Assembly: GCF_030913365.1 (NCBI RefSeq)
Contig: NZ_CP133160.1
Span: 2,952,001 to 3,016,000 of the forward strand
Reading direction: 5' to 3'
Source: Stenotrophomonas sp. 24(2023)
GTDB taxonomy: Bacteria > Pseudomonadota > Gammaproteobacteria > Xanthomonadales > Xanthomonadaceae
DNA: 64,000 bases
In this document: in pieces, positions 1-64,000 of the stretch
How the letters are laid out: every line of letters begins with the position of its first letter
Position numbering within the stretch: position 1 is the first letter of the stretch
The notes under the pieces: model-generated
What the model was told of the DNA's origin: nothing
Seen by the model: only the letters and a program-made list of their open reading frames with translations
Databases searched by the model: none
Program-made: the position numbers and the translations under genes

Positions 1-729
1 ATCGCGCTGGTCCAGCCAGGCGGCAAGGACGGCGTTGGCCGCACCGGAGGCGGCATCCTCGAAGCGGCGGCCATTGCCCACGAACGCGCGCACGGCCAGA
101 TCGAAGCCCTCGCTGCCGTCGCTGAAGGCATAGGCGAACACGCCCATGCTGTCGGTGGATTCGGCCAGCTGGGCGATCGCGTCCCAGTCCGGGCGCAGGG
201 CCCGCAGCTGGACTTCATCGGCCACCTGCACCACCCACCAGCTGCGCCCGCCCTGCATGCGGGCCGGCGGCAGCGTGCCCAGGGGCCAGCCGGCCAGGGC
301 GGCCTGCAGGCGTGGATCATCGGCTGCTGCGGTCTCGGCCAGCTGCGCGCGCGGGGTGCGGATGGCAATGCGCTGCTGCGCGCCTTCACCGATCACCTGC
401 AGCGGCAGCGCGCCGGCGATGCCGTCCTGCACCAGCACCCCGTCCACCGGGGTGGCCAGGCCGGCCTGCAGCACGGCGTGGGCGGTGCCGACGCTGGGGT
501 GGCCGGCGAACGGTACTTCCTTCTGCGGGCTGAACATGCGCAGGCGGTAGCTGCTGCCGGGTGCCTGTGGCGGGAACACGAAGGTGGTTTCCGGCAGCCG
601 CGTCCAGCGGGCGATGGCCTGCATCGCGGCATCATCCAGGCCCTGGGCATCGAGCACCACCGCCAGCGGGTTGCCGGCACCGGGGCGCGGCGAGAACACA
701 TCCAGCTGCAGGAAACGGCGGGTGGGCAT
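1..729 (-). CDS. PhzF family isomerase-like protein (3' end outside window)
   Basis: The 243 visible residues are a PhzF/diaminopimelate-epimerase fold protein, a cytoplasmic family of isomerases and epimerases whose individual substrates are mostly unknown. Family hallmarks are GNPLAVV near residues 19-25, the conserved Glu at about 47 (the position of the catalytic Glu in PhzF), and the FAGHPSVGTAH block at about 74-84. The start is an ATG at 729; the reading frame is still open at base 1, so the C-terminus is missing. It sits in tandem with a second PhzF paralogue that begins the same way (LQLDVF, then GNPL). Real phenazine synthesis is unlikely because no other phz gene is nearby. Family assignment is firm; the reaction is unknown. 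Confidence 0.9.
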   Translation of the reverse strand, partial: MPTRRFLQLDVFSPRPGAGNPLAVVLDAQGLDDAAMQAIARWTRLPETTFVFPPQAPGSSYRLRMFSPQKEVPFAGHPSVGTAHAVLQAGLATPVDGVLVQDGIAGALPLQVIGEGAQQRIAIRTPRAQLAETAAADDPRLQAALAGWPLGTLPPARMQGGRSWWVVQVADEVQLRALRPDWDAIAQLAESTDSMGVFAYAFSDGSEGFDLAVRAFVGNGRRFEDAASGAANAVLAAWLDQRD

Positions 730-778
730 CGGTGACAACTCCAGGAAAAGGGGGGAAGCGCGGCAGCGCGGCGAGGCC

Positions 779-800
779 GCCGGGCATGGCCCGGCACTAC
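779..800 (-). repeat. SMAG-type GTAG palindrome
   Basis: Read on the minus strand this is GTAGT followed by GCCGGGC, CAT-type centre, GCCCGGC: a REP-like hairpin with a terminal GTAG, as in the SMAG repeats of Stenotrophomonas. It lies between the two phzF-like genes and may act as a transcript-end hairpin. Confidence 0.7.
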
Positions 801-861
801 CAGCGCAGCGCAATAGGGTAGCGCGCTGCCGTGCCCCGCGAGCGTGCGGCGTGGTGAGGCC

Positions 862-883
862 GCCGTGTGTGGGCCGGCGCTAC
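862..883 (-). repeat. Degenerate SMAG half-element overlapping a stop codon
   Basis: The minus strand reads GTAGCGCCGGCCC followed by an imperfect second arm. The TAG of the terminal GTAG is the stop codon of the upstream phzF-like gene (stop at 880-882). The palindrome is weak, so this is probably a decayed element. Confidence 0.4.
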
Positions 884-1749
884 CAGTGAATGTGGCCGTC
901 GATCACCGGCTGTACCTGGCCGCCGATCCAGACCGTGCCCTGTGCGTCCACGCGCACCTGCACGCGGCCGTCGCGGCCGACCTCGCGGCCCTGGCTGGCC
1001 AGGTACTGCCCGCTGCCGGGCAGCTGGCCGTGCTGCTGCAGCCAGGCCCCCACCAGCGCGTTGGCGCTGCCGGTGACCGGGTCTTCGGGCACGTTGACCG
1101 CATCGCCGGGACAGAACGCGCGCAGCACCAGGTCGTGGCCGTCGGCCGGCTCCGGTGCGAACACGGCCACGCCGGTGCCGCCGGTGGCATTGGTCCAGTC
1201 GCGCAGCGCGGCCATGTCCGGCACCAGCGTGCGCACGCTGGCGGCATCGCGCAGCGGCAGCAGCCACCAGTGCGGGCCGTTGTCCCACAGCTGCGGCCGC
1301 TGGCCGTCGGCAGCCACTTCCAGCAGTTGCGGCGGTACCTGCCCGGGGGCGGTCGGCAGGTGCTGTGCACGGGGCGTGGCCAGGGTGATCGCCGGGGCGT
1401 CGGCCGGGCCGTCCACGCTCACCGGCAGCAGGCCGGCCGCGCACTGCTGCACCAGCGCGCCCTCACGCGGCGTCGCCAGTCCGCTGGTCACCGCGGCCCA
1501 GGCCGCGCCGACGCTGGGGTGTCCGGCAAAGGGCAGTTCGCTGCCGGGGGTGAAGATGCGGATGTGGTAGTCCGCGCCCGGCGCGGTGGGGCGCAGGAAG
1601 AACACGGTCTCGGACAGGTTCAGCCAGGCGGCCAGGGCCTGCATGCGCTCGCTGGACAGGCCGTCGGCATCGAAGATGACCCCGAGCGGGTTGCCGGTGC
1701 CGGGGCGGTGGGCGAAGACATCAAGCTGGAGGTAGCGGTAGGCGGTCAT
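880..1749 (-). CDS. PhzF family isomerase-like protein
   Basis: A 289-residue protein of normal PhzF length. GNPLGVIF lies at about 19-26, the catalytic-position Glu at 47 in LSETVFF, and FAGHPSVG at 74-81. The C-terminal DPVTGSANAL block is the second-domain signature. I chose the ATG at 1749, which gives MTAYRYLQLDVF and aligns with the start of the neighbouring paralogue; an in-frame ATG at 1815 would add 22 residues that resemble no part of the family. It is transcribed away from lysAC with 76 bp between the starts, so the two promoters share that gap. Substrate unknown. Confidence 0.9.
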   Translation of the reverse strand: MTAYRYLQLDVFAHRPGTGNPLGVIFDADGLSSERMQALAAWLNLSETVFFLRPTAPGADYHIRIFTPGSELPFAGHPSVGAAWAAVTSGLATPREGALVQQCAAGLLPVSVDGPADAPAITLATPRAQHLPTAPGQVPPQLLEVAADGQRPQLWDNGPHWWLLPLRDAASVRTLVPDMAALRDWTNATGGTGVAVFAPEPADGHDLVLRAFCPGDAVNVPEDPVTGSANALVGAWLQQHGQLPGSGQYLASQGREVGRDGRVQVRVDAQGTVWIGGQVQPVIDGHIHW

Positions 1750-1825
1750 GGGCGGCGTATTGGGCTTAGAATCAAAGGTTCCGCCCCCGGTGGGCGGCTT
1801 CCCCACCATACACATCTACCTATCC

Positions 1826-4420
1826 ATGTCAGCTTCCCCCCTTGTCGATCGTTGGATCGTACTGAAGTTCGGCGGCACCTCGGTGTCGCGTCGCCACCGC
1901 TGGGACACGATCGGGAAGCTGGCGAAAAAACGCGCGGAAGAGACCAATTCGCGGGTGCTGGTGGTGGTGTCGGCGCTGTCCGGCGTCACCAACGAGCTGA
2001 CCGCGATCGCCGATGGCGCCGCCGACAGCCGCCAGCGCGTGGCCGCCCTGGCCGAGCGCCACCTGGCGTTCCTGGATGAACTGGAACTGGGCCACGACGT
2101 GCTGGGCGAGCGCCTGGCGGTGCTGCAGGGCCTGCTGGACGACGCCCGTGCGGGCGAGCGCACGCTGGACTGGCAGGCTGAAGTGCTGGGCCAGGGCGAG
2201 CTGCTGTCCTCGACCCTGGGCGCGGCCTACCTGCACAAGAACGGGCTGGACATGGGCTGGATGGATGCCCGCCAGTGGCTGCATGCGCTGCCGCCGCAGC
2301 CGAGCCAGAGCGCGTGGTCGCAGCGCCTGTCGGTGAACTGCCAGTGGCGGGGCGAAGGTGACTGGGCCGAGCGCTTCCGCGCCCAGCCGACCCGGCTGCT
2401 GATCACCCAGGGCTTCATTTCCCGCCATGCCGACGGCGGCACCGCCATCCTCGGCCGGGGGGGCTCGGATACCTCGGCGGCCTACTTCGGCGCGCTGCTG
2501 GGCGCCAGCCGCGTGGAAATCTGGACCGACGTGCCGGGCATGTTCAGTGCCAACCCGAAGGACGTGCCCGATGCGCGTCTGCTGACCCGCCTGGACTATT
2601 ACGAAGCGCAGGAAATCGCCACCACCGGCGCCAAGGTGCTGCACCCGCGCTCGATCAAGCCGTGCCGTGATGCCGGCGTGCCGATGGCCATCCTCGATAC
2701 CGAGCGCCCGGAACTGCCGGGTACCAGCATCGACGGCAGTGCCGCGCCGGTGCCGGGGGTGAAGGCGATCAGCCGCCGCAACGGCATCGTGCTGGTGTCG
2801 ATGGAAGGCATCGGCATGTGGCAGCAGGTCGGCTTCCTGGCCGATGTGTTCGGCCTGTTCAAGAAGCACGGCCTGTCGGTGGACCTGATCGGTTCGGCCG
2901 AAACCAACGTCACCGTGTCGCTGGACCCGTCCGAGAACCTGGTCAACACCGATGTGCTGGCCGCGCTGTCGGCCGACCTGTCGCAGATCTGCAAGGTGAA
3001 GGTGATCGTGCCGTGCGCGGCCATCACCCTGGTCGGCCGTGGCATGCGTTCGCTGCTGCACAAGCTCTCGGACGTGTGGGCCACCTTCGGCCGCGAGCGC
3101 GTGCACATGATCTCGCAGTCGTCCAACGACCTGAACCTGACCTTCGTCATCGACGAAGCCGATGCCGATGGCCTGCTGCCGATCCTGCACGCCGAGCTGA
3201 TCGACAGCGGCGCGATGCCGGTGGAAGAGACCGAAGTGTTCGGCCCGCGCTGGCGCGAGATCGCCGGCACCGTGCGCCCGCGTGGCACGCCGTGGTGGCG
3301 TGGCCAGCGTGCGCACCTGCTGCAGCTGGCCGATGCCGGCACGCCGCGCTACGTCTACCACCTGCCGACCGTGCGTGCCCGTGCCCGCGCGCTGGCGGCG
3401 ATCACGCCGATCGACCAGCGCTACTACGCGATCAAGGCCAACAGCCACCCGGCCATCCTGCAGCTGCTGGAAGCCGAAGGTTTCGGCCTGGAATGTGTCT
3501 CGCACGGTGAGCTCAAGCACGTGTTTCAGCACCTGCCGGCGCTGTCGCCCAAGCGCGTGCTGTTCACCCCCAGCTTCTGCCCGCGCGAGGAGTTCGAAGC
3601 GGCCTTCGCACTGGGCGTGCAGGTGACCGTGGACAACATCGAAGCGCTGCAGCGCTGGCCGGACCTGTTCCGCAACCGCGAGCTGTGGCTGCGCGTGGAC
3701 CTGGGCCGGGGTGAAGGCCACCATGCCAAGGTGCGCACCGGCGGCAAGGACTCCAAGTTCGGCCTGCCGATGGGCCGGGTGGACGAGTTCGTGCGCGTGG
3801 CCACCGAACTGGGCAGCCGCGTGGTCGGCCTGCACGCGCACCTGGGCAGTGGCGTGGAAACCGCGCAGCACTGGCGCCTGATGTGCGATGAACTGGCCGG
3901 TTTCGCCCGCCGCATCGGCAGCGTGCAGACCATCGACATCGGGGGCGGCCTGCCGATTCCCTACAGTGCCGACGATGAACCGTTCGACCTGGACGCCTGG
4001 GCCCAGGGCCTGGCCGAGGTCAAGGCACTGCACCCGGCATTCCGCCTGGCGATCGAGCCGGGCCGCTACCTGGTGGCCGAATCGGGCGTGCTGCTGACCC
4101 ATGCCACCCAGGTGGTGGAAAAGGACGGCGTGCGCCGCGTCGGCCTGGATGCCGGCATGAACACGCTGATGCGCCCGGCGCTGTACGACGCCTGGCATGA
4201 CATCGAGAACCTGAGCCGCCAGGGCGGTTATGCCGAGGCGATGTTCGATGTGGTCGGGCCGATCTGCGAATCCAGCGATGTGTTCGGCAAGCGCCGCAAG
4301 CTGCCGGTGTCCACCGCGCCGGACGATGTGATGCTGATCGCCGACGCCGGCGCCTACGGCTATGTGATGGCCAACACCTACAACCAGCGCGTGCTGCCGC
4401 GCGAGGACGTGATCGAATGA
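1826..4420 (+). CDS. lysAC: Bifunctional aspartate kinase / diaminopimelate decarboxylase
   Basis: An 864-residue fusion of the first and last enzymes of lysine synthesis. The N-terminal half is aspartokinase: KFGGTS at about 14-19, GRGGSDTSA near 211-219, then ACT-type regulatory repeats, so lysine feedback is plausible. The C-terminal half is PLP-dependent diaminopimelate decarboxylase: YAIKAN with the PLP lysine at about 537, HLGSG near 670, IDIGGG, EPGRYLV, and GPICESSDVF near 811. The start MSASPLVDRW was chosen because the kinase domain begins at once; an upstream ATG at 1748 would add unrelated residues. This fusion is known from Xanthomonas and Xylella. It is followed after 88 bp by murL, which links meso-DAP use to peptidoglycan synthesis. 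Confidence 0.95.
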   Translation: MSASPLVDRWIVLKFGGTSVSRRHRWDTIGKLAKKRAEETNSRVLVVVSALSGVTNELTAIADGAADSRQRVAALAERHLAFLDELELGHDVLGERLAVLQGLLDDARAGERTLDWQAEVLGQGELLSSTLGAAYLHKNGLDMGWMDARQWLHALPPQPSQSAWSQRLSVNCQWRGEGDWAERFRAQPTRLLITQGFISRHADGGTAILGRGGSDTSAAYFGALLGASRVEIWTDVPGMFSANPKDVPDARLLTRLDYYEAQEIATTGAKVLHPRSIKPCRDAGVPMAILDTERPELPGTSIDGSAAPVPGVKAISRRNGIVLVSMEGIGMWQQVGFLADVFGLFKKHGLSVDLIGSAETNVTVSLDPSENLVNTDVLAALSADLSQICKVKVIVPCAAITLVGRGMRSLLHKLSDVWATFGRERVHMISQSSNDLNLTFVIDEADADGLLPILHAELIDSGAMPVEETEVFGPRWREIAGTVRPRGTPWWRGQRAHLLQLADAGTPRYVYHLPTVRARARALAAITPIDQRYYAIKANSHPAILQLLEAEGFGLECVSHGELKHVFQHLPALSPKRVLFTPSFCPREEFEAAFALGVQVTVDNIEALQRWPDLFRNRELWLRVDLGRGEGHHAKVRTGGKDSKFGLPMGRVDEFVRVATELGSRVVGLHAHLGSGVETAQHWRLMCDELAGFARRIGSVQTIDIGGGLPIPYSADDEPFDLDAWAQGLAEVKALHPAFRLAIEPGRYLVAESGVLLTHATQVVEKDGVRRVGLDAGMNTLMRPALYDAWHDIENLSRQGGYAEAMFDVVGPICESSDVFGKRRKLPVSTAPDDVMLIADAGAYGYVMANTYNQRVLPREDVIE

Positions 4421-4508
4421 CCGCCGGTCCGGTTACTGCCCGCGCGCTGCACCCGCCCACCGACACGTCCCGCGCCATCGCGCGGGCCCGTGCCTGACCG
4501 GATACACC

Positions 4509-5861
4509 ATGACTGCTTTCGATAAACACCAGGTTGCCCGCTTCCGCTTCGTCCGCTGCGATTTCGCTGCGGACACCGGCGTGGCCCGGCTGGTCTATGC
4601 CTTCGACGACGGCCCGGAGATGGTGGAGACCGTCACCCTCCCCGGCGCGCCGTTCGTGCTGGACGCGGCCCGTGCCGCGGCCGTGCAGCGTGCTCTGCAG
4701 CTGCTGCACCTGATTGCCGGTGTCAGCTACTACAAGGCCGGCGTGCCGGACACGGTCAGCATCGACAGCTATGCCATCGATGCCGACACCGCTGCCCTGG
4801 TCGAAACCATCTACCTCAACGGCCTGGGCGAATTCGCCTACCGCAACGGCCTGAACCTGCGCGGGCGCTTCCGCCTGCCGGTACAGGGCGAAGCGGTGCA
4901 GGCGCCGGTGCTGGGCCTGCAGCCGCATGCGCTGGTGGCCATCGGCGGCGGCAAGGATTCGCTGGTCAGCATTGAAGCGCTGCGCCGTGCCGGCGTGGAC
5001 GAGACGGTCACCTGGATCGGCAGCTCTCAGCTGATCCGCGCCTGTGCCGAGCGCACCGGCCTGCCGACCCTGAACCTGGGCCGCGCGCTGGCGCCGGAAC
5101 TGTTCGAGCTCAACCGCCAGGGCGCCTGGAACGGCCATATTCCGGTCACTGCGGTGAACTCGGCGATCATGGTGCTGGCCGCGCTGTTGCAGGGCGTGGA
5201 CCAGGTGGTGTTTTCCAACGAGCGTTCGGCCAGCTACGGCAGCCAGATTCCGGGCACCGGCGAGGTCAACCACCAGTGGTCCAAGGGCTGGGCGTTCGAG
5301 CAGGCCTTCGGCAGCCACGTGCAGCAGCACGTCGCAGCGGACCTGCAGTACTACTCGCTGCTGCGGCCGATGTCCGAGCTGGCAGTGGCCCGCCAGTTCG
5401 CCAAGAGCGATTTCTACGACGCGCATTTCTCCAGCTGCAACCGCAACTTCCACATCCTGGGCGAGCGCCCGGTGAACCGCTGGTGCGGCGTGTGCCCCAA
5501 GTGCCACTTCGTGTTCCTGGCGCTGGCCCCGTTCATGCCCAAGACCCGCCTGGTACGCATCTTCGGCCGCAACCTGCTGGACGATGCCGGCCAGGCCGGT
5601 GGCTTCGATGCGCTGCTGGAATTCCAGGACCACAAGCCGTTCGAATGCGTGGGCGAAGGCCGCGAATCGCGTGCGGCCATGGCGACCCTGGCGCAGCGCC
5701 CGGAATGGAAGGAAGACGTGCTGGTGAAGCGCTTCTGCAATGAAATCCAGCCGCAGCTGGACGCGGCCGAGCTGGAACTGGCACCGCTGCTGCAGCTGCA
5801 GGGCGAACACCGTATTCCGGCCGCGCTGTGGGAACGGGTGCGTGAAGATTTCACAGCTTGA
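4509..5861 (+). CDS. murL: UDP-MurNAc-L-Ala-L-Glu epimerase MurL
   Basis: A 450-residue cytoplasmic enzyme of the MurL family. MurL uses ATP to invert the terminal L-Glu of UDP-MurNAc-L-Ala-L-Glu to D-Glu. The sequence shows a PP-loop-like GGGKDS at about 146-151 and a cysteine cluster [10 protein letters not shown] near 326-333. In Xanthomonas oryzae this gene is paired with murD2, which attaches L-Glu rather than D-Glu, so the cell does not need glutamate racemase for this step. The same pairing is seen here: the end of murL overlaps the GTG start of murD2 by 20 bp, implying translational coupling. Assignment rests on family recognition plus gene order. Confidence 0.9.
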
Positions 5862-7251
5862 AGGAAAGCGCGTTGCGCTGTGGGGCTGGGGGCGTGAGGG
5901 CCGCGCGGCGTTTGCCGTGCTGCGCGCGCGCCTGCCTTCGCTGGCGCTGAGCCTGTTCTGCCCGGCCGCCGAGGCCGAGGCGGCACGTGCCGAAACGCAG
6001 GGCGTGCTGGACGTGCGTGGCGAACCCACCGCCGACGCGCTGGCCGCGTTCGAGGTGGTGATCAAGTCACCCGGCATCAGCCCCTACCAGCCGATCGCGC
6101 TGGCGGCGGCAGCGCAGGGCACCACCTTCATCGGTGGTACCGCGCTGTGGTTTGCCGAGCACGCGGGTGGGGATGGCATCGTGCACGACACCGTGTGTGT
6201 GACCGGCACCAAGGGCAAGAGCACCACCACCGCGCTGGTGGCGCACCTGCTGCGCGCCGCCGGCCATCGCACCGGCCTGGTCGGCAACATCGGCCTGCCG
6301 CTGCTGGAAGTGCTGGACCCGCAGCCGGCACCCGACTACTGGGCGGTGGAACTGTCCAGCTACCAGACTGGCGAGGTGGCGCGCAGTGGCGCCCATCCGC
6401 AGGTGGCGGTGGTGCTGAACCTGTTCCCGGAACACCTGGACTGGCATGGCAGTGAGCAGCGCTACATCGACGACAAGCTGCGGCTGGTGACCGAAGCGGC
6501 ACCGCGTATTGCCGTGCTCAACGCCGCCGATCCGCACCTGGCAGCGCTGTCGCTGCCCGACAGCGAGGTGGTCTGGTTCAACCAGCCACAGGGCTGGCAC
6601 ATGCGGGGCGATGTCGTGCACCGCGGCGAACAGCCCGTGTTCGATACCCGCAACACGCCGCTGCCGGGGCGCCATAACCGCGGCAACCTGTGCGCGGTAC
6701 TGGCCGCACTGGAAGCGTTGGGGCTGGACGCCGTGGCGCTGGCACCGGCGGTGCAGGATTTCCGCCCGCTGCCCAACCGCCTGCAGCGCATCGGCGTGGC
6801 CGATGGCCTGACCTATATCAACGATTCCATCAGCACCACGCCGCATGCCAGCCTGGCCGCGTTGGAGTGCTTCGCCGGTCAGCGCATCGCGCTGCTGGTG
6901 GGCGGGCACGACCGTGGCCTGGACTGGACCGATTTCGTGCAGCACATGGCCCACGACGTGCCGCCGGTGGAGATCGTGACCATGGGCAGCAACGGCCCGC
7001 GCATCCACGCGATGCTGCAGCCGCTGGCCGATGCCGGCCGCTTCGGCCTGCATGCCGCCGGCGACCTGCCCGAGGCCATGGCGCTGGCGCGTGCCGCGCT
7101 GGGTGCGCAGGGCGGGGTGGTGCTGCTGTCGCCGGGCGCGCCGAGCTTTGGTGCCTACCGTGACTATGTGGCGCGTGGCCGCCACTTCGCGGAACTGGCC
7201 GGCTTCGACCCGGACAGCATCAGTGCGATCCCGGGGTTGGGGATCGGCTGA
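5842..7251 (+). CDS. murD2: UDP-MurNAc-L-Ala--L-Glu ligase MurD2
   Basis: A 469-residue Mur ligase that adds L-glutamate to UDP-MurNAc-L-Ala, making the substrate for MurL. The ATP-binding motif GTKGKSTTT is at about 122-130. Other family blocks are [11 protein letters not shown], the [12 protein letters not shown] segment and the C-terminal [14 protein letters not shown], which match MurD proteins. The start is a GTG at 5842 ([17 protein letters not shown]), within the last codons of murL; an ATG at 5740 would read through murL and add unrelated residues. The neighbouring murL is what separates this protein from ordinary MurD. Confidence 0.9.
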
Positions 7252-7259
7252 CGTTTTGT

Positions 7260-7282
7260 ATCCACGCAGAGCGTGGCTCTAC
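7260..7282 (-). repeat. SMAG-type GTAG palindrome
   Basis: The minus strand reads GTAGAGCCACGC, centre TCT, GCGTGGAT. It starts 8 bp after the murD2 stop and could end that transcript as a hairpin. Confidence 0.75.
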
Positions 7283-7317
7283 CCTGCGCGCTCCCCCGGA
7301 CGGACCCGGATGCCCAC

Positions 7318-7851
7318 ATGTGCACCTTCATCACCGTGTTCCTGCCGAGCACACTGGCCCACGATACGGCCGCCGCGATCTTCAAACGCAGCGGCCGGCC
7401 GCTGTTCGCGCAGGTCTCGCCCAGCCTGCAGGCAGCCGTCGGACCTGGCTGGCAGCCGTGGCTGAGTGCGGCCCACTGCGATTGCGGCACCGCGCTGGCC
7501 TCGGCGCATGCCGAGCAGGAGTGGAAGGGCGATGCCGAGCGTTGGCGGAAGAAGGGATGGAGCGAGGCGAAGATCGCCCGTGCCCTGGCCGAGCAACACG
7601 CGCATTTCGAGCAGGAACGGCAGGCGCGGCAGAGCGAGCGCCTCGAGGAGGCCGGCCAATGGCTGCAGCGCATCGACGCGCTGCTGCAGGCCGGTGCTTC
7701 GCGCATCGGTGTGCTGGTGCGGAATTACGACGGTGCGGTCGGCGCCCGGCAGCCGGCACCGCCGGAGCGCCGCTGGTCGCGCGCGCCGATGGCCGCAGCG
7801 GATCTATTGGCCTTGGAGCCGGGCACGTTGCATTGGATCGAGCGTGGGTGA
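7318..7851 (+). CDS. Hypothetical protein, 177 residues
   Basis: I do not recognise a family. The protein begins MCTFITVFLP, which is preferred over an upstream in-frame start at 7273 because that stretch lies within and just after the SMAG palindrome. The middle (about residues 75-125) is rich in Glu, Arg and Lys with long helix-like runs such as EQERQARQSERLEEAG; a hydrophobic LLQAGASRIGVLVRNYDG segment follows. A cysteine pair lies in AAHCDCGTA. No signal peptide or clear membrane segment is seen. Codon use matches its neighbours, which supports a real gene. It follows murD2 by 66 bp on the same strand. Confidence 0.7.
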   Translation: MCTFITVFLPSTLAHDTAAAIFKRSGRPLFAQVSPSLQAAVGPGWQPWLSAAHCDCGTALASAHAEQEWKGDAERWRKKGWSEAKIARALAEQHAHFEQERQARQSERLEEAGQWLQRIDALLQAGASRIGVLVRNYDGAVGARQPAPPERRWSRAPMAAADLLALEPGTLHWIERG

Positions 7852-8028
7852 GGCGGTACCGCCGGCACCGACGTGGTAGAGCCGGCTGTCGCGCGAAGGG
7901 CAGGTTTTCCCGGTATCGGGTGAAGGGCAGTCGACTCCATCGGCCGTCAGGCTTCGACCCGGCCGTCACGCTGGCGGGGCAGAATGCAGCGCACGTGGTG
8001 GGGCTTCCCTTTTCTCTGGAGCAGAAGC

Positions 8029-8820
8029 ATGAACAAGTGGCGATGGGGTGCGGTGGCAGTGCTGGGGCTGGCGGCGATGCCGGCCTGGGCGGCGATGAAG
8101 ACCCAGCCGGTGGAGTGGAAACACCAGGGCACGACCTTCAGCGGCGTGCTGGTCTATGACGATGGCGACAACGACAAGCGCCCGGGCCTGGTGATGGTGC
8201 CGAACTGGAAGGGCGTGAACGAATCGGCCATCGAGAAGGCCAAGCAGCTGGCCGGCGATGACTACGTGGTGCTGGTGGCCGATGTATACGGCAAGGGCGT
8301 GCGGCCCAAGACCGATGGCGAGGCCGGCCCGGTGGCGACGAAGCTGCGCAACGACCGGCCGCTGCTGCGTGCGCGGGCGCTGGAGGCGGTGAACGTGCTC
8401 AAGGCGCAGGCGGGCAAGGCGCCGCTGGACGCCAGCCGGATCGGTGCGGTCGGTTTCTGTTTCGGCGGTACCACGGTGCTGGAACTGGCCCGGGCCGGTG
8501 CGCCACTGGCCGGCGTGGTCAGCCTGCACGGCGGGCTCGGTTCGCCCCTGCCGGCGCAGGCCGGGGGCACGCATCCGTCGGTGCTGGTGCTCAACGGCGC
8601 CGACGACAAGAGTGTGAGCGCGCAGGACATCGCCAGCTTCCAGAGCGAGATGAACGCGGCCAAGGTGGACTGGGAGTTCACCAGTTACAGCGGTGCGGTG
8701 CACTGCTTCGCCGAAGCCGATGCCAACAGCCCGCCGGGCTGCCAGTACAACGAACGGGCGGCCAAGCGCGCATGGAAGGCGCTGGATGAATTCTTCGAGG
8801 AACGGTTCGCGAAACGTTGA
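8029..8820 (+). CDS. Exported dienelactone hydrolase family protein
   Basis: A 263-residue alpha/beta hydrolase of the dienelactone hydrolase family. The N-terminus (MNKWRWGAVAVLGLAAMPAWA) is a typical Sec signal peptide, so it probably acts in the periplasm. The triad can be read as Cys144 in GFCFGG, Asp192 or Asp193 in NGADDKS, and His225 in GAVHCF. The start at 8029 puts the signal peptide first; the in-frame ATG at 7984 would place unrelated residues before it. The substrate, an ester or lactone, cannot be deduced. It converges with ispB across a hairpin at 8829-8853. Confidence 0.9.
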   Translation: MNKWRWGAVAVLGLAAMPAWAAMKTQPVEWKHQGTTFSGVLVYDDGDNDKRPGLVMVPNWKGVNESAIEKAKQLAGDDYVVLVADVYGKGVRPKTDGEAGPVATKLRNDRPLLRARALEAVNVLKAQAGKAPLDASRIGAVGFCFGGTTVLELARAGAPLAGVVSLHGGLGSPLPAQAGGTHPSVLVLNGADDKSVSAQDIASFQSEMNAAKVDWEFTSYSGAVHCFAEADANSPPGCQYNERAAKRAWKALDEFFEERFAKR

Positions 8821-8828
8821 GCCGTGCC

Positions 8829-8853
8829 GTCCGCCGGGCCGTGCCCGGCGGAC
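8829..8853. terminator. GC-rich hairpin between convergent genes
   Basis: A perfect 11-bp stem, GTCCGCCGGGC with its complement, closes a 3-nt loop between the stops of the hydrolase and ispB. There is no T run, so a factor-independent terminator is only a guess; it may serve both strands. Confidence 0.4.
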
Positions 8854-8861
8854 CCGGTGAA

Positions 8862-9866
8862 TCAATGCGACCGCTGTACCGCGTAGCGGGCCAGACCACG
8901 CAGGGCGGCCACGGCATCGTTGTCGGCCAGGCCGTCCAGGGCACGCTCGGCGCGCTCGGCATATTCCTCGGCGCGGGTGCGGCTGTAATCCAGGCCACCG
9001 GTCGCGCGGATCGCGGCCAGCACCTCGGGCATGGCCGAGGCATCGCCGTTCTGCACGATGCCGCGCAGGCGCTCGCGGGTGGCCGCATCGGAATGGGCCA
9101 TCGCATGGATCAGCGGCAGGGTGGCCTTGCCTTCGGCCAGGTCATCGCCCAGGTTCTTGCCCAGTTCGTCGGCGTTGGCCGAATAATCCAGCACGTCATC
9201 GGCAATCTGGAAGGCGTAGCCGAGGTTCATGCCGTAGTCGTACAGCGCCTGCTGGGTGGCCTCGTCCACGCCGCTGGCCAGCGCGCCCAGGCGCGTGCCG
9301 GCGGCGAACAGCACGGCGGTCTTGCGCTCGATCACGCGCAGGTAGGCCGCTTCGTCGGTGTCCGGGTTGTGTACGTGCAGCAGCTGCAGCACTTCGCCTT
9401 CGGCGATGCGGTTGGTGGTGTCGGCCAGGATCTGCATGACCGCCATCCGGTCCAGTTCCACCATCAGCTGGAAGCTGCGCGAATACAGGAAGTCGCCCAC
9501 CAGCACGCTCGGGGCGTTGCCCCACAGGGCGTTGGCGGTGCTGCGGCCGCGCCGCAGGCTCGATTCGTCCACCACATCGTCGTGCAGCAGGGTGGAGGTA
9601 TGGATGAATTCGATGATCGCCGCCAGCTGGTGGTGCTCGGCCCCGGCCCCGCTGCCGCCGACGGCGTGGCCGGCCAGCATCACCAGCATCGGCCGCAGGC
9701 GCTTGCCGCCGGCGGAAATGATGTGGTCGGCGATCTGGTTGATCAGTACGACGTCCGAAGACAGCCGGCGCCGGATCAGGGCATCGACGGCGGCCATGTC
9801 GGCCGCGGCAAGCGACTGGATCTGGGGCAGGCCCAGGGCGGGACGGGTGTCTTCGGTGATGGTCAT
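8862..9866 (-). CDS. ispB: Polyprenyl (octaprenyl-type) diphosphate synthase
   Basis: A 334-residue all-trans polyprenyl diphosphate synthase, which extends farnesyl diphosphate with isopentenyl diphosphate to make the ubiquinone side chain. GGKRLRP is at about 53-59, the first Asp-rich motif DDVVD at 96-100, and the second, DDVLD, near 225, with the usual FQIADDVLDYSA context. Length matches IspB. The chain length made is inferred from the family rather than read from the sequence. It is transcribed divergently from the alpha-glucosidase gene, and the maltose-type operator at 9984-9997 lies in the shared gap but 118 bp from this start. Confidence 0.93.
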   Translation of the reverse strand: MTITEDTRPALGLPQIQSLAAADMAAVDALIRRRLSSDVVLINQIADHIISAGGKRLRPMLVMLAGHAVGGSGAGAEHHQLAAIIEFIHTSTLLHDDVVDESSLRRGRSTANALWGNAPSVLVGDFLYSRSFQLMVELDRMAVMQILADTTNRIAEGEVLQLLHVHNPDTDEAAYLRVIERKTAVLFAAGTRLGALASGVDEATQQALYDYGMNLGYAFQIADDVLDYSANADELGKNLGDDLAEGKATLPLIHAMAHSDAATRERLRGIVQNGDASAMPEVLAAIRATGGLDYSRTRAEEYAERAERALDGLADNDAVAALRGLARYAVQRSH

Positions 9867-9983
9867 GCGATCAGGCTTTCAGGCGTGGGGCAATTATAGG
9901 CGCTGCCTGTGAATTCGGGCGGAAAGCCGTATCGACCTGCCCAGTGGCGGGGCGGGCGGGTGGGCCGATGGCCCGGTTGGCCG

Positions 9984-9997
9984 TGAATACGTATGCA
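9984..9997 (+). promoter_or_regulatory. Maltose-regulon operator, copy 1
   Basis: TGAATACGTATGCA, a near-palindrome centred on TACGTA. The identical 14 bases occur at 17448-17461 and, inverted, at 15234-15247, each in front of a starch/maltose gene. The form fits a LacI-family operator. This copy lies 95 bp upstream of the alpha-glucosidase start. Confidence 0.8.
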
Positions 9998-10091
9998 GAT
10001 CCGGCCATGGCAGCGGGGCCGCCGCTAAGCTTTGAGGGGTTCGTTCCAGCCCGCCCGCCGGCGGGCCCAGCAGCCCGGAGGGGGGCGCTCG

Positions 10092-11705
10092 ATGTCGCAG
10101 AATCCATGGTGGCGCGGAGCCGTCATCTACCAGATCTATCCCCGCAGTTTCCTGGACGCCAACGGCGACGGGGTGGGCGACCTGCCCGGCATCATCGAGC
10201 GGCTGGACTACATTGCCGCCCTGGGCGTCGATGCGATCTGGATCTCGCCGTTCTTCAAATCGCCGATGGCCGACTTCGGCTATGACATCGCCGATTACCG
10301 CGATGTCGACCCGCTGTTCGGCACCCTGGACGACTTCGACCGCCTGCTGGCCAAGGCCCATGGGCTGGGTTTGAAGGTGATGATCGACCAGGTACTCAGC
10401 CATACCTCCATCGAGCACGCCTGGTTCCGTGAAAGCCGGCAGGACCGCACCAACCCCAAGGCCGACTGGTACGTGTGGGCCGACCCGCGCGAGGACGGTA
10501 CCGCGCCGAACAACTGGATGTCGCTGTTCGGTGGCGTGGCCTGGCAGTGGGAACCACGCCGGGAACAGTACTTCCTGCACAATTTCCTGGCCGACCAGCC
10601 GGACCTGAACTTCCACAATCCGCAGGTGCAGCAGGCCACGCTGGACAACGTGCGCTTCTGGCTGGACCGCGGTGTGGACGGCTTCCGCCTGGATGCGATC
10701 AACTTCTGCTTCCATGACCGCCAGCTGCGCGACAACCCGCCCAAGCCGGCCGACAAGCGGGTGGGGCGTGGCTTCAGCCCGGACAACCCGTACGCCTACC
10801 AGTACCACTATTTCAACAACACCCAGCCGGAAAACCTGCCGTTCCTGGAACAGCTGCGCGCGCTGCTGGACGCGTACCCCGGCGCGGTGAGCCTGGGCGA
10901 GATCTCCTCGGAGGATTCGCTGGCCACCACCGCCGAATACACCAGCGCCGGCCGCCTGCACATGGGCTACAGCTTCGAGCTGCTGGTGGATGATTACAGC
11001 GCGGCCTACATCCGCGACACGGTCTCGCGCCTGGAAGCGGCGATGACCGAAGGCTGGCCGTGCTGGGCCATTTCCAACCACGACGTGGTGCGTGCGGTCA
11101 CCCGCTGGGGCGGCGAGCCGGCCAACCCGCGCCTGGCCCGCATGCTGGTGGCGATGCTGTGCTCGCTGCGCGGTTCGATCTGCCTGTACCAGGGCGAGGA
11201 GCTGGGCCTGGGCGAGGCCGAGGTGCCGTTCGAGGCCCTGCAGGACCCCTACGGCATCACGTTCTGGCCGAACTTCAAGGGGCGTGATGGCTGCCGGACC
11301 CCGCTGCCGTGGACCGATGCGCCGCAGGCCGGCTTCACCGCCGGCCAGCCGTGGCTGCCGATCCCGGCCGAGCACCGGGCCCGCTCGGTGGCCACCCAGG
11401 CGGCCGATCCGGGCTCGGTTCTGGCCGCGTTCCGGGCCTTCCTGGCCTGGCGCCGTACCCAGCCGGTGCTGTTGCAGGGTACGATCAGGTTCCTGGACAG
11501 CGCCGAGCCGGTCCTGCTGTTTGAACGCACGCTGGGGGAACAGACCCTGCTGCTGGCGTTCAACCTGGCTGGCGAGAGCGTCCGCCACCGGCTGCCGGAA
11601 GGCCGCTGGGAGGCGGTAGCGGTACCCGGGCCGGATGCAGGCCACGCCGAAGCGGGCGAACTGCATCTGCCGGCCCATGCGGTGTACTGCGCGCGGCGCG
11701 TCTGA
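10092..11705 (+). CDS. GH13 alpha-glucosidase (XgtA-like)
   Basis: A 537-residue cytoplasmic-looking glycoside hydrolase family 13 enzyme that splits short alpha-1,4-gluco-oligosaccharides. Catalytic residues are readable as nucleophile Asp201 (VDGFRLDAI), acid/base Glu270 (SLGEISSED) and Asp331 (SNHDVVRA). The length and these three positions match XgtA, the alpha-glucosyl-transferring GH13_23 enzyme of Xanthomonas campestris. The start MSQNPWWRGAVIYQIYPRSF was chosen because it begins the GH13 domain directly and has GGAGG just upstream; an ATG at 10032 would add a basic, unrelated stretch. No signal peptide is seen, so substrate must be imported, consistent with the sugar transporter at 19800-21287. 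Confidence 0.93.
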   Translation: MSQNPWWRGAVIYQIYPRSFLDANGDGVGDLPGIIERLDYIAALGVDAIWISPFFKSPMADFGYDIADYRDVDPLFGTLDDFDRLLAKAHGLGLKVMIDQVLSHTSIEHAWFRESRQDRTNPKADWYVWADPREDGTAPNNWMSLFGGVAWQWEPRREQYFLHNFLADQPDLNFHNPQVQQATLDNVRFWLDRGVDGFRLDAINFCFHDRQLRDNPPKPADKRVGRGFSPDNPYAYQYHYFNNTQPENLPFLEQLRALLDAYPGAVSLGEISSEDSLATTAEYTSAGRLHMGYSFELLVDDYSAAYIRDTVSRLEAAMTEGWPCWAISNHDVVRAVTRWGGEPANPRLARMLVAMLCSLRGSICLYQGEELGLGEAEVPFEALQDPYGITFWPNFKGRDGCRTPLPWTDAPQAGFTAGQPWLPIPAEHRARSVATQAADPGSVLAAFRAFLAWRRTQPVLLQGTIRFLDSAEPVLLFERTLGEQTLLLAFNLAGESVRHRLPEGRWEAVAVPGPDAGHAEAGELHLPAHAVYCARRV

Positions 11706-11731
11706 CCTGTTTCTCCGGTGGCGGTACTTGC

Positions 11732-11764
11732 GGGGACGGGGCCGGAAGGCCCCGTCCCCTTTTT
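11732..11764 (+). terminator. Rho-independent terminator
   Basis: GGGGACGGGGCC, loop GGAA, the complementary arm, then a T run. It ends the alpha-glucosidase transcript. Confidence 0.85.
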
Positions 11765-11801
11765 ATGGGCGGCATTTGCCGGCGTTGGCCGGTGAAGCCC
11801 C

Positions 11802-11824
11802 ATCCACGCATGGCGTGGATCTAC
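11802..11824 (-). repeat. SMAG-type GTAG palindrome
   Basis: On the minus strand this reads GTAG, ATCCACGC, CAT, GCGTGGAT. It is 30 bp outside the 49-bp array and in the opposite orientation to it. Confidence 0.8.
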
Positions 11825-11853
11825 AACGGCGTTCCCGGCCGCCACCCGGGATG

Positions 11854-12264
11854 ATCCACGCCGCGCGTGGATGGCGGACCCCATCCCCACGCGACACGAT
11901 GGGTCCACGCCATGCGTGGATGGCGCACCCCGTACCCGCGCGGCAGGGTTAATCCACGCCACGCGTGGATGGCGCACCCCATACCCGCGCGGCACGGTAG
12001 ATCCACGCCATGCGTGGATGGCGCACCCCATCCACGCGCGACACGATGGATCCACGCCACGCGTGGATGGCGCACCCCATCCCCACGCGACACGATAGAT
12101 CCACGCCGCGCGTGGATGGGGCACCCCATCCCCACGCGACACGATAGATCCACGCCGCGCGTGGATGGCGCACCCCATCCCCGCGCGGCACGGTAGATCC
12201 ACGCCACGCGTGGATGGCGCACCTCATCCCTACGCGACACGATGGATCCACGCCATGCATGGAT
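11854..12264. repeat. Nine-copy 49-bp tandem array of SMAG palindromes
   Basis: A 19-bp hairpin (ATCCACGC, 3-nt centre, GCGTGGAT) begins at 11854, 11903, 11952, 12001, 12050, 12099, 12148, 12197 and 12246: nine copies at exactly 49-bp intervals. The 30-bp spacers are themselves nearly alike, running from GGCGCACCCCAT to CGACACGATAG, so whole units were duplicated. Copies differ mainly in the 3-nt centre (CAT, CAC or CGC); the last copy has a mismatch in one arm. Several copies keep GTAG or ATAG before the hairpin. Frames open through the array on both strands are by-products of the repetition. It occupies the gap between the alpha-glucosidase terminator and the receptor gene's terminator. Confidence 0.9.
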
Positions 12265-12283
12265 GGGCGCGCGCGGTGGCATG

Positions 12284-12314
12284 AAAAAACCCGCTGCACG
12301 CATGCAGCGGGTTT
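12284..12314 (-). terminator. Rho-independent terminator of the TonB receptor gene
   Basis: AAACCCGCTGCA pairs with TGCAGCGGGTTT around a 4-nt loop. On the minus strand the arm ends in TTTTTT, placed 28-58 bp beyond the receptor stop codon. Confidence 0.85.
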
Positions 12315-12341
12315 CCAGTGTTGCAGGACCGTGGCGGAGGC

Positions 12342-15107
12342 TCAGAACTTGTAGTTCACGCCCAGCATGTAGGTGCGGCCCCACTCGGTGTATTCCAGCG
12401 GGCGATCCTTGGTGCCGGCGTAGGTGCGGTACGGCTCGTTGGTCAGGTTGCTTCCCTGCAGCAGCAGGGTCAGCCCGCGCAGGCTGCTGCTGTCGCTGAA
12501 GGTGTAGCTGACCTGCGCATCGGTCACGTTCTCGCCCACCACGTAGCGCAGGGTGCGGTTGCCGTTGAAGTTGCCGATCTCACCGATGAAATCCGAGCGG
12601 CGGCGCTGGCTCACGCGCGCTTCGAAGCCGTTGCGCTCGTAGTAGGCGGTGAGGTTGAACACGCGCTTGGACAGCCCCGGCAGGCTGATCGGGCCGTCGC
12701 CCACGCTCGATGCGCTTTCCGGATCGCGGATCTGGATGTCGCTCTTGTTGAACGTGGCGCTGGCCTGCACACCGAAGCCACGCAGGCTGTCGGTGAGCAT
12801 GTCCAGCGGCAGCGAGGCGGTCAGTTCCAGGCCCTTGAGCGTGCCGCCCTTGCCGTTTTCCGGAGTGGAGAACGTGCCGGTGGTCAGCAGCGGCGCGGTC
12901 ATGCCCGGCGGAATGACATAGCTGCCGAGCAGGTTGCTGAAGTCGTAGTTGTCCACCGACTGGGTGTAGACGTAGCTCTTCAGGTCCTTGTAGAAGATCG
13001 CCGCGGCCACGTAGGCCTTCTCGCCGAAGTACTTCTCGTAGGACAGGTCCAGTGCGTTGGCCCGCCACGGATCCAGCAGCGGGTTGCCGCCGCTGCCGCC
13101 GGGCTTGCCGGTAGCGGTATCCACGCCGAATTCCAGGCCCGAACGCATCTGGTCCACGCGCGGCCGCGCGACCTGCTTGGCGGCGGCGAAGCGCAGCGTC
13201 TGCTGGTGCGGGAACATGAAGACCAGGTTCAGGCTCGGCAGCCAGTCGTTGTACTTCTTGCCGGCATCGATCGGCAGCACGTTCTGGCCGGCCGGGCGCG
13301 AGCTGTCGAAGTAGTTCGACTGCGAGCTCTGGTCGGCGTGCTGCATCTGCACGCCGATGTTGCCGCGCACGCCCACCACGCCCCATTCGGTATCGATGTT
13401 GGCGCGCACCCAGGCGGTGGTGATCTTTTCCTGCACCGTCCACGACTTGGGAATCAGGTAGTCCAGGTTGGTGACCGGGTTGAAGGTCATGTAGCGCTGC
13501 ACGGCCGCCGGCACGTTCCAGGCCGGGATGTAGCCCAGGCCGGCGAAGCCGAGGTTGACCGGGTTGTACTGCAGGTCCTGGGCGATGTTGGCATCGCCCT
13601 GCGCGCCGAGCAGGATGTTGCCTTCGGCCTGGGTCTTCTGCTTGCGGCGGTCGGCGTAGTTCACGCCCACATCCAGCCCGGAGAACCACGGCAGCGCCTC
13701 GGGCATCGGCAGGGTAGCGGCCAGCTTGGCACTCTTCAGGCGGTCTTCCACCTGCGGCACCTTGCCGTAGCCGGAGCCGTAGATGGTGTTGGTCAGGAAC
13801 AGCGCATCGGGATTGGAGTAATCACGCCCGGGGCTGATCTGCGAGAAGCCGTTCGGGTTGACCACCACGCCGATGGTGTCGAACTGCGGGCGCGGGGTCA
13901 GCTGCAGGTTGTTTTCCAGGTTCAGCTCGTCACGCGTGGCCTTGGAGTAGCTCAGGTCGGCCACCAGCTTGACCCGGTCGAAGTTGAGCTCGTTGTTCCA
14001 GCCGAAGGCGTCGATCTTGTCCTTGCGCTTGTTGTACATGCCCCGTACCAGCGGGTAGGCATTGTTCAACGTGCCGCCAGTGAAGGTGCCACTGGCATTG
14101 CGTCCGACATTGCTGAACACCGGCAGCTGCGCGTTGGGATTGTTGCTGTCTTCACCGTTGCCACTGAGGCTCAGCTCGAACTGGTTGGCGGTGTCGATCT
14201 GCTCGGCTTCGGTGTGGAACGCATCGAAGGTGCTGGTCCAGGTGTTGGACGGGCGGAACTGCACGGTGGCCATCACACCATCGCGCTTGTTGTTGCCGGT
14301 ACGGCGCAGCGCCTTGATGCCATCGCTGAAGAACGTGCCCGGCGCAACACCGGGACGGGCGCCCTTGTCGGTGTTCTCGGTGCTCCACGGCTCGTACAGG
14401 CCGACCTGGTTTTCCTGGATCGGTGTGTCGCTGTGGGCATAGCCGATGGCAATGCCCAGGGTCTTGTCGAAGAACTGGTCGATGTAGCTGGCGCTGAAGC
14501 GGTTGCCGAACGCATCGGTGTTGGCGGCCTTGCCCAGCGAACTCTTCTGATAGCGGCCGCTGACGGCGATCACGCGCTCGGAATAGCTCAGCGGGCGTGC
14601 GGTCTGCATGTCGATGGTGCCCGACAGGCCCTGGCCGACCAGCGCGGCATCGGGGGTCTTGTACACGGTCACGCCGTTGACCAGTTCCGAGGGGTACTGG
14701 TCGAACTCCACGCTGCGGTTGTCACCGGTGCTGACCACTTCGCGGCCGTTGAGCAGGGTGGTGGCGAAATCCGGCGACAGGCCGCGCACGCTGATCACCT
14801 GGGCACGGCCGGCCACGCGCTGGGCGGCCAGGCCGGGCAGGCGGCCCAGCGATTCGGCGATGCTCACATCCGGCAGCTTGCCGATGTCCTCGGCCGAGAT
14901 CGCCTCGACCACCGAGGTGGCGTCCTGCTTGATGGCGATGGCATTTTCGATGCCGCGGCGGATGCCGGTGACCTGCACCGTATCCAGGTTGACGGCGGCG
15001 CTGCCGGTCGGTGCCTGCGTGGCCGGGGCGGACTGGGCCGACGCCAGCGTCGGCGACAGGACGACGGCCAGCGCCAGGCTCAGCGCACTGCGCTTGTGGT
15101 TCAACAT
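12342..15107 (-). CDS. TonB-dependent receptor, maltodextrin type (MalA-like)
   Basis: A 921-residue outer-membrane receptor of the Xanthomonas/Caulobacter TonB-receptor class. A signal peptide ending LASAQ is followed by the plug (SVVEAISAEDIGKLPDVSIA, then VRGLSPDFATTLLNGREV) and a large beta-barrel ending in aromatic Phe (MLGVNYKF), the outer-membrane sorting signal. The start has GGGAGG just upstream. The operator at 15234-15247 lies about 127 bp upstream. By context it imports maltodextrins across the outer membrane, like Caulobacter MalA; the substrate is inferred from its neighbours and not from the barrel. Confidence 0.9.
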   Translation of the reverse strand: MLNHKRSALSLALAVVLSPTLASAQSAPATQAPTGSAAVNLDTVQVTGIRRGIENAIAIKQDATSVVEAISAEDIGKLPDVSIAESLGRLPGLAAQRVAGRAQVISVRGLSPDFATTLLNGREVVSTGDNRSVEFDQYPSELVNGVTVYKTPDAALVGQGLSGTIDMQTARPLSYSERVIAVSGRYQKSSLGKAANTDAFGNRFSASYIDQFFDKTLGIAIGYAHSDTPIQENQVGLYEPWSTENTDKGARPGVAPGTFFSDGIKALRRTGNNKRDGVMATVQFRPSNTWTSTFDAFHTEAEQIDTANQFELSLSGNGEDSNNPNAQLPVFSNVGRNASGTFTGGTLNNAYPLVRGMYNKRKDKIDAFGWNNELNFDRVKLVADLSYSKATRDELNLENNLQLTPRPQFDTIGVVVNPNGFSQISPGRDYSNPDALFLTNTIYGSGYGKVPQVEDRLKSAKLAATLPMPEALPWFSGLDVGVNYADRRKQKTQAEGNILLGAQGDANIAQDLQYNPVNLGFAGLGYIPAWNVPAAVQRYMTFNPVTNLDYLIPKSWTVQEKITTAWVRANIDTEWGVVGVRGNIGVQMQHADQSSQSNYFDSSRPAGQNVLPIDAGKKYNDWLPSLNLVFMFPHQQTLRFAAAKQVARPRVDQMRSGLEFGVDTATGKPGGSGGNPLLDPWRANALDLSYEKYFGEKAYVAAAIFYKDLKSYVYTQSVDNYDFSNLLGSYVIPPGMTAPLLTTGTFSTPENGKGGTLKGLELTASLPLDMLTDSLRGFGVQASATFNKSDIQIRDPESASSVGDGPISLPGLSKRVFNLTAYYERNGFEARVSQRRRSDFIGEIGNFNGNRTLRYVVGENVTDAQVSYTFSDSSSLRGLTLLLQGSNLTNEPYRTYAGTKDRPLEYTEWGRTYMLGVNYKF

Positions 15108-15233
15108 TTTCCCCTCCCAGGCAATGTTGCGGATCGATTCTGTGGTTGGCCCGGAGGACCCGGGAGCGTCGCGGCGAGGTGGCCGTTGACTGCGTGGCTA
15201 TGGTAGGCAGCGCGTGTTCGGCGTGAATCACCC

Positions 15234-15247
15234 TGCATACGTATTCA
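15234..15247 (-). promoter_or_regulatory. Maltose-regulon operator, copy 2
   Basis: Exact reverse complement of the 14-bp site at 9984-9997, in the promoter region of the TonB receptor. Confidence 0.8.
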
Positions 15248-15331
15248 ATGGCGTGTGCAGGGTTGTAATCGATTCCAAGACAAGTGCCCGCATGCGCCTG
15301 GCGATGCCCGGCGCATGCAGGGCCTGTCTGT

Positions 15332-17383
15332 TCACTTCACCGGCGTGAAGCGGATGGCCTGGCCGCCGCCCGGCGCGAGCACCAGGTCCAGCCGGTCGGT
15401 ACGGGTGACCTCGCGGGTTTCACGCGCGAAGGCGAACGGATTGCTGCGGAAATCCGCACCGGCCCCATCGCGGTAGATCTCCGCCCGGTAGCGCACGCCC
15501 GGTTCCAGGAAGCCCAGCGATACCGGCAGCACACGGCCGTGCTCATCGGTGATGCTGCCCAGGAACCAGTCGCGGCTGTGGCGGTCCTTGCGCACGATGG
15601 TCACGTAGTCGCCCACTTCGCCATCGAGCACACGGGTCTGTTCCCAGTCCACGGCCACGTCCTCGATGAAGCGGAACGCATCGCGGTGCTGCAGGTAGTG
15701 CTCGGGCAGGTCGGCGGCCATCTGGATCGGGCTGTAGATCACCACGTACAGCGCCAGCTGGCGTGCCAGCGTGCTGGGAATCGCCTGGCCGTGGCGGCCC
15801 TTCAGGCTGACGATGCCCGGGGTGTAGTCCATCGGCCCGGCCAGCATGCGGGTGAACACCAGGTTGACCTCATGCTCGGGCGGGTTCGGCGGCTGGCCCC
15901 AGGCGTTGTACTCCATGCCACGCGCGCCTTCGCGCGAGATCCAGTTGGGGTAGGTGCGGCGCAGGCCGGTGTCCTTGATCGGCTCGTGCGCGTTGACCGA
16001 CAGGTGCCGGGCCGCGGCTTCCTGCACCACCTTCAGATGATGGCGGGCCATGAACTGGCCGTCATGCCACTCCCGCCACAGCGGGCCGCCAGCCGGATTG
16101 CGCCGGTCCACCTGGCCGTCATCGCAGACATAGCCGGTCTTGAACTGGTCCACGCCCAGCCGCGCGTACAGGTCCAGCGCAGCACCGAGCTGGTCTTCGT
16201 AATGCTCGATGGCACAGCCGGTTTCGTGGTGGCCGATCAGGTGCACGCCCTTCTTCGCGCCATAGGCGGACAGGGCTTCGATATCGAAGTCGGCGGTCGG
16301 CCGGGTGAAATCGAAGTCATAGCCGTTGCCGACCCAGTTGCCATCCCAGCCCGGGTTCCAGCCTTCCACCAGTACGCCACGGAAGCCGTGCGCGGCGGCG
16401 AAGTCGATCACCTTCTTCGTCTTGGCCGTGGTGGCCGCGTGGCGCGGGCCGGTGGCCCAGCTTTCCTGGTCCAGGTGCATCGACCACCACACGCCCAGGT
16501 ATTTGGCCGGTTTCACCCAGCTCACATCGCCCAGCGCATTGGGTTCGTTGAGGTTGAGGATCAGGTCCGACTCGACCAGGCCGCCGGCGTGGTCGGCAAT
16601 CTGCAGCGTGCGCCAGGGCGTGTTGAAGGGCAGGGTGCGGCGGACCTTCCAGCCTTCGGCCGAGGGCGAAAGCTGCGCGCGCAGGCGCTGGCCGTCCACG
16701 CGGCGCAGCCACATGCCGGCGTAGTCCACCAGCTCGGCCTCGTGGATGGCCACGTGCAGGCCGTCGTGGCTGCGCAGGGTCAGCGGCGTGTGTGCCAGCG
16801 GCACCTGGTCCAGCGGCGTGCGCTGGTACAGGTATTCGTAGTGGATCGGCTCGCCGGCCGGAATCCACCACGCGGTGGATTCGGGCGCGATGCTGAACTC
16901 GGTCAGTTCGTCATCGATGATCGCTTCGCGCAGGTTGGGCTGCTGCGGGAATTGGTAGCGGAAGCCCAAGCCGTCGTCGTACACGCGGAACACCACGTCC
17001 AGCCGACGCTGGCGGCCGGTGGTTTCGGCCAGGTGCACGGTCAGTTCGTTGAAGTGGTTGCGGGTAACGCGGCGCTCGCCCCAGGGCTGTTCCCAGGTGT
17101 CGTCCACGCTGCGGCGTTCCTGCCCGAGCACGCTGAAATCGCGGTCCAGGCGGCCATCGCGCAGCTGGAAGCCGAGCTTGGAATCGGCCACCACGGTCTC
17201 GCCCAGGCGCTGCACGCGGTAGCGCGCGGTACCGCCGTCCACGGCCAGGGTGACCTTGAGGATGCCGCCAGGCGATTCCACGCTGGCTTCGATCGGTGCG
17301 GCCAGCAGCGGCGCGGCCAGGGCCAGCAGCAACAGCCCGCACCAGCGTGCGGGCCCACGGACAACAGATGACAACGACAGCAT
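15332..17383 (-). CDS. GH97 alpha-glucosidase (SusB-like), exported
   Basis: A 683-residue glycoside hydrolase family 97 protein. A signal peptide (WCGLLLLALAAPLLAA) precedes the N-terminal beta-sandwich, then a (beta/alpha)8 domain with GVLVEGWNPGWDG, VDQFKTGY, NAHEPIKDTG and REGARGMEYNAWG, and a C-terminal sheet domain. The Glu residues in NAHEP and in REGARGMEYNAW fit the general-base and acid positions of inverting GH97 enzymes such as SusB. It would release glucose from maltodextrins in the periplasm. The start is preceded by GGGAGGGG. It is read divergently from the six-hairpin glycosidase, with one operator in the gap between them. Confidence 0.92.
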   Translation of the reverse strand: MLSLSSVVRGPARWCGLLLLALAAPLLAAPIEASVESPGGILKVTLAVDGGTARYRVQRLGETVVADSKLGFQLRDGRLDRDFSVLGQERRSVDDTWEQPWGERRVTRNHFNELTVHLAETTGRQRRLDVVFRVYDDGLGFRYQFPQQPNLREAIIDDELTEFSIAPESTAWWIPAGEPIHYEYLYQRTPLDQVPLAHTPLTLRSHDGLHVAIHEAELVDYAGMWLRRVDGQRLRAQLSPSAEGWKVRRTLPFNTPWRTLQIADHAGGLVESDLILNLNEPNALGDVSWVKPAKYLGVWWSMHLDQESWATGPRHAATTAKTKKVIDFAAAHGFRGVLVEGWNPGWDGNWVGNGYDFDFTRPTADFDIEALSAYGAKKGVHLIGHHETGCAIEHYEDQLGAALDLYARLGVDQFKTGYVCDDGQVDRRNPAGGPLWREWHDGQFMARHHLKVVQEAAARHLSVNAHEPIKDTGLRRTYPNWISREGARGMEYNAWGQPPNPPEHEVNLVFTRMLAGPMDYTPGIVSLKGRHGQAIPSTLARQLALYVVIYSPIQMAADLPEHYLQHRDAFRFIEDVAVDWEQTRVLDGEVGDYVTIVRKDRHSRDWFLGSITDEHGRVLPVSLGFLEPGVRYRAEIYRDGAGADFRSNPFAFARETREVTRTDRLDLVLAPGGGQAIRFTPVK

Positions 17384-17447
17384 TTCCCCTCCCAGGGCAG
17401 CCGGTAGCTGGCAGCGACCTTACCCAGCCTGCCGCCATGCCCGGCCA

Positions 17448-17461
17448 TGAATACGTATGCA
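17448..17461 (+). promoter_or_regulatory. Maltose-regulon operator, copy 3
   Basis: TGAATACGTATGCA, identical to the site at 9984-9997. It lies 64 bp upstream of the GH97 gene and 149 bp upstream of the six-hairpin glycosidase gene, so one site can serve both divergent promoters. Confidence 0.8.
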
Positions 17462-17610
17462 GGCAGACGCAGGCCGTCACGCCCCGTCTACCATGGCGGC
17501 AGGCACCTTGAGGGAGGGGCCGCGCGCGCAGGCCGGCGACGGCGCTGCGTAACCACAACGCGTGCAAAGAGGGAGGGAGGCCGACGGGCGCAAGCCGGTC
17601 CGCCGCTTCG

Positions 17611-19803
17611 ATGCTGAAGATCATTTGCCTGACCGCTGCCCTCGGGGCAGCGCTGTGCTCGACCGCCGCGGCGGCCGGGCTTGAATTCAATGGCCGCCAG
17701 GCGCGTGCCGAAGCCACCGCCGACGGTTACCTGCTGCAGGCCGATGCGCGGCAGGTAAACATTGCCACCGGGCCGATGCGCAGCCAGACCGGCAGCGTGC
17801 TGTTCGATGCCCTGTTCGCGCTGGCCCAGCAGGACCTGGACCAGGACCGCGTCGATGCCATCCGCGATCCCTCCTTCGACGAAGGCCGCCCGGTGCCGTG
17901 CGAGTGCTTCCAGACCGGCACGCGCTGGCCCTACGTGTGGACGCGCGACATGAGTTTCGCCGCCGATCTGGCGCTGGCCCGGCTGGACCCGCAGCGCACC
18001 CGGCAGTCGCTGCAGTTCAAGCTGTCGGCTGCGCGCGATGGCCACACCCCCGGCCTGTTCGTGGCCCAGGACACCGGCTCCGGTGGCAGCTGGCCGATCA
18101 GCAGCGACCGCGTGGTGTGGTTCCTGGCGGCCCGCGACCTGCTCGATGACCGCGCCTTCGCCGACCAGGTCTGGCAGGCGCTGCAGGGCACGCTGGCGCA
18201 GGACCGCGCGCGGGTGTTCGATCCGGTGATGGGCCTGTATCGCGGCGAAACCTCTTTCCTGGACTGGCGTGAGCAGACCTACCCGGACTGGACGCGCGAG
18301 GACGTGCGCTTCATCGGTGATTCTTTCGCCCTGTCCACCAACGTGCTGCATTACCAGGCCCTGCGCCTGGCGCAGCGCCTGGCCAGCGAACGCGGCGATG
18401 CCCGCGCCACGCAGTACCAGGCCTGGGCCGATGCCCTGGCGCCGCGCATCGATGCCGCATTCTGGCGCGAGGATGCCGGCCAGTACATGAGCTACATCGG
18501 CGAAACGGCGCATCCGGTGCCCTACGCCAAGTACGACCTGCTGGGCCTGTCGCTGGGCATCCTGGCCGACGTGCTGCCCAGCGGACGTGCGCAGCGTGCG
18601 CTGGCCGGCTATCCCGCCAGTGCCGCCGGCAGTCCGGTGGTGTGGCCGCAGGAAGCGCAGCAGCCGATCTACCACAACCGCGCCATCTGGCCGTTCGTCA
18701 GTGCCTATGCCCTGCGCGCCGCGCGCCAGCTGGATGACGCGCCACGCATCGCGCTGGAAATCCGTTCGCTGATGCGTGGGGCGGCGCTGGCGGGTTCCAA
18801 CATGGAAAACTACGAGCTGGTCAGCCAGGCCGTGCACGTGGACGAGGGCCCGCTGAGCGGGCCGGTGGTCAATTCCGAGCGGCAGCTGTGGTCGGTGGCC
18901 GGGTATCTGTCGATGGTGATCGAAGGCGTGTTCGGCGTGCAGGCCGATGGCCAGGTCGTGCCCAAGCTGCCCACCGCGCTGGTGCCGGACCTGTTTGGCG
19001 CCAGCCGGCGCATCGAACTGTTCGATGGCCATACCCGTTATGTGCTGGAGCGCCCGGCGCAGGTGCACGGCGCGCTGCTGGTGGCAGGCAAGGTGGAGCG
19101 CCGCGCGGGGCAGGTGACGGTGCAACTGGTGCCGGCCGCTGCCGTGGCGGCCGCGCCGGTTGCCGCACTGGGCGATGCCAATGCACGCGCGCCAACCACG
19201 CCGGCCGCACCCATCGCCACGCCGGGCAAGGACGGTTGGACCGTTGCCGTGCCGGCGGGGCAGGTGCTGTGGCGCGATGGCCGCGCGCTGGCGGCGCAGG
19301 CCGGCGTAGCGCAGGTGCCGGCCGATGGCCTGCAGCACTGCCTGAGCCTGACCCGTCGCGAGGGCACGCTGGAATCGCTGCACAGCCCGACCGTCTGCGT
19401 CGGGCCGCAGCAGCAGTTGCCCGGCAGCACGCAGTGGCAGTGGACGGCGGCCAAGGCCGGCAGCGTGCGCGTGCGCCTGCGCTATGACAATCCCAACGGG
19501 CCGATCAACACCGGCGTGACCGCTGCCGTGAAGGACCTGGTGCTGCGCTGTGCCGGCCAGCCCGAACAGCGCCGCACGGTGGCCCTGCCGCACAGCGTGG
19601 CAGTACAGGCATCGACCTCGGCCGATTTCACCGTGGCGGCGGGCCGCTGCGAACTGGTGCTGCAGGACGGCTTCAACATGAGCGGCCTGCAGCACTTCGC
19701 CCAGTACACCGGTGGCAAGGGCGGCCGTTCCGGCGTGCTCAACGCCGCCAACGTGCACGCGCTGCTGGTGGCCCCGGTGGCCGCGCCGGAGGCCGCACCA
19801 TGA
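17611..19803 (+). CDS. Exported six-hairpin glycosidase (glucoamylase-like)
   Basis: A 730-residue protein with a signal peptide (ICLTAALGAALCSTAAAA). The body has the features of (alpha/alpha)6 six-hairpin glycosidases: YVWTRDMSFAADLALARL near 109-126, WPISSDRVVWFLAAR, and PIYHNRAIWPFVSAYALRAA. A C-terminal region of about 250 residues looks like beta-sandwich accessory domains. It probably hydrolyses alpha-glucans in the periplasm or outside the cell, but its exact GH family is not clear to me. It is the first gene of a three-gene operon: its stop overlaps the transporter ATG as ATGA. Confidence 0.8.
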   Translation: MLKIICLTAALGAALCSTAAAAGLEFNGRQARAEATADGYLLQADARQVNIATGPMRSQTGSVLFDALFALAQQDLDQDRVDAIRDPSFDEGRPVPCECFQTGTRWPYVWTRDMSFAADLALARLDPQRTRQSLQFKLSAARDGHTPGLFVAQDTGSGGSWPISSDRVVWFLAARDLLDDRAFADQVWQALQGTLAQDRARVFDPVMGLYRGETSFLDWREQTYPDWTREDVRFIGDSFALSTNVLHYQALRLAQRLASERGDARATQYQAWADALAPRIDAAFWREDAGQYMSYIGETAHPVPYAKYDLLGLSLGILADVLPSGRAQRALAGYPASAAGSPVVWPQEAQQPIYHNRAIWPFVSAYALRAARQLDDAPRIALEIRSLMRGAALAGSNMENYELVSQAVHVDEGPLSGPVVNSERQLWSVAGYLSMVIEGVFGVQADGQVVPKLPTALVPDLFGASRRIELFDGHTRYVLERPAQVHGALLVAGKVERRAGQVTVQLVPAAAVAAAPVAALGDANARAPTTPAAPIATPGKDGWTVAVPAGQVLWRDGRALAAQAGVAQVPADGLQHCLSLTRREGTLESLHSPTVCVGPQQQLPGSTQWQWTAAKAGSVRVRLRYDNPNGPINTGVTAAVKDLVLRCAGQPEQRRTVALPHSVAVQASTSADFTVAAGRCELVLQDGFNMSGLQHFAQYTGGKGGRSGVLNAANVHALLVAPVAAPEAAP

Positions 19804-21287
19804 GCCGTCCGTCCAAGCCGCAGCTGTCGTTCTGGCAGATCTGGAACATGTGCTTCGGCTTCCTCGGCATCCAGTTCGGGTTTGCCCTGCAGAACGCCAA
19901 TGCCAGCCGTATCTTCGAGACCCTGGGGGCCTCGATGGACGCAGTGCCGGGGCTGTGGATCGCCGCGCCGCTGACCGGCCTGCTGGTGCAGCCGGTGATC
20001 GGCTACCTGTCCGACCGCACCTGGACGCGTTGGGGCCGTCGCCGGCCGTTCTTCATGATCGGCGCGGTGCTGACCACGCTGGCGCTGCTGGTGATGCCCA
20101 ACTCGCCTACGCTGTGGATCGCCGCCGGCACGCTGTGGGTGCTGGATGCCTCCATCAACGTTTCGATGGAGCCGTTCCGCGCCTTCGTCGGCGACCAGCT
20201 GGCACCGCGCCAGCGCCCGACCGGCTATGCGATGCAGAGCTTCTTCATCGGCGTCGGTGCGATCATCGCCAGCTTCCTGCCCTTCATCCTGGCCCACCTC
20301 GGCGTGGCCAACACCGCGGCCGCCGGTGAAGTGCCCGACACGGTACGCTACGCCTTCTACTTCGGTGCGGTGGTGCTGCTGGTGGCGATCAGCTGGACGG
20401 TGTTCAGCACCCGCGAGTATTCGCCGGCCGAACTGGCCAGCTTCGACGATGCCGAACCGGCGCACGCGCAGGCGGCCGCGCCGCTGGCCGGTCCCGCGCC
20501 CTGGGTGCAGGTGGGCCTGTGGCTGGCCGTGGGCGTGGTCCTGGCCACGCTGATCGCCTGGCGCCAGGGCGACAGGATGCTGTACGTACTGGCCGGCCTG
20601 TGCGCGGGCTACGGCCTGCTGCTGGCCCTGGCGCGGGTGCTGCCCGGCACGCACATGCTGGCGGCCATCGTCGCCGACCTGCGGGCCATGCCCACCACCA
20701 TGCGGCGGCTGGCCTGGGTGCAGTTCTTCTCGTGGTTCGCCCTGTTCGCGATGTGGATCTACACCACCGCTGCCGTGGCGGGCACCCATTTCGGTTCGAC
20801 CGATCCGGCCTCGGCCGCGTACAACGAAGGGGCCAACTGGGTGGGTGTGCTGTTCGGTGCCTACAACGGGTTCGCCGCGCTGGCCGCGCTGCTGATCCCG
20901 CTGATGGTGCGCGCGATCGGCCTGCGCTGGAGCCACCTGGTCAACCTGTGGCTGGGCGGCGCCGGCCTGGTCTCGCTGATGTTCATCGACGATCCGCGCT
21001 GGCTGCTGCTGTCGATGGTCGGGGTGGGCTTTGCCTGGGCATCGATCCTGTCGCTGCCGTATGCCCTGCTGTCCGACAGCGTGCCCGCGTCCAAGATGGG
21101 CGTGTACATGGGCATCTTCAATTTCTTCATCGTGATCCCGCAGCTGGTCGCGGCCAGTGCGCTCGGTTTTGCCCTGCGCGCATGGCTGGGTGGCCAGCCG
21201 ATGCACGTGCTCGTGCTCGGTGGGTGCAGCCTGGTCGTGGCCGGGCTGTGCGTGCTGCGGGTTCCGTCCCGTCCGGAGGTGGTGTGA
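19800..21287 (+). CDS. MFS sugar transporter (SLC45/GPH-like, maltose type)
   Basis: A 495-residue inner-membrane transporter with about 12 hydrophobic segments. The motif GYLSDRTWTRWGRRRPF between TM2 and TM3 is typical of the SLC45/GPH branch, which moves sugars with a cation. It begins in the stop codon of the six-hairpin glycosidase and ends in the start codon of the amylase, so the three genes are translationally coupled. By context it carries maltose or maltodextrins from the periplasm to the cytoplasmic alpha-glucosidase. Confidence 0.88.
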   Translation: MSRPSKPQLSFWQIWNMCFGFLGIQFGFALQNANASRIFETLGASMDAVPGLWIAAPLTGLLVQPVIGYLSDRTWTRWGRRRPFFMIGAVLTTLALLVMPNSPTLWIAAGTLWVLDASINVSMEPFRAFVGDQLAPRQRPTGYAMQSFFIGVGAIIASFLPFILAHLGVANTAAAGEVPDTVRYAFYFGAVVLLVAISWTVFSTREYSPAELASFDDAEPAHAQAAAPLAGPAPWVQVGLWLAVGVVLATLIAWRQGDRMLYVLAGLCAGYGLLLALARVLPGTHMLAAIVADLRAMPTTMRRLAWVQFFSWFALFAMWIYTTAAVAGTHFGSTDPASAAYNEGANWVGVLFGAYNGFAALAALLIPLMVRAIGLRWSHLVNLWLGGAGLVSLMFIDDPRWLLLSMVGVGFAWASILSLPYALLSDSVPASKMGVYMGIFNFFIVIPQLVAASALGFALRAWLGGQPMHVLVLGGCSLVVAGLCVLRVPSRPEVV

Positions 21288-23002
21288 TGCGTGGTGCCCT
21301 GGCTGTTGCTGTTTCCCTTGCGTTGTTCGCTGGCCAGGCGCTGGCCACGCCACGCCCGGAGTACGTGGGCACCACCGAACCGTTCGCCAGCGATGCGGTG
21401 TACTTCGTGGTGACCGACCGCTTCGTCAACGGCGACCCGTCCAACGACCATCGCGACCAGGGCGGCAAACACCCGACCTTCGATATTCCGGTGCCGTGCC
21501 CGGACAAGATCGACGGCAACATCGGCTACCTCGGTGGCGACTTCAAGGGCGTGCTGGACAATGCCGCCTACATCCGCAACCTGGGGTTCGGCGCGGTGTG
21601 GATCACACCCATCGTCGACAATCCCGATGAGGCGTTCACCGGCAGCAAGCCGATCAGCTGCAGCAGCACGCTGACCGACCGCGGCAAGACCGGCTACCAC
21701 GGTTACTGGGGTGTCAATTTCTACCGGCTGGACGAACACCTGCCGAGCAAGGACCTGGACTTCGCCGGCCTGAACAAGGGCCTGCACGCAGCTGGCCTGA
21801 AGGTGGTGCTGGACATCGTCGGCAACCACGGCTCGCCGGCCTGGACCATGCCGGAGCGGCAGCCGCAGTTCGGGCAGATTTTCGACAAGGACGGCACGCT
21901 GATCGCCGACCACCAGAACCTGCCCCCGCAGCAGCTGGACCCCAAGCACAACCCGCTGCATGCGTTCTACAACAGCATCGGCCCGGTCGACGCGGACAAG
22001 GGCTCGATCTTCGATGGCAACCTGGCCGAACTGTCCGACTTCAACCAGGACAATCCAGCGGTGATGGACTACCTGGTCGGTGCGTACCTGCAGTGGATCG
22101 GGCAGGGCGTGGACGCGCTGCGCATCGACACCATCGCCTGGCTGCCGCACCCGTGGTGGCACCAGTTCGTCAACCGCATCCGTGCCGCGCACCCGGGCAT
22201 GTTCATGTTCGGCGAAGCGTTCGACTATGACGCCGCGCGTATTGCCGAACATACCTGGCCGGCCAATGCCAATGTCAGCGTGCTGGATTTCCCGCTGCGC
22301 GGCGCGCTGGAGCAGACCTTCGGCACCGCCGGCAAGGGCTTTGAAACCCTGGCCGAGCCGCTGCATCTGACTGGCGGGCCGTATGCCAACCCGTACGAGC
22401 TGATGAGCTTCTACGATAACCACGACATGCCGCGCCTGCAGGCCAGCGACAACGGCTTCATCGACGCGCACAACTGGCTGTTCACTGCGCGTGGCATTCC
22501 GGTGGTCTATTACGGGTCGGAAACCGGCTTCATGCGTGGCCGTGCCGAACATGCCGGCAACCGCGCCTACTTCGGCCAGCCGCGCGTGGATGCAGCACCG
22601 CAGAGCCCGATCTTCGCCCCGCTGCAGCGTATCGCCCGCCTGCGCGAGGCGACCCCGGCACTGCAGCGCGGCCTGCAGGTGAACGAGCGCCTGCAGGGTG
22701 ATACGGCGGTATTCTTCCGCGTGCTGCAGCAGGGTGGGGTCAACCAGACCGCGCTGGTGCTGTTGAACAAGGGCGATGCAGCGCAGACGATCAGCGTGTC
22801 GCGTTACCTGCAGCCGGGTACCTGGCGCGATGCGCTGGGCGGTGGCACGGTGGCGGTGAAGCGCGCGCTGCAGGCCGAGGTGCCGGCGCACGGGGTGAAG
22901 GTCTATCTGCTTGATGCGCCGGTGCAGCAGGCCGCGCTGCAGGCGGAACTGGACGCGGCCATGGCCGACCAGAAGGCACGGGACCAGCGGCTGAAGCGCT
23001 GA
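21287..23002 (+). CDS. GH13 alpha-amylase family enzyme, exported
   Basis: A 571-residue GH13 enzyme. The signal peptide is MRGALAVAVSLALFAGQALA. Catalytic residues are readable as Asp281 (DALRIDTIAW), Glu310 (FMFGEAFDYD) and Asp380 (DNHDMPRL). The ATG at 21287 overlaps the transporter stop as TGATG and gives the signal peptide at once; the long open frame upstream is only antisense-free read-through of the transporter gene. It should cut starch or maltodextrins outside the cytoplasm, feeding the receptor and transporter. A cyclomaltodextrinase-like specificity cannot be excluded. Confidence 0.92.
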   Translation: MRGALAVAVSLALFAGQALATPRPEYVGTTEPFASDAVYFVVTDRFVNGDPSNDHRDQGGKHPTFDIPVPCPDKIDGNIGYLGGDFKGVLDNAAYIRNLGFGAVWITPIVDNPDEAFTGSKPISCSSTLTDRGKTGYHGYWGVNFYRLDEHLPSKDLDFAGLNKGLHAAGLKVVLDIVGNHGSPAWTMPERQPQFGQIFDKDGTLIADHQNLPPQQLDPKHNPLHAFYNSIGPVDADKGSIFDGNLAELSDFNQDNPAVMDYLVGAYLQWIGQGVDALRIDTIAWLPHPWWHQFVNRIRAAHPGMFMFGEAFDYDAARIAEHTWPANANVSVLDFPLRGALEQTFGTAGKGFETLAEPLHLTGGPYANPYELMSFYDNHDMPRLQASDNGFIDAHNWLFTARGIPVVYYGSETGFMRGRAEHAGNRAYFGQPRVDAAPQSPIFAPLQRIARLREATPALQRGLQVNERLQGDTAVFFRVLQQGGVNQTALVLLNKGDAAQTISVSRYLQPGTWRDALGGGTVAVKRALQAEVPAHGVKVYLLDAPVQQAALQAELDAAMADQKARDQRLKR

Positions 23003-23060
23003 CCCCGGGAGCCTGCCGGGGGCGCGATACACTATCGCCCCCCTCTGGTACCGCCGACCG

Positions 23061-23447
23061 ATGACCGACCTTGCCCCGCAGACCCCGATCGAAACCCTGC
23101 TCAAGGCGGCCATGGACGGGGCCGTGCCGATCAAGGCGTTCATGGAAGCCTTCGTGGCCTCGGACGTGGTGCTGCTTGCCGGCAGCCTGGTCACGCCCGA
23201 CGGCAGCGGCTTCGATCCGCTGCTGTTCGACAAGCAGGGCACCCTGCATGTGGCGGTGTTCACCGATCCATCGCGCGTGGGCATCCACCACCAGCAGGCC
23301 CCGCACCAGATCCGCTGGCTGATGCTGGACGTGCTGCGGCGCGTGCCGGGCGGCTATGGCGTGGTGGTCAACCCGGGGACCGCGCTGGGCTTCGAGATTT
23401 CCCCGGCCGGTGTGGGTGAGATCCTGAAGGATTTCGCCCAGGGATGA
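23061..23447 (+). CDS. SseB N-terminal domain family protein
   Basis: A 128-residue soluble protein resembling the N-terminal domain of SseB-family proteins: an opening helix (IETLLKAAMDGAVPIKAFMEAF), strands VVLLAGSLV and LHVAVFTDPSRV, then the GYGVVVNPGTALGFEISPAGV segment that is characteristic of that family. SseB in enterobacteria is linked to serine metabolism, but the single-domain versions have no settled function. It stands alone between the amylase operon and a SMAG palindrome. Confidence 0.75.
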   Translation: MTDLAPQTPIETLLKAAMDGAVPIKAFMEAFVASDVVLLAGSLVTPDGSGFDPLLFDKQGTLHVAVFTDPSRVGIHHQQAPHQIRWLMLDVLRRVPGGYGVVVNPGTALGFEISPAGVGEILKDFAQG

Positions 23448-23461
23448 AGCGGCCGTGGTTC

Positions 23462-23484
23462 ATCCACGCATGGCGTGGATCTAC
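23462..23484 (-). repeat. SMAG-type GTAG palindrome
   Basis: The minus strand reads GTAG, ATCCACGC, CAT, GCGTGGAT, 15 bp after the SseB-like stop codon. Confidence 0.8.
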
Positions 23485-23535
23485 CGCTGTATTGGGATCG
23501 CGCCCTCCAGGACGCTGCCCGGAAAGGATTTCGTC

Positions 23536-23829
23536 ATGACCCACTACGAACGTACGGTGTCCCAGCACAAGCGTCTGGCCGCGGTGTGGCTGGTGACCGG
23601 CGTCGGTCTTGCAATGGTGCTGAGCATGGTGCTTGGCTTCGGGTTCGGTCGGGATGACACGCCCGCACCACTGCTCGCCTGGGTGGGCAGCTGGGGCGCG
23701 GCCTACCATCTGTATTGGCTGGCACGGCTGCAGGGGCGGCGCGGGTGGCGCTACGCAGCCCTGGCGGCGTTGGGCCCGGTGCCCGCATTTGCCGTCTACG
23801 GTTGGCTTCACTACGCGCTTGATGCGTAG
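23536..23829 (+). CDS. Small membrane protein, 97 residues
   Basis: Not assigned to a family. Three hydrophobic stretches are visible: LAAVWLVTGVGLAMVLSMVL (about 15-34), PAPLLAWVGSWGAAYHLYWL (about 43-62) and ALAALGPVPAFAVYGWL (about 73-89), with RLQGRRGWR between the last two as a likely cytoplasmic loop. The ATG at 23536 was chosen because the open frame upstream of it is repeat DNA. Probably an inner-membrane protein of unknown role. Confidence 0.65.
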   Translation: MTHYERTVSQHKRLAAVWLVTGVGLAMVLSMVLGFGFGRDDTPAPLLAWVGSWGAAYHLYWLARLQGRRGWRYAALAALGPVPAFAVYGWLHYALDA

Positions 23830-23871
23830 TCATCCACGCATGGCACATGCCGTTCGGCGTGACGCCTTGCT

Positions 23872-23894
23872 GTAGATCCACGCCATGCGTGGAT
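23872..23894 (+). repeat. SMAG-type GTAG palindrome
   Basis: GTAG, ATCCACGC, CAT, GCGTGGAT on the plus strand. A fragment of another copy (ATCCACGCATGG) lies at about 23832-23843. Between here and 24112 I see no gene. Confidence 0.8.
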
Positions 23895-24112
23895 GGAGCC
23901 GCCATCGTTCGCAGGCTGGCGCCGATGGGAATCCTCCCGCTGATGGATTGCCCCTTTTGCTCGTCATGTGCAACCCGGCGCGACGTCGGGCTGGGCCTGG
24001 GTGATGACTGCGAGTTATCCGCGCCATGGCGGCACGCCGCATCCACCTGAGGAGATAGCAGGGGTGTCCTGCGTTGGAGGGCGGCGACCCAGCGCCGCCG
24101 CCCTCCGCTGCC

Positions 24113-24571
24113 TCAAGGTACAACCAGTAGCAGCTGCCAGCACAGCAACGGGCCATCGTCGGCATCGATGCGCTGGCCGGTGACCACGAACCCATTGCCG
24201 CGCAGGACCGCCTGCGAGGCGAGGTTGGTCACGGCGGTTTCAGCCGTCAGCCGCTGCACGCGCGGGTCGTGCAGCGCCCACTGCACCAGCTCGGCCAGTG
24301 CCTGGCGGGCCAGGCCACGGCCCTGCCAGGCCGGGGCAATGCCATAGCCGATGTCCAGCGCGCCGGCCTCGGGGGCACGGGTGAGCGAGAACAGGCCGAC
24401 CGGCTGGCCCGCCTCGATCACCTGCCACGCGGCAGGGGTGAAGCCGGCTTCGATGCGTTCGGCCAGATCGGCCAGCATCGCCAGCACCGGCGGTGGTGCA
24501 ATGGCATCATCGGCCGCACTGGGGCGCAGCAGCAGCGCGCGCACAGCGTGCGCGGAAACAGGAACAAGCAT
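24113..24571 (-). CDS. GNAT family N-acetyltransferase
   Basis: A 152-residue GNAT acetyltransferase, which transfers acetyl from acetyl-CoA to an amine. The acetyl-CoA pyrophosphate loop is the QGRGLA of PAWQGRGLARQALAELVQWA (about 92-111), followed by the typical TAETAVTNLASQAVLRGNGF segment. This resembles the RimJ/RimL-type branch. The start MLVPVSAHAV at 24571 was chosen because the frame upstream has no family similarity. Substrate unknown. Confidence 0.82.
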   Translation of the reverse strand: MLVPVSAHAVRALLLRPSAADDAIAPPPVLAMLADLAERIEAGFTPAAWQVIEAGQPVGLFSLTRAPEAGALDIGYGIAPAWQGRGLARQALAELVQWALHDPRVQRLTAETAVTNLASQAVLRGNGFVVTGQRIDADDGPLLCWQLLLVVP

Positions 24572-24783
24572 GGGAACCTCGACAGGGAGTTCGCCCGGAA
24601 CGGGCAAGACCGGTGCGAGGAGGACACGGGCAGGCGTCAGCGCGGACGCAGCCTGCCAGTCGTCGCCGTCACCGGTGCGGTAGGTCGAGCGCTGGCGGAG
24701 GACAAAGGCCTTCTCCCGGAAGGTAGGTGCGATGCGGTGCGGGTGGCCGCCCGGTGATGACCGGCGACAGGGTGAGCATAGCC

Positions 24784-24837
24784 GAGCCCGGCCCGGTGCG
24801 TGCAGCGGCCCGGCCTCCATCCACGCCATGCGTGGAT
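24784..24837 (+). repeat. Composite repeat: 33-bp GC palindrome plus SMAG hairpin, copy A
   Basis: GAGCCCGGCCCGGTG with its imperfect inverted arm GCGGCCCGG, followed by an ATCCACGC/GCGTGGAT hairpin at 24819-24837. The first 43 bases match 25317-25359 at 40 positions. The rest of the gap from 24572 to 24922 shows nothing else I can name. Confidence 0.65.
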
Positions 24838-24922
24838 GAGCGCCATCCTGGTGCGTGCCCCGTCCCACGGGTACCGGAATCTCCGGCATCATCGGCGGCA
24901 GGGCAGGCCATGGGAGCACGAC

Positions 24923-25318
24923 ATGCAGGGAACCACGCGAGTGCCGGATGATTTTGAGGCCCGCATCCGCGTGCTGTCGCGCGCCGAGGGAGGCCGACAA
25001 AGTCCGCCACGCAATGGCATCCGTTGGGATTTCGCCTATGCCAGCGAAAAGGGCGGACTGGCGCTTTTCATGATCTGGCCGCTGTTCCTGGGGCAGGATG
25101 GCCAGCCGCTACCGGACGGGGATGAGTTGCCGGTGGGGCCTTGGCTGCAGGCACGGATGACGATCGTGAACGATGCGCTTCGGGTGAGCGAGCATCGTGC
25201 ACGTATCTCTGAAGGTGTGTGTTTTCATTGCCACGAAGGCCCGCACGTGGTCGCGGTGGGTGAGGTGACCCGGGTGACAGGGCTGCACCGTGATCGCAGC
25301 GCACCCGTGCCACGCTGA
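24923..25318 (+). CDS. EF-Tu domain-3-like single-domain protein
   Basis: A 131-residue protein without a GTPase domain. Its N-terminal region, FEARIRVLSRAEGGRQSPPRNG (about 9-30, interrupted here by description only), parallels the opening of EF-Tu domain 3, where FEA, VLS, EGGR, P and NG are conserved at the same spacing. The later HRARISEGVCFHCHEGPHVVAVGEVTRV segment has the alternating strands and the G-VVA-G-V pattern that ends domain 3. It probably folds as a small beta-barrel. The ATG at 24923 starts just before the similarity; the frame upstream is repeat DNA. Function unknown. It is bracketed by two copies of a composite repeat. Confidence 0.65.
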   Translation: MQGTTRVPDDFEARIRVLSRAEGGRQSPPRNGIRWDFAYASEKGGLALFMIWPLFLGQDGQPLPDGDELPVGPWLQARMTIVNDALRVSEHRARISEGVCFHCHEGPHVVAVGEVTRVTGLHRDRSAPVPR

Positions 25319-25374
25319 GCCCGGCCCGGTGGGTGCAGCGGCCCGGCTCCCATCCACGCATGGCGTGGATCTAC
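25317..25374. repeat. Composite repeat: GC palindrome plus SMAG hairpin, copy B
   Basis: GAGCCCGGCCCGGTG and its inverted arm, then ATCCACGCATGGCGTGGAT and CTAC at 25352-25374 (SMAG on the minus strand). It begins in the last codon and stop of the EF-Tu-D3-like gene and is nearly identical to 24784-24826. Confidence 0.65.
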
Positions 25375-25411
25375 ATCCTCACGCCATGCATGGACGATGC
25401 CGTGGAGGTAA

Positions 25412-25498
25412 ATCCACGCCATGCGTGGATGATGCGGCCGTGTAGCTCCACGCCATGCGTGGATGATGCCGCCGTGTAGATCCACGCCATGCGTGGAT
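25412..25498 (+). repeat. Three SMAG hairpins at 34-bp spacing
   Basis: Hairpins start at 25412, 25446 and 25480, each 19 bp with ATCCACGC or CTCCACGC and GCGTGGAT arms around CAT, separated by 15-bp spacers of the form GATG-GCCGTGTAG. The period is exactly 34 bp, unlike the 49-bp array at 11854. A broken copy lies at about 25381-25393. Confidence 0.8.
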
Positions 25499-25506
25499 AG
25501 CAGCGC

Positions 25507-26538
25507 TCAACCGCGCAACGACGATTCGCGCACCACCAGCTTCACTGGAATGCTCTGGCTGTCCACCGGCTGCCCGCCGATCAGCGCCAGCAGCCGTTCC
25601 ACCAGCAGCTGGCCGGCCTGTTTGGTGTCCTGCTGCACGGTAGTCAGTGGTGGCGAGACCGAGGCGGCCAGCGGGATGTCATCGAAGCCGGCCACCGCCA
25701 CGTCCTGCGGCACCCGCAGCCCGCGTGCACGCAGGGCGCGCACCGCGCCGATGGCGATCAGGTCGCTGGCGGCGAAGATCGCATCGACCGCTTCGCCTCG
25801 CGCCAGCAGGGCCTCGCAGGCCTGCTGCCCTTCGGCCTCGGTGGTGATGGCATCGTGCTGCAGGGCCGGTTCGGCCACCTGCCCGTGCGCACGCAGGGCC
25901 TCGACATGCCCGCGGTAGCGTTCTTCGAATTCGGGGTAATGGCTGGACGCATGGCCGAGGAAGGCGATGCGCCGGCAGCCCTGCTGTAGCAGGTGGGTGG
26001 TGATGTCGAAGCCACCCTGGAAGTTGTCACTGCCGATCGACACGCCGGGCTGGCCGGGCAGGGCCGCCCCCCAGCGCACGAAGTGGGTGCCCTGTTCGAC
26101 CAGGCGCTGCAGGCGCCCGCGCGATTCGTGGTAGTCGCCGTAGCCGAGCAGGATGATGCCGTCGGCCTTGTTGCTGTCCTCGTAGTCGGCCTGCCAGTCG
26201 GTGGACAGCTGCTGGAAGGACACCAGCAGGTCCTGCCCGTGCAGCGCGCAGGCACGGGTGATCGAGCCCAGCATCGAGTGGAAGAAGGGGTTGATCAGCG
26301 AATCGTCATTGGTGGGGTCTTCGAAGAACAGCAGGGCCAGCGTGCCGGCATTGCGCAGGCGCAGGCTGGAGGCGTTCTTGTCGACTTTGTAGTTCAGTTC
26401 GCGGGCGATGCGCAGGATGCGCTCGCGGGTCTCGGCGTTGACCATCGGGCTGCCGCGCAGGGCACGCGACACCGTGGGCTGGGACACCCCGGCCAGGTGG
26501 GCGATGTCCAGGGAGGTGGCTTTGCCTTTGATGGTCAT
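25507..26538 (-). CDS. LacI family regulator, probable maltose regulator
   Basis: A 343-residue LacI-family repressor. The N-terminal helix-turn-helix is readable in TSLDIAHLAGVSQPTVSRAL (about 8-27), with the hinge helix in NASSLRL, then a periplasmic-binding-like sensor domain (LALLFFEDPTNDDS to VAGFDDIPLA). It is the nearest LacI regulator to the maltose genes, whose three shared operators have LacI-type symmetry, so I infer it is their MalR. No copy of that operator lies in front of this gene, so autoregulation is not indicated. The link to the operator is inference. Confidence 0.85.
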   Translation of the reverse strand: MTIKGKATSLDIAHLAGVSQPTVSRALRGSPMVNAETRERILRIARELNYKVDKNASSLRLRNAGTLALLFFEDPTNDDSLINPFFHSMLGSITRACALHGQDLLVSFQQLSTDWQADYEDSNKADGIILLGYGDYHESRGRLQRLVEQGTHFVRWGAALPGQPGVSIGSDNFQGGFDITTHLLQQGCRRIAFLGHASSHYPEFEERYRGHVEALRAHGQVAEPALQHDAITTEAEGQQACEALLARGEAVDAIFAASDLIAIGAVRALRARGLRVPQDVAVAGFDDIPLAASVSPPLTTVQQDTKQAGQLLVERLLALIGGQPVDSQSIPVKLVVRESSLRG

Positions 26539-26688
26539 GGCAGGGCGGGGAAAGCGGCAACGACGACCCGCATCATGCCATGGGCGGCGCGCAGGCGGTC
26601 TGCCTGCGCCCGGCCCCGCCGGCCTGCCCGGCCACCTGCGGCCCGGCCCGGCGGGGGACTGCCGGCAGCAGCCCCCCGACGGCCCCGC

Positions 26689-29241
26689 TCAGAACTGTGT
26701 GCGCAGGGTCAGCAGATAGCTGCGCGGCGTGCCGTAGAAGTTGCCCCCGGTGGCGTAGCCGACGGTCTGGTAATAGACCTTGTCGAAGAGGTTGTCGACG
26801 TTCACCGTCGCCGTCCAGCGCGGGCTGATCTGGTACTGCGCCATCGCGTTCCAGACCGCATGGCCGGGCTGGCTGAAGTTGTAGGTGCCCAGGGCGTTCC
26901 AGTCGGCGTCGTACAGGGTGTCGGTGACGTACTGGCGGCTCTGCACGTTCACGCTGCCGCCCACTTTCCAGCGCGACAGCGCACCGTCCAGCGTGTAGGA
27001 CGTGGACAGCTTGAACAGGTGGCGCGGGGTGATGGTGCTGAACAGTGTGCGGGTGGATTCGTCGCGGGTGCGGGTGAAGGTGTAGCCGGCCGCCAGCTGC
27101 AGGCGCGGCAGCACTTCGCCACTGAGTTCGGCGTCGAAGCCACGGCTGGTCACCTTGCCCTGCGGCAGGTAGCAGCAGTTGCCCGACCATTCCTGGCGGC
27201 TGGTGGGGTAGCGGGGGTCCACCACGGCGCTGCCGGTGCGCGCCACGTTGAACACGCTGAAGGTGGCATTGGCGCGGCCTTCCCACAGTTCCCCCTTCAG
27301 CCCGGCTTCGTAGCTCTTGCCTTCCACCGGGTCCAGTGACGTGCCCGGCGGCGGGCCGGCCTTGGACAGGGCCTGCGGCTTGAGGATGGAGGCGTAGCTG
27401 AGGTACGCCGTCCACTGGTCGTTGAGGTCGTACATCACCCCGCCATAGGGCGTGGTGCGCGAGGGCTCGCGGAAGCGGCTGCCCGAAGTCAGCGTCCAGT
27501 TGCCATTGCCCGCCAGCGACTCGTACACCTGGTTGAACGCATAGCGCGACACGCGCGCGCCGAGGATCACATGCAGGCGGTCGGCCGGGTGCAGGCGCAG
27601 GACGCCGTAGGCCCCCTTCTGCGTCTGGCCCCACGGGTTGTAGCGGCGCGAGGGCGGGTTGGCCGGTGCCGGGTTCCAGGCGCCAGGATGGGCCAGGTCG
27701 ATGTCCTGCACGCCGGTCGGGGTGGGGGAATAGCCCACGTTCCAGAGGCTTTCGATTTCCTGCCGGTCCACGCCCAGCAGGAATTCATGGGTACGCCCGG
27801 CCACGGTGAACGCGCCGGACAGGCTGGCATCGGCCAGGGTCTGCTCGTTCTCGTACAGGTAATGGCCGCCGCCGTACCAGGCCACGCCCTTGCCGGTGGC
27901 CTTGTCCAGCGCGCCGTAGCCGAAGGCGGTGGTGCCGTTGTAGTCGGACGTGGAGCGCATCACGTTGAGCTTGAGCTTCCAGTGGTTGTCGAACTCGTGC
28001 GCCAGCGCGCCGAACAGTTCGGTGGTGCGGCTCTGTGCGGTCGACCACGGCTGGGTCAGGCTGGTGTGGCGGGGCAGGCCGATGTCGCTGCCATCGCTGT
28101 AGCGCGGCACATCACCGCCGCCCACGCCACGGCTGTCGACGATGGCGCGGCTGGCCCCGACGGTCAGCAGGGTGCGCGGCGTCAGGTCGGCCTCCAGCAC
28201 GGCATAGCCCTGCGGCGCGCGCTGGTGGCGGATGTCCACGAAGTAGTCGGTGTCCAGGTAGGACAGCACCGCACGGCCGCGGATGCGTCCGTCCAGCCCC
28301 AGCGGCCCGGTGGCATCGAGCATGGTCTTGCTGTGGTTCCAGCTGCCGACCTGCTGTTCGATGATGAAGCGCGCGGTGGGCAGCGGCTTCTTGCGCACCA
28401 CGTTGATGATGCCGCCCGGGTCGCCCACGCCGCCGAGCAGGCCCGAGGCACCGCGCATGACTTCCACGCGGTCGTAGAAATCCATGTTCTGGTTGACGTT
28501 GTAGGTGTAGCTGGCGATGTTCAGCGGTGCGCCGCCATCGACCTGCATGCTGTCGATCTGGAACCCGCGCGAATAGAAGTAGTTCGAATCGAAGTTCAGC
28601 TGGCTGCTGGTGATGCCGGGGGTGATCGCCAGCGCATCGCGGATGTCCACGCTGCCGTGGTCGTCGAGCTGCTGGCGGGTGATGACCGAGACCGACTGCG
28701 GAATCTCGCGGAACGACTGGTCACTCTTGGAGGCGATCGAGGTCACCCGGCTGGTGTACGAGCGTGCGTCCTCGGTGGTGCCATCGGCGGCGCGGCGCGC
28801 CATCACCTGGATGGTGGCCAGGGTCATCGCCTCGTTGCCTGCCGCCTTGGACGCGGCAGGTGCGGCCTGCAGCACGTAGCTGCCGCCACGGCCACCCACC
28901 ACCGCCAGCCCGGAACCGGCCAGCAGCTGCGCGAAGCCTTCCTGCACGCTGTACTGGCCTTTCAGCCCACTGCTGGTCCGGCCCTGCAGCAGGGCTGGCG
29001 GCATGGTGATGCTGACCCCGGCGCGCGCGGCGAAATCACCCAGGGCCAGGTCCAGCGGGCCGGCACCGATGTCATAGCTGCGGCGCGTGCTGTCCGCAGC
29101 CATGGCCTGCGGGGCCGGGGCGCCAGCGGCCTGCACGGCGGGGATGCCGGCCATCGCCACCAGCGCGCAGCGCACCATCAGCACGAGGGGGGCCGGCGCC
29201 AGGGCGCGCGGCAGCGAGGGGCGGGGGGACCAACGGGGCAT
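26689..29241 (-). CDS. TonB-dependent siderophore receptor with STN signalling domain
   Basis: An 850-residue FecA/FpvA-type outer-membrane receptor. After the signal peptide comes an STN domain (YDIGAGPLDLALGDFAARAG to GGSYVL), then the plug (REIPQSVSVITRQQLDDH, DALAITPGITSSQ, YSRGFQIDSMQVDGG) and a barrel ending SYLLTLRTQF. The STN domain contacts a FecR-type anti-sigma factor when ligand binds; both partners are encoded just upstream. The ATG at 29241 follows AGGAAGGA; an ATG at 29292 would be farther from any ribosome site. Ligand is presumably a ferric siderophore. Confidence 0.92.
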   Translation of the reverse strand: MPRWSPRPSLPRALAPAPLVLMVRCALVAMAGIPAVQAAGAPAPQAMAADSTRRSYDIGAGPLDLALGDFAARAGVSITMPPALLQGRTSSGLKGQYSVQEGFAQLLAGSGLAVVGGRGGSYVLQAAPAASKAAGNEAMTLATIQVMARRAADGTTEDARSYTSRVTSIASKSDQSFREIPQSVSVITRQQLDDHGSVDIRDALAITPGITSSQLNFDSNYFYSRGFQIDSMQVDGGAPLNIASYTYNVNQNMDFYDRVEVMRGASGLLGGVGDPGGIINVVRKKPLPTARFIIEQQVGSWNHSKTMLDATGPLGLDGRIRGRAVLSYLDTDYFVDIRHQRAPQGYAVLEADLTPRTLLTVGASRAIVDSRGVGGGDVPRYSDGSDIGLPRHTSLTQPWSTAQSRTTELFGALAHEFDNHWKLKLNVMRSTSDYNGTTAFGYGALDKATGKGVAWYGGGHYLYENEQTLADASLSGAFTVAGRTHEFLLGVDRQEIESLWNVGYSPTPTGVQDIDLAHPGAWNPAPANPPSRRYNPWGQTQKGAYGVLRLHPADRLHVILGARVSRYAFNQVYESLAGNGNWTLTSGSRFREPSRTTPYGGVMYDLNDQWTAYLSYASILKPQALSKAGPPPGTSLDPVEGKSYEAGLKGELWEGRANATFSVFNVARTGSAVVDPRYPTSRQEWSGNCCYLPQGKVTSRGFDAELSGEVLPRLQLAAGYTFTRTRDESTRTLFSTITPRHLFKLSTSYTLDGALSRWKVGGSVNVQSRQYVTDTLYDADWNALGTYNFSQPGHAVWNAMAQYQISPRWTATVNVDNLFDKVYYQTVGYATGGNFYGTPRSYLLTLRTQF

Positions 29242-29340
29242 GCGGATCGTTCCTTCCTGCGGGGCAGTGATTGGGGTCTCGCTACCTTTCACACGCGAAG
29301 CGGCAGGAAGGGACAGGCGATATGCACCCGAAGGGACGCG

Positions 29341-30318
29341 TTACCGCGCCGGCGTGGTCACCGTCACCCAGTAGGGCGTGTGGTAGACCACGCGCACCGC
29401 CAGCGCCTGCGGCAGGCTGTCCAGCAGCGGGGTGGTGTCGGCCAGCTGGAACACGCCGGAAATGCGCAGGCCGGCCACGGCCGGGTCGCAGCGCAGCACG
29501 CCGGGCCGGTAGCGGCCGAGCTCGGCCAGGAACGCGCCCAGGCGCATGTCGCGCGCGTACAGCACGCCCCGGGTCCAGTCGTCCACGTGCGGATCGGCCG
29601 GGGCCGGCGGCTGGATCGTGGTGGTGGACATCGCCGCCTGCTGGTTGGCCTGCAGTACCTGCGCGGCGCCGCTGGTGCGTGCGCGTACCGCCACGGCGCC
29701 TTCCAGCACGGCCACATGGGTCAGTGCCGGCTGCTGGCGCACGATGAAATGGGTGCCGAGCGCACGCAGGTGTCCTTCTGCCGTGCTGACCACGAACGGG
29801 CGCGCGCGCGGTTGCGGGTCCGGTGCCGTCCAGATCGCGACCGCGCCCTCGCGCAGCCGTACCAGCCGGGCCTCATCGTTGAAGTGGATGTCCACGGCAC
29901 TGGCGGTGTCCAGCTGCAGGCGCGTGCCGTCCTCCAGCTGCACGGTGCGGCCTTCGCCGGTGGCGGTGCGGTGGTCGGCCAGCCAGGTCGGGGCGGGCGC
30001 ATAGCGCCACGCCAGCCAGGCCGCCGGCCCGGTGGAGATCACCACCGCCAGGGTCTTCAGTGCAGCCCGGCGGCGCGCGGCCGGCCGGTCGAGCACCGGC
30101 ATCGCCAGCGCCGCCGGCAGCGCGCCCAGCGTCTGGCTCAGCTGCTGCGCGCGCTGCCACGCGCGTTCGTGTTCCGGATGGGCCCGGCGCCACTGCTGGC
30201 AGCGCTCCTGGTCGCGCGCGCTGGCGTCACCGTCGCGCAGCCGCAGGAACCACTCGGCGGCCTGCAGGGCGATGGATTCGCTGATCCGCGCCGGGCCTGC
30301 ACCGGCGGTGCCGCTCAT
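29341..30318 (-). CDS. fecR: FecR family anti-sigma factor/signal transducer
   Basis: A 325-residue FecR-type protein. The N-terminal cytoplasmic part has the DUF4880-type ALQAAEWFLRLRDGDASARDQERCQQWRRAHPEHERAWQR pattern (split across about 19-58), followed by a membrane segment near 95-110 and the periplasmic FecR domain (TATGEGRTVQLEDGTRLQLDTASAV). It would hold the sigma factor inactive until the receptor reports ligand. Its ATG overlaps the sigma gene stop as ATGA, so the two are coupled. Confidence 0.9.
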   Translation of the reverse strand: MSGTAGAGPARISESIALQAAEWFLRLRDGDASARDQERCQQWRRAHPEHERAWQRAQQLSQTLGALPAALAMPVLDRPAARRRAALKTLAVVISTGPAAWLAWRYAPAPTWLADHRTATGEGRTVQLEDGTRLQLDTASAVDIHFNDEARLVRLREGAVAIWTAPDPQPRARPFVVSTAEGHLRALGTHFIVRQQPALTHVAVLEGAVAVRARTSGAAQVLQANQQAAMSTTTIQPPAPADPHVDDWTRGVLYARDMRLGAFLAELGRYRPGVLRCDPAVAGLRISGVFQLADTTPLLDSLPQALAVRVVYHTPYWVTVTTPAR

Positions 30319-30869
30319 GGTGCAACCATGATGCAGCGGGCCAGTGCCTGTGCGATGTGGCGCTTGACCGTGCGCACGTTCACGCCCAGGCGCTGGGCGA
30401 TGGTGGCCTGGTCCAACCCTTCGATCTGGAACAGCAGGAAGGCGCGACGGACCTCCGGGCGCAGGCCATCGAGCATCGCATCGATGTCCTGCAGCGCCTG
30501 CAGCACGATCGCGTGCTGTTCCGATGAGGGCGCCTGCGCTTCAGGCAGGCGTGCCAGCGCATCCAGGTAGGCCTGTTCCAGCGCGCGGCGGCGGTACAGG
30601 TTGGCCAGCAGGCGCTTGGCCACCAGGGTGAGGTAGGCGCGCGGCTCCTGCAGCGACCAGCCGGCCTGTTTTTCGCTGTTTGCCTCCGGCGCGGTGATCA
30701 GCCTGACGAAGGTGTCCTGGGCCAGGTCGGCGGCATCGAAGGCATTGCCCAGCTTGCGGGCCAGCCAGCGCACCAGCCAGCCATGGTGGTCGCGATACAG
30801 CGACTGCACGCCCTCGTCGGGCGCGGCAGCAGGGCGGGGCAGGGTGGACAGGCCGTTGCTCGGGGACAT
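30315..30869 (-). CDS. fecI: FecI-type ECF sigma factor
   Basis: A 184-residue ECF sigma factor. Region 2 is in SLYRDHHGWLVRWLARKLGNAFDAADLAQDTFVRL (split at about 24-58), and region 4 in RPEVRRAFLLFQIEGLDQATIAQRLGVNVRTVKRHI (about 137-172), with a clear helix-turn-helix. It should direct RNA polymerase to the receptor promoter when released by FecR. A Fur box 51 bp upstream of the start indicates iron repression. Gene order sigma, anti-sigma, receptor is the usual iron-uptake arrangement. Confidence 0.92.
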   Translation of the reverse strand: MSPSNGLSTLPRPAAAPDEGVQSLYRDHHGWLVRWLARKLGNAFDAADLAQDTFVRLITAPEANSEKQAGWSLQEPRAYLTLVAKRLLANLYRRRALEQAYLDALARLPEAQAPSSEQHAIVLQALQDIDAMLDGLRPEVRRAFLLFQIEGLDQATIAQRLGVNVRTVKRHIAQALARCIMVAP

Positions 30870-30919
30870 GCAGTGGGAGCCCTTCCGCGTCCTGCGGCCG
30901 GTGGAGAGATGAGTCAGGG

Positions 30920-30938
30920 AATGAGATCCATTCTCATT
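30920..30938. promoter_or_regulatory. Fur box
   Basis: AATGAGA and TCTCATT form a perfect 7-bp inverted repeat around a 5-bp centre, very close to the Xanthomonas Fur consensus. It lies in front of fecI. The remaining gap to ssb (30939-31263) holds a TATGAT hexamer at 31112-31117 that could be the ssb minus-ten box; I see no gene in it. Confidence 0.85.
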
Positions 30939-31263
30939 GATGGGCGCGCCGATTGCAACGCGGGGCGGGCGACGACCGTCGTGCCGCCATAAAGCGCGAC
31001 GGCCTGCGCAGGGAGGGCGCCGGGCGATAGCAGCGGCGCGTGGTCGATGGGGTATGCATTCTTCCTAAGCTATTGAAATGCAAGAGGCTGTGTGGATTCT
31101 GGTCGGGCTGTTATGATGGTCTGCCTTCACCCACATCCCTTGCTGGAAGTGGTGGACCCGTGCCATCGCAGGCCGGTCGGACGACGCGCAAGGCGTTCGG
31201 CCACCGCCATCGGCCTTTGCCACGTTTCACCCACTTTTGGCACACAGCAGGAAGAGCAACCCT

Positions 31264-31833
31264 ATGGCGCGTGGCATCAACAAAGTCATCCTGGTCGGCA
31301 ATCTCGGCAACGACCCGGACGTGAAGTACACCCAGGGTGGCATGGCGATCACCCGCATCAGCCTGGCCACCACCAGCGTCCGCAAGGACAAGGACGGCAA
31401 CCAGCAGGAACGCACCGAATGGCACCGCGTGGTGTTCTTCGGCAAGCTGGGCGAAATCGCCGGCGAATACCTGCGCAAGGGCAGCTCGGTCTACGTCGAA
31501 GGCAGCCTGCGCTACGACAAGTACACCGGCCAGGACGGCGTGGAGAAGTACTCCACCGACATCATCGCCGACGAAATGCAGATGCTGGGCGGCCGCGGTG
31601 AAGGCGGTGGCGGTGGCGGTGGCGGTAACTACGGTGACCGTCCGCAGCGCCAGCAGGCCCCGCGCCAGGAGTACGGCGGTGGCGGCGGCCAGCGTGGCGG
31701 CCAGGGCGGTGGTTACGGCAACCAGGGCGGTGGCAACCAGGGCGGCTATGGCAACCAGGGTGGCAACCAGCGCCCGCAGCCGCAGCAGGCGCCGCCGATG
31801 GACGACTTTGCTGACGACGATATTCCGTTCTGA
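31264..31833 (+). CDS. ssb: Single-stranded DNA-binding protein
   Basis: A 189-residue SSB. The N-terminal OB fold runs from MARGINKVILVGNLGNDPDVKY to about residue 110. It is followed by a long Gly/Gln/Asn-rich linker with repeated GGNQGG and GGYGNQ units (about 117-178) and the acidic tip DDFADDDIPF, which recruits repair and replication partners. The start MARGINKV was chosen over an ATG at 31237 because SSB proteins begin there. A strong terminator follows. Confidence 0.97.
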   Translation: MARGINKVILVGNLGNDPDVKYTQGGMAITRISLATTSVRKDKDGNQQERTEWHRVVFFGKLGEIAGEYLRKGSSVYVEGSLRYDKYTGQDGVEKYSTDIIADEMQMLGGRGEGGGGGGGGNYGDRPQRQQAPRQEYGGGGGQRGGQGGGYGNQGGGNQGGYGNQGGNQRPQPQQAPPMDDFADDDIPF

Positions 31834-31858
31834 TTCCGCCAGGCTCGAGCCTGCACAG

Positions 31859-31894
31859 AACCCCGGCATGCCCCAGCGCCTGCCGGGGTTTTTT
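31859..31894 (+). terminator. Rho-independent terminator of ssb
   Basis: AACCCCGGCA pairs with TGCCGGGGTT around a 12-nt loop and is followed by a T run. Confidence 0.88.
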
Positions 31895-31912
31895 GTTGTG
31901 GCGTGGGCGCAC

Positions 31913-32059
31913 ATGACGCCCTCCCGCCTTGCCTGCATGGCGCTGCTGCTGATTCCCGGTGGCTGCGGCGATGCCGGCATTCCAGCCGTTGATCGGCAAC
32001 GACGCGGACGTCGGGCCGCGCTGGCACCCGCACCTGCGCGCGCTGGCCGGGGCCGATAG
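31913..32059 (+). pseudogene. Possible remnant of a small lipoprotein gene
   Basis: A 48-residue frame begins MTPSRLACMALLLIPGGCGD, which looks like a lipoprotein signal with Cys after GG. Beyond residue 25 this frame turns basic and repetitive, whereas a neighbouring frame (from 31971) reads more protein-like residues FQPLIGNDADVGPRW and ends at a stop near 32078. That suggests a frameshift in an old gene. Weakly supported; the rest of the gap up to 32202 shows nothing else. Confidence 0.2.
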
Positions 32060-32202
32060 GGAACGGTCGACGCCCTGAGCCCAACGCTGCCTGCGCTTCC
32101 CACGCTGCTGATGTGCTGCACACCTGCACCTGCCCAACGGTGAGGGGGCCGGCATCGGTCTTTCCGTTGTGCCCCGCAGCATCTTTTTTCGTGCACCGCG
32201 GC

Positions 32203-32232
32203 TTGCAAAAAAACGAATTCCTCCCGTATGGT
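32203..32232 (+). promoter_or_regulatory. Promoter of the 3-keto-glycoside operon
   Basis: TTGCAA at 32203-32208 and TATGGT at 32227-32232 with an 18-bp spacer. The LacI-type operator begins at the last base of the minus-ten box, a position suited to repression. Confidence 0.55.
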
Positions 32233-32245
32233 GCAATCGATTGCA
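32232..32245. promoter_or_regulatory. LacI-type operator, left copy
   Basis: TGCAATCGATTGCA, a perfect 14-bp palindrome, 49 bp upstream of the first gene of the rightward operon. The identical sequence occurs at 40972-40985 beside the LacI gene. Confidence 0.85.
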
Positions 32246-32294
32246 TTGCGGCGAATCATCAGGGTTTGATACCGGTTGGGAGGCCGGTACGTGG

Positions 32295-33191
32295 ATGTCC
32301 ATCGATTCGATCGGACCGGCGCCTGCGCCGGGGTTCACGCGGCGCGATGCGCTGCGCCTTGCGGTTGCCGGGAGCGTTGGCCTGGGCGCGGCGGGCGTCC
32401 TGCCCGCGTTCGCTGCCGAGGCCCCGCTCAAGGGCACGCTGAAGCATTCCGTGGCCCGCTGGACGTTTCCGCAGCTGTCGGTGGCCCAGCTCTGCCAGAC
32501 GGTGAAGGGCATTGGCTTTGCCGCCATCGATCTGGTCGGGCCGGCCGACTGGCCCACGCTCAAGGCCCACGGTGTCTACAGTTCGATGTGCAACGGCGCC
32601 GAGCTGGGGCTGACCAAAGGGTTTGCCGGCCGCCAGTTCCACGATGAACTGTTCACGCGCTACATGCGCCACATCGACCTGGTGGCCGACGCCGGCTATC
32701 GCAACCTCATCTGCTTTTCCGGCAACCGCGATGGCATGGACCCGCAGCAGGGCATGGCCCATGCCGAAGCCGGGATCAAGCGCATCCTCGGCCATGCCGA
32801 AAAGCGCGGCGTGGTGCTGGTGATGGAGCTGCTGAACTCCAAGGTCGATCATCACGACTACCTGTGCGACCACTCCGCGTGGGGCGTGGAGCTGTGCCAG
32901 CGGATCGGCTCGGATCACTTCGGCCTGCTCTACGACATCTACCACATGCAGATCATGGAAGGCGACATCATCGCCACCATCGGCAAGCATCATGCGTGCT
33001 TCAAGCACTACCACACCGCGGGCGTGCCTGGCCGACACGAGATCGGCGACCAGCAGGAACTGCACTATCCCGCCATCTGTCGCGCGATCCGCGACACCGG
33101 TTTCGATGGGTATCTGGCGCAGGAATTCATGCCTGCGGCACCGGACCCCATCGGCTCGCTGCGCGAGGCGATCCGCCTCTGCGATGTCTGA
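32295..33191 (+). CDS. Tat-exported TIM-barrel isomerase-like protein
   Basis: A 298-residue sugar phosphate isomerase/epimerase-family protein, hydroxypyruvate-isomerase-like. The N-terminus carries a twin-arginine signal (FTRRDALRLAVAGSVGLGAA, about 16-35), so it is exported folded, which is unusual for this normally cytoplasmic fold. Metal-site residues of the family are visible as Glu in VLVMELLNSKVDHHDY, Asp and His in YDIYHMQIMEG, His in FKHYHTAGVPGR, and Glu in LAQEFMP. The ATG at 32295 places the Tat motif correctly. It opens an operon with the GMC dehydrogenase and may isomerise or split the oxidised sugar in the periplasm. Confidence 0.85.
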   Translation: MSIDSIGPAPAPGFTRRDALRLAVAGSVGLGAAGVLPAFAAEAPLKGTLKHSVARWTFPQLSVAQLCQTVKGIGFAAIDLVGPADWPTLKAHGVYSSMCNGAELGLTKGFAGRQFHDELFTRYMRHIDLVADAGYRNLICFSGNRDGMDPQQGMAHAEAGIKRILGHAEKRGVVLVMELLNSKVDHHDYLCDHSAWGVELCQRIGSDHFGLLYDIYHMQIMEGDIIATIGKHHACFKHYHTAGVPGRHEIGDQQELHYPAICRAIRDTGFDGYLAQEFMPAAPDPIGSLREAIRLCDV

Positions 33192-33221
33192 AACGATATC
33201 CACCCAGGTGAAGTAGAACCC

Positions 33222-34907
33222 ATGGCAGATAATCACTACGACGCGATCGTCGTCGGCTCGGGAATCAGTGGCGGTTGGGCGGCAAAGGAACTGACCGAGA
33301 AGGGTCTGAAGGTGCTGATGCTGGAACGCGGACGCAACATCGAGCACGTCAAGGACTACGTCAATGCGATGAAGGAGGCGTGGGATTTCCCGCACCGCAA
33401 CCGGCCCACGCAGGCGATGAAGGCCGCCTATCCGGTGTTGATGCGCGACTACGGCCTGGTGGAGAACCTGCAGGGCATGTGGGCCGACGAGAAGGAATCG
33501 CCGTACATCGAGACCAAGCGCTTCGACTGGTTCCGCGGCTATCACGTGGGCGGGCGTTCGCTGCTGTGGGGGCGGCAGAGCTACCGGCTGTCGGACCTGG
33601 ATTTCCAGGCGAACCTCAAGGACGGCATCGCCACCGATTGGCCGATCCGCTACGCCGACATCGCGCCCTGGTATGACCACGTGGAGAAGTTCGCCGGCAT
33701 CGCCGGTACGCGCGAGGGGCTGGATGTGCTGCCGGATGGCGAGTTCCTGCCGCCGATCCCGCTGAACATCGTCGAGAAGGACGTGGCCGCGCGCATCAAG
33801 AAAGCTTTTGGCGGCACGCGGCACATGATCCACTCGCGCACGGCCAACATCACCCAGCCCAAGCCCGAGCAGGGCCGCGTCAACTGCCAGTACCGCAACA
33901 AATGCATCCTGGGCTGTCCCTTCGGCGCCTATTTCTCGACCCAGGCGGCAACGCTGCCGGCGGCGATGAAGACCGGCAACCTGACGCTGCGGCCGTTCTC
34001 GATCGTCAAGGAAGTGCTCTACGACAAGGACCGCAAGCGGGCACGCGGCGTGGAGATCATCGATGCCGAAACCGGCCAGACCTACCAGTACACGGCCAAC
34101 GTGATCTTCCTCAACGCCTCGGCCTTCAACTCGACCTGGCTGCTGATGAACTCGGCCACCGATGTCTGGGAGGGCGGGCTGGGCTCGTCGTCCGGTGAGC
34201 TGGGGCACAACGTGATGGACCATCACTTCGGCGCCGGTGCCTCCGGCCGGGTCGAGGGCTACGACGACAAGTACTACTTCGGGCGCCGTCCCTGTGGCTT
34301 CTACGTGCCGCGCTTCCGCAACGTGGCCGCGGACAAGCGGGGCTACCTGCGCGGGTTCGGCTACCAGGGCAGTGCCAGCCGCACCGGCTGGTCGCGCGAG
34401 ATCGCCGAGCTGAGCATCGGTGCCGACCTGAAGGAGGCGCTCACCCAGCCGGGCGACTGGCAGATCGGCATGACCGGGTTCGGCGAAATGCTGCCCCACC
34501 ACGACAACACGATCCGCCTGGACCGGCACGTCAAGGACAAATGGGGGTTGCCGGTACTGGCGATGGATGTTTCCCTGCGCGCCAACGAGAAGGCCATGCG
34601 CAAGGACATGGCCGCCGATGCCGCCGAGATGCTTGAGGCCGCCGGGGTGAAGGACGTGAAGATGCACGACAACGACTACGCCCCGGGCAAGGGCATCCAT
34701 GAAATGGGAACCGCGCGCATGGGCCGTGACCGCCGCACCTCGGTGTTGAACCAGCACAACCAGCTGTGGGATGCGCCCAATGTCTATGTCACCGATGGCG
34801 CCTGCATGACCTCCAGCGCGTGCGTGAACCCGTCGCTGACCTACATGGCGCTGACCGCGCGGGCGGCCGACCACGCCGTGCGCGAACTGAAAGCGGGGAA
34901 CCTGTGA
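33222..34907 (+). CDS. GMC flavoprotein dehydrogenase, large subunit (glucoside 3-dehydrogenase-like)
   Basis: A 561-residue GMC oxidoreductase. The FAD-binding motif VGSGISGGWAAKEL is near 9-22. Cys222, Cys228 and Cys232 form C-x5-C-x3-C, the same spacing that binds a 3Fe-4S cluster in the FAD-glucose dehydrogenase catalytic subunit of Burkholderia. The C-terminal catalytic region shows the His of IHEMGTARMG and the Asn of SACVNPSLTYMAL. It has no signal peptide of its own and should ride out with the Tat-tagged small subunit, whose ATG overlaps its stop. With that subunit and the cytochrome c it resembles LacA/LacC/LacB of Caulobacter, which oxidise sugars at carbon 3. Confidence 0.9.
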   Translation: MADNHYDAIVVGSGISGGWAAKELTEKGLKVLMLERGRNIEHVKDYVNAMKEAWDFPHRNRPTQAMKAAYPVLMRDYGLVENLQGMWADEKESPYIETKRFDWFRGYHVGGRSLLWGRQSYRLSDLDFQANLKDGIATDWPIRYADIAPWYDHVEKFAGIAGTREGLDVLPDGEFLPPIPLNIVEKDVAARIKKAFGGTRHMIHSRTANITQPKPEQGRVNCQYRNKCILGCPFGAYFSTQAATLPAAMKTGNLTLRPFSIVKEVLYDKDRKRARGVEIIDAETGQTYQYTANVIFLNASAFNSTWLLMNSATDVWEGGLGSSSGELGHNVMDHHFGAGASGRVEGYDDKYYFGRRPCGFYVPRFRNVAADKRGYLRGFGYQGSASRTGWSREIAELSIGADLKEALTQPGDWQIGMTGFGEMLPHHDNTIRLDRHVKDKWGLPVLAMDVSLRANEKAMRKDMAADAAEMLEAAGVKDVKMHDNDYAPGKGIHEMGTARMGRDRRTSVLNQHNQLWDAPNVYVTDGACMTSSACVNPSLTYMALTARAADHAVRELKAGNL

Positions 34908-35494
34908 TGGAACGCCGCGAACTGCTGAAGATGATCGTCGCTGCCACCGGTGCGGCGATGATAGGCCTGCCGCTCCCAGGGCAGGCGCAGGCCCCGGCCC
35001 CGGCGCCGGTTGCGGGGGCTGCGCCGCTGTTCACCGCTGCCGACATCGTCATGCTGGATGAGATTGCCGAGACCATCCTGCCGCGCACCGGCACGCCGGG
35101 TGCCAAGGACACCGCTGCCGGGCAGTTCATGGCGCAGTTCGTCAGCGCCTGCTACACCGCCCAGCAGCAGGCGACGTTCCGTGCCGGCCTGGCCGACATC
35201 GACGCGCGCGCCGGCGGCCGCTTCGTATCCCTCACACCGCAGGCCCGCACCGCGCTGCTGCGCACGCTGGATACAGAGGCCAGGGCGCGCAGCGTCGAGG
35301 TGAACGAAACCGGCACCACCGCGTCGGCCAAGGCGGCACCGCACTACTTCACGATGATCAAGCAGCTGACCATCTTCGGTTTCTTCACCTCCAAGGTCGG
35401 TGCGACCGAGGTGCTGAAGTACGTGGCCGTACCCGGCCGCTACGACGGCGATCTTGCCTATGCGCCGGGTACGCCTGCCTGGGCGACCAGCTGA
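34907..35494 (+). CDS. Gluconate 2-dehydrogenase subunit 3 family protein (small subunit of the GMC enzyme)
   Basis: A 195-residue small subunit. MERRELLKMIVAATGAAMI is a twin-arginine signal, which would carry the large subunit across the inner membrane. The mature part has the family's DEIAETILPRTGTPGAKDT segment (about 47-65) and a C-terminal FFTSKVGATEVLKYVAVPGRYDGD block. The start overlaps the GMC stop as TGATG. Small subunits of this type are needed for export and maturation of GMC dehydrogenases and lack catalytic residues. Confidence 0.88.
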   Translation: MERRELLKMIVAATGAAMIGLPLPGQAQAPAPAPVAGAAPLFTAADIVMLDEIAETILPRTGTPGAKDTAAGQFMAQFVSACYTAQQQATFRAGLADIDARAGGRFVSLTPQARTALLRTLDTEARARSVEVNETGTTASAKAAPHYFTMIKQLTIFGFFTSKVGATEVLKYVAVPGRYDGDLAYAPGTPAWATS

Positions 35495-35538
35495 TGGACC
35501 GCCCCTCTTCGCTGATGCCTCACTCTCCAGGAAACCCG

Positions 35539-36285
35539 ATGACCCGACCCTTGCTGATCGCGGCCTGCCTGCTGGCTGCAGCGCCGGCGCTGGCGCTGGC
35601 GCAGACCGCCGATCCTGCGCGTGATCCGGCCCGCACCGAAGTGTGGAAACCCGTGCCTGCGGTGGTGGCCACGCCCGCCGGCGCCGCACCGTCCGATGCG
35701 ATCGTGCTGTTCGATGGCAAGGATGTGTCCGCCTGGGAAGCGGAGCAGGGCGGCCGCGTGCCCTGGACGGTGGCCAAGGGGGCGTTGACCGTGGTGCCGG
35801 GCAGCAAGGGCATCCGCACCCGGCAACGCTTCTGCGATATCCAGCTGCACGTCGAGTGGCGCACACCCACGGAAACGCGCGGCTTCGATGGCCAGCACCG
35901 CGGCAACAGCGGCATCTTCCTGCAGGAGCTGTACGAGCTGCAGGTGCTCGACAGCTACAACAACCCGACCTATGCCAACGGCCAGGCCGGCTCGATTTAC
36001 AAGCAGGCCATGCCGCTGGTGAATGCTTCACGTGCGCCGGGCCAGTGGCAGGTGTACGACATCATCTGGAAGGCGCCGCGCTTCTCGCCGGGCGGCGGGC
36101 TCGCTTCGCCTGCCCGCATCACGGTGCTGCACAACGGGGTGCTGGTGCAGGATGACACGGTGCTGGCCGGCAAGACCGAATACATCGGCGCGCCTTCCTA
36201 CGCGCCGCATGCCTGTGCGCCGCTCTACCTGCAGGAGCACGATTCGAAGGTCAGTTACCGCAACATCTGGGTGCGCGAGCTGTAA
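35539..36285 (+). CDS. Exported DUF1080 (3-keto-disaccharide hydrolase) protein
   Basis: A 248-residue protein with a Sec signal peptide (LLIAACLLAAAPALALA) and a DUF1080 jelly-roll domain: IVLFDGKDVSAWE (about 55-67), FCDIQLHVEWRTP, RGNSGIFLQELYELQVLDSY and the C-terminal KVSYRNIWVREL. DUF1080 proteins cleave 3-keto-glycosides by elimination after carbon 3 has been oxidised. It follows the dehydrogenase subunits, in keeping with that order of reactions. The ATG at 35539 puts the signal peptide at the N-terminus; the one at 35494 overlaps the preceding stop and adds 15 residues. Confidence 0.88.
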   Translation: MTRPLLIAACLLAAAPALALAQTADPARDPARTEVWKPVPAVVATPAGAAPSDAIVLFDGKDVSAWEAEQGGRVPWTVAKGALTVVPGSKGIRTRQRFCDIQLHVEWRTPTETRGFDGQHRGNSGIFLQELYELQVLDSYNNPTYANGQAGSIYKQAMPLVNASRAPGQWQVYDIIWKAPRFSPGGGLASPARITVLHNGVLVQDDTVLAGKTEYIGAPSYAPHACAPLYLQEHDSKVSYRNIWVREL

Positions 36286-36321
36286 CAGCGTGCCGCCGGA
36301 ACCTGCGCCGGCGGCAGCGGC

Positions 36322-36618
36322 CTACTTCGCCAGGTAGCTGGCGATATCGTCGATCTCCTGCGGGGACAGCTGGGAGAAGGGCGGCATCAACCCGCCGCCC
36401 TTGCGGATCTTTTCCTTGATCTGTGCAGGTTGCAGGCGCTTGCCGATATCGGTGAGCGCCGGGAACGCGCCGGGGACACCGGCGCGGTTGGCGCCGTGGC
36501 AGGCGGTGCAGTTGGCTGCATACAGCTGCGCACCGGCCGCAGGGTCCTCCTTGGACCACGCCGTGGATGCATGCGTCGCCGTGCCAAGCAGCACGGCCAT
36601 TCCCAGGATCGTCTTCAT
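36322..36618 (-). CDS. Small periplasmic cytochrome c
   Basis: A 98-residue class I cytochrome c. After a signal peptide comes the haem motif C-T-A-C-H (Cys37, Cys40, His41), and Met78 in GGGLMPPF is the likely axial ligand. It probably takes electrons from the GMC dehydrogenase through its iron-sulfur cluster and passes them to the respiratory chain. It is the last gene of the leftward operon and converges with the DUF1080 gene with 36 bp between the stops. Confidence 0.9.
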   Translation of the reverse strand: MKTILGMAVLLGTATHASTAWSKEDPAAGAQLYAANCTACHGANRAGVPGAFPALTDIGKRLQPAQIKEKIRKGGGLMPPFSQLSPQEIDDIASYLAK

Positions 36619-36636
36619 GCCGGGCTCCTTCGCGTG

Positions 36637-37503
36637 TCAGTGCTGCGCGCCGGCGGGCGCGCTGACGGTCAGGTGGTCACGCAGGTAGTCCGCCCCGGTC
36701 TGGATGACCTTGGCCGGATCGCGCGGCTGGTCATGTTCGATGATGTACCACTTCACCCCGGCACGGGCGGCGGCGGGCAGGATCGCATTCCAGTCCAGCA
36801 CGCCCTGGCCGACGGCGGCGAATCCGCCTTCGTCGACGGCCTGGCCCTTGGGCGCGTTGTCCTTGGCGTGTACGGCGAACAGGTGGCCCTTGAACTTCCC
36901 CAGCATCACCGCCGGGTCGTGGCCGGCGCGTGCCACCCAGGCCAGGTCCAGCTCGGTGCGCAGGTCGGGGCCGGCGGCGGCGAACAGCAACTCCAGGCCG
37001 GTTCTGCCATCGAAGTCGACCAGCTCGAAATCGTGATTGTGGTAGGCCAGCTGCAGGCCCTTGGCCCGCACGCGCGCCGCCAGCGTGCCCAGTTCCTTGC
37101 CCAGCGCGGTCCAGCCGGCGGCATCGGTCGGCCGGTCCGGCTTGTCCAGGTAGGGCACCACCAGCACGGTGTTGCCGATGGCGCGGTTGAAGGCGACCAC
37201 GCCGTCGAGATCGCGGCGCAGTTCGGCCAGCTGCACGTGGGACGAGATCGCCTTGATCGCATAGCGGTCGAGCAGCTGCTTGAGTTCGGTGGCGCTGACG
37301 TTCTGCGTGCCGACCGTTTCCACCGCGCCGATGCCGGCGTCGTGGACGATCTTCAGCTGCTGGTCCAGCGGGCCGGCGTTGCGCAGCGTGTACATCTGCA
37401 CGGCGATCGGTTTGCGCGGGGCGGCGGCCTCATGGGCGAAGGCCGGCAGGGCAGACAGAAGCAGCAGTGCGAGGGTGGCGGTCCTGCGTGCAGCGGTGTT
37501 CAT
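36637..37503 (-). CDS. Sec-exported TIM-barrel isomerase-like protein
   Basis: A 288-residue sugar phosphate isomerase/epimerase-family protein with a Sec signal (TATLALLLLSALPAFA). Family features are IAVQMYTLRNAGPLDQ, the Glu in GIGAVETVG, His in AYHNHDFEL, and Glu/Asp in TELDLAWVARAGHDP. It is a second exported member of this fold in the same locus. The ATG at 37503 was chosen since it puts the signal peptide first; an upstream ATG at 37569 adds a Pro-rich unrelated stretch. Confidence 0.87.
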   Translation of the reverse strand: MNTAARRTATLALLLLSALPAFAHEAAAPRKPIAVQMYTLRNAGPLDQQLKIVHDAGIGAVETVGTQNVSATELKQLLDRYAIKAISSHVQLAELRRDLDGVVAFNRAIGNTVLVVPYLDKPDRPTDAAGWTALGKELGTLAARVRAKGLQLAYHNHDFELVDFDGRTGLELLFAAAGPDLRTELDLAWVARAGHDPAVMLGKFKGHLFAVHAKDNAPKGQAVDEGGFAAVGQGVLDWNAILPAAARAGVKWYIIEHDQPRDPAKVIQTGADYLRDHLTVSAPAGAQH

Positions 37504-37522
37504 CAGAAAGTTCTCCCGGAAT

Positions 37523-38647
37523 TCATTCGATGGGGGCCCAGGCACGCGACCTGGCCGATGCGATGACACGATCGACGATCAGCGCCGAGCGCACGCCGTC
37601 TTCAACGGTGGGCAGGCCCTGCGGCTGCTCGCCGTCGATGGCGCGATAGGTGTCGGCGACAAACGCCTCGAAACATTGGCCGTAGCCCTGGGCATGCCCG
37701 GCCGGCAGGACCGACAGCCGACGCTGCTCGGCACTGCCGGCCCCCGGACCCCGCACGAAGATCTCCTCGCGCTGGTCGGGCAGGCCGATCCACAGCCGCT
37801 CGGCGTCCTCCTGGTTGAAGGCCACGCTGGCCCGCGCGCCGTCGATCTCGAACCAGAGGCGGTTGTGGCGCCCGGCCGACACCTGGCTGACCGTCAACGA
37901 GGCCAGTGTGCCCGCGCCGGTCCTGAACATCGCGGTGGCCACGTCCTCGCTGGCAACCGCCTGCATCGCCCCGCCGGCTGCCGGTGTGGCGAAGCTCTGC
38001 CCGGCTGTGGCGCCGCGCTCGGCGATGACCGTGGCGAAGGCCGCGCTGACCTCGGTGAAGCGTTCGCCGCTGACCCATTCCACCAGGTCGCACCAGTGCG
38101 AACCGATGTCGGCGAACACGCGCGAGGTGCCGCCCAGCGCAGGATCAACGCGCCAGTTGTTGCTGGCCGGGTCCAGCAGCCAGTCTTGCAGGTAGCTGCC
38201 GTGGATCAGGTGCAGCGGCCCCAGTTCACCCTGGGCGATGCGCGCGCGTGCCTCGCGCACCACCGGGTGGTAGCGGTAGACGAAGGGCACCGTGGCGACC
38301 CGCCCGTTGGCGGCAGCCAGTGCCGCCAGGGCCCGGGCGTCTTCGAGCGTCGTGGCCAGCGGCTTCTCGCAGATCACGTGCTTGCCCGCTTCCAGCGCCG
38401 CCTGCGCCATGGCGCGGTGCAGATGGTTGGGGGTGCAGACATGCACGACCTGCACCTGCGGATCAGCGACGGCCTCCTCGATGTCCCGGTAGGCGCGCGG
38501 GACATTCCACGCACGAGCCACCGCATCTGCGCGCTGCGGGGAAGAGCCGGCAATCCCGCGGATCCGGGCACCGGCCAGCAGGGCCGCGCGATGATGCACG
38601 GCGCCGATCATGCCGGTGCCGACGATGGCGATTCCCAGCGTGCGCAT
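37523..38647 (-). CDS. Gfo/Idh/MocA family oxidoreductase
   Basis: A 374-residue NAD(P)-dependent sugar oxidoreductase. The Rossmann motif IVGTGMIGAVHH is at 8-19 and the catalytic-region EKP at 94-96 in VICEKPLATT. No signal peptide is seen, so it is cytoplasmic. In 3-keto-sugar pathways such enzymes reduce the ketone back to the plain sugar. Its ATG overlaps the stop of the permease gene as ATGA, tying uptake to this step. Confidence 0.9.
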   Translation of the reverse strand: MRTLGIAIVGTGMIGAVHHRAALLAGARIRGIAGSSPQRADAVARAWNVPRAYRDIEEAVADPQVQVVHVCTPNHLHRAMAQAALEAGKHVICEKPLATTLEDARALAALAAANGRVATVPFVYRYHPVVREARARIAQGELGPLHLIHGSYLQDWLLDPASNNWRVDPALGGTSRVFADIGSHWCDLVEWVSGERFTEVSAAFATVIAERGATAGQSFATPAAGGAMQAVASEDVATAMFRTGAGTLASLTVSQVSAGRHNRLWFEIDGARASVAFNQEDAERLWIGLPDQREEIFVRGPGAGSAEQRRLSVLPAGHAQGYGQCFEAFVADTYRAIDGEQPQGLPTVEDGVRSALIVDRVIASARSRAWAPIE

Positions 38648-39876
38648 CAGCGGCGTGCCCCGGCAGGGGAGGGCGCGGCTGCCGTGGCTGGCCGGTCGCG
38701 GAACAGCAGCAGGAAGGCGATCAGCACGACCAGCGCGACGCCGGCCGGGAACAGCCAGATCTGCCGCCAGTCCGGCCCGGCGGCGGTGGTGTAGTGCTCG
38801 ACCACCGCGCCGGACAGGAACGTGCCGATCAACATGCCCACGCCGTAGGTGGCCAGGGTGATGAAGCCCTGCGCGCTGCTGCGCACGGCGGGGCCGGCGT
38901 GCGCATCGGTGTAGATCTGGCCGGTGACGAAGAAGAAGTCATAGCAGATGCCGTGCAGCACGATGCCGAGCACCAGCAGCGAGAAGCCGCTGCCCGCATC
39001 GCCAAAGGCGAACAGGGCATAGCGCACCACCCAGGCGGCCATGCCCACCGCCAGCATCGTCTTGACCCCCAGCCGCACGAACAGGAACGGCATGGCCAGC
39101 ATCAGCAGCACTTCGGAGACCTGGCCCAGCGACTGCAGGCCGGCCGCGCCGTGTACGCCCAGATCGTTGAGATACGGGTTGGTGAAGTTGTAGTAGAACG
39201 CCAGCGGGATGCAGATGGCGATGGAGGCCAGGAAGAACACCAGGTACGAGCGCGACTTCAGCAGCCGCAGCGAATCCAGGCCCAGGATCTGCCCCAGCCC
39301 GGCGTCGCGCTGCTGTGCCAGCGGCGGCGTGTGCGGCAGGGTGAAGGCGTACAGGCCCAGGGCCAGCGAAGCCAGCGCGGCCATCCGGAACGTCAGTTCA
39401 AGACGGTGCGCCTGTTCCCAGCCGAGCCAGCCGATCAGCACGCCGGCCACGATCCAGCCGATGCTGCCGGCCACCCGCACCAGCGGGAACTGCTTCTCGG
39501 GCGACTGCATGTGCCGCATCGCCACGCTGTTGGCCAGCGCCAGGGTCGGCATGAACAGCAGCATGTAGCCCATGACGCAGGCGGAGAACACGCTGAAGCT
39601 GGTCGCCGTGGAGGCCAGCCACATCAGCACCGCGCCGGCCAGGTGCAGCACCGCCAGGATGCGCTGCGCGGCGAAGTAGCGATCGGCGACCAGGCCGACC
39701 AGGAAGGGCGCGACGATCGCGCCGATGGACTGGCTGAGGAAGGCCGTCGCCACCTGGCTCGCGCTGGCCTGCAACGGGCCTTGCACCAGGTACGTGCCGA
39801 GGGTCACGAACCATGCCCCCCAGATGAAGAACTGCAGAAACATCATCGCGCCCAAGCGCGACATGGCGTGCGTCAT
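38647..39876 (-). CDS. MFS permease, nucleoside:H+ symporter (NupG-like) branch
   Basis: A 409-residue inner-membrane transporter with about 12 hydrophobic segments. FLQFFIWGAWFVTLGTYL (about 14-31) and the SVAMRHMQSPEKQFPLVRVAGSIGWI region are typical of the NupG/nucleoside-symporter branch, members of which occur in many sugar loci. Context suggests it imports the keto-sugar released in the periplasm. It lies between two enzyme genes on the same strand. Confidence 0.82.
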   Translation of the reverse strand: MTHAMSRLGAMMFLQFFIWGAWFVTLGTYLVQGPLQASASQVATAFLSQSIGAIVAPFLVGLVADRYFAAQRILAVLHLAGAVLMWLASTATSFSVFSACVMGYMLLFMPTLALANSVAMRHMQSPEKQFPLVRVAGSIGWIVAGVLIGWLGWEQAHRLELTFRMAALASLALGLYAFTLPHTPPLAQQRDAGLGQILGLDSLRLLKSRSYLVFFLASIAICIPLAFYYNFTNPYLNDLGVHGAAGLQSLGQVSEVLLMLAMPFLFVRLGVKTMLAVGMAAWVVRYALFAFGDAGSGFSLLVLGIVLHGICYDFFFVTGQIYTDAHAGPAVRSSAQGFITLATYGVGMLIGTFLSGAVVEHYTTAAGPDWRQIWLFPAGVALVVLIAFLLLFRDRPATAAAPSPAGARR

Positions 39877-39903
39877 GGCTTGCCCTCCCGGGGCGGTAAC
39901 GGC

Positions 39904-40956
39904 TCAGAGTCCCAGCATGCGGTGCAGTGATTGCGGATCGGTGCCGCTGTCGGCGAAATCGTCGAAGGCGCGTCCGGTCACGCGGATGAGGTGGTCGCGG
40001 ATGAAGGCGGCGCCCTCCCGTGCGCCGTCCTCGGGGTGTTTCAGGCAGCATTCCCATTCGAGCACGGCCCAGCCCGGGAACTCGTACTGTGCGAACTTCG
40101 AGAAGATCGCCTTGAAGTCGATCTGGCCATCCCCGAGCGAGCGGAACCGCCCCGGGCGATCGATCCAGTCCTCGTAGCCGCCATATACGCCACTGCGCGC
40201 GCTGGCGCGGTATTCCGCGTCCTTGACGTGGAAGATGCCGATGCGCGGGTGGTAGCGGTCGATGAAGCCCAGGTAGTCGATGTGCTGCAGCAGCAGGTGG
40301 CTGGGGTCGTAGAGGATCTTCGCGCGCCGGTGGTGGTCCACCACGTCCAGGAAGCGCTCGAAGGTCGCGCCGTCGTGCAGGTCCTCGCCCGGGTGGATCT
40401 CGAAGCACAGGTCCACGCCGCAGGCATCGAAGGCATCGAGGATCGGGCGCCAGCGGCGGCCCAGTTCGGCGAAGGCCGCCTCCACCAGCCCGGGCGGGCG
40501 TTGTGGCCAGGGGTAGAAGTAGGGCCAGGCCAGTGCGCCGGAGAACGTGGCATGCGCGGTCAGCCCCAGGCGCTGGCTGGCTTTGGCGGCCAGCAGCAGC
40601 TGCTCCACGGCCCAGGCCTGGCGGGCGGCCGGGTCGCCGCGCTTGTCGGCCGGTGCGAATCCGTCGAACAGGCTGTCGTACGCCGGGTGGACCGCGACCA
40701 GCTGGCCCTGCAGGTGGGTGGACAGCTCGGTGATCTGCAGGCCATGCCCGGCCAGCATGCCGGCGATGTCATCGCAGTACGCCTGGCTGCGCGCCGCCTC
40801 GGCCAGATCGAACAGGTGGGGCGCGCTGGTCGGCACTTGTAGGCCAGAATAGCCCAGGCCCGCGGCCCATCCAGCCAGCGTGTCCAGCCGATCAAAGGGA
40901 GGTGTGTCGCCGATGAACTGCGCCAGGAACAGCGCTGGACCCTTGAGTGTCTTCAA
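39904..40956 (-). CDS. Cytoplasmic TIM-barrel isomerase/epimerase-like protein
   Basis: A 350-residue sugar phosphate isomerase/epimerase-family enzyme without a signal peptide. Metal-binding residues are visible as Glu in LCFEIHPGED, Asp and His in LYDPSHLLLQH, His in IGIFHVKDAEY, and Glu in AVLEWECCLK. It starts the leftward operon. The start is uncertain: a TTG at 40956 (LKTLKGPALFLAQF, with GGGGCGA upstream) begins where relatives of the family begin, whereas an ATG at 40986 adds 10 residues and would lie partly inside the operator palindrome. I favour the TTG. Confidence 0.82.
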   Translation of the reverse strand: MKTLKGPALFLAQFIGDTPPFDRLDTLAGWAAGLGYSGLQVPTSAPHLFDLAEAARSQAYCDDIAGMLAGHGLQITELSTHLQGQLVAVHPAYDSLFDGFAPADKRGDPAARQAWAVEQLLLAAKASQRLGLTAHATFSGALAWPYFYPWPQRPPGLVEAAFAELGRRWRPILDAFDACGVDLCFEIHPGEDLHDGATFERFLDVVDHHRRAKILYDPSHLLLQHIDYLGFIDRYHPRIGIFHVKDAEYRASARSGVYGGYEDWIDRPGRFRSLGDGQIDFKAIFSKFAQYEFPGWAVLEWECCLKHPEDGAREGAAFIRDHLIRVTGRAFDDFADSGTDPQSLHRMLGL

Positions 40957-40971
40957 GCGGATTCGCCCCGA

Positions 40972-40985
40972 TGCAATCGATTGCA
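40972..40985. promoter_or_regulatory. LacI-type operator, right copy
   Basis: TGCAATCGATTGCA, identical to 32232-32245. It lies between the leftward operon and the divergent LacI gene, 65 bp before the latter's start, so it can control both. Confidence 0.85.
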
Positions 40986-41050
40986 TTATCCTACACGGGC
41001 TTTCCGCAGGACCTGTTGTGCAGTGCACAGCGGCATGAAGAACTGAAGCC

Positions 41051-42058
41051 ATGGCCACCATCTACGACATCGCAAAGCACGTCGGCGTCTCCGCCGGCAC
41101 CGTCTCGCGGGCGCTTTCCCGGCCGGAGAAAGTCCTGCCGGCCACCCGCGCGCGCATCGAGCAGGCCGCCGCCGCGCTGGGTTATGTGCCCAACACGATC
41201 GCCCGGACGCTCAAGACCCAGCGCAGCGGCAAGATCCTGGTTACCGTGCCGGACATCGCCAACCCGTTCTTCGCCCAGATCCTGCAGGGCGCCGAAGAAG
41301 CGGCGCAGGCCGTTGGCTATGCGGTGCTGCTGGGCGATACCCAGCATCGCCCCGACCGTGAGGAGCGGTATGCGCAGATGCTCCGGCGCAACGAGGCCGA
41401 TGGCCTGATCGTGCTGGGGCATCGGCTGCCGCCGACCGCGCGGGAGATCGTCCAGCAACAGGGGGCCGCCGCGCCGGTGGTCAATGGCTGCGAGTTCGAC
41501 CCCGCGCTGGGCATTCCCAGCGTCCACATCGACAACGCGGCGGCCGCACGCGCGGTGATGGAGCACCTGTATGGGCTGGGGCACGAGCGGATCGCCGTGA
41601 TCGGCGGCCCGCCGGACAATCCCCTGCACACCCAGCGGCTGGAAGGGGTGCGCGCGGCCGGCAAGGCTCGTGGCCGCCTGCGCCAGCTCAGCGTCGCGCC
41701 GGGCGATTTTTCCGTGGAATCCGGCCATGCGGCCGCCCTCGCGCTGCTGGCCGACACGCCGGTACCGACCGCGATCTTCTGCTTCAGCGACCAGATGGCG
41801 CTGGGCGCCCTGGCCGCCTGCCGGGACCGGGGCATCCGCGTGCCGGAGGACCTGTCCATCGTCGGCTTCGACGATCTGGCCTCGTCGCAGTACCTCACGC
41901 CCCCGCTGACCACCGTCCGGCAGCCCATGCGCGAGATCGGCGCCCGCGCGGTCAACCTGCTGCTGGCGATCATCGAGAGCGTGGACGTGCCGCTCCAGCA
42001 GACGCTGGATTTCAGCCTGATGCTGCGCGGCTCGACGGGGGCGCCGGGCGGCGGGTAA
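41051..42058 (+). CDS. LacI family repressor of the 3-keto-glycoside locus
   Basis: A 335-residue LacI-family regulator. The helix-turn-helix is TIYDIAKHVGVSAGTVSRAL (about 3-22), the hinge helix is in NTIARTLKT, and the sensor domain follows (LVTVPDIANPFFAQILQGAE to VGFDDLASSQYLTPPLT). It is divergent from the catabolic operon with a perfect LacI-type palindrome in between, and the same palindrome stands before the other operon. I infer that it represses both and itself until a sugar inducer binds. Confidence 0.92.
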   Translation: MATIYDIAKHVGVSAGTVSRALSRPEKVLPATRARIEQAAAALGYVPNTIARTLKTQRSGKILVTVPDIANPFFAQILQGAEEAAQAVGYAVLLGDTQHRPDREERYAQMLRRNEADGLIVLGHRLPPTAREIVQQQGAAAPVVNGCEFDPALGIPSVHIDNAAAARAVMEHLYGLGHERIAVIGGPPDNPLHTQRLEGVRAAGKARGRLRQLSVAPGDFSVESGHAAALALLADTPVPTAIFCFSDQMALGALAACRDRGIRVPEDLSIVGFDDLASSQYLTPPLTTVRQPMREIGARAVNLLLAIIESVDVPLQQTLDFSLMLRGSTGAPGGG

Positions 42059-42075
42059 GGGAGGGAACCGGAAGC

Positions 42076-42091
42076 GCCCCGCCTGCGGGGC
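42076..42091 (+). terminator. Weak hairpin after the LacI gene
   Basis: GCCCCGC and GCGGGGC around a 2-nt loop, 18 bp past the stop, with no T run. Possibly a transcript end. Confidence 0.25.
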
Positions 42092-42289
42092 ATCTCCCGT
42101 TCCGGGGGGCAGCGAACGGCCGTGTCCGCTTGCCCGGCCCATCCGGCGCCGCAGGGATGACGAAACGCGCGGGGTGGCCGAAGATGCGCCATCTCCCTTC
42201 GCTTTCCATTGACGTGTCGATGTCAGACTTGCCCCCAGCTTTCGACCCGGCGCGAGGGTGGAACGTGCGATTGCCCAGCGGGGGATGCC

Positions 42290-43342
42290 ATGCCCTTCTT
42301 CACTGATTCGACCGAAACGGCCGGCGAAGGGAGGGGCGCGGCACGGCGCATCGGCTGGATGCGGTTCGTGGGCAACGGGCTGGGCACGCTGCCCATTGCG
42401 TCGATCATCCTGGAGCGCCACGACGGGCTGCTGCCCTGGGTGCTGTTGCTGCTCAACGCGGTGGTGTGGCCGGCGATCGCGCTGGTGCTGATCCACCGGT
42501 CGCGCGAACCGGCTGCCGCGCAGTTCCGCTGCATGGTGCTTGATTCCGGTTTTGGTGGCGCATGGATCGCCTTCATGGCGCTCAGTACCGTGCCCAGCGC
42601 GCTGTTCGCCGCACTGCTGGTGGCCGACAAGATCGCCGCCGGCGGCGTGCGCCTGGCCCTGCGTGCGACCCTGGCGCTGGTGCTGGGTTTTGCGGTGGCC
42701 TGGCTGGCGCTGGGGTTCCCGTACCAGCCGATGACCTCGCAGCGCACGATCCTGCTCAGCCTGCCGTTCCTGTTCGTCTACGGCATCGGCCTGAGCCTGT
42801 TGAGCTGGCGGCTGGCGCGCCGGGTGAAATCGCAGAACCGCCAGCTGCAGCGGCTGAGCCGGATGGACCCGCTGGTGGAACTGGCCAACCGCGGCTACCT
42901 GATCCGGCGCGCCCAGCAGGTCCTGGACCAGGCCCACCAGCAGGGTGGGGTCGCCTGCCTGCTGATGCTTGATGTCGATGACTTCAAGCAGATCAACGAT
43001 GCCCATGGCCACCGCGCCGGCGATGAAGTGCTGCGCCATGTGGCCAGCACCCTGCGTGCGTTCGTGCGGCCCGGGGACATCCCGGCAAGGCTGGGCGGGG
43101 ATGAATTCGTGGTGTTGCTGGGGGCCTGTAGTGCCGCCGATGCCATGCGGGTGGCCGGTGACATCCGGCAGTGGCTGCATGTGGCCCGTTCGCAGGGCGC
43201 GGTGGTGGTCGGTTACAGCGTCAGCATCGGCATTGCCGCCACGCCGCAGCACGGCACGGTGGAAGACTGGCTGGCGATGGCCGACAAGGCGCTGTACCAC
43301 GCCAAGCGGCAGGGCAAGGATACGGCCAGCTGCGCGGAGTGA
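42290..43342 (+). CDS. Membrane diguanylate cyclase (MASE2-GGDEF)
   Basis: A 350-residue AdrA-like cyclase making c-di-GMP from two GTP. The N-terminal half (about 15-170) holds several hydrophobic segments and looks like a MASE2 sensor. The cyclase domain begins at SRMDPLVELANRGYL and has an intact GGDEF at 269-273. RPGD at 260-263, five residues before it, is a complete inhibitory I-site, so product feedback is expected. The ATG at 42290 was chosen because the frame upstream is Cys-rich and unlike the family. No neighbour suggests a specific target. Confidence 0.9.
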   Translation: MPFFTDSTETAGEGRGAARRIGWMRFVGNGLGTLPIASIILERHDGLLPWVLLLLNAVVWPAIALVLIHRSREPAAAQFRCMVLDSGFGGAWIAFMALSTVPSALFAALLVADKIAAGGVRLALRATLALVLGFAVAWLALGFPYQPMTSQRTILLSLPFLFVYGIGLSLLSWRLARRVKSQNRQLQRLSRMDPLVELANRGYLIRRAQQVLDQAHQQGGVACLLMLDVDDFKQINDAHGHRAGDEVLRHVASTLRAFVRPGDIPARLGGDEFVVLLGACSAADAMRVAGDIRQWLHVARSQGAVVVGYSVSIGIAATPQHGTVEDWLAMADKALYHAKRQGKDTASCAE

Positions 43343-43506
43343 GGGGGCCGGACACCTGGGCCGATCAGGGCTTTGGTGCGTGGCAGGAATCCCCGGCACT
43401 CAAGCGGGGGGAGACATCCCTGAACCGTGCGGTGCGACCGCTATGCGCCCGCACCGGCGCGTCACGCCGTTCCACTACCATGGGCCACCCCGCCAGGAAG
43501 CGCCCC

Positions 43507-44532
43507 ATGTCCCTTGCCCTGTCCGCCCCGTCCCGGCCCCCCAACGCCCGCATCGCGGCCTGGCTGCTGATGCTGCTGGGCATGTGGCTGGCGTTGAAGC
43601 TGGGCCTGGTGGTGACCCTGCTGTCGGGCCTGCTGGTGTTCCACCTCACCCACCTGCTGGCGTCCACCGTGGAAGGCCGGCTGCCGCCGGGGCGGGCGCG
43701 GGCGATCTCGGTCATCGTGCTGTCGGCGCTGATCATCGGTGGGCTGGCGCTGGCCGGCATCGGCATCGCCGCGTTCTTCCGCAACGAAACCGGCGGCCCC
43801 GACGCGCTGCTGATGCGCCTGATGGACATCCTCAACACCTCCCGGCACCAGGTGCCGGCCGTGCTGCAGCCGTACATTCCCGAAGACCTGCAGGCCCTGC
43901 GTGCGGCGTTGAACGAATGGGCCGCCACCCATCGCCAGCAGCTGGGCATCGCCGGCACCTCGGTGGTGCAGGTCAGCGTGCGCGTGCTGATCGGCATGGT
44001 GCTGGGCGCGATGATCGCCCTGTATGACGAGCTGCCGCAGCCCAGCCTGGGGCCGCTGGCGCAGGAACTGGTCGGGCGCACCACGCGCCTGGCCACCGCG
44101 TTCCGCCAGGTGGTGTTCGCGCAGGTGAAGATTTCCCTGCTCAACACGGTGTTCACCGGCATCTTCCTGCTGGGTGTGCTGCCGCTGTTCGGCGTGCACC
44201 TGCCGCTGTCCAAGACGCTGGTGCTGATCACCTTCCTGGCCGGCCTGCTGCCGGTGGTGGGCAATGTGATCTCCAACACCATCATCACCATCGTCGCGCT
44301 GTCGGTGTCGTTCTACGTGGCGGTGGCCGCGCTGCTGTACCTGGTGGTGATCCACAAGCTGGAATACTTCCTCAACGCGCGCATCGTGGGCGGGGAAATC
44401 CAGGCGCGTGCCTGGGAGCTGCTGCTGGCCATGCTGGTGATGGAAGCGGCCTTCGGCCTGCCCGGGCTGGTCGCCGCACCGGTGTTCTACGCCTACATCA
44501 AGCGCGAACTGCTGGACCAGCGCTGGATCTGA
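43507..44532 (+). CDS. AI-2E family membrane transporter
   Basis: A 341-residue inner-membrane protein of the AI-2E family, with about seven or eight hydrophobic segments and a periplasmic loop around 95-150. The family signature appears in TFLAGLLPVVGNVISNTIITIVAL and PGLVAAPVFYAYIKRELL. Members export autoinducer-2, move ions or have unknown cargo, so the substrate is not assigned. The ATG at 43507 is preferred because the long frame upstream overlaps the diguanylate cyclase gene. Confidence 0.87.
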   Translation: MSLALSAPSRPPNARIAAWLLMLLGMWLALKLGLVVTLLSGLLVFHLTHLLASTVEGRLPPGRARAISVIVLSALIIGGLALAGIGIAAFFRNETGGPDALLMRLMDILNTSRHQVPAVLQPYIPEDLQALRAALNEWAATHRQQLGIAGTSVVQVSVRVLIGMVLGAMIALYDELPQPSLGPLAQELVGRTTRLATAFRQVVFAQVKISLLNTVFTGIFLLGVLPLFGVHLPLSKTLVLITFLAGLLPVVGNVISNTIITIVALSVSFYVAVAALLYLVVIHKLEYFLNARIVGGEIQARAWELLLAMLVMEAAFGLPGLVAAPVFYAYIKRELLDQRWI

Positions 44533-44685
44533 TCGCCGCTCCACCGGGCTGATCGCCGCACGGGGCCGGGCAGCCCGTGCGACATTGCAACGACATGCCC
44601 TGCCGATCATCGCCACTCGATCCGAACGAGTGGCCGCTTGCGTATGCCAGGTGGCCGTCCTGCCGCCCTGCCTGGCCTGACCGCG

Positions 44686-45849
44686 ATGCCTGCTGCTTCC
44701 CACAAAAATCTCCTGCTTGCCGGTGGCGTGCTCGCTGCCCTGGTGCTGCTGGTACTCGTCGCTGCGGCGCTGTGGCCGTCCAGTGGCGTGGCCAAGGCCG
44801 CGCCGGCCGCAGTGCTCACCGTGACCCTCACCCCGGCCCGCATGATGGACGTGCCCTTGCAGGTGCCTGCGACCGGCAATGTCAGTGCCTGGCAGGAAGC
44901 CAGCATCGGTGCCGAATCCAATGGCCTGAAGCTGGTGGATGTGCGCGTGAACGTGGGCGACACCGTGCGCAAGGGACAAGTGCTGGCCGTGTTCGAGGCC
45001 GCCATGGTGAGTGCCGAGCTGGCCGAAGCCACCGCCAGCGTCGCGCTGGCCCGGGCCCAGGCGGCCGATGCCCGGCGCAACCAGCGCCGCGCACAGGAAC
45101 TGGATGGCTCCGGCGCGATGTCGCCGCAGGTCGTCGGCCAGTACGTGGCCGAAGGGCAGGTCGCGCAGGCGCGCCTGGAGGCTGCCCAGGCCGTTGAACA
45201 GCGCCAGCGCCTGCGCCTGTCACAGGTCCGCGTGGTGGCGCCCGGCGATGGGGTGATCAGTGCGCGAGCGGCGACGGTGGGGGCCGTGGTGCCGGCCGGC
45301 CAGGAGCTGTTCCGGCTGATCCGCGACGGCCGGCTGGAATGGCGTGCCGTGGTGGCCACCGATGACCTGGATCGCCTGCAGCCGGGCCAGCCGGCGCGGT
45401 TGTCCCTGCCGGGGCAGTCCAGGATCGGTGCCACGGTACGCATGGTGTCGCCGGTGGTGGATGCCACCTCCCACACCGGGCTGGTCTATGTCGATCTTCC
45501 CGCCGACAGTGCGCTGCGGGCCGGGGCCTTCGCCACCGGGGACATCGAGGTGGGGCGTACCCGCGTGCTGACTGTGCCGCAGGAGGCCGTGCTGCTGCGC
45601 GACGGTTTCCACTACGTCATGCAGGTCGGGCCGGCGGCAACGGTGGTGGAGCGGAAGATCACGGCCGGGCAGCGCATTGGTGACCGCGTGGTGGTGGACG
45701 GCCTGCGCGAAGGGGAGGCGGTGATCGCCAGCGGGCTGGGTTTCCTCGGCAGTGGTGACACCGTGCATGTGCGCCCGGATCGCACGCCCGCCGCCCGCAC
45801 CCGCGTGCCGATCACGCCCCCGGCCGCCGCGCAGGGGAACAGCCCGTGA
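44686..45849 (+). CDS. RND efflux periplasmic adaptor (membrane fusion protein)
   Basis: A 387-residue membrane fusion protein. An N-terminal hydrophobic segment (LLLAGGVLAALVLLVLVAAA) anchors or exports it. The barrel/lipoyl half-motifs are VDVRVNVGDTVRKGQVLAVFEA and VVAPGDGVISARAATVGAVV, with a helical hairpin between them. It links an inner-membrane RND pump to an outer-membrane factor. The start is uncertain: ATG at 44686, ATG at 44644 or TTG at 44638. The stop overlaps the pump GTG start as GTGA. Confidence 0.9.
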   Translation: MPAASHKNLLLAGGVLAALVLLVLVAAALWPSSGVAKAAPAAVLTVTLTPARMMDVPLQVPATGNVSAWQEASIGAESNGLKLVDVRVNVGDTVRKGQVLAVFEAAMVSAELAEATASVALARAQAADARRNQRRAQELDGSGAMSPQVVGQYVAEGQVAQARLEAAQAVEQRQRLRLSQVRVVAPGDGVISARAATVGAVVPAGQELFRLIRDGRLEWRAVVATDDLDRLQPGQPARLSLPGQSRIGATVRMVSPVVDATSHTGLVYVDLPADSALRAGAFATGDIEVGRTRVLTVPQEAVLLRDGFHYVMQVGPAATVVERKITAGQRIGDRVVVDGLREGEAVIASGLGFLGSGDTVHVRPDRTPAARTRVPITPPAAAQGNSP

Positions 45850-48800
45850 ACCTCAATGTCTCGGCGTGGTCCATCCGCAACCCGGTGGCGATCAGCCTGC
45901 TGTTCGTCCTGCTCACCGTCGCCGGCGTGGCCGGGTTCCGGGCGATGAAGGTGCAGAACTTCCCCGACATGGATTTTCCGGTCATCACGGTCAATGCCGA
46001 GCTGCCCGGTGCGTCGCCTGCACAGCTGGAAAACGATGTGGCACGCCGCATCGAAGACGCCATCGCCAACGTACAGGGCATCAAGCACATCACCAGCACG
46101 CTGGCCGACGGCACGGCCACGGTAACGGCCGAATTCCACATCGAAAAGCCGGTGCAGGAGGCCATGGACGGCGTGCGCGACGCGGTGGCCGCCATCCGTG
46201 CGGACCTGCCGGCGGATCTGCTTGACCCGACCATCCGCAAGCAGGAAGTGGCCAGCATGCCGGTGGTTACCTATGCGGTGTCGTCCTCATCGCTGGATGC
46301 GGCGGACCTGTCCTGGTTCGTCGATGGTGCGTTGAGCCGGCAACTGCTGGGCCTGCCCGGCGTGGGCGCGGTGAGCCGGGTGGGGGGCGTGGACCGGGAA
46401 ATCCGCGTCGCGCTGGACCCGGCACGGCTGCAGGCGCTGAACATCACCGCCGTGGATGTGTCGCGCCGGCTGCGCGTGCAGCAGCAGGAAGCCGCGGGTG
46501 GGCGTGCGGACCTGGGCGGGCAGGAACATTCGGTACGTACGCTGGCCACCGTGCAGACCGCCGGCGATGTCGCCCAGCTGCACCTGTCGCTCGGCGATGG
46601 CCGGCGGCTGCGGCTGGACCAGGTTGCCGCGGTATCCGACACGCATGCCGAGCCCCGGTCGATGGCGCTGCTCGATGGCCGGCCCGTGGTGGCGTTCGAT
46701 GTACTGCGTTCGCGTGGCGCGGGCGAGCTGGACGTGGCCGATGGCGTGCGCCAGGCGGTGGCGGCGCTGCGTGCGGCCCACCCGGGCGTGGACATCATCG
46801 AAGCCGTCAACCATGTCGATCCAATCGCCGACAACTATCGCGGCTCGATGATGCTGCTGCTGGAAGGGGCAGTGCTGGCCGTGATCGTGGTGCTGTGCTT
46901 CCTGCGCGACTGGCGCGCGACGGTGATCGCGGCCGTGGCGCTGCCGCTGTCGGCCGTGCCTACCTTCGCGGTGATGCACCTGATGGGGTTCAGCCTGAAC
47001 ACGGTGTCGCTGTTGTCGTTGTCGCTGGTGATCGGCGTGCTGGTGGACGACGCCATCGTGGAGATCGAGAACATCGAACGCCACCTGCTGATGGGCAAGC
47101 CCCCCCTGCAGGCGGCCACCGAGGCGACCAATGAGATCGGCCTGGCGGTGATCGCCACCACCTTCACCCTCATCGCCGTGTTCCTGCCGACATCGCTGAT
47201 GGGCGGTGTGGTGGGCCAGTACTTCGTGCAGTTCGGCTGGACGGCAGCCGTGGCGGTGTTCTTCTCGCTGGTGGTGGCGCGCATGCTGACCCCCACCATG
47301 GCGGCCTACCTGCTGCGGATGCCCACGCATGTGGCACGCACGCCACGCTGGTTGCGCCTGTACCTGCGGCTGGCCCGGTGGTGCCTGCAGCACCGGCGGG
47401 CGACATTGGCAAGCGCGGCGGTGCTGGTGGTGCTTGGGCTGGCGGTAGCGGCGCGGCTGCCGGGCGAGTTCATGCCGGCCGATGATGGCGACACCAGTTC
47501 GATCACCGTGACCTTGCCGCCGGGCAGCACGCTTGCGCAGACACGGGCGCTGGCCGAGCAGGCGCGTGCCGTGCTGCAGCAGCACCCGGCCGTGCGTTCG
47601 GTGTACACCGCCATCGGCACGGCTGTTGCCGGTGATGACGGCGATGACGATGGCGGTACCCGCGCCAGCGTGACCACGGCAACGCTGACCGCCAACCTGC
47701 GGCCGCGCGGGGAACGGGCGGAGGTGCGGCGGCAGCAGATCGAGGCGCAGTTCCGGCAGGCGCTGGCGGTCGTGGCCGGTGCCCGCATCAAGGTGGGGGC
47801 CGGCGGTGGCGGCGAAAGCTATGCGATCGTGCTCGCGGCGGAGGACGCAACGGCGCTGGCGCGGCATGCGCGCCGGCTGGAACAGGAACTGCGCACGATT
47901 CCCGGCATCGGCGCGGTGGTGTCCTCGGCCAGCCTGGTACGGCCGGAACTGGTGGTGCGCCCGGACATGGCGCGTGCCGCCGACCTGGGGGTGACCGCCG
48001 AAGCCATTGCCGATGCATTGCGCACGGCCACGGTGGGCGACTACCGGCAGGACCTGGCCAAGCTCAATGTCAGTGAACGGCAGATTCCGGTGGTGGTGCG
48101 GCTGCAGGACCAGGGGCGCGACGACCTGCAGATGCTGCGCCGGCTGCCGGTGGCCGGTGCGCGCGGCTTCGTGCCGCTGGGCAGCGTGGCCGACCTGGAC
48201 CTGCTGGCGGGGCCGGCCGAACTGACCCGCTATGACCGCAGGCGCAATGTCACGCTACAGGTCGAACTCAACGGCTTGCCGCTGGGCGAGGTGGAAAAGG
48301 CCGCCGCCGCCCTGCCGGCGCTGCAGCATGTCCCGCCGGGCATCAGCGTGGGAGCCACCGGCGATGCCGAAGCCATGGGCGAACTGGCCAGCGGTTTTGC
48401 GATGGCGATGCTGGCCGGCGTGCTGTGCATCTATGCGGTACTGGTGCTGCTGCTGAAGGATTTCATGCAGCCGCTCACCGTGCTGATCGCCCTGGTGCTG
48501 TCCATGCCCGGTGCCTTCCTGGCGCTGTGGATCACCGGTGCATCGCTGTCCATGCCCTCGATGATCGGCCTGATCATGCTGATGGGCATCACCACCAAGA
48601 ACGCGATCCTGCTGGTGGATTACATCGTGATGGCACGGCGCGAGCAGGGCATGGGGCGCCGCCGCGCCATCCTGGATGCCTGCCGCAAACGCGCACGGCC
48701 GATCGTGATGACCACCCTGGCGATGGGGGCGGGCATGCTGCCGGTCGCCCTCGGGCTGGGGGCCGATGCCAGTTTCCGCGCCCCCATGGCCATCGTGGTC

Positions 48801-48950
48801 ATCGGCGGCCTGCTGACCTCGACCGTGCTGTGCCTGCTGGTGATCCCGGTGGCATACAGCCAGGCCGACGATCTGGTGCGCTGGCTGCGCACGCGCTGGA
48901 AACCGGACGCCACCGCGCCGGCCGGCGCTTCCCCCGCCCTGGACCCCTGA
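45846..48950 (+). CDS. RND family efflux permease
   Basis: A 1034-residue inner-membrane RND pump of usual length. It has TM1 at about 11-30, two large periplasmic loops, and the TM4 proton-relay pair in VLVDDAIVEIENIERH that corresponds to Asp407/Asp408 of AcrB. GLIMLMGITTKNAILLVDYI is the conserved TM11 region. The start is a GTG at 45846 overlapping the adaptor stop. Drug range cannot be read from sequence. The matching outer-membrane factor is probably the NodT-type gene at 53110, beyond the regulatory genes. Confidence 0.93.
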   Translation: MNLNVSAWSIRNPVAISLLFVLLTVAGVAGFRAMKVQNFPDMDFPVITVNAELPGASPAQLENDVARRIEDAIANVQGIKHITSTLADGTATVTAEFHIEKPVQEAMDGVRDAVAAIRADLPADLLDPTIRKQEVASMPVVTYAVSSSSLDAADLSWFVDGALSRQLLGLPGVGAVSRVGGVDREIRVALDPARLQALNITAVDVSRRLRVQQQEAAGGRADLGGQEHSVRTLATVQTAGDVAQLHLSLGDGRRLRLDQVAAVSDTHAEPRSMALLDGRPVVAFDVLRSRGAGELDVADGVRQAVAALRAAHPGVDIIEAVNHVDPIADNYRGSMMLLLEGAVLAVIVVLCFLRDWRATVIAAVALPLSAVPTFAVMHLMGFSLNTVSLLSLSLVIGVLVDDAIVEIENIERHLLMGKPPLQAATEATNEIGLAVIATTFTLIAVFLPTSLMGGVVGQYFVQFGWTAAVAVFFSLVVARMLTPTMAAYLLRMPTHVARTPRWLRLYLRLARWCLQHRRATLASAAVLVVLGLAVAARLPGEFMPADDGDTSSITVTLPPGSTLAQTRALAEQARAVLQQHPAVRSVYTAIGTAVAGDDGDDDGGTRASVTTATLTANLRPRGERAEVRRQQIEAQFRQALAVVAGARIKVGAGGGGESYAIVLAAEDATALARHARRLEQELRTIPGIGAVVSSASLVRPELVVRPDMARAADLGVTAEAIADALRTATVGDYRQDLAKLNVSERQIPVVVRLQDQGRDDLQMLRRLPVAGARGFVPLGSVADLDLLAGPAELTRYDRRRNVTLQVELNGLPLGEVEKAAAALPALQHVPPGISVGATGDAEAMGELASGFAMAMLAGVLCIYAVLVLLLKDFMQPLTVLIALVLSMPGAFLALWITGASLSMPSMIGLIMLMGITTKNAILLVDYIVMARREQGMGRRRAILDACRKRARPIVMTTLAMGAGMLPVALGLGADASFRAPMAIVVIGGLLTSTVLCLLVIPVAYSQADDLVRWLRTRWKPDATAPAGASPALDP

Positions 48951-49026
48951 TGCCTGCGTGCCGGCAGCCCGCCGGCGCAGCGTCGTCCCCAACCGCTGCC
49001 CCTGCGGGCAGCACCGAGACCGACCC

Positions 49027-50025
49027 ATGACCTACAGTGCCGCCCTCGTGGCCCTCCTGCTGCTGTACTGCGCCGCGTGTCTGGCCTATGTCTACCGCTG
49101 GCGCGGGCGCCAGCGCTACGGCAGCCTGCGCCAGTACCTGCGCAAGAGCTGGCCGGTGTTCGCACCGTTGAACTGCCTGCTGTACATGACCACCCGGCGC
49201 AGCGCCCGTGCCCCGGTCATCGATGCCGGCTACCTGCATGGCGTCTGCCTGCTGCGCGCCAACTGGCAGTTGATCCGGCGCGAAGGGCTGGCACTGCTGG
49301 CCAACGGTGATCTGGATGCCACCTGCCACGAAGGCTCGCAGGGCTTCCACGACCTGGGCTTCCGCACGTTCTACAAGCGGGGCTGGCGCAAGTACTACCT
49401 CACCTGGTACGGCACCACGCACCGCTCGGCCCAGCGGACCTGCCCGGAAACCCTGCGCCTGCTGGCACGGGTTCCCGGCGTGCGCGGGGCGATGTTCTCG
49501 CTGCTGCCCCCCGGTGCGGAACTGACCCTGCATTCGGACCCGCTGGCCGGTTCGCTGCGCTACCACCTGGGGCTGGCCACGCCCAACGACGCGCGCTGCT
49601 TCATCAACATCGATGGCCAGGCCGTGGCCTGGCGCGATGGCAAGGACTTCGTTTTCGACGAGACCTACCCGCACCATGCCCGCAACGATACCCAGGCCAT
49701 GCGCCTGATCCTGATGTGCGACGTGGTCCGCCCGATGAACCTGCTGGGGCGGTTGGCCAACGGCGGGTTCACCCTGCTGGCCAGGGCGATGCGGGTGCCC
49801 AACACCGGCGAGGATACGCGCGGCGTGCTGACCTGGCTGTTTGCGGTGCTCTCGCCCTGGCGACAGGCCGGCCTGGGCCTGAAACGGCGCCACCGCAAGC
49901 TGTATGTTCTGCTGAAGCTGCTGCTCAACGGCAGCCTGCTGCTGTCGTTGCTGCTGGGTCTGTACGCCATGCTAGAGTGGTTCGCAGCGCTGGGCACCGT
50001 GCTTGAGCAGGTGGCCGCGCCGTGA
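49027..50025 (+). CDS. lpxO: LpxO-like lipid A (aspartyl/asparaginyl-type) hydroxylase
   Basis: A 332-residue Fe(II)/2-oxoglutarate-dependent dioxygenase. N- and C-terminal hydrophobic segments (about 5-20 and 295-320) anchor it at the membrane. The iron-binding triad is His169-x-Asp171 (LHSDPL) and His216 or His217 (TYPHHARND), and the 2-oxoglutarate arginine is in MRLILMCDVVRP. This matches LpxO, which adds a 2-hydroxyl to lipid A acyl chains and alters resistance to cationic peptides. The start at 49027 gives the anchor first. It sits between the pump and the two-component genes. The lipid A target is inferred. Confidence 0.83.
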   Translation: MTYSAALVALLLLYCAACLAYVYRWRGRQRYGSLRQYLRKSWPVFAPLNCLLYMTTRRSARAPVIDAGYLHGVCLLRANWQLIRREGLALLANGDLDATCHEGSQGFHDLGFRTFYKRGWRKYYLTWYGTTHRSAQRTCPETLRLLARVPGVRGAMFSLLPPGAELTLHSDPLAGSLRYHLGLATPNDARCFINIDGQAVAWRDGKDFVFDETYPHHARNDTQAMRLILMCDVVRPMNLLGRLANGGFTLLARAMRVPNTGEDTRGVLTWLFAVLSPWRQAGLGLKRRHRKLYVLLKLLLNGSLLLSLLLGLYAMLEWFAALGTVLEQVAAP

Positions 50026-50068
50026 TCCGGGCCATCGCCCGCCGCTCTACCGTGGAGGCACGGGCACC

Positions 50069-50770
50069 ATGAGCAAGGAACCGTTGTCGATCCTGATCAT
50101 CGAGGACAACGCCCAGCTGGCGGCGAACCTGTACGACTACCTGGAAGCCTGCGGCCACGTACTCGACGCAGCCCCTGATGGCGTGTCCGGCCTGCACCTG
50201 GCCGCCGCGCGCCACTACGATGTGATCGTGCTGGACTGGAACCTGCCGCGGATGGACGGGTTGACGGTACTGCGCCGCCTGCGTGGCGAGGCGAAGAAGA
50301 AAGTGCCGGTCATCATGCTCACCGCGCGCGATCAGCTGGCCGACAAGATCGACGGCTTCGAGGCCGGGCTGGATGACTACCTGGTCAAGCCGGTGGCGCT
50401 GCCGGAAATCGAGGTCCGGCTGCGTTCGCTGGTGGCCCGCCTGCGCCAGTCGGCCGCCCCGGAGGATGCGCTGGTGGTGGGCGACCTGCGCTTTGACATG
50501 GCCACCGCTGAAATCCAGCGGGGGGGCCGCCGCATCGTGCTTACGCGCACCGGCCGCCGGCTGCTGGAGGTCCTGATGCGCGAAAGCCCGCAGCTGGTGA
50601 CGCGTGCGCGCCTTGAGCAGGTGGCCTGGGGCGAGAACCCCCCGGGTACTGACCTGCTGCGGTCCCACATGTATGTGCTGCGGCGGGCCATCGAGCAGGG
50701 TGGGGAGCCCACCCTGCTGCACACGGTGCCCGGGTCCGGTTACCGGCTGTTCGACAATGCCGGCGCCTGA
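50069..50770 (+). CDS. OmpR/PhoB-type response regulator
   Basis: A 233-residue two-component response regulator. The receiver domain has the phospho-acceptor Asp56 (VLDWNLPRMDG) and Lys107 (YLVKPVAL). The C-terminal winged helix follows (about 135-230; LTRTGRRLLEVLMRES to TVPGSGYRLF). GGAGG lies just before the ATG at 50069. Its last codons overlap the start of the kinase gene, so they form one operon. Likely targets are the surrounding efflux and lipid A genes. Confidence 0.93.
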   Translation: MSKEPLSILIIEDNAQLAANLYDYLEACGHVLDAAPDGVSGLHLAAARHYDVIVLDWNLPRMDGLTVLRRLRGEAKKKVPVIMLTARDQLADKIDGFEAGLDDYLVKPVALPEIEVRLRSLVARLRQSAAPEDALVVGDLRFDMATAEIQRGGRRIVLTRTGRRLLEVLMRESPQLVTRARLEQVAWGENPPGTDLLRSHMYVLRRAIEQGGEPTLLHTVPGSGYRLFDNAGA

Positions 50771-52097
50771 GGCCCCATCGCGGCGCGCACGCAGCGTGCA
50801 TGGCTGGGTCAGTGCGGCGCTGGTGGGGTTCGGGCTGCTGATGGTGCTGGCATTCACCGTGCAGGGGTTCCGCAGCCAGTACCTGATCGAGCACCGCTAC
50901 TGGGTGCACCTGCTGCAGGCGGTATCGGCCGACCATGCCCAGCGCGTGCGCAGCGGCGGGGCCGCCACGCTGCCGCACACCGGGCTGGTGCGCTCCTGGT
51001 ACCTGCCGCGCGGGACGGTACCGGCCAACCTGCCGGCATACCTGGCCACGTTGCCACCAGGCCGGTATTCCACCGAAGACGGCTATGGCGAATTCCAGCG
51101 CCGGGAGGCGTTCGATGGGGCGCCGCCGTTCCATGCGCTGGTGGTGGACCTGCCCGGCGGGCGGCTGGTCACGCAGCTGGACATCGCCGAACTGGAAGAC
51201 CAGCAGAACCGCGATTCGCTGCGCAGCGCCGGCTGGGTGTTCCTGCTGGGGCTGCTGATCGTGTCGGTGATCGTCTGGCTGCATGCCAACCTGGCGCGCC
51301 CGGTGCGCGACCTGGCCCGGCGCATGCAGGCCATCGAGCCCGGGAACCCGACAGCGCGCCTGCCCACGGATTACCGCCGTGAGGAGATCCAGATCATCGC
51401 CCAGGCCAGTAATGCCCACCTGGAACGGGTGGCGCAGTTCATGGAACGCGAGCGCAGCCTGCTGGACCAGGCCAGCCACGAGTTCCGCACGCCGATCGCG
51501 GTGATCGCCGGTGCCCTGGACCTGCTGCGCCAGCAGCAGCTGCCCGGTTCGGCGCAGCCGGCCCTGGGCCGCATCGAGCATGCCGTGTCGGACCTGTCCG
51601 AAACCATGGTCGCCCTGCTTTACCTGGCACGCGAGCCGCTGCCGGATGATGCACCGGCGGAGGTGGTCGAGCTGCACACCCTGCTGCCCAAGGTGCTGGA
51701 CGACCACCAGCACCTGCTGCGCAGCGTCGCCACGCAGCTGGTGCTGGGCACGCTTGAACCCACCTATATCGCCGCCCCGGAGGCGATGGTGCGCATCGCG
51801 GTCAGCAACCTGATCCGCAACGCGGTGGAAAACACGCCGGCCGGGGCCATCGAAGTGGCCCTGCGGCAGGGCGTGGTATGCGTGTCCGATTCGGGCAGCG
51901 GCTTTGACCCGGTCGAAGCCGCCCGGCGCTACCGCGACAGCCTGCGGCAGCTGGCGCCGACGCGTGGGCAGGGCCTGGGCCTGTACCTGATCGGACGCAT
52001 CTGCGAGCGCTTCGGCTGGCGGCTGCGCATCGACCCGCGCACCACCGGTGGCACGGTGGCGCAGCTGGATGTCACCGCCAGCATCATTCCGCTCTAG
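50757..52097 (+). CDS. Sensor histidine kinase
   Basis: A 446-residue inner-membrane kinase. Two membrane segments (about 19-36 and 163-183) enclose a periplasmic sensor of about 125 residues. A HAMP-like linker follows, then the phospho-acceptor His241 in DQASHEFRTPIAVI, and the ATP-binding domain with N box NLIRNAVENT, G1 VSDSGSGF and G2 GQGLGLYL. The ATG at 50757 overlaps the regulator's end by 14 bp. It presumably senses envelope damage or a cationic agent, judged from its neighbours. Confidence 0.92.
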   Translation: MPAPEAPSRRARSVHGWVSAALVGFGLLMVLAFTVQGFRSQYLIEHRYWVHLLQAVSADHAQRVRSGGAATLPHTGLVRSWYLPRGTVPANLPAYLATLPPGRYSTEDGYGEFQRREAFDGAPPFHALVVDLPGGRLVTQLDIAELEDQQNRDSLRSAGWVFLLGLLIVSVIVWLHANLARPVRDLARRMQAIEPGNPTARLPTDYRREEIQIIAQASNAHLERVAQFMERERSLLDQASHEFRTPIAVIAGALDLLRQQQLPGSAQPALGRIEHAVSDLSETMVALLYLAREPLPDDAPAEVVELHTLLPKVLDDHQHLLRSVATQLVLGTLEPTYIAAPEAMVRIAVSNLIRNAVENTPAGAIEVALRQGVVCVSDSGSGFDPVEAARRYRDSLRQLAPTRGQGLGLYLIGRICERFGWRLRIDPRTTGGTVAQLDVTASIIPL

Positions 52098-52248
52098 CAT
52101 CGGTACAGGCGGAGTTCACCCCGTCCGGGGCAGCAGCGACATTGTGCCGACATGGCCTCTTCATCCTGCGGCGGACGTCCGGTACCGGGCCCGCGCAGCG
52201 CGGCGCAGGTGGCGGACGCACCATTCCACCGCCCCCGAGAGGTCCCAC

Positions 52249-53055
52249 GTGAAGATCAAGCTGCTCTGGCCCGCACTGCTGTGCGGGCTGTCGTTCAATG
52301 CCCTTGCCCAGGCCGGCCCCGCCGACGGCGACGAGGGCGGCCCCGGTGGCCCGCCGCGCTGGAGCCTGGGGCTGGGTGCCATCGCCAAGGATGGTGCCTA
52401 TGCCGGCGAAGGTTCGCAGGTGATGCCGATCCCCCTGGTGAACTACAACGGCGACCGTTTCTTCTTCCGCGGCATCACCGCAGGCTGGAAGCTGGTGGGC
52501 AATGAGGCGTTCGAGCTGAACGCGCTGGGCAAGCTCCGCTTTGATGGCTTCAGCGTTGATGACCTGGGGCGCAGCGAACTGGCGCGCAACGGCATCGACC
52601 GCACCCTGCTTGAAGACCGTGACAAGGCACTGGACCTGGGTATCGGAGCGAAGTGGACCGGCCGTGCCGGTGAACTGGAACTGGAACTGCTTGCCGACGT
52701 GACCGACAAGAGTGGCGGGCAGGAAGCCACGCTGCAGTACGGCTATCCCTTCCAGCTGGGCATCGGCTCCATCACGCCGATGGCCGGTGTCACCTGGCAG
52801 TCCAAGGACATGGCCAACTACTACTACGGCACGCTGGATTCGGAGGTCGCCCGCGGGGTGGTGGACTACAAGCCTGGCGCAGTGACCCTGCCGTTCGTGG
52901 GGGTGCAGTACTTCCGGCCGATCGGCGAAAAGTGGTCGGTGATGGCGTTCGCCAAGTACAGCCGCCTGCCCAGCGCGCTGCAGGACAGCCCGCTGGTGGA
53001 AGCGGACAAGAAGAACAGCGCGACGATCTTCGTTGGCTTCTCGCGCGGCTTCTAA
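52249..53055 (+). CDS. MipA/OmpV family outer-membrane protein
   Basis: A 268-residue MipA/OmpV protein. A signal peptide (ALLCGLSFNALAQ) is followed by the family pattern WSLGLGAIAKDGAYAGEGSQ, MPIPLVNYNGDRFFFRGITAG and a C-terminal strand ending IFVGFSRGF with terminal Phe. The start is a GTG at 52249 with GAGAGG upstream; the frame before it is not protein-like. MipA proteins have been proposed as scaffolds for murein synthesis and are often next to two-component systems, as here. Confidence 0.88.
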   Translation: MKIKLLWPALLCGLSFNALAQAGPADGDEGGPGGPPRWSLGLGAIAKDGAYAGEGSQVMPIPLVNYNGDRFFFRGITAGWKLVGNEAFELNALGKLRFDGFSVDDLGRSELARNGIDRTLLEDRDKALDLGIGAKWTGRAGELELELLADVTDKSGGQEATLQYGYPFQLGIGSITPMAGVTWQSKDMANYYYGTLDSEVARGVVDYKPGAVTLPFVGVQYFRPIGEKWSVMAFAKYSRLPSALQDSPLVEADKKNSATIFVGFSRGF

Positions 53056-53109
53056 GCCCTGTCACGCCGGCCGGTGGTCTGCTGGCCGGCCTTCCTGGAA
53101 AGGTATCGC

Positions 53110-54537
53110 GTGTTGGATTCTTCTGCTTTCCCGATGGCATGTGGATGCCGGGCCGCTGCCATGGCCCTGCTGGCATGGGGGGCCTCGGCGTGCTCGATGG
53201 CACCGCTGTACGAGCGCCCGGCCGCGCCCATCGCCACGCACTGGAGCGATGGCACGCCGGTTGCGCCGGCGCCCCAGCAGGCACCGGTGGTGCCACTGCA
53301 CTGGCGAGGCTTTGTCACCGACCCGGGGCTGGCCCACTGCGTTGCGCAGGCGCTGGCGAACAACCGCAGCCTGCGCCAGACCGTGCTGGACGTGGAGGCG
53401 GCGCGGGCGCAGTACCGCATCGAGCGTGCCACGCGCGTGCCGCAGGTGCAGCTGGATGCCACCGGCAGCCGCCAGCGCACGCCCGGGCAACCCGGGGTGC
53501 AGGCGTCCTATGAGGCCGGGGTGGGGCTGGCGGCGTTCGAGCTGGACCTGTTCGGCCGCGTGCGCAGCCTGTCCGATGCTGCCCGGCACGATTACCTGGC
53601 CAGCCGTGAGGTGGCCGACAGCGCCCGCGTGAGCCTGGTGGCCGACGTCATCAGCGCCTACCTGCAGCGCGATGGCGCGCAGCACCGCTACCTGCTGGGC
53701 GTGCAGGTACTGGAGGCGCGCGATGCGAGCCTGCGGCTGGTGGCGCAGCGGCGCAGTGCCGGCCTGGCCAGCGAACTGGACTACCTGGATGCGTTGGGCC
53801 TGCAGCAGCAGGGGCAGGCCGACCTGGAGCGCATCGACCGGGAGTTCCGCCAGGCCAGCAATGCGCTGGCCCTGCTGATGGGAACGGCCGATGCACAGGC
53901 ACAGCTGCCGGCGCTGCCCAGCACCGAAGCCCTGCTGGTGCAGGACATCCGCCCGGGGCTGCCGTCGAGCCTGCTGGAGCAGCGGCCGGACATCCGCGCC
54001 GCGGAGCAGCGCCTGCAGGCACGCAACGCCAGCATCGGTGCCGCACGCGCCGCGTTCTTCCCCCGCATCGCGCTGACCGCCGCTGCCGGTACCCGCAGCA
54101 GTGAACTGTCCGGCCTGTTCGGCAGTGGCAGCCGGACCTGGGCATTTTCACCGCAGATCACGTTGCCGTTGTTCGATGCCGGCACGAACCGGGCGAACCT
54201 GGACCTGGCGTGGGTGCGCCGTGACACCGCCGTGGCCGCCTACGAGCAGGCGGTACAGGGGGCGTTCCGCGATGTGTCCGATGCGCTGGCCGCTGGCGAT
54301 ACGTTGCGGCGGGAGGAGCAGGCCAGCGCCGAAGCGGCACGGGCCGGTACCGAAGCGCTGCGGCTGGCATCGCTGCGCTACCGCAGTGGCATCGATGATG
54401 GCCTGCGCTACCTGGATGCGCAGCGTACCGACTACAGCAACCGGATGGCGCTGGCCCAGGTACGCACCGAACGCCAGCTTGCACTGGTGGCGCTGTTCCG
54501 CAGCCTGGGCGGTGGCTGGGAGGCGTCGGCTCCCTGA
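53110..54537 (+). CDS. Outer-membrane efflux lipoprotein (NodT/OprM-like)
   Basis: A 475-residue outer-membrane factor. The N-terminus is a lipoprotein signal with Cys at about 28 in WGASACSMAPLYERP. Two repeated halves of TolC-type helices follow, with the signatures AFELDLFGRVRSLSDAARHDY, LLEQRPDIRAAEQRLQARNA and ITLPLFDAGTNRANLDLA. The GTG at 53110 has GGAAAGG upstream. It probably completes the tripartite pump with the adaptor and RND genes about 4 kb upstream. Confidence 0.9.
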   Translation: MLDSSAFPMACGCRAAAMALLAWGASACSMAPLYERPAAPIATHWSDGTPVAPAPQQAPVVPLHWRGFVTDPGLAHCVAQALANNRSLRQTVLDVEAARAQYRIERATRVPQVQLDATGSRQRTPGQPGVQASYEAGVGLAAFELDLFGRVRSLSDAARHDYLASREVADSARVSLVADVISAYLQRDGAQHRYLLGVQVLEARDASLRLVAQRRSAGLASELDYLDALGLQQQGQADLERIDREFRQASNALALLMGTADAQAQLPALPSTEALLVQDIRPGLPSSLLEQRPDIRAAEQRLQARNASIGAARAAFFPRIALTAAAGTRSSELSGLFGSGSRTWAFSPQITLPLFDAGTNRANLDLAWVRRDTAVAAYEQAVQGAFRDVSDALAAGDTLRREEQASAEAARAGTEALRLASLRYRSGIDDGLRYLDAQRTDYSNRMALAQVRTERQLALVALFRSLGGGWEASAP

Positions 54538-54682
54538 TGCGGGCATCGGCCGGATCCGGGCAGCCCGTCTTGTTCGCGTGCGCCCGGCAGCGGCATCATC
54601 ACCGCGATGCCCGGCACCTTCGCCGGGCCCGGCCTGGGAGGGCGCATACGTGGCGACGGCGGATGACAACGGGGTGGATGTG

Positions 54683-55342
54683 ATGCGACGGGTGACCGTG
54701 GGCGGCCTGGCGGCGGGCGGCGTGCTGCTGGCCACCGGCGTGCAGGCCGCGGCCAAGGCCGATGCCTGGCACGGCGGGACGTGGCTCAACGAACCGAAGC
54801 AGCACCGCGTGCTCGACGGTGGCGTGCTGGAGGTGGTGACCGATGAAGGCACCGATTTCTGGCGCGAAACCCATTACGGCTTCACCCGCGACAGCGGGCA
54901 CTTCCTCGGCATCGAGGCACCGGCGGCGTTCACCTGCCAGCTGCGCATCCGCAGCCGCTTCGAGAAGCTCTATGACCAGGCCGGGGTGATGGTGCGGGTG
55001 AACGAGCGGCAATGGGTCAAGGCGGGTATCGAACTCAGCGATGGCCGCGCCATGCTCAGCAGCGTGCTGACCGATGGCCGCTCGGACTGGGCCACCGGCC
55101 CCTATGAAGCCGATGCGTCCGATTTCTGGATGCGTGCCACGGTGCAGTCCGGCGTGCTGCGCCTGCAGGTCTCGGCCGATGGCCGGCACTGGCCGCTGGT
55201 GCGCCTGTGCCCGTTCCCGGTGGCATCGCGCTACCAGGTGGGGCCGATGACCTGCACGCCCGAGCGCAAGGGGCTGCAGGTGCGGTTCTCCGACTGGATG
55301 CTGGGCCCGCCGCTGGGCAAGGACCTGCACGACCTGAGCTGA
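54683..55342 (+). CDS. DUF1349 domain protein with export signal
   Basis: A 219-residue protein with an N-terminal signal-like stretch (VTVGGLAAGGVLLATGVQAAA) and a DUF1349 concanavalin-like fold: GGVLEVVTDEGTDFWRETHYGF, FEKLYDQAGVMVRVNERQWVKAGIE and a C-terminal VRFSDWMLGPPLGKDLH. Members are thought to bind or act on sugars, but no reaction is established. The ATG at 54683 is preferred. It lies downstream of the efflux gene with no clear link to it. Confidence 0.75.
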   Translation: MRRVTVGGLAAGGVLLATGVQAAAKADAWHGGTWLNEPKQHRVLDGGVLEVVTDEGTDFWRETHYGFTRDSGHFLGIEAPAAFTCQLRIRSRFEKLYDQAGVMVRVNERQWVKAGIELSDGRAMLSSVLTDGRSDWATGPYEADASDFWMRATVQSGVLRLQVSADGRHWPLVRLCPFPVASRYQVGPMTCTPERKGLQVRFSDWMLGPPLGKDLHDLS

Positions 55343-55363
55343 AGCACGCGGGCCGAAGCACGC

Positions 55364-56305
55364 TCAGGCCGAGGGCGGCGGCAGGGTATCGGCCGCTGCC
55401 GCTGCCACCAGGTAGTCGATGAAGGCGCGTACCTTCAGTGCCAGGTGCCGGCCGGGCGTATAGGCGATATGCACGTTGCCGGTGTAAGGCTCGCCGATGC
55501 GCCACTGCGGCAGCACGGTCTGCACCTGCCCGGCGTGCAGCGTGGCGCGCGCGGTGAAATCCGGCACCAGGCCGATGCCACCGCCGGCCTCGACCATGGC
55601 CAGGATGGCAGCGCTGTTGTTCACCTGCACGCCATCGGCCAGAGCCACCTCTGCGGTCTGTTCGCCCTGGTGCAGCTGCAGCTGGCGGCCGAACCGGCCA
55701 TAGCCCAGGTAGATGCAGCGGTGCGCGGCCAGGTCTTCCGGCTGCGCGGGCGTGCCGTGGGCGGCCAGGTAGGCCGGGCTGGCCACCAGCACATAGGCCA
55801 GCGGGCACAGCACCCGCGAGGCCAGGCCCGGTGCCAGCGCCGGGGCGATGCGCAGGGTCACGTCCACGCCTTCGTCGATCAGGTCCACCATGCGGTCGGC
55901 CAGGGTCAGCTGCAGGCGTACCTCCGGGTGCGCGTCGAGGAAGCCGGGCAGGCGCGGGGCCAGCCAGGTCTGGCCGAACACGATGGGCGCGCAGACCCGC
56001 AGCAGCCCCGCCGGGCGCGCGCTGAAACGATCGGCGATGGCGTGCACTTCGCGGGCCTGGCTCAACAGCGCCTGGCAGGCGGTGTAGACCTGCTGGCCGA
56101 TCTCGGTCAGCACATGGCTGCGGGTACTGCGCAGCAGCAGGCGTTCGCCCAGGTGGGCTTCCAGCCGCGATACATGGCGGCTGACCGAGGGCACGGCCAT
56201 GCCCAGCTTGCGTGCCGCTGCCGAGAAGCCACCGCTGTCCACCACCTGGGCGAACACGGCCATCTCTTCCAGCATCGCGATGTCCGTCGGCTTTGTTGCG
56301 CTCAC
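55364..56305 (-). CDS. LysR family transcriptional regulator
   Basis: A 313-residue LysR regulator. The winged helix-turn-helix is at about 11-70 (AVFAQVVDSGGFSAAARKLGMAVPSVSRHVSRLE, split across 17-50), followed by a substrate-binding domain. An internal Met (MLEEMAVF, residue 11) is an alternative start. It is divergent from the quinone-oxidoreductase-like gene 88 bp away, which is its likely target. Effector unknown. Confidence 0.9.
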   Translation of the reverse strand: MSATKPTDIAMLEEMAVFAQVVDSGGFSAAARKLGMAVPSVSRHVSRLEAHLGERLLLRSTRSHVLTEIGQQVYTACQALLSQAREVHAIADRFSARPAGLLRVCAPIVFGQTWLAPRLPGFLDAHPEVRLQLTLADRMVDLIDEGVDVTLRIAPALAPGLASRVLCPLAYVLVASPAYLAAHGTPAQPEDLAAHRCIYLGYGRFGRQLQLHQGEQTAEVALADGVQVNNSAAILAMVEAGGGIGLVPDFTARATLHAGQVQTVLPQWRIGEPYTGNVHIAYTPGRHLALKVRAFIDYLVAAAAADTLPPPSA

Positions 56306-56393
56306 GACAAAAGGCCTTTACCGGCATGCCGGATTGTGGGCGGAAGGGGGGCGTCCAGATACTGGCCACTCTCTCTCACAGCAGGTCTAGGGT

Positions 56394-57422
56394 ATGTGGC
56401 GTGATGCATGGCGGACAAGCGCGGCAGGTGTGCTGCAGCCGGTACGCGAGGAACTGCCGGCGCTGGGCGCGCACGAGGTGCGCGTGCAGGTGACGGCGGT
56501 CAGCCTGAACTTCCGCGACCGCGTGGTGGTCAACGGCGGCTGGGGCCGTGAACCGCTGATCGGGCGGGTGCCGTTCACCGATGCGGTGGGCGTGGTGACC
56601 GAGGTCGGCGCGGCGGTCACCCGCTTCCAGCCGGGCGCGCGGGTGTGCACCACGGTGCTGCCGCGCTGGCTGGACGGGCCGTTGACCGAAGCCGGCTGGG
56701 AGGCCTCGCCAGGTTCGCGCCGGCGTGACGGGGTGATGGCCAGCCACCTGCAGTGGCACGAGGACGAACTGGTGCTGGCACCGCCGCACCTGGACGACCA
56801 TGAGGCTTCCACCCTGACCATCGCCGCGCTGACCGCCTGGCATGCCGTGGTGGAACTGGGGGCGTTGAAGGCCGGCGATACCGTGCTGGTGCAGACCACC
56901 GGCGGTGTGGCCACCTTCGCGATACGGTTTGCTGCCGCGCTGGGGGCGAAGGTCATCGTGGTATCGCGCAGCGCGGAAAAGCTGGCACTGGCGCGCCTGC
57001 AGGGCGCCACCGCGACCCTCGACAGTACCGTCACCCCGGAGTGGCAGGACGAGGTGCGTCGGTTGACCGAGGGCCGTGGTGCGCAGCTGGTGCTGGACAT
57101 GGGCCTGGACGACGGCCTGCGCCGGGCCATCGCCGCCACCGCGGTGGAAGGCACCATCGCCATCATCGGCGTGGTGCAGGTGCTGACCGCGCCGCTGGAC
57201 ATCTTCCCGGTGATGAACGGCAACCTGCGCCTGCGCGGCGTGGAAACCGGCTCGCGCGCGATGTTCGAGCGGATGACGCAGTTCATGGTGGCGCGCAACC
57301 TGCACCCGGTGATCGAGCGCGTTTACCCGGCGAGCGAATGGGCCGATGCCCTGCGCGCGCTGGAACAGGCGCCGTTCGGCAAGATCGTGCTGGATCTGGG
57401 TACGTCGGCGGCCAGCAGCTGA
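56394..57422 (+). CDS. Zinc-type alcohol dehydrogenase / quinone oxidoreductase family protein
   Basis: A 342-residue MDR-superfamily NAD(P)-dependent oxidoreductase. The N-terminal GroES-like domain has SLNFRDRVVVNGGWGREP; the Rossmann domain has DTVLVQTTGGVATFAIRFAAALGAKVI. The cysteine ligands expected for zinc are not evident, so a zinc-free quinone-oxidoreductase type is more likely than a true alcohol dehydrogenase. It is divergent from a LysR gene. The start at 56394 follows a weak AGG-rich site. Confidence 0.87.
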   Translation: MWRDAWRTSAAGVLQPVREELPALGAHEVRVQVTAVSLNFRDRVVVNGGWGREPLIGRVPFTDAVGVVTEVGAAVTRFQPGARVCTTVLPRWLDGPLTEAGWEASPGSRRRDGVMASHLQWHEDELVLAPPHLDDHEASTLTIAALTAWHAVVELGALKAGDTVLVQTTGGVATFAIRFAAALGAKVIVVSRSAEKLALARLQGATATLDSTVTPEWQDEVRRLTEGRGAQLVLDMGLDDGLRRAIAATAVEGTIAIIGVVQVLTAPLDIFPVMNGNLRLRGVETGSRAMFERMTQFMVARNLHPVIERVYPASEWADALRALEQAPFGKIVLDLGTSAASS

Positions 57423-57558
57423 GCCTGCGCGCGCAAGGCCGGTAGCACGCATTTCATCCGCGCAGACCGGGGTTCATCGTGCACGGGCGGCACTGGGTCG
57501 CACGCCGGGTGATCGCCCGGCGGCCCGTTGCTGCGGTCGCGCCTTAAGGTGCCGGGCC

Positions 57559-58206
57559 TCAGCGCCAGTGCCGGATGCGCGCGTTGTCGAACAGGCGTTC
57601 GCCTGCACCGTTGATGGCCACGTCCAGCAGGCACGCGGCCAGCACATCGCAGTCCACGCTGAAGGTATCGGTGAACAGGTCCACCGGGCGGAACAGCCAG
57701 CCGAACACGCGGGCGACGGTAGGCACGGTGTGTTCCGGGCGGGTGGGGCGGATCAGCGCCGGGCGGAAGTGATAGGTATCGGCCAGCACGCCCGCCAGAG
57801 CGCGCTCGGTGCGGCCCTTGATGCGGCCATAGAGAATGCGCACCTTCTCGTCCGGGTCGGCGCGTGAACCGCTGAGGAAACAGAAGCGCGCCTGCGGGGC
57901 GTGCTGGCGCAGGGCGTGCGCGGCGGCCAGGGTGTAATCGTGGGTGATGCGGATGTAGTTGGCCTCATCCACGGCCGTCTGCGAGACGCCCAGGCACCAG
58001 ATGCAGGCATCGACCTGCAGCAGCTGCGGGTCGACGCTGCTGTAATCGAGAAAATCCTGCAGCACCAGCTGCTGCAGCTTGGGGTGCTGCAGCGCCACGG
58101 CGCGCCGGGTCAGCACGACCACGGTATCCACGCGCGGGTCGGCCAGGGCCTGGCGCAGCACTTCACCTCCGACGAATCCAGTGGCACCGGTCAGCAGCAG
58201 TCGCAT
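57559..58206 (-). CDS. NAD(P)-binding epimerase-like protein
   Basis: A 215-residue atypical short-chain dehydrogenase related to NAD-dependent epimerases and HTATIP2. The dinucleotide motif TGATGFVGGEVLRQAL is at 6-21 and a Tyr-x3-Lys pair appears in YGRIKGRTERAL. The ATG at 58206 begins at the Rossmann strand; the frame upstream covers the divergent promoter and the TetR gene. It is read divergently from the TetR regulator and is likely its target. Confidence 0.83.
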   Translation of the reverse strand: MRLLLTGATGFVGGEVLRQALADPRVDTVVVLTRRAVALQHPKLQQLVLQDFLDYSSVDPQLLQVDACIWCLGVSQTAVDEANYIRITHDYTLAAAHALRQHAPQARFCFLSGSRADPDEKVRILYGRIKGRTERALAGVLADTYHFRPALIRPTRPEHTVPTVARVFGWLFRPVDLFTDTFSVDCDVLAACLLDVAINGAGERLFDNARIRHWR

Positions 58207-58288
58207 GGAAATCTCCGGGTCAGGCAAGGGTTGGGGAATATGTATACAATCGTAGACAATATCGTATCGAACCGCCAGAGGTGCCGCC
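58207..58288. promoter_or_regulatory. AT-rich divergent promoter and probable TetR operator
   Basis: This short gap is clearly more AT-rich than its surroundings. A loose dyad at about 58244-58267 has ATAC at one end and GTAT at the other with repeated ACAAT inside. It is the natural place for TetR binding, but the symmetry is imperfect. Confidence 0.4.
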
Positions 58289-58903
58289 ATGCCGACTGCC
58301 GCTCCCCCCCCCGCCGCGCCGCGCCGGCGCAATGCCGCCGCCACCCGCGAAGCCATCCTGGCGTCGGCCTGCCAGGCATTTGCACAGCATGGCTATGAAG
58401 GTGCAGGGGTACGTGAAATCGCCGCCGGCGCCGGGGTGACGGCCATGCTGGTCAACCGCTACTTCGGCTCCAAGGAGCAGCTGTTCCGCGAAGCGGTGGA
58501 AAGCACCATGACCCGCAACAGCATCATTGCCGGCGGAGTGATGAAGACGGCCGAGCCGGCCCGCGAGCTGGCCCACGCGATCCTGCCGATCACCCGCGCC
58601 GATACGCCGCCGTTGAACGGCTTCATGATGTCCCTGATGTCGGTGTCCAGCCCGTGGGCGGCGGATGTGGGCAAGCAGATGATCGAAAGCCATCACCTGC
58701 GCCGGGTCACCGACGTGCTGGACGGCGCGCATCGGCCCGAGCGCGCCGCGCTGCTGCTGTCGATGATCGCCGGCATGCAGATGATGCGGCAGATGGTCAA
58801 GCTGGAAGCGCTGGCCGATGCCGATGAGGCCGCACTGGAGGAACTGCTGGTACCGGTGTTCCAGATCCTGATGAAGGGTGCACCGGAACAGGGCGCGGCC
58901 TAG
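58289..58903 (+). CDS. TetR family transcriptional regulator
   Basis: A 204-residue TetR regulator. The helix-turn-helix is in REIAAGAGVTAMLVNRYFGSKEQLFREAV (split, about 42-70), preceded by the family opening TREAILASACQAFAQHGYEG. The C-terminal ligand domain is variable and does not indicate a ligand. It is divergent from the epimerase-like gene. Confidence 0.92.
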   Translation: MPTAAPPPAAPRRRNAAATREAILASACQAFAQHGYEGAGVREIAAGAGVTAMLVNRYFGSKEQLFREAVESTMTRNSIIAGGVMKTAEPARELAHAILPITRADTPPLNGFMMSLMSVSSPWAADVGKQMIESHHLRRVTDVLDGAHRPERAALLLSMIAGMQMMRQMVKLEALADADEAALEELLVPVFQILMKGAPEQGAA

Positions 58904-58945
58904 CTGCTACGCTGCCGCCACGACAGGCCGCAGGGAGTGCAGCAG

Positions 58946-59617
58946 ATGGCAGGATCGCCGCCGGTGGTGGTGTTTGATTTCGACCTTACCCTGACCCGGT
59001 GGGATACCGCGTCCCGCTTCTTCCGCTGGCGGCTGCGGCGGGATGCCTGGCGCCTGCTGCTGGTGGCCATGGCAGTGCCGGTGCTGCTGCCGCTGCTGGT
59101 GCTGCGTGGCACGCGGCGCTGGGTGATCCGCTATGCCGTGTGGGTGGCCACGCTGGGGCTGCAGCCCGGGGATCTGCCCGCACAGGTACAGGCGTTCCTG
59201 CAGGCGCTGCCGGCAGACGTGCGCGACACCGTGTTCCTGCCCGATGCGCTGGCGCAGTTGCGCCTGCATATGGCTGGCGGCCATCGCGTAGTGGTGGCGA
59301 CCGGTTCGCTGCAGCCACTGGCGCGTGCGCTGCTCGATGGGCAGGGCCTGGCCGACGTGCCGCTGGTGGGCTCCACGCTGCGCCGTGGCCTGGGTGGGCT
59401 GGTGCGTGACCAGCACTGCGTGGGCGCCAACAAGATTCCGATGCTGGCCGCCGTGGGCTTCACGCCGCCCTGGGCGGTGGCCTATACCGACCACCACGCC
59501 GATCTGCCGGTGCTGCAGCACAGTGCCGCGTGCTACGTGGTCAACCCGCAGCCACGCTGCCTGGCGCGCATCCAGCAGCAGCTGGACACGGCGGTGACGG
59601 TGCTGCACTGGGCCTGA
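58946..59617 (+). CDS. HAD family hydrolase (HAD-IB, phosphoserine-phosphatase-like)
   Basis: A 223-residue HAD phosphatase. Motif I is DFDLTLT with nucleophile Asp11 and Asp13, motif II is the Thr/Ser in VVVATGSLQPL, the lysine is in GANKIPML, and motif III is AYTDHHADLPVL. A hydrophobic stretch (LLLVAMAVPVLLPLLVL) in the cap is typical of the membrane-associated IB group. The ATG at 58946 has GGGAG at the right distance; a GTG at 58937 overlaps that site. Substrate unknown. Confidence 0.87.
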   Translation: MAGSPPVVVFDFDLTLTRWDTASRFFRWRLRRDAWRLLLVAMAVPVLLPLLVLRGTRRWVIRYAVWVATLGLQPGDLPAQVQAFLQALPADVRDTVFLPDALAQLRLHMAGGHRVVVATGSLQPLARALLDGQGLADVPLVGSTLRRGLGGLVRDQHCVGANKIPMLAAVGFTPPWAVAYTDHHADLPVLQHSAACYVVNPQPRCLARIQQQLDTAVTVLHWA

Positions 59618-59947
59618 GGCGCACTGACGCAACTGCACTGATGCCGACGCCGCCGCATCCTGTGTGATCGCAGACAGCGGGGGCCGGCGATGGCGATGGC
59701 AGCAGGGCCGCGATGATGAGTGGCGTGTGGACCGCGACGACAGATGTCGCGCGATGCGCAGATTGTCGCGTTGCGCATGGATGGATACGACAGCGACGGC
59801 CGATCGATTGATGCTGTCTGCGCGATGGCGCGCGCGGGAATGGCTGATTCAATTGGATTTGCAGCGCCTGCCATGGGCAGGCTGCGTGCGCAGCTGCCTG
59901 TGTGGCTGCCGGGCTTGGAATCCCGTTGCTAAACCATTGACTACGAT
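59618..59947. other. Intergenic stretch without an assigned gene
   Basis: No convincing gene. A plus-strand frame from 59744 to 59932 would encode 62 residues (MSRDAQIVALRMDGYDSDG at its start) with fairly protein-like composition, but I see no ribosome-binding site and recognise no family. Codon bias is less pronounced than in the neighbouring genes. Confidence 0.4.
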
Positions 59948-60117
59948 CACCACAGGACATCGCAGCCGCGATGTCCTGTGGTGCAACGTCGGCCTTTCAT
60001 GGCGGGCGGTGCGTGGGGATCTTCGGATCCACCGGTTTCGATGGTTTGCCCGGCATTCCAACCACGCACTGTCCGCCACCTCTGCGGTGGCGTCACCCCT
60101 TTCGGGAGACCGACGTC
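59948..60117 (+). ncRNA. Candidate structured RNA leader
   Basis: Several mutually compatible stems lie between here and the next start codon. A perfect 16-bp stem with loop AGCC spans 59948-59983. 59986-59992 pairs with 60110-60116. 60009-60016 pairs with 60062-60069. 60017-60030 is a 5-bp stem capped by TTCG. 60074-60092 is a 7-bp stem. The ribosome site GGGAG (60104-60108) can pair with upstream CCC. This could be a cis-regulatory leader or an independent small RNA; no known class is recognised. Confidence 0.5.
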
Positions 60118-60378
60118 ATGACTGAATTCCTGCCTTCCACCCCCGGCATCGACCTGGACACCGTGCTGCGCCGCCTGGAGCGTGCGCTCAATGGCATCGA
60201 GGGCCTGGCCCAGCTGGTACGCGACCGTGAGTTCGCCCGCCGTCAGGGTATCGACCCGGCCGGCACGCCACAGCCCAGCCTGGAACAGACCGGTATCGCA
60301 CTGATGTGCCTGGCCGACAGCGGCCGCGACTGCATTACCGCCCTGCGTACGGCGCACCGGTACCGGTTGCTCTATTGA
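60118..60378 (+). CDS. Hypothetical protein, 86 residues
   Basis: Not assigned to a family. It begins MTEFLPSTPGIDLDTVLRR and has one long amphipathic helical region (about 14-45; RRLERALNGIEGLAQLVRDREFARRQ split here), then ALMCLADSGRDCITALRTAHRYRLLY, which carries two cysteines. No signal or membrane segment is seen. GGGAG precedes the ATG at 60118. Codon use fits the genome. The strongly folded leader directly upstream suggests its translation is controlled. It converges with a LysR gene 9 bp away. Confidence 0.7.
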   Translation: MTEFLPSTPGIDLDTVLRRLERALNGIEGLAQLVRDREFARRQGIDPAGTPQPSLEQTGIALMCLADSGRDCITALRTAHRYRLLY

Positions 60379-60387
60379 GGGCGGCGA

Positions 60388-61302
60388 TCAGCGTGGCGGC
60401 AGGTGCAGATGGGGGGCACTGTCGATGATGCGGGCCAGCGCGTCGGCCAGCAGGCGCACGGCGCCATCCATGCGATGCCGGTTGGGGGTTACCGCCCAGA
60501 TCGGCACGCGCTGGGCGGTGTAACGGGTCAGCACGGGTACCAGCGCGCCGGCGGCGATGTCATCGGCAAACATCCAGCTGGGGCCCTGGGCCAGACCCAT
60601 GCCGGCACGTGCAGCAGCATGGATGCCGTCGGCATCGTTCGTGCGCAACCGTGCTTCGGGTGTTACGGTGAAGACGGTCTGGCCATCGCGGAACTTCCAC
60701 GACTTCTGCGCACGCTGGAACAGGAACGGCAGGCAACTGTGATGCTGCAGGTCGGCTGGTGCCAGTGGCACGCCGTGGCTGGCCAAATAGCCGGGCGATG
60801 CGACCACCATCGGCTCCAGGCTGCCGATCTGCCAGGCGCGCAAGCTGGAATCGGACAGCCGTTGGCCGATGCGGATGGCCACGTCAACGCCTTCTTCCAC
60901 CAGGTTGGCGTAGCGTTCGGACACCTCGATGTCCAGCGCCAGCCCGGGAAACTGCTGCAGCAACGCCGGTAGCGCCGGCATGATCACGCGGCTGGACAGC
61001 ACCGGCGGCAGGGCGACCCGCAGGCGCCCGCGCGGCGCAGCCTCCCCCGCGCGTAACCGGGTTTCCACGGCATCCAGATCGGCCAGCATCCTGGTGGCGA
61101 ATTCGAAGTATTCCTGCCCGGCGTCGGTCACGCTCAGGCCGCGTGAGCTGCGGCGCAATAGTTGGGTGCCCAAGCGACGTTCCAGTGCCGCCACCTCTTT
61201 GCTGACGGTGGACTGTGCAACGCCTTCGGCCTTGCCGGCACCGACGAAGCTGCCGCTTTCGACGACCCGTATGAACAGCCGCATGCCCTTGAGGTGATCC
61301 AT
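60388..61302 (-). CDS. LysR family transcriptional regulator
   Basis: A 304-residue LysR regulator of the DsdA/CrgA-like branch. The DNA-binding domain is MRLFIRVVESGSFVGAGKAEGVAQSTVSKEVAALE (split across about 7-41), and the effector domain follows (GRLRVALPPVLSSRVIMPAL). It is divergent from the tandem SDR genes, with an inverted repeat of the LysR T-N11-A type in the gap. It probably controls the SDR pair. Confidence 0.92.
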   Translation of the reverse strand: MDHLKGMRLFIRVVESGSFVGAGKAEGVAQSTVSKEVAALERRLGTQLLRRSSRGLSVTDAGQEYFEFATRMLADLDAVETRLRAGEAAPRGRLRVALPPVLSSRVIMPALPALLQQFPGLALDIEVSERYANLVEEGVDVAIRIGQRLSDSSLRAWQIGSLEPMVVASPGYLASHGVPLAPADLQHHSCLPFLFQRAQKSWKFRDGQTVFTVTPEARLRTNDADGIHAAARAGMGLAQGPSWMFADDIAAGALVPVLTRYTAQRVPIWAVTPNRHRMDGAVRLLADALARIIDSAPHLHLPPR

Positions 61303-61369
61303 TGCTGCATTCCTGCCGGTGGCCTGCCGCGCCCTTTGGGGCTGGTGCGGCAGAGTATGTCATTGGGCG

Positions 61370-61384
61370 ATTCCTGTTTGGAAT
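61370..61384. promoter_or_regulatory. Probable LysR operator
   Basis: ATTCC and GGAAT form a perfect 5-bp inverted repeat around TGTTT, giving the T-N11-A form of LysR sites. A further half-site ATTCC follows at 61400-61404, two helical turns away. It lies between the LysR gene and the first SDR gene. Confidence 0.65.
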
Positions 61385-61477
61385 TTCAGCAATTCATGTA
61401 TTCCACTTGGGTGGCGGCGATGTGGTCCTGACAATTCCGACTGGTTTTCAGATCCGCTCGAAGCGAGGGAAGTACAG

Positions 61478-62212
61478 ATGTCGAAACTCAACGGAAAGGT
61501 CGCGCTGGTGATTGGCGGAACGACGGGCATGGGGTTGGCCAGCGCCAAGCGCTTCCTGGAAGAGGGGGCCACCGTCTATGTGACCGGCCGGCGGCAGGAG
61601 ACGCTGGATGAGGCACTGGCTGAACTGGGTCCGGGGGCAGTCGGCGTGCAGGGGGATCTGGCGCGCATGGCCGATCTCGACCGGCTGTACGCCACCATTG
61701 GTCAGGCGCAGCGGGGCTTGGACGTAGTGTTCGTCAGCGCCGGCATTGGTCATGCTGACCAGTTCCTGCCCGACGTTACCGAGCAGCTGTTCCACGATAC
61801 GTTCGTGACCAACGTGAAGAACGTGCTGTTTGCCGTGCAGAAGGCGCTGCCGCTGCTGCGCGACGGCAGCTCGATCATCCTCAACAGTTCCATTGCGCAT
61901 CTGAAAGGCCTGCCGGGCATGAGCGTGTACAGCGCCAGCAAGGCAGCAGTCCGTTCGTTCGCGCGCAGCTGGGCGATGGAGTTGAAGGACCGGCAGATCC
62001 GGGTGAACGTGATCAGCCCGGGGCCCATCGACACGCCGTTCACGGCACCGGCTTCGCAGGAATGGAAGGAGATGATGACCCGCGCCGTGCCACTGGGGCG
62101 TTTCGGCCGCGCTGATGAAATCGCCACCGCCGCACTGTTTCTGGCCTCGCCGGACTCCAGTTACATCACCGGTGTCGATCTGTGCGTCGACGGCGGCCTG
62201 ACCCAGGTCTGA
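61478..62212 (+). CDS. SDR family oxidoreductase
   Basis: A 244-residue classical short-chain dehydrogenase. The cofactor motif is GGTTGMGLAS at about 13-22, and the catalytic pair is Tyr151 and Lys155 (YSASK). The Ser is in IILNSSIAHL. The start MSKLNGKVALV was chosen because the upstream in-frame stretch contains the LysR operator. It is followed by a second SDR only 10 bp later. The substrate is unknown; regulation by the divergent LysR is likely. Confidence 0.9.
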   Translation: MSKLNGKVALVIGGTTGMGLASAKRFLEEGATVYVTGRRQETLDEALAELGPGAVGVQGDLARMADLDRLYATIGQAQRGLDVVFVSAGIGHADQFLPDVTEQLFHDTFVTNVKNVLFAVQKALPLLRDGSSIILNSSIAHLKGLPGMSVYSASKAAVRSFARSWAMELKDRQIRVNVISPGPIDTPFTAPASQEWKEMMTRAVPLGRFGRADEIATAALFLASPDSSYITGVDLCVDGGLTQV

Positions 62213-62222
62213 GGAGGCCGTG

Positions 62223-62972
62223 ATGTCCCTGAACCTCAATGGAAAAGTCGCGCTGGTCACCGGAGCATCCACTGGCATCGGCGCGGAAATCGCCCGTGCA
62301 CTGGGCGCCTGCGGTGCCGCAGTGGTGGTCAACTACCGCTCGGACCGTACCGGTGCGGACGCGGTTGTGGCCACCATCGTTGCCGCCGGTGGGCGTGCGG
62401 TTGCCGTAGCCGGTGATGTCGGCAACGCGGCAGACGCCGCCGCGCTGGTGGCGGCGGCCATCGCGCACTTCGGGACGCTGGAGGTGGTGGTGAACAACGC
62501 CGGCGTCTTCGAATTCCTGCCGATCGAATCGTTTGTGCCCGATCACTACGAGCGCCAGTTCCGTGCCAATGTACTTGGGCCGATGCTGGTGACGGCTGCG
62601 GCGGTGCCCCATCTGCGCGATGGGGCAAGCATCATCAACATCGGCTCGTCGGTCACCCACTTCGCGCCGCCGGGTGCGTCGGTCTATGCAGCAAGCAAGG
62701 GTGCGGTGGATGCCTTTACCCGCGTGCTGGCCAACGAGCTGGGGCCGCGCGGGATCCGCGTCAACACGCTCAAGCCCGGCTTGACCGCAACGGAAAGAAC
62801 CCTTGCCGATGGCTCGACCGAATCCGCGTTCGTGCAGAGCTATGTCGAGCGCACGCCGCTGCGACGGTTGGGAAGCACGGCGGATGTTGCCCGCGTGGCG
62901 GTGTTCCTTGCCTCGGACGATGCAGGGTTCATTACCGGTGAGCATCTGTTTGCCTCGGGCGGGCTACGCTGA
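62223..62972 (+). CDS. SDR family oxidoreductase
   Basis: A 249-residue classical short-chain dehydrogenase. The cofactor motif is TGASTGIGAEIARAL at about 13-27, NNAG lies near 91-94, and the catalytic pair is Tyr155 and Lys159 (YAASK). GAGGAGG ends 5 bp before the ATG at 62223; a GTG at 62220 is in frame but too close to that site. It shares an operon with the preceding SDR, but the two differ enough to act on different substrates or steps. Confidence 0.9.
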   Translation: MSLNLNGKVALVTGASTGIGAEIARALGACGAAVVVNYRSDRTGADAVVATIVAAGGRAVAVAGDVGNAADAAALVAAAIAHFGTLEVVVNNAGVFEFLPIESFVPDHYERQFRANVLGPMLVTAAAVPHLRDGASIINIGSSVTHFAPPGASVYAASKGAVDAFTRVLANELGPRGIRVNTLKPGLTATERTLADGSTESAFVQSYVERTPLRRLGSTADVARVAVFLASDDAGFITGEHLFASGGLR

Positions 62973-62999
62973 AGGCCCCGGTGAGCGCCGCGGCTGGCT

Positions 63000-64000
63000 T
63001 CAGTGGTACGTGCCGAAGCGGATCTTCACCGCACCGTCCACGCTGTTGATCACGCCGATTTCCCCCGGGCCCAGTTCCACCACGGCCGGCCAGGAATGGC
63101 GGAAGCCCAGCGGCCAGGCGGGGTCAGGGACGCGTTGCCAGTGTGCGCCGCTGTCGCTGCTCCAGCTCACCGCGTTGGCGCAGGAGGTGACGAACATCGT
63201 TCCGCTGCGCGTGGCCATCACGTGCGGCCCACAACGCTGGTCGGCCAGTGGCGTGCCCAGGCCATCGGGCCAGTTCCTGCCATCGGGCGATACCTTGTAG
63301 GACACCGGGCACTGCGGATCATCGCCGCAGGTTTCCAGCACCATCAGGAAGCCGCCCTGCGGGCGGCGCGCCATCACCGGCATGCCCGGGCGCAGCAAGC
63401 CGCCACCGGGTTGCCGGGCGATGGTGGCCACCGGCCCCCAGGTACGCCCGCCGTCGGTGGACAGGCGCTGGGACACCACCTGGTTGTAGGACGGTTGTTC
63501 GTCGGCGCGGGTTTCATCGGCATACACCACGGACAGTACGCCGCCATCGAGCTGGGTCAGCACCGGTTCCCACACCCCGCGGTCCTTGCGGCCGGCGGGC
63601 GCTTCATTGCGCGCGATGGTGCTCAGGAACGTCCAACTGCGGGCCTGGTCATCGCTGGCGTACAGGTGCAGCCGGTAGGAGCTGCCCTCGATGAGCGAGC
63701 GCATCGCCAGCAGGATGCGGCCGTCGGGCAGTACGAACAGTTCGCCGTTGTCGATCATGCGCCCGGGTTCGGCCACGCTGGACAGGGGCTGCCAGCTGCG
63801 TGCGTTGTCGGTGCTGGCCGATACCTGCAGCGTGGTCGGCTGGCCGGCATGGAAGCGCGTGGTGACGGCCAGCCAGTGGCCGTCGGCCAGGCGGGCCATG
63901 CGGCCCCAGCCGGCATTTTCTGCGTCCACCGTCGCGGTGCCGTGCCATTGCACGTCCACCGCTGCCACCGGAAGCGCGGCAGCCAGCAGGCCGGCGATGA
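63000..64000 (-). CDS. Exported sialidase-like Asp-box (BNR) protein (5' end outside window)
   Basis: The visible 333 residues start within a signal peptide (IAGLLAAALPVAAVDVQWHG), so the start codon lies beyond 64000. The body is a six-bladed-propeller type protein with Asp-box repeats STDNARSW, ASDDQARSW, STDGGRTW, VSPDGRNW and SSDSGAHW. This is the exo-alpha-sialidase fold, though many such proteins do not act on sialic acid. ADETRADEQPSYNQVVSQR and RPGMPVMARR lie where catalytic Glu/Arg residues occur in the family. An in-frame GTG at 63968 would cut off the signal peptide and is unlikely to be the start. Confidence 0.82.
   Translation of the reverse strand, partial: IAGLLAAALPVAAVDVQWHGTATVDAENAGWGRMARLADGHWLAVTTRFHAGQPTTLQVSASTDNARSWQPLSSVAEPGRMIDNGELFVLPDGRILLAMRSLIEGSSYRLHLYASDDQARSWTFLSTIARNEAPAGRKDRGVWEPVLTQLDGGVLSVVYADETRADEQPSYNQVVSQRLSTDGGRTWGPVATIARQPGGGLLRPGMPVMARRPQGGFLMVLETCGDDPQCPVSYKVSPDGRNWPDGLGTPLADQRCGPHVMATRSGTMFVTSCANAVSWSSDSGAHWQRVPDPAWPLGFRHSWPAVVELGPGEIGVINSVDGAVKIRFGTYH

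Follow-up and report, generated by a model that had tools for sequence, protein, structure and literature searches.

A non-hydrolytic 3-keto-glycoside pathway has been established by enzymology in Agrobacterium tumefaciens (GlycDH, AtOGE, AtHYD, and a Gfo protein; PMC10628242), and genetic work exists for Caulobacter, together with a genomic example from Halomonas (PMC9007349). AtOGE, the O-glycoside β-eliminase of PDB entry 8BVK, is Mn-dependent (His132/His134/Asp163/His189/Glu233) and prefers β-glucosides (PMC10628242), and a fitness study proposed a DUF1080 protein as a 3′-ketolactose hydrolase (PMC9007349). E. coli YcjR, a 3-keto-D-glucoside 4-epimerase (6WN6), also counts among the closest known systems. 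Gut Bacteroides modules BT2156-BT2160, reportedly described in Nature in 2024, are said to follow the same chemical logic of oxidation and elimination. LacC of Caulobacter is presumably a cytochrome c, and a 2006 study reportedly purified a glucoside 3-dehydrogenase from S. maltophilia.

Here, we describe a locus in a window of Stenotrophomonas sp. 24(2023) DNA (the whole stretch analyzed, 64,000 nucleotides). We consider it likely, with a probability of about 0.82, that this locus is a self-contained, LacI-repressed system for using β-glucosides and related glycosides through oxidation, elimination, hydration, and reduction. The most likely substrates are plant-type sugar conjugates, which would be split by oxidation and then elimination, not by hydrolysis of the bond. 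The kind of pathway is already known, and the preliminary description's suggestion that the combination may be undescribed is weak, since Agrobacterium biochemistry (PMC10628242) and Caulobacter genetics with Halomonas genomics (PMC9007349) cover the pathway. At this locus it comes with a putative dedicated genetic switch at two sites and with several additional parts. A search for Stenotrophomonas with pathway terms found no paper in a literature thin on subscription journals, and the accessible pathway literature yielded no description of the operator evidence, the divergent Gfo protein, the Luteimonas eliminase-DUF1080 fusion, or the eliminase signal sequences. The locus would represent a compact, single-copy, cleanly regulated oxidation-elimination route in a plant- and soil-associated bacterial family.

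Gene content and conservation of the locus

Ten open genes form two convergent operons, whose ends lie 36 nt apart, and a LacI-family gene. Families were assigned with Pfam and signal sequences by eye.

32295-33191, + strand: TIM1, an AP_endonuc_2 TIM barrel
33222-34907, + strand: large subunit of a predicted glycoside 3-dehydrogenase, GMC oxidoreductase family
34907-35494, + strand: Gluconate_2-dh3 small subunit with a twin-arginine signal
35494-36285, + strand: DUF1080 (PF06439) / 3-keto-disaccharide hydrolase family protein with a signal peptide
36292..36315, unstranded: terminator-like inverted repeat with perfect 8-bp arms (GCCGCCGG..CCGGCGGC) and no T-run, lying between the operon ends
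36618-36322, − strand: single-haem c-type cytochrome (CTACH) with a signal peptide
37503-36637, − strand: predicted 3-keto-O-glycoside β-eliminase, AP_endonuc_2, AtOGE relative with a Sec-type signal sequence
38647-37523, − strand: Gfo/Idh/MocA oxidoreductase, predicted 3-keto-glucose reductase
39876-38647, − strand: MFS permease (PF03825), nucleoside:H+ symporter family
40956-39904, − strand: predicted 2-hydroxy-3-keto-glucal hydratase, AP_endonuc_2, TTG start, matching 8RO4
41051-42058, + strand: LacI-family repressor

The preliminary description had named this gene set, the two convergent operons, and the LacI gene, and all are present, open, and of the families it gave. Its "three isomerase-like proteins" are indeed three AP_endonuc_2 genes; two of them match pathway enzymes, the eliminase and the hydratase, and the third is TIM1. 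Database records label such genes xylose or hydroxypyruvate isomerases. In the whole genome, all three PF01261 genes, the sole PF06439 gene, and the sole PF13618 gene fall at this locus (E 0.001). Deletions here would thus not be hidden by paralogues from those families, so that one could test directly how eliminase and DUF1080 protein divide the labor, how import proceeds, and what TIM1 does.

Comparison across relatives, which the preliminary description had put forward as a check, bears out the conservation of the locus: 23 named loci, grouped as Xanthomonadaceae, share the gene order, with inserts in some and with one (L020) ending at a contig end, and in 4 of the 23 a similarity search did not recover the cytochrome gene. 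Because the order recurs in this way, the gene set is not a chance neighborhood. Rearranged or reduced versions occur in Halomonas, Paracoccus, Alteromonas, and Agrobacterium. The window shares with the Agrobacterium system the GMC protein and Tat subunit, the eliminase residues, the hydratase, and a Gfo protein (PMC10628242), and a LacI-family gene adjoins the pathway genes in 8 of 8 Rhizobiaceae loci, as in the window. Within the stretch compared, however, the Rhizobiaceae loci lack the DUF1080, TIM1, and MFS permease genes, all three of which the window has; in one of them (L046) a sugar-type ABC transporter adjoins the pathway genes. The Caulobacter crescentus LacABC/DUF1080 system and the Halomonas titanicae cluster (PMC9007349) are also among the closest systems, with a gene order unlike that of the window; the latter cluster is, we assume, locus L038 (Vreelandella titanicae BH1). 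No exact operator copy was found in the Halomonadaceae loci.

Predicted oxidation, cleavage, and recovery of hexose

The GMC protein is 76-77% identical to those of seven Rhizobiaceae loci and is encoded with a small subunit carrying a Tat signal, the two families that characterize the Agrobacterium-type pathway, and oxidation at C3 is predicted. As in the LacABC/DUF1080 arrangement, the GMC protein, small subunit, cytochrome c, and a DUF1080 protein that appears by eye to be exported are encoded together. This GMC flavoprotein sets the window apart from the Bacteroides modules, and the window Gfo protein reaches 41 bits on the NCBIfam model BT_2158 (cut-off 750) and 47 bits on BT_2159 (cut-off 650). 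By eye, signal sequences are seen on the eliminase, DUF1080 protein, cytochrome, small subunit, and TIM1; none was seen on the hydratase or Gfo protein, and we read the hydratase as cytoplasmic.

In the route that we infer, the GMC protein and its Tat-exported small subunit, whose twin-arginine signal may carry the GMC subunit out, would oxidize sugar C3 in the periplasm and pass electrons to cytochrome c. The exported eliminase would then split the 3-keto-β-glucoside into 2-hydroxy-3-keto-glucal and the released aglycone or second sugar, while the exported DUF1080 protein would in parallel cut linkages that the eliminase leaves, such as α-linked or galactosidic ones. After import of the keto-sugar by the nucleoside-symporter-type permease, the cytoplasmic hydratase would add water to form 3-keto-glucose, which the Gfo protein would reduce to glucose. 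The route first proposed (periplasmic C3 oxidation, elimination-type cleavage, import, and reduction to hexose) fits the homology as far as it goes but omitted the hydratase step (40956-39904). Its further claim, that no classical glycosidase is involved, holds for the locus only; a genome search for the GH3 family found four proteins.

In the preliminary description, cleavage of the keto-glycosides fell to the DUF1080 protein. Judged by sequence, elimination is most probably carried out by the TIM barrel encoded at 37503-36637 instead, and the DUF1080 protein is probably a second cleavage enzyme. The barrel matches 8BVK with 318 bits, and H132, H134, D163, H189, E233, E39, H66, and E161 of AtOGE are identical in it, counted along the alignment; the metal and catalytic roles of these residues are those given in PMC10628242. 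The DUF1080 protein is distant from solved DUF1080 structures except 4QHZ, which bears a generic name only. The hydratase matches 8RO4, deposited as 2-hydroxy-3-keto-glucal hydratase, over its full length (593 bits, 350 residues) and shares 71-72% identity with its counterparts in the Rhizobiaceae operons.

Eliminase-DUF1080 fusions, found 16 times among the 120 matches listed of 1257 homologues (domains checked for L028), suggest consecutive steps on one molecule. The two window enzymes, both probably exported, might accordingly act in series, the DUF1080 protein hydrating 2-hydroxy-3-keto-glucal in the periplasm and 3-keto-glucose being imported, with the cytoplasmic hydratase as a back-up or serving another substrate. 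We consider this arrangement unlikely, at odds of perhaps one in a few. The DUF1080 domain of the Luteimonas-type fusions shares only 25% identity with the DUF1080 protein of the window, and the Luteimonas loci retain a separate, close DUF1080 gene. In the groups outside the Xanthomonadaceae, moreover, GMC is the only enzyme better conserved than the dedicated hydratase, and the hydrolase role proposed for a DUF1080 protein in PMC9007349 also argues against hydration.

Somewhat more doubtful is a regulon devoted mainly to lactose or other galactosides, in which the DUF1080 protein would be the main cleaver as in the lacABC/DUF1080 system of Caulobacter. The Caulobacter study reports salicin and raffinose phenotypes too, which therefore point to broad substrates (PMC9007349); AtOGE favors β-glucosides; and no feature of the locus is specific to galactosides.

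On our preferred reading, which centers on β-glucosides and related glycosides, the last enzyme is the Gfo protein. It retains the catalytic residues K95, D180, and H184, and its identity to counterparts is 27-31% in Rhizobiaceae loci and 30-32% in Halomonadaceae loci. With the Agrobacterium-type protein it shares only 28% identity (137 bits), so that its position and its family are the grounds for predicting a reductase; Agrobacterium-type and Halomonas Gfo proteins share 45% identity (317 bits). The predicted reductase of the window is divergent and possibly displaced. Its best PDB chain is 6A3F (168 bits), which we take to be a levoglucosan dehydrogenase; 3V5N, a near match of the Agrobacterium protein at 534 bits, still scores 150. 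That match, a best NCBIfam model that is also levoglucosan dehydrogenase (NF052479, 186 bits), and an identical four-step logic would suit a pathway for levoglucosan-type or other anhydrosugars with the Gfo protein as first oxidase, which we regard as very improbable given that 186 bits lies far under the cut-off of 650 and that the locus already encodes an oxidase of the GMC family along with its small subunit and a cytochrome.

TIM1 and the permease

TIM1 is hydroxypyruvate-isomerase-like and predicted to be Tat-exported; E178, D214, H240, and E277 are invariant, and the metal site is intact. No counterpart was found in the eight Rhizobiaceae loci. TIM1 scores below the curated cut-offs of the models for hydroxypyruvate isomerase (TIGR03234, 81 bits against a cut-off of 353) and 2-oxo-tetronate isomerase (NF043033, 83 bits against 325). 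The Foldseek list for its fold includes 7DRD, presumably a C-glycoside deglycosylating enzyme. In the periplasm, TIM1 most likely works on 3-keto-glycosides as a metal-dependent epimerase or isomerase, and the permease is predicted to import the elimination product or a 3-keto-sugar.

A joint and quite speculative proposal makes TIM1 an epimerase that acts on 3-keto-glycosides in the periplasm, at C4 for example, and the permease a transporter of 2-hydroxy-3-keto-glucal, a substrate class for which we know of no recognized transporter. Such an epimerase would convert 3-keto-galactosides and other keto-glycosides to 3-keto-glucosides, and a single β-glucoside-specific eliminase, permease, and hydratase would then suffice for many glycosides. 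The permease's own family is that of nucleoside transporters, which counts against our preferred reading.

Paired putative operators and the LacI regulator

Palindromic operators with a central CG are typical of LacI proteins, and a palindrome of this form precedes each operon and the regulator gene. The preliminary description spoke of one LacI operator; a palindrome search found two identical putative copies.

32203..32232, + strand: probable promoter of the + operon (TTGCAA, 18 nt, TATGGT; by eye, with similarity in 22 related loci), ending at operator 1
32232-32245, unstranded: putative LacI-family operator 1, TGCAATCGATTGCA
32271..32288, + strand: conserved leader hairpin ACCGGTTGGGAGGCCGGT holding a GGGAGG ribosome-site-like motif
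40972-40985, unstranded: putative LacI-family operator 2, TGCAATCGATTGCA
41016..41029, unstranded: TTGTGCAGTGCACA, another palindrome, which lies upstream of the hydratase promoter

Operator 2 directly follows a conserved TAGGAT −10-like element and also stands in front of lacI; a sigma-70 scan called no promoter by its own rules. The LacI protein would bind both operators, each right after a −10-like region, and be released once an intermediate or glucoside accumulates.

Perfect copies of TGCAATCGATTGCA occur exactly twice in the 4,519,927-base genome, one before each operon, and 10 further genomic sites carry two mismatches. Allowing up to two mismatches, the window holds three matches versus a mean of 0.2 in 100 dinucleotide shuffles. 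Two exact copies are present in 23 of 35 hydratase-positive genomes of the family versus 1 of 212 hydratase-negative ones (Fisher p ~1e-22, for non-independent genomes of one family). Two positives (G173 and G208) have only one exact operator, and at least one exact copy is found in 18 of the 212 negatives. Each of the 10 positives that lack an exact copy carries TTCAATCGATTGMA exactly twice, with one of the two sites adjoining the hydratase gene, a pattern that 3 of 212 negatives also fit. Counting exact and half-site variants together, the latter chosen after inspection of Xanthomonas loci, two sites are present in 33 of 35 positives versus 2 of 212 negatives. The best NCBIfam model for the LacI protein is CytR, at 318 bits under a cut-off of 436.

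Gene layout and putative operators

An ORF list and a Pfam scan bore out all ten genes named in the preliminary description of this proposed LacI-repressed 3-keto-glycoside pathway.

Genes of the locus, named by predicted role
32295-33191, + strand, TIM1 (predicted Tat-exported TIM barrel), first gene of the + strand operon
33222-34907, + strand, GMC, second gene
34907-35494, + strand, small subunit, third gene
35494-36285, + strand, DUF1080, last gene
40956-39904, − strand, hydratase, first gene of the − strand operon
39876-38647, − strand, permease, second gene
38647-37523, − strand, Gfo, third gene
37503-36637, − strand, eliminase, fourth gene
36618-36322, − strand, cytochrome c, last gene
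41051-42058, + strand, LacI gene, divergent from the hydratase gene

Within the + strand operon, TIM1 and GMC are 30 nt apart and the later genes overlap by one base. The two operons are convergent (tail to tail), and the 36 nt between their ends contain a perfect 8-bp inverted repeat (36292-36315). We took TTG at 40956 as the hydratase start codon because the longer listed ORF would cross the operator and residue 1 of the 8RO4 chain aligns there. At 26689-30869, ahead of the regulon, lie genes that resemble those for a TonB receptor, FecR, and a sigma factor; judged by eye, they are probably an iron-uptake set, and an SSB-like gene (31237-31833) lies between them and the regulon. The window also holds an Rfam C4 antisense RNA match at 59995-60083 (75 bits; gathering score 45), beside which no phage-like ORF of at least 180 aa was seen by eye.

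The sequence TGCAATCGATTGCA occurs at 32232-32245 and 40972-40985, its sole mismatch-free copies in the 4,519,927-base genome; the same scan returned ten two-mismatch sites, and the backward control returned none. Each site is directly preceded by a −10-like hexamer (TATGGT and TAGGAT), and a putative operator in this position is the layout of an initiation-blocking repressor. Both candidate promoters were identified by eye and by similarity across 22 and 23 related loci; a generic promoter scan found no promoter at either.

We surveyed 247 genomes of the family, 35 with a hydratase match at E 1e-100 or better and 212 negative. Exact operator copies number two in 23 of the hydratase-positive genomes, one in 2, and none in 10, while 18 negative genomes have any copy and a single one (G110) has two. 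All ten positive genomes without an exact copy contain exactly two TTCAATCGATTGMA sites, one adjoining the hydratase gene, a pattern matched by 3/212 negative genomes; this variant was derived from Xanthomonas loci and hence not chosen independently. With exact and variant patterns pooled, two sites are found in 33/35 positive and 2/212 negative genomes (G110 and G192), all sharing common descent within one family. The site pair (core CAATCGATTG) also recurs in 22/22 named loci of sufficient reach, L020 being left out as it stops before TIM1. These sequence patterns provide strong evidence that the putative operators define a local regulon.

A second palindrome, TTGTGCAGTGCACA, lies upstream of the hydratase promoter (41016-41029) as a single perfect copy genome-wide; by eye, its hydratase-side half is similar in almost all related loci. 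The + strand operon leader carries a conserved hairpin-like motif, ACCGGTTGGGAGGCCGGT, at 32271-32288, about 44 nt past the operator. A close likeness appears in 22 related leaders (L009-L019, L021-L030, and L036; L030 was matched by eye, the script having anchored on a different GGGAGG), and the motif is kept even where TIM1 starts ~190-270 nt past the operator (Pseudoxanthomonas, Luteimonas). The motif might serve as a ribosome site for a small leader ORF or as the target of an RNA-binding regulator.

Predicted cleavage and hydration of 3-keto-glycosides

Both the chemistry and the greater part of the gene set have already been published, and 2024 papers in Nature and Angewandte reportedly address the same theme. 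Published cases include Agrobacterium (PMC10628242) and Caulobacter/Halomonas (PMC9007349). The main text of a LacI-regulon survey (PMC4052901) mentions neither Xanthomon-, Stenotrophomonas, nor 3-keto. Literature searches that combined the genus name Stenotrophomonas and pathway terms turned up no paper, a weak indication in view of limited literature coverage. Of interest here are the putative operators, which are well supported, the divergence of the predicted reductase, and the predicted exported TIM barrel.

Along its whole length, the predicted hydratase aligns with 8RO4 (593 bits), whose deposited name is 2-hydroxy-3-keto-glucal hydratase, and the predicted eliminase matches 8BVK (318 bits), the O-glycoside β-eliminase AtOGE (PMC10628242). 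AtOGE binds metal through His132, Asp163, His189, and, weakly, Glu233, with His134 as catalytic base (PMC10628242); counted along the alignment, all five are identical in the window eliminase, as are Glu39, His66, and Glu161. In the Agrobacterium operon, a second protein is assigned as hydratase on preliminary evidence, and a Gfo protein is assigned as reductase (PMC10628242). By eye, the window eliminase has a Sec-type signal sequence at its start, as do its relatives in those Agrobacterium-type loci that were inspected, so elimination is probably periplasmic and its product, not the glycoside, would be imported; the term "signal peptide" is absent from the main text of PMC10628242. Three same-genus genomes (G071, G098, and G124) have a second hydratase copy elsewhere (63-64% identity).

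AtOGE cleaves 3'-keto-cellobiose but not 3'-keto-maltose (PMC10628242), while a Caulobacter DUF1080 protein is proposed, from a fitness study, to be a 3'-ketolactose hydrolase and another is cited as a 3-ketotrehalose hydrolase (PMC9007349). Given these substrate limits and hydrolase roles, we favor the eliminase and DUF1080 as two parallel branches that would join at 3-keto-sugars. The main rival, that they act in series, draws on a natural fusion: Luteimonas locus L028 encodes an eliminase fused to a DUF1080 domain (9935-11410), followed by a second GMC/small-subunit pair, and L029 shows the same pattern of similarity hits. Both domains occur in at least 16 homologues from Luteimonas-type bacteria (P0121-P0136; 16 among 120 listed of 1257 at E 0.001).

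Distribution and the divergent predicted Gfo reductase

An eliminase search of named genomes was limited to the 80 top-scoring of 585 relatives, among which the nearest loci are from Stenotrophomonas and Xanthomonas. A comparison across these genera, as proposed in the preliminary description, showed the gene order of the regulon in at least 23 loci of this set. These represent Stenotrophomonas, Xanthomonas, Pseudoxanthomonas, Luteimonas, and [Pseudomonas] boreopolis, a grouping that is our own; some carry inserts, L020 is incomplete, and the cytochrome c gene was not found in 4/23. Halomonas, Paracoccus, Celeribacter, and Alteromonas loci hold much of the gene set in rearranged order. Rhizobiaceae loci contain hydratase, Gfo, eliminase, and LacI genes in 8/8 cases and GMC with the small subunit in 7/8; in one, L046, a sugar-type ABC transporter adjoins these genes, whereas the window has the permease instead. 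Three Pseudomonas-type loci (L056, L057, and L062) have Gfo, hydratase, permease, eliminase, and LacI genes, with no GMC or DUF1080 within the stretch fetched, which suggests that their keto-glycosides are perhaps produced elsewhere.

The window Gfo is 82-90% identical to its counterparts within the family and 27-36% identical to those of five other named groups. Toward the same five groups, GMC shows 74-80% and the hydratase 64-72% identity; the eliminase shows 50-62% toward other named groups, but 35-36% toward Alteromonas. The L046 Gfo scores 317 bits against that of locus L038 (45% identity) and 137 bits against the window Gfo; searched against the window's genome, it finds the window Gfo gene as its top match (129 bits). 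The window Gfo matches 6A3F (168 bits) a little better than it does 3V5N (150 bits); the latter closely resembles the L046 protein (534 bits). From these comparisons, we prefer the reading that this last pathway enzyme was exchanged, possibly displaced, in the family. Strong divergence without exchange could also account for them. The window Gfo retains K95, D180, and H184, which we take to be its catalytic residues.
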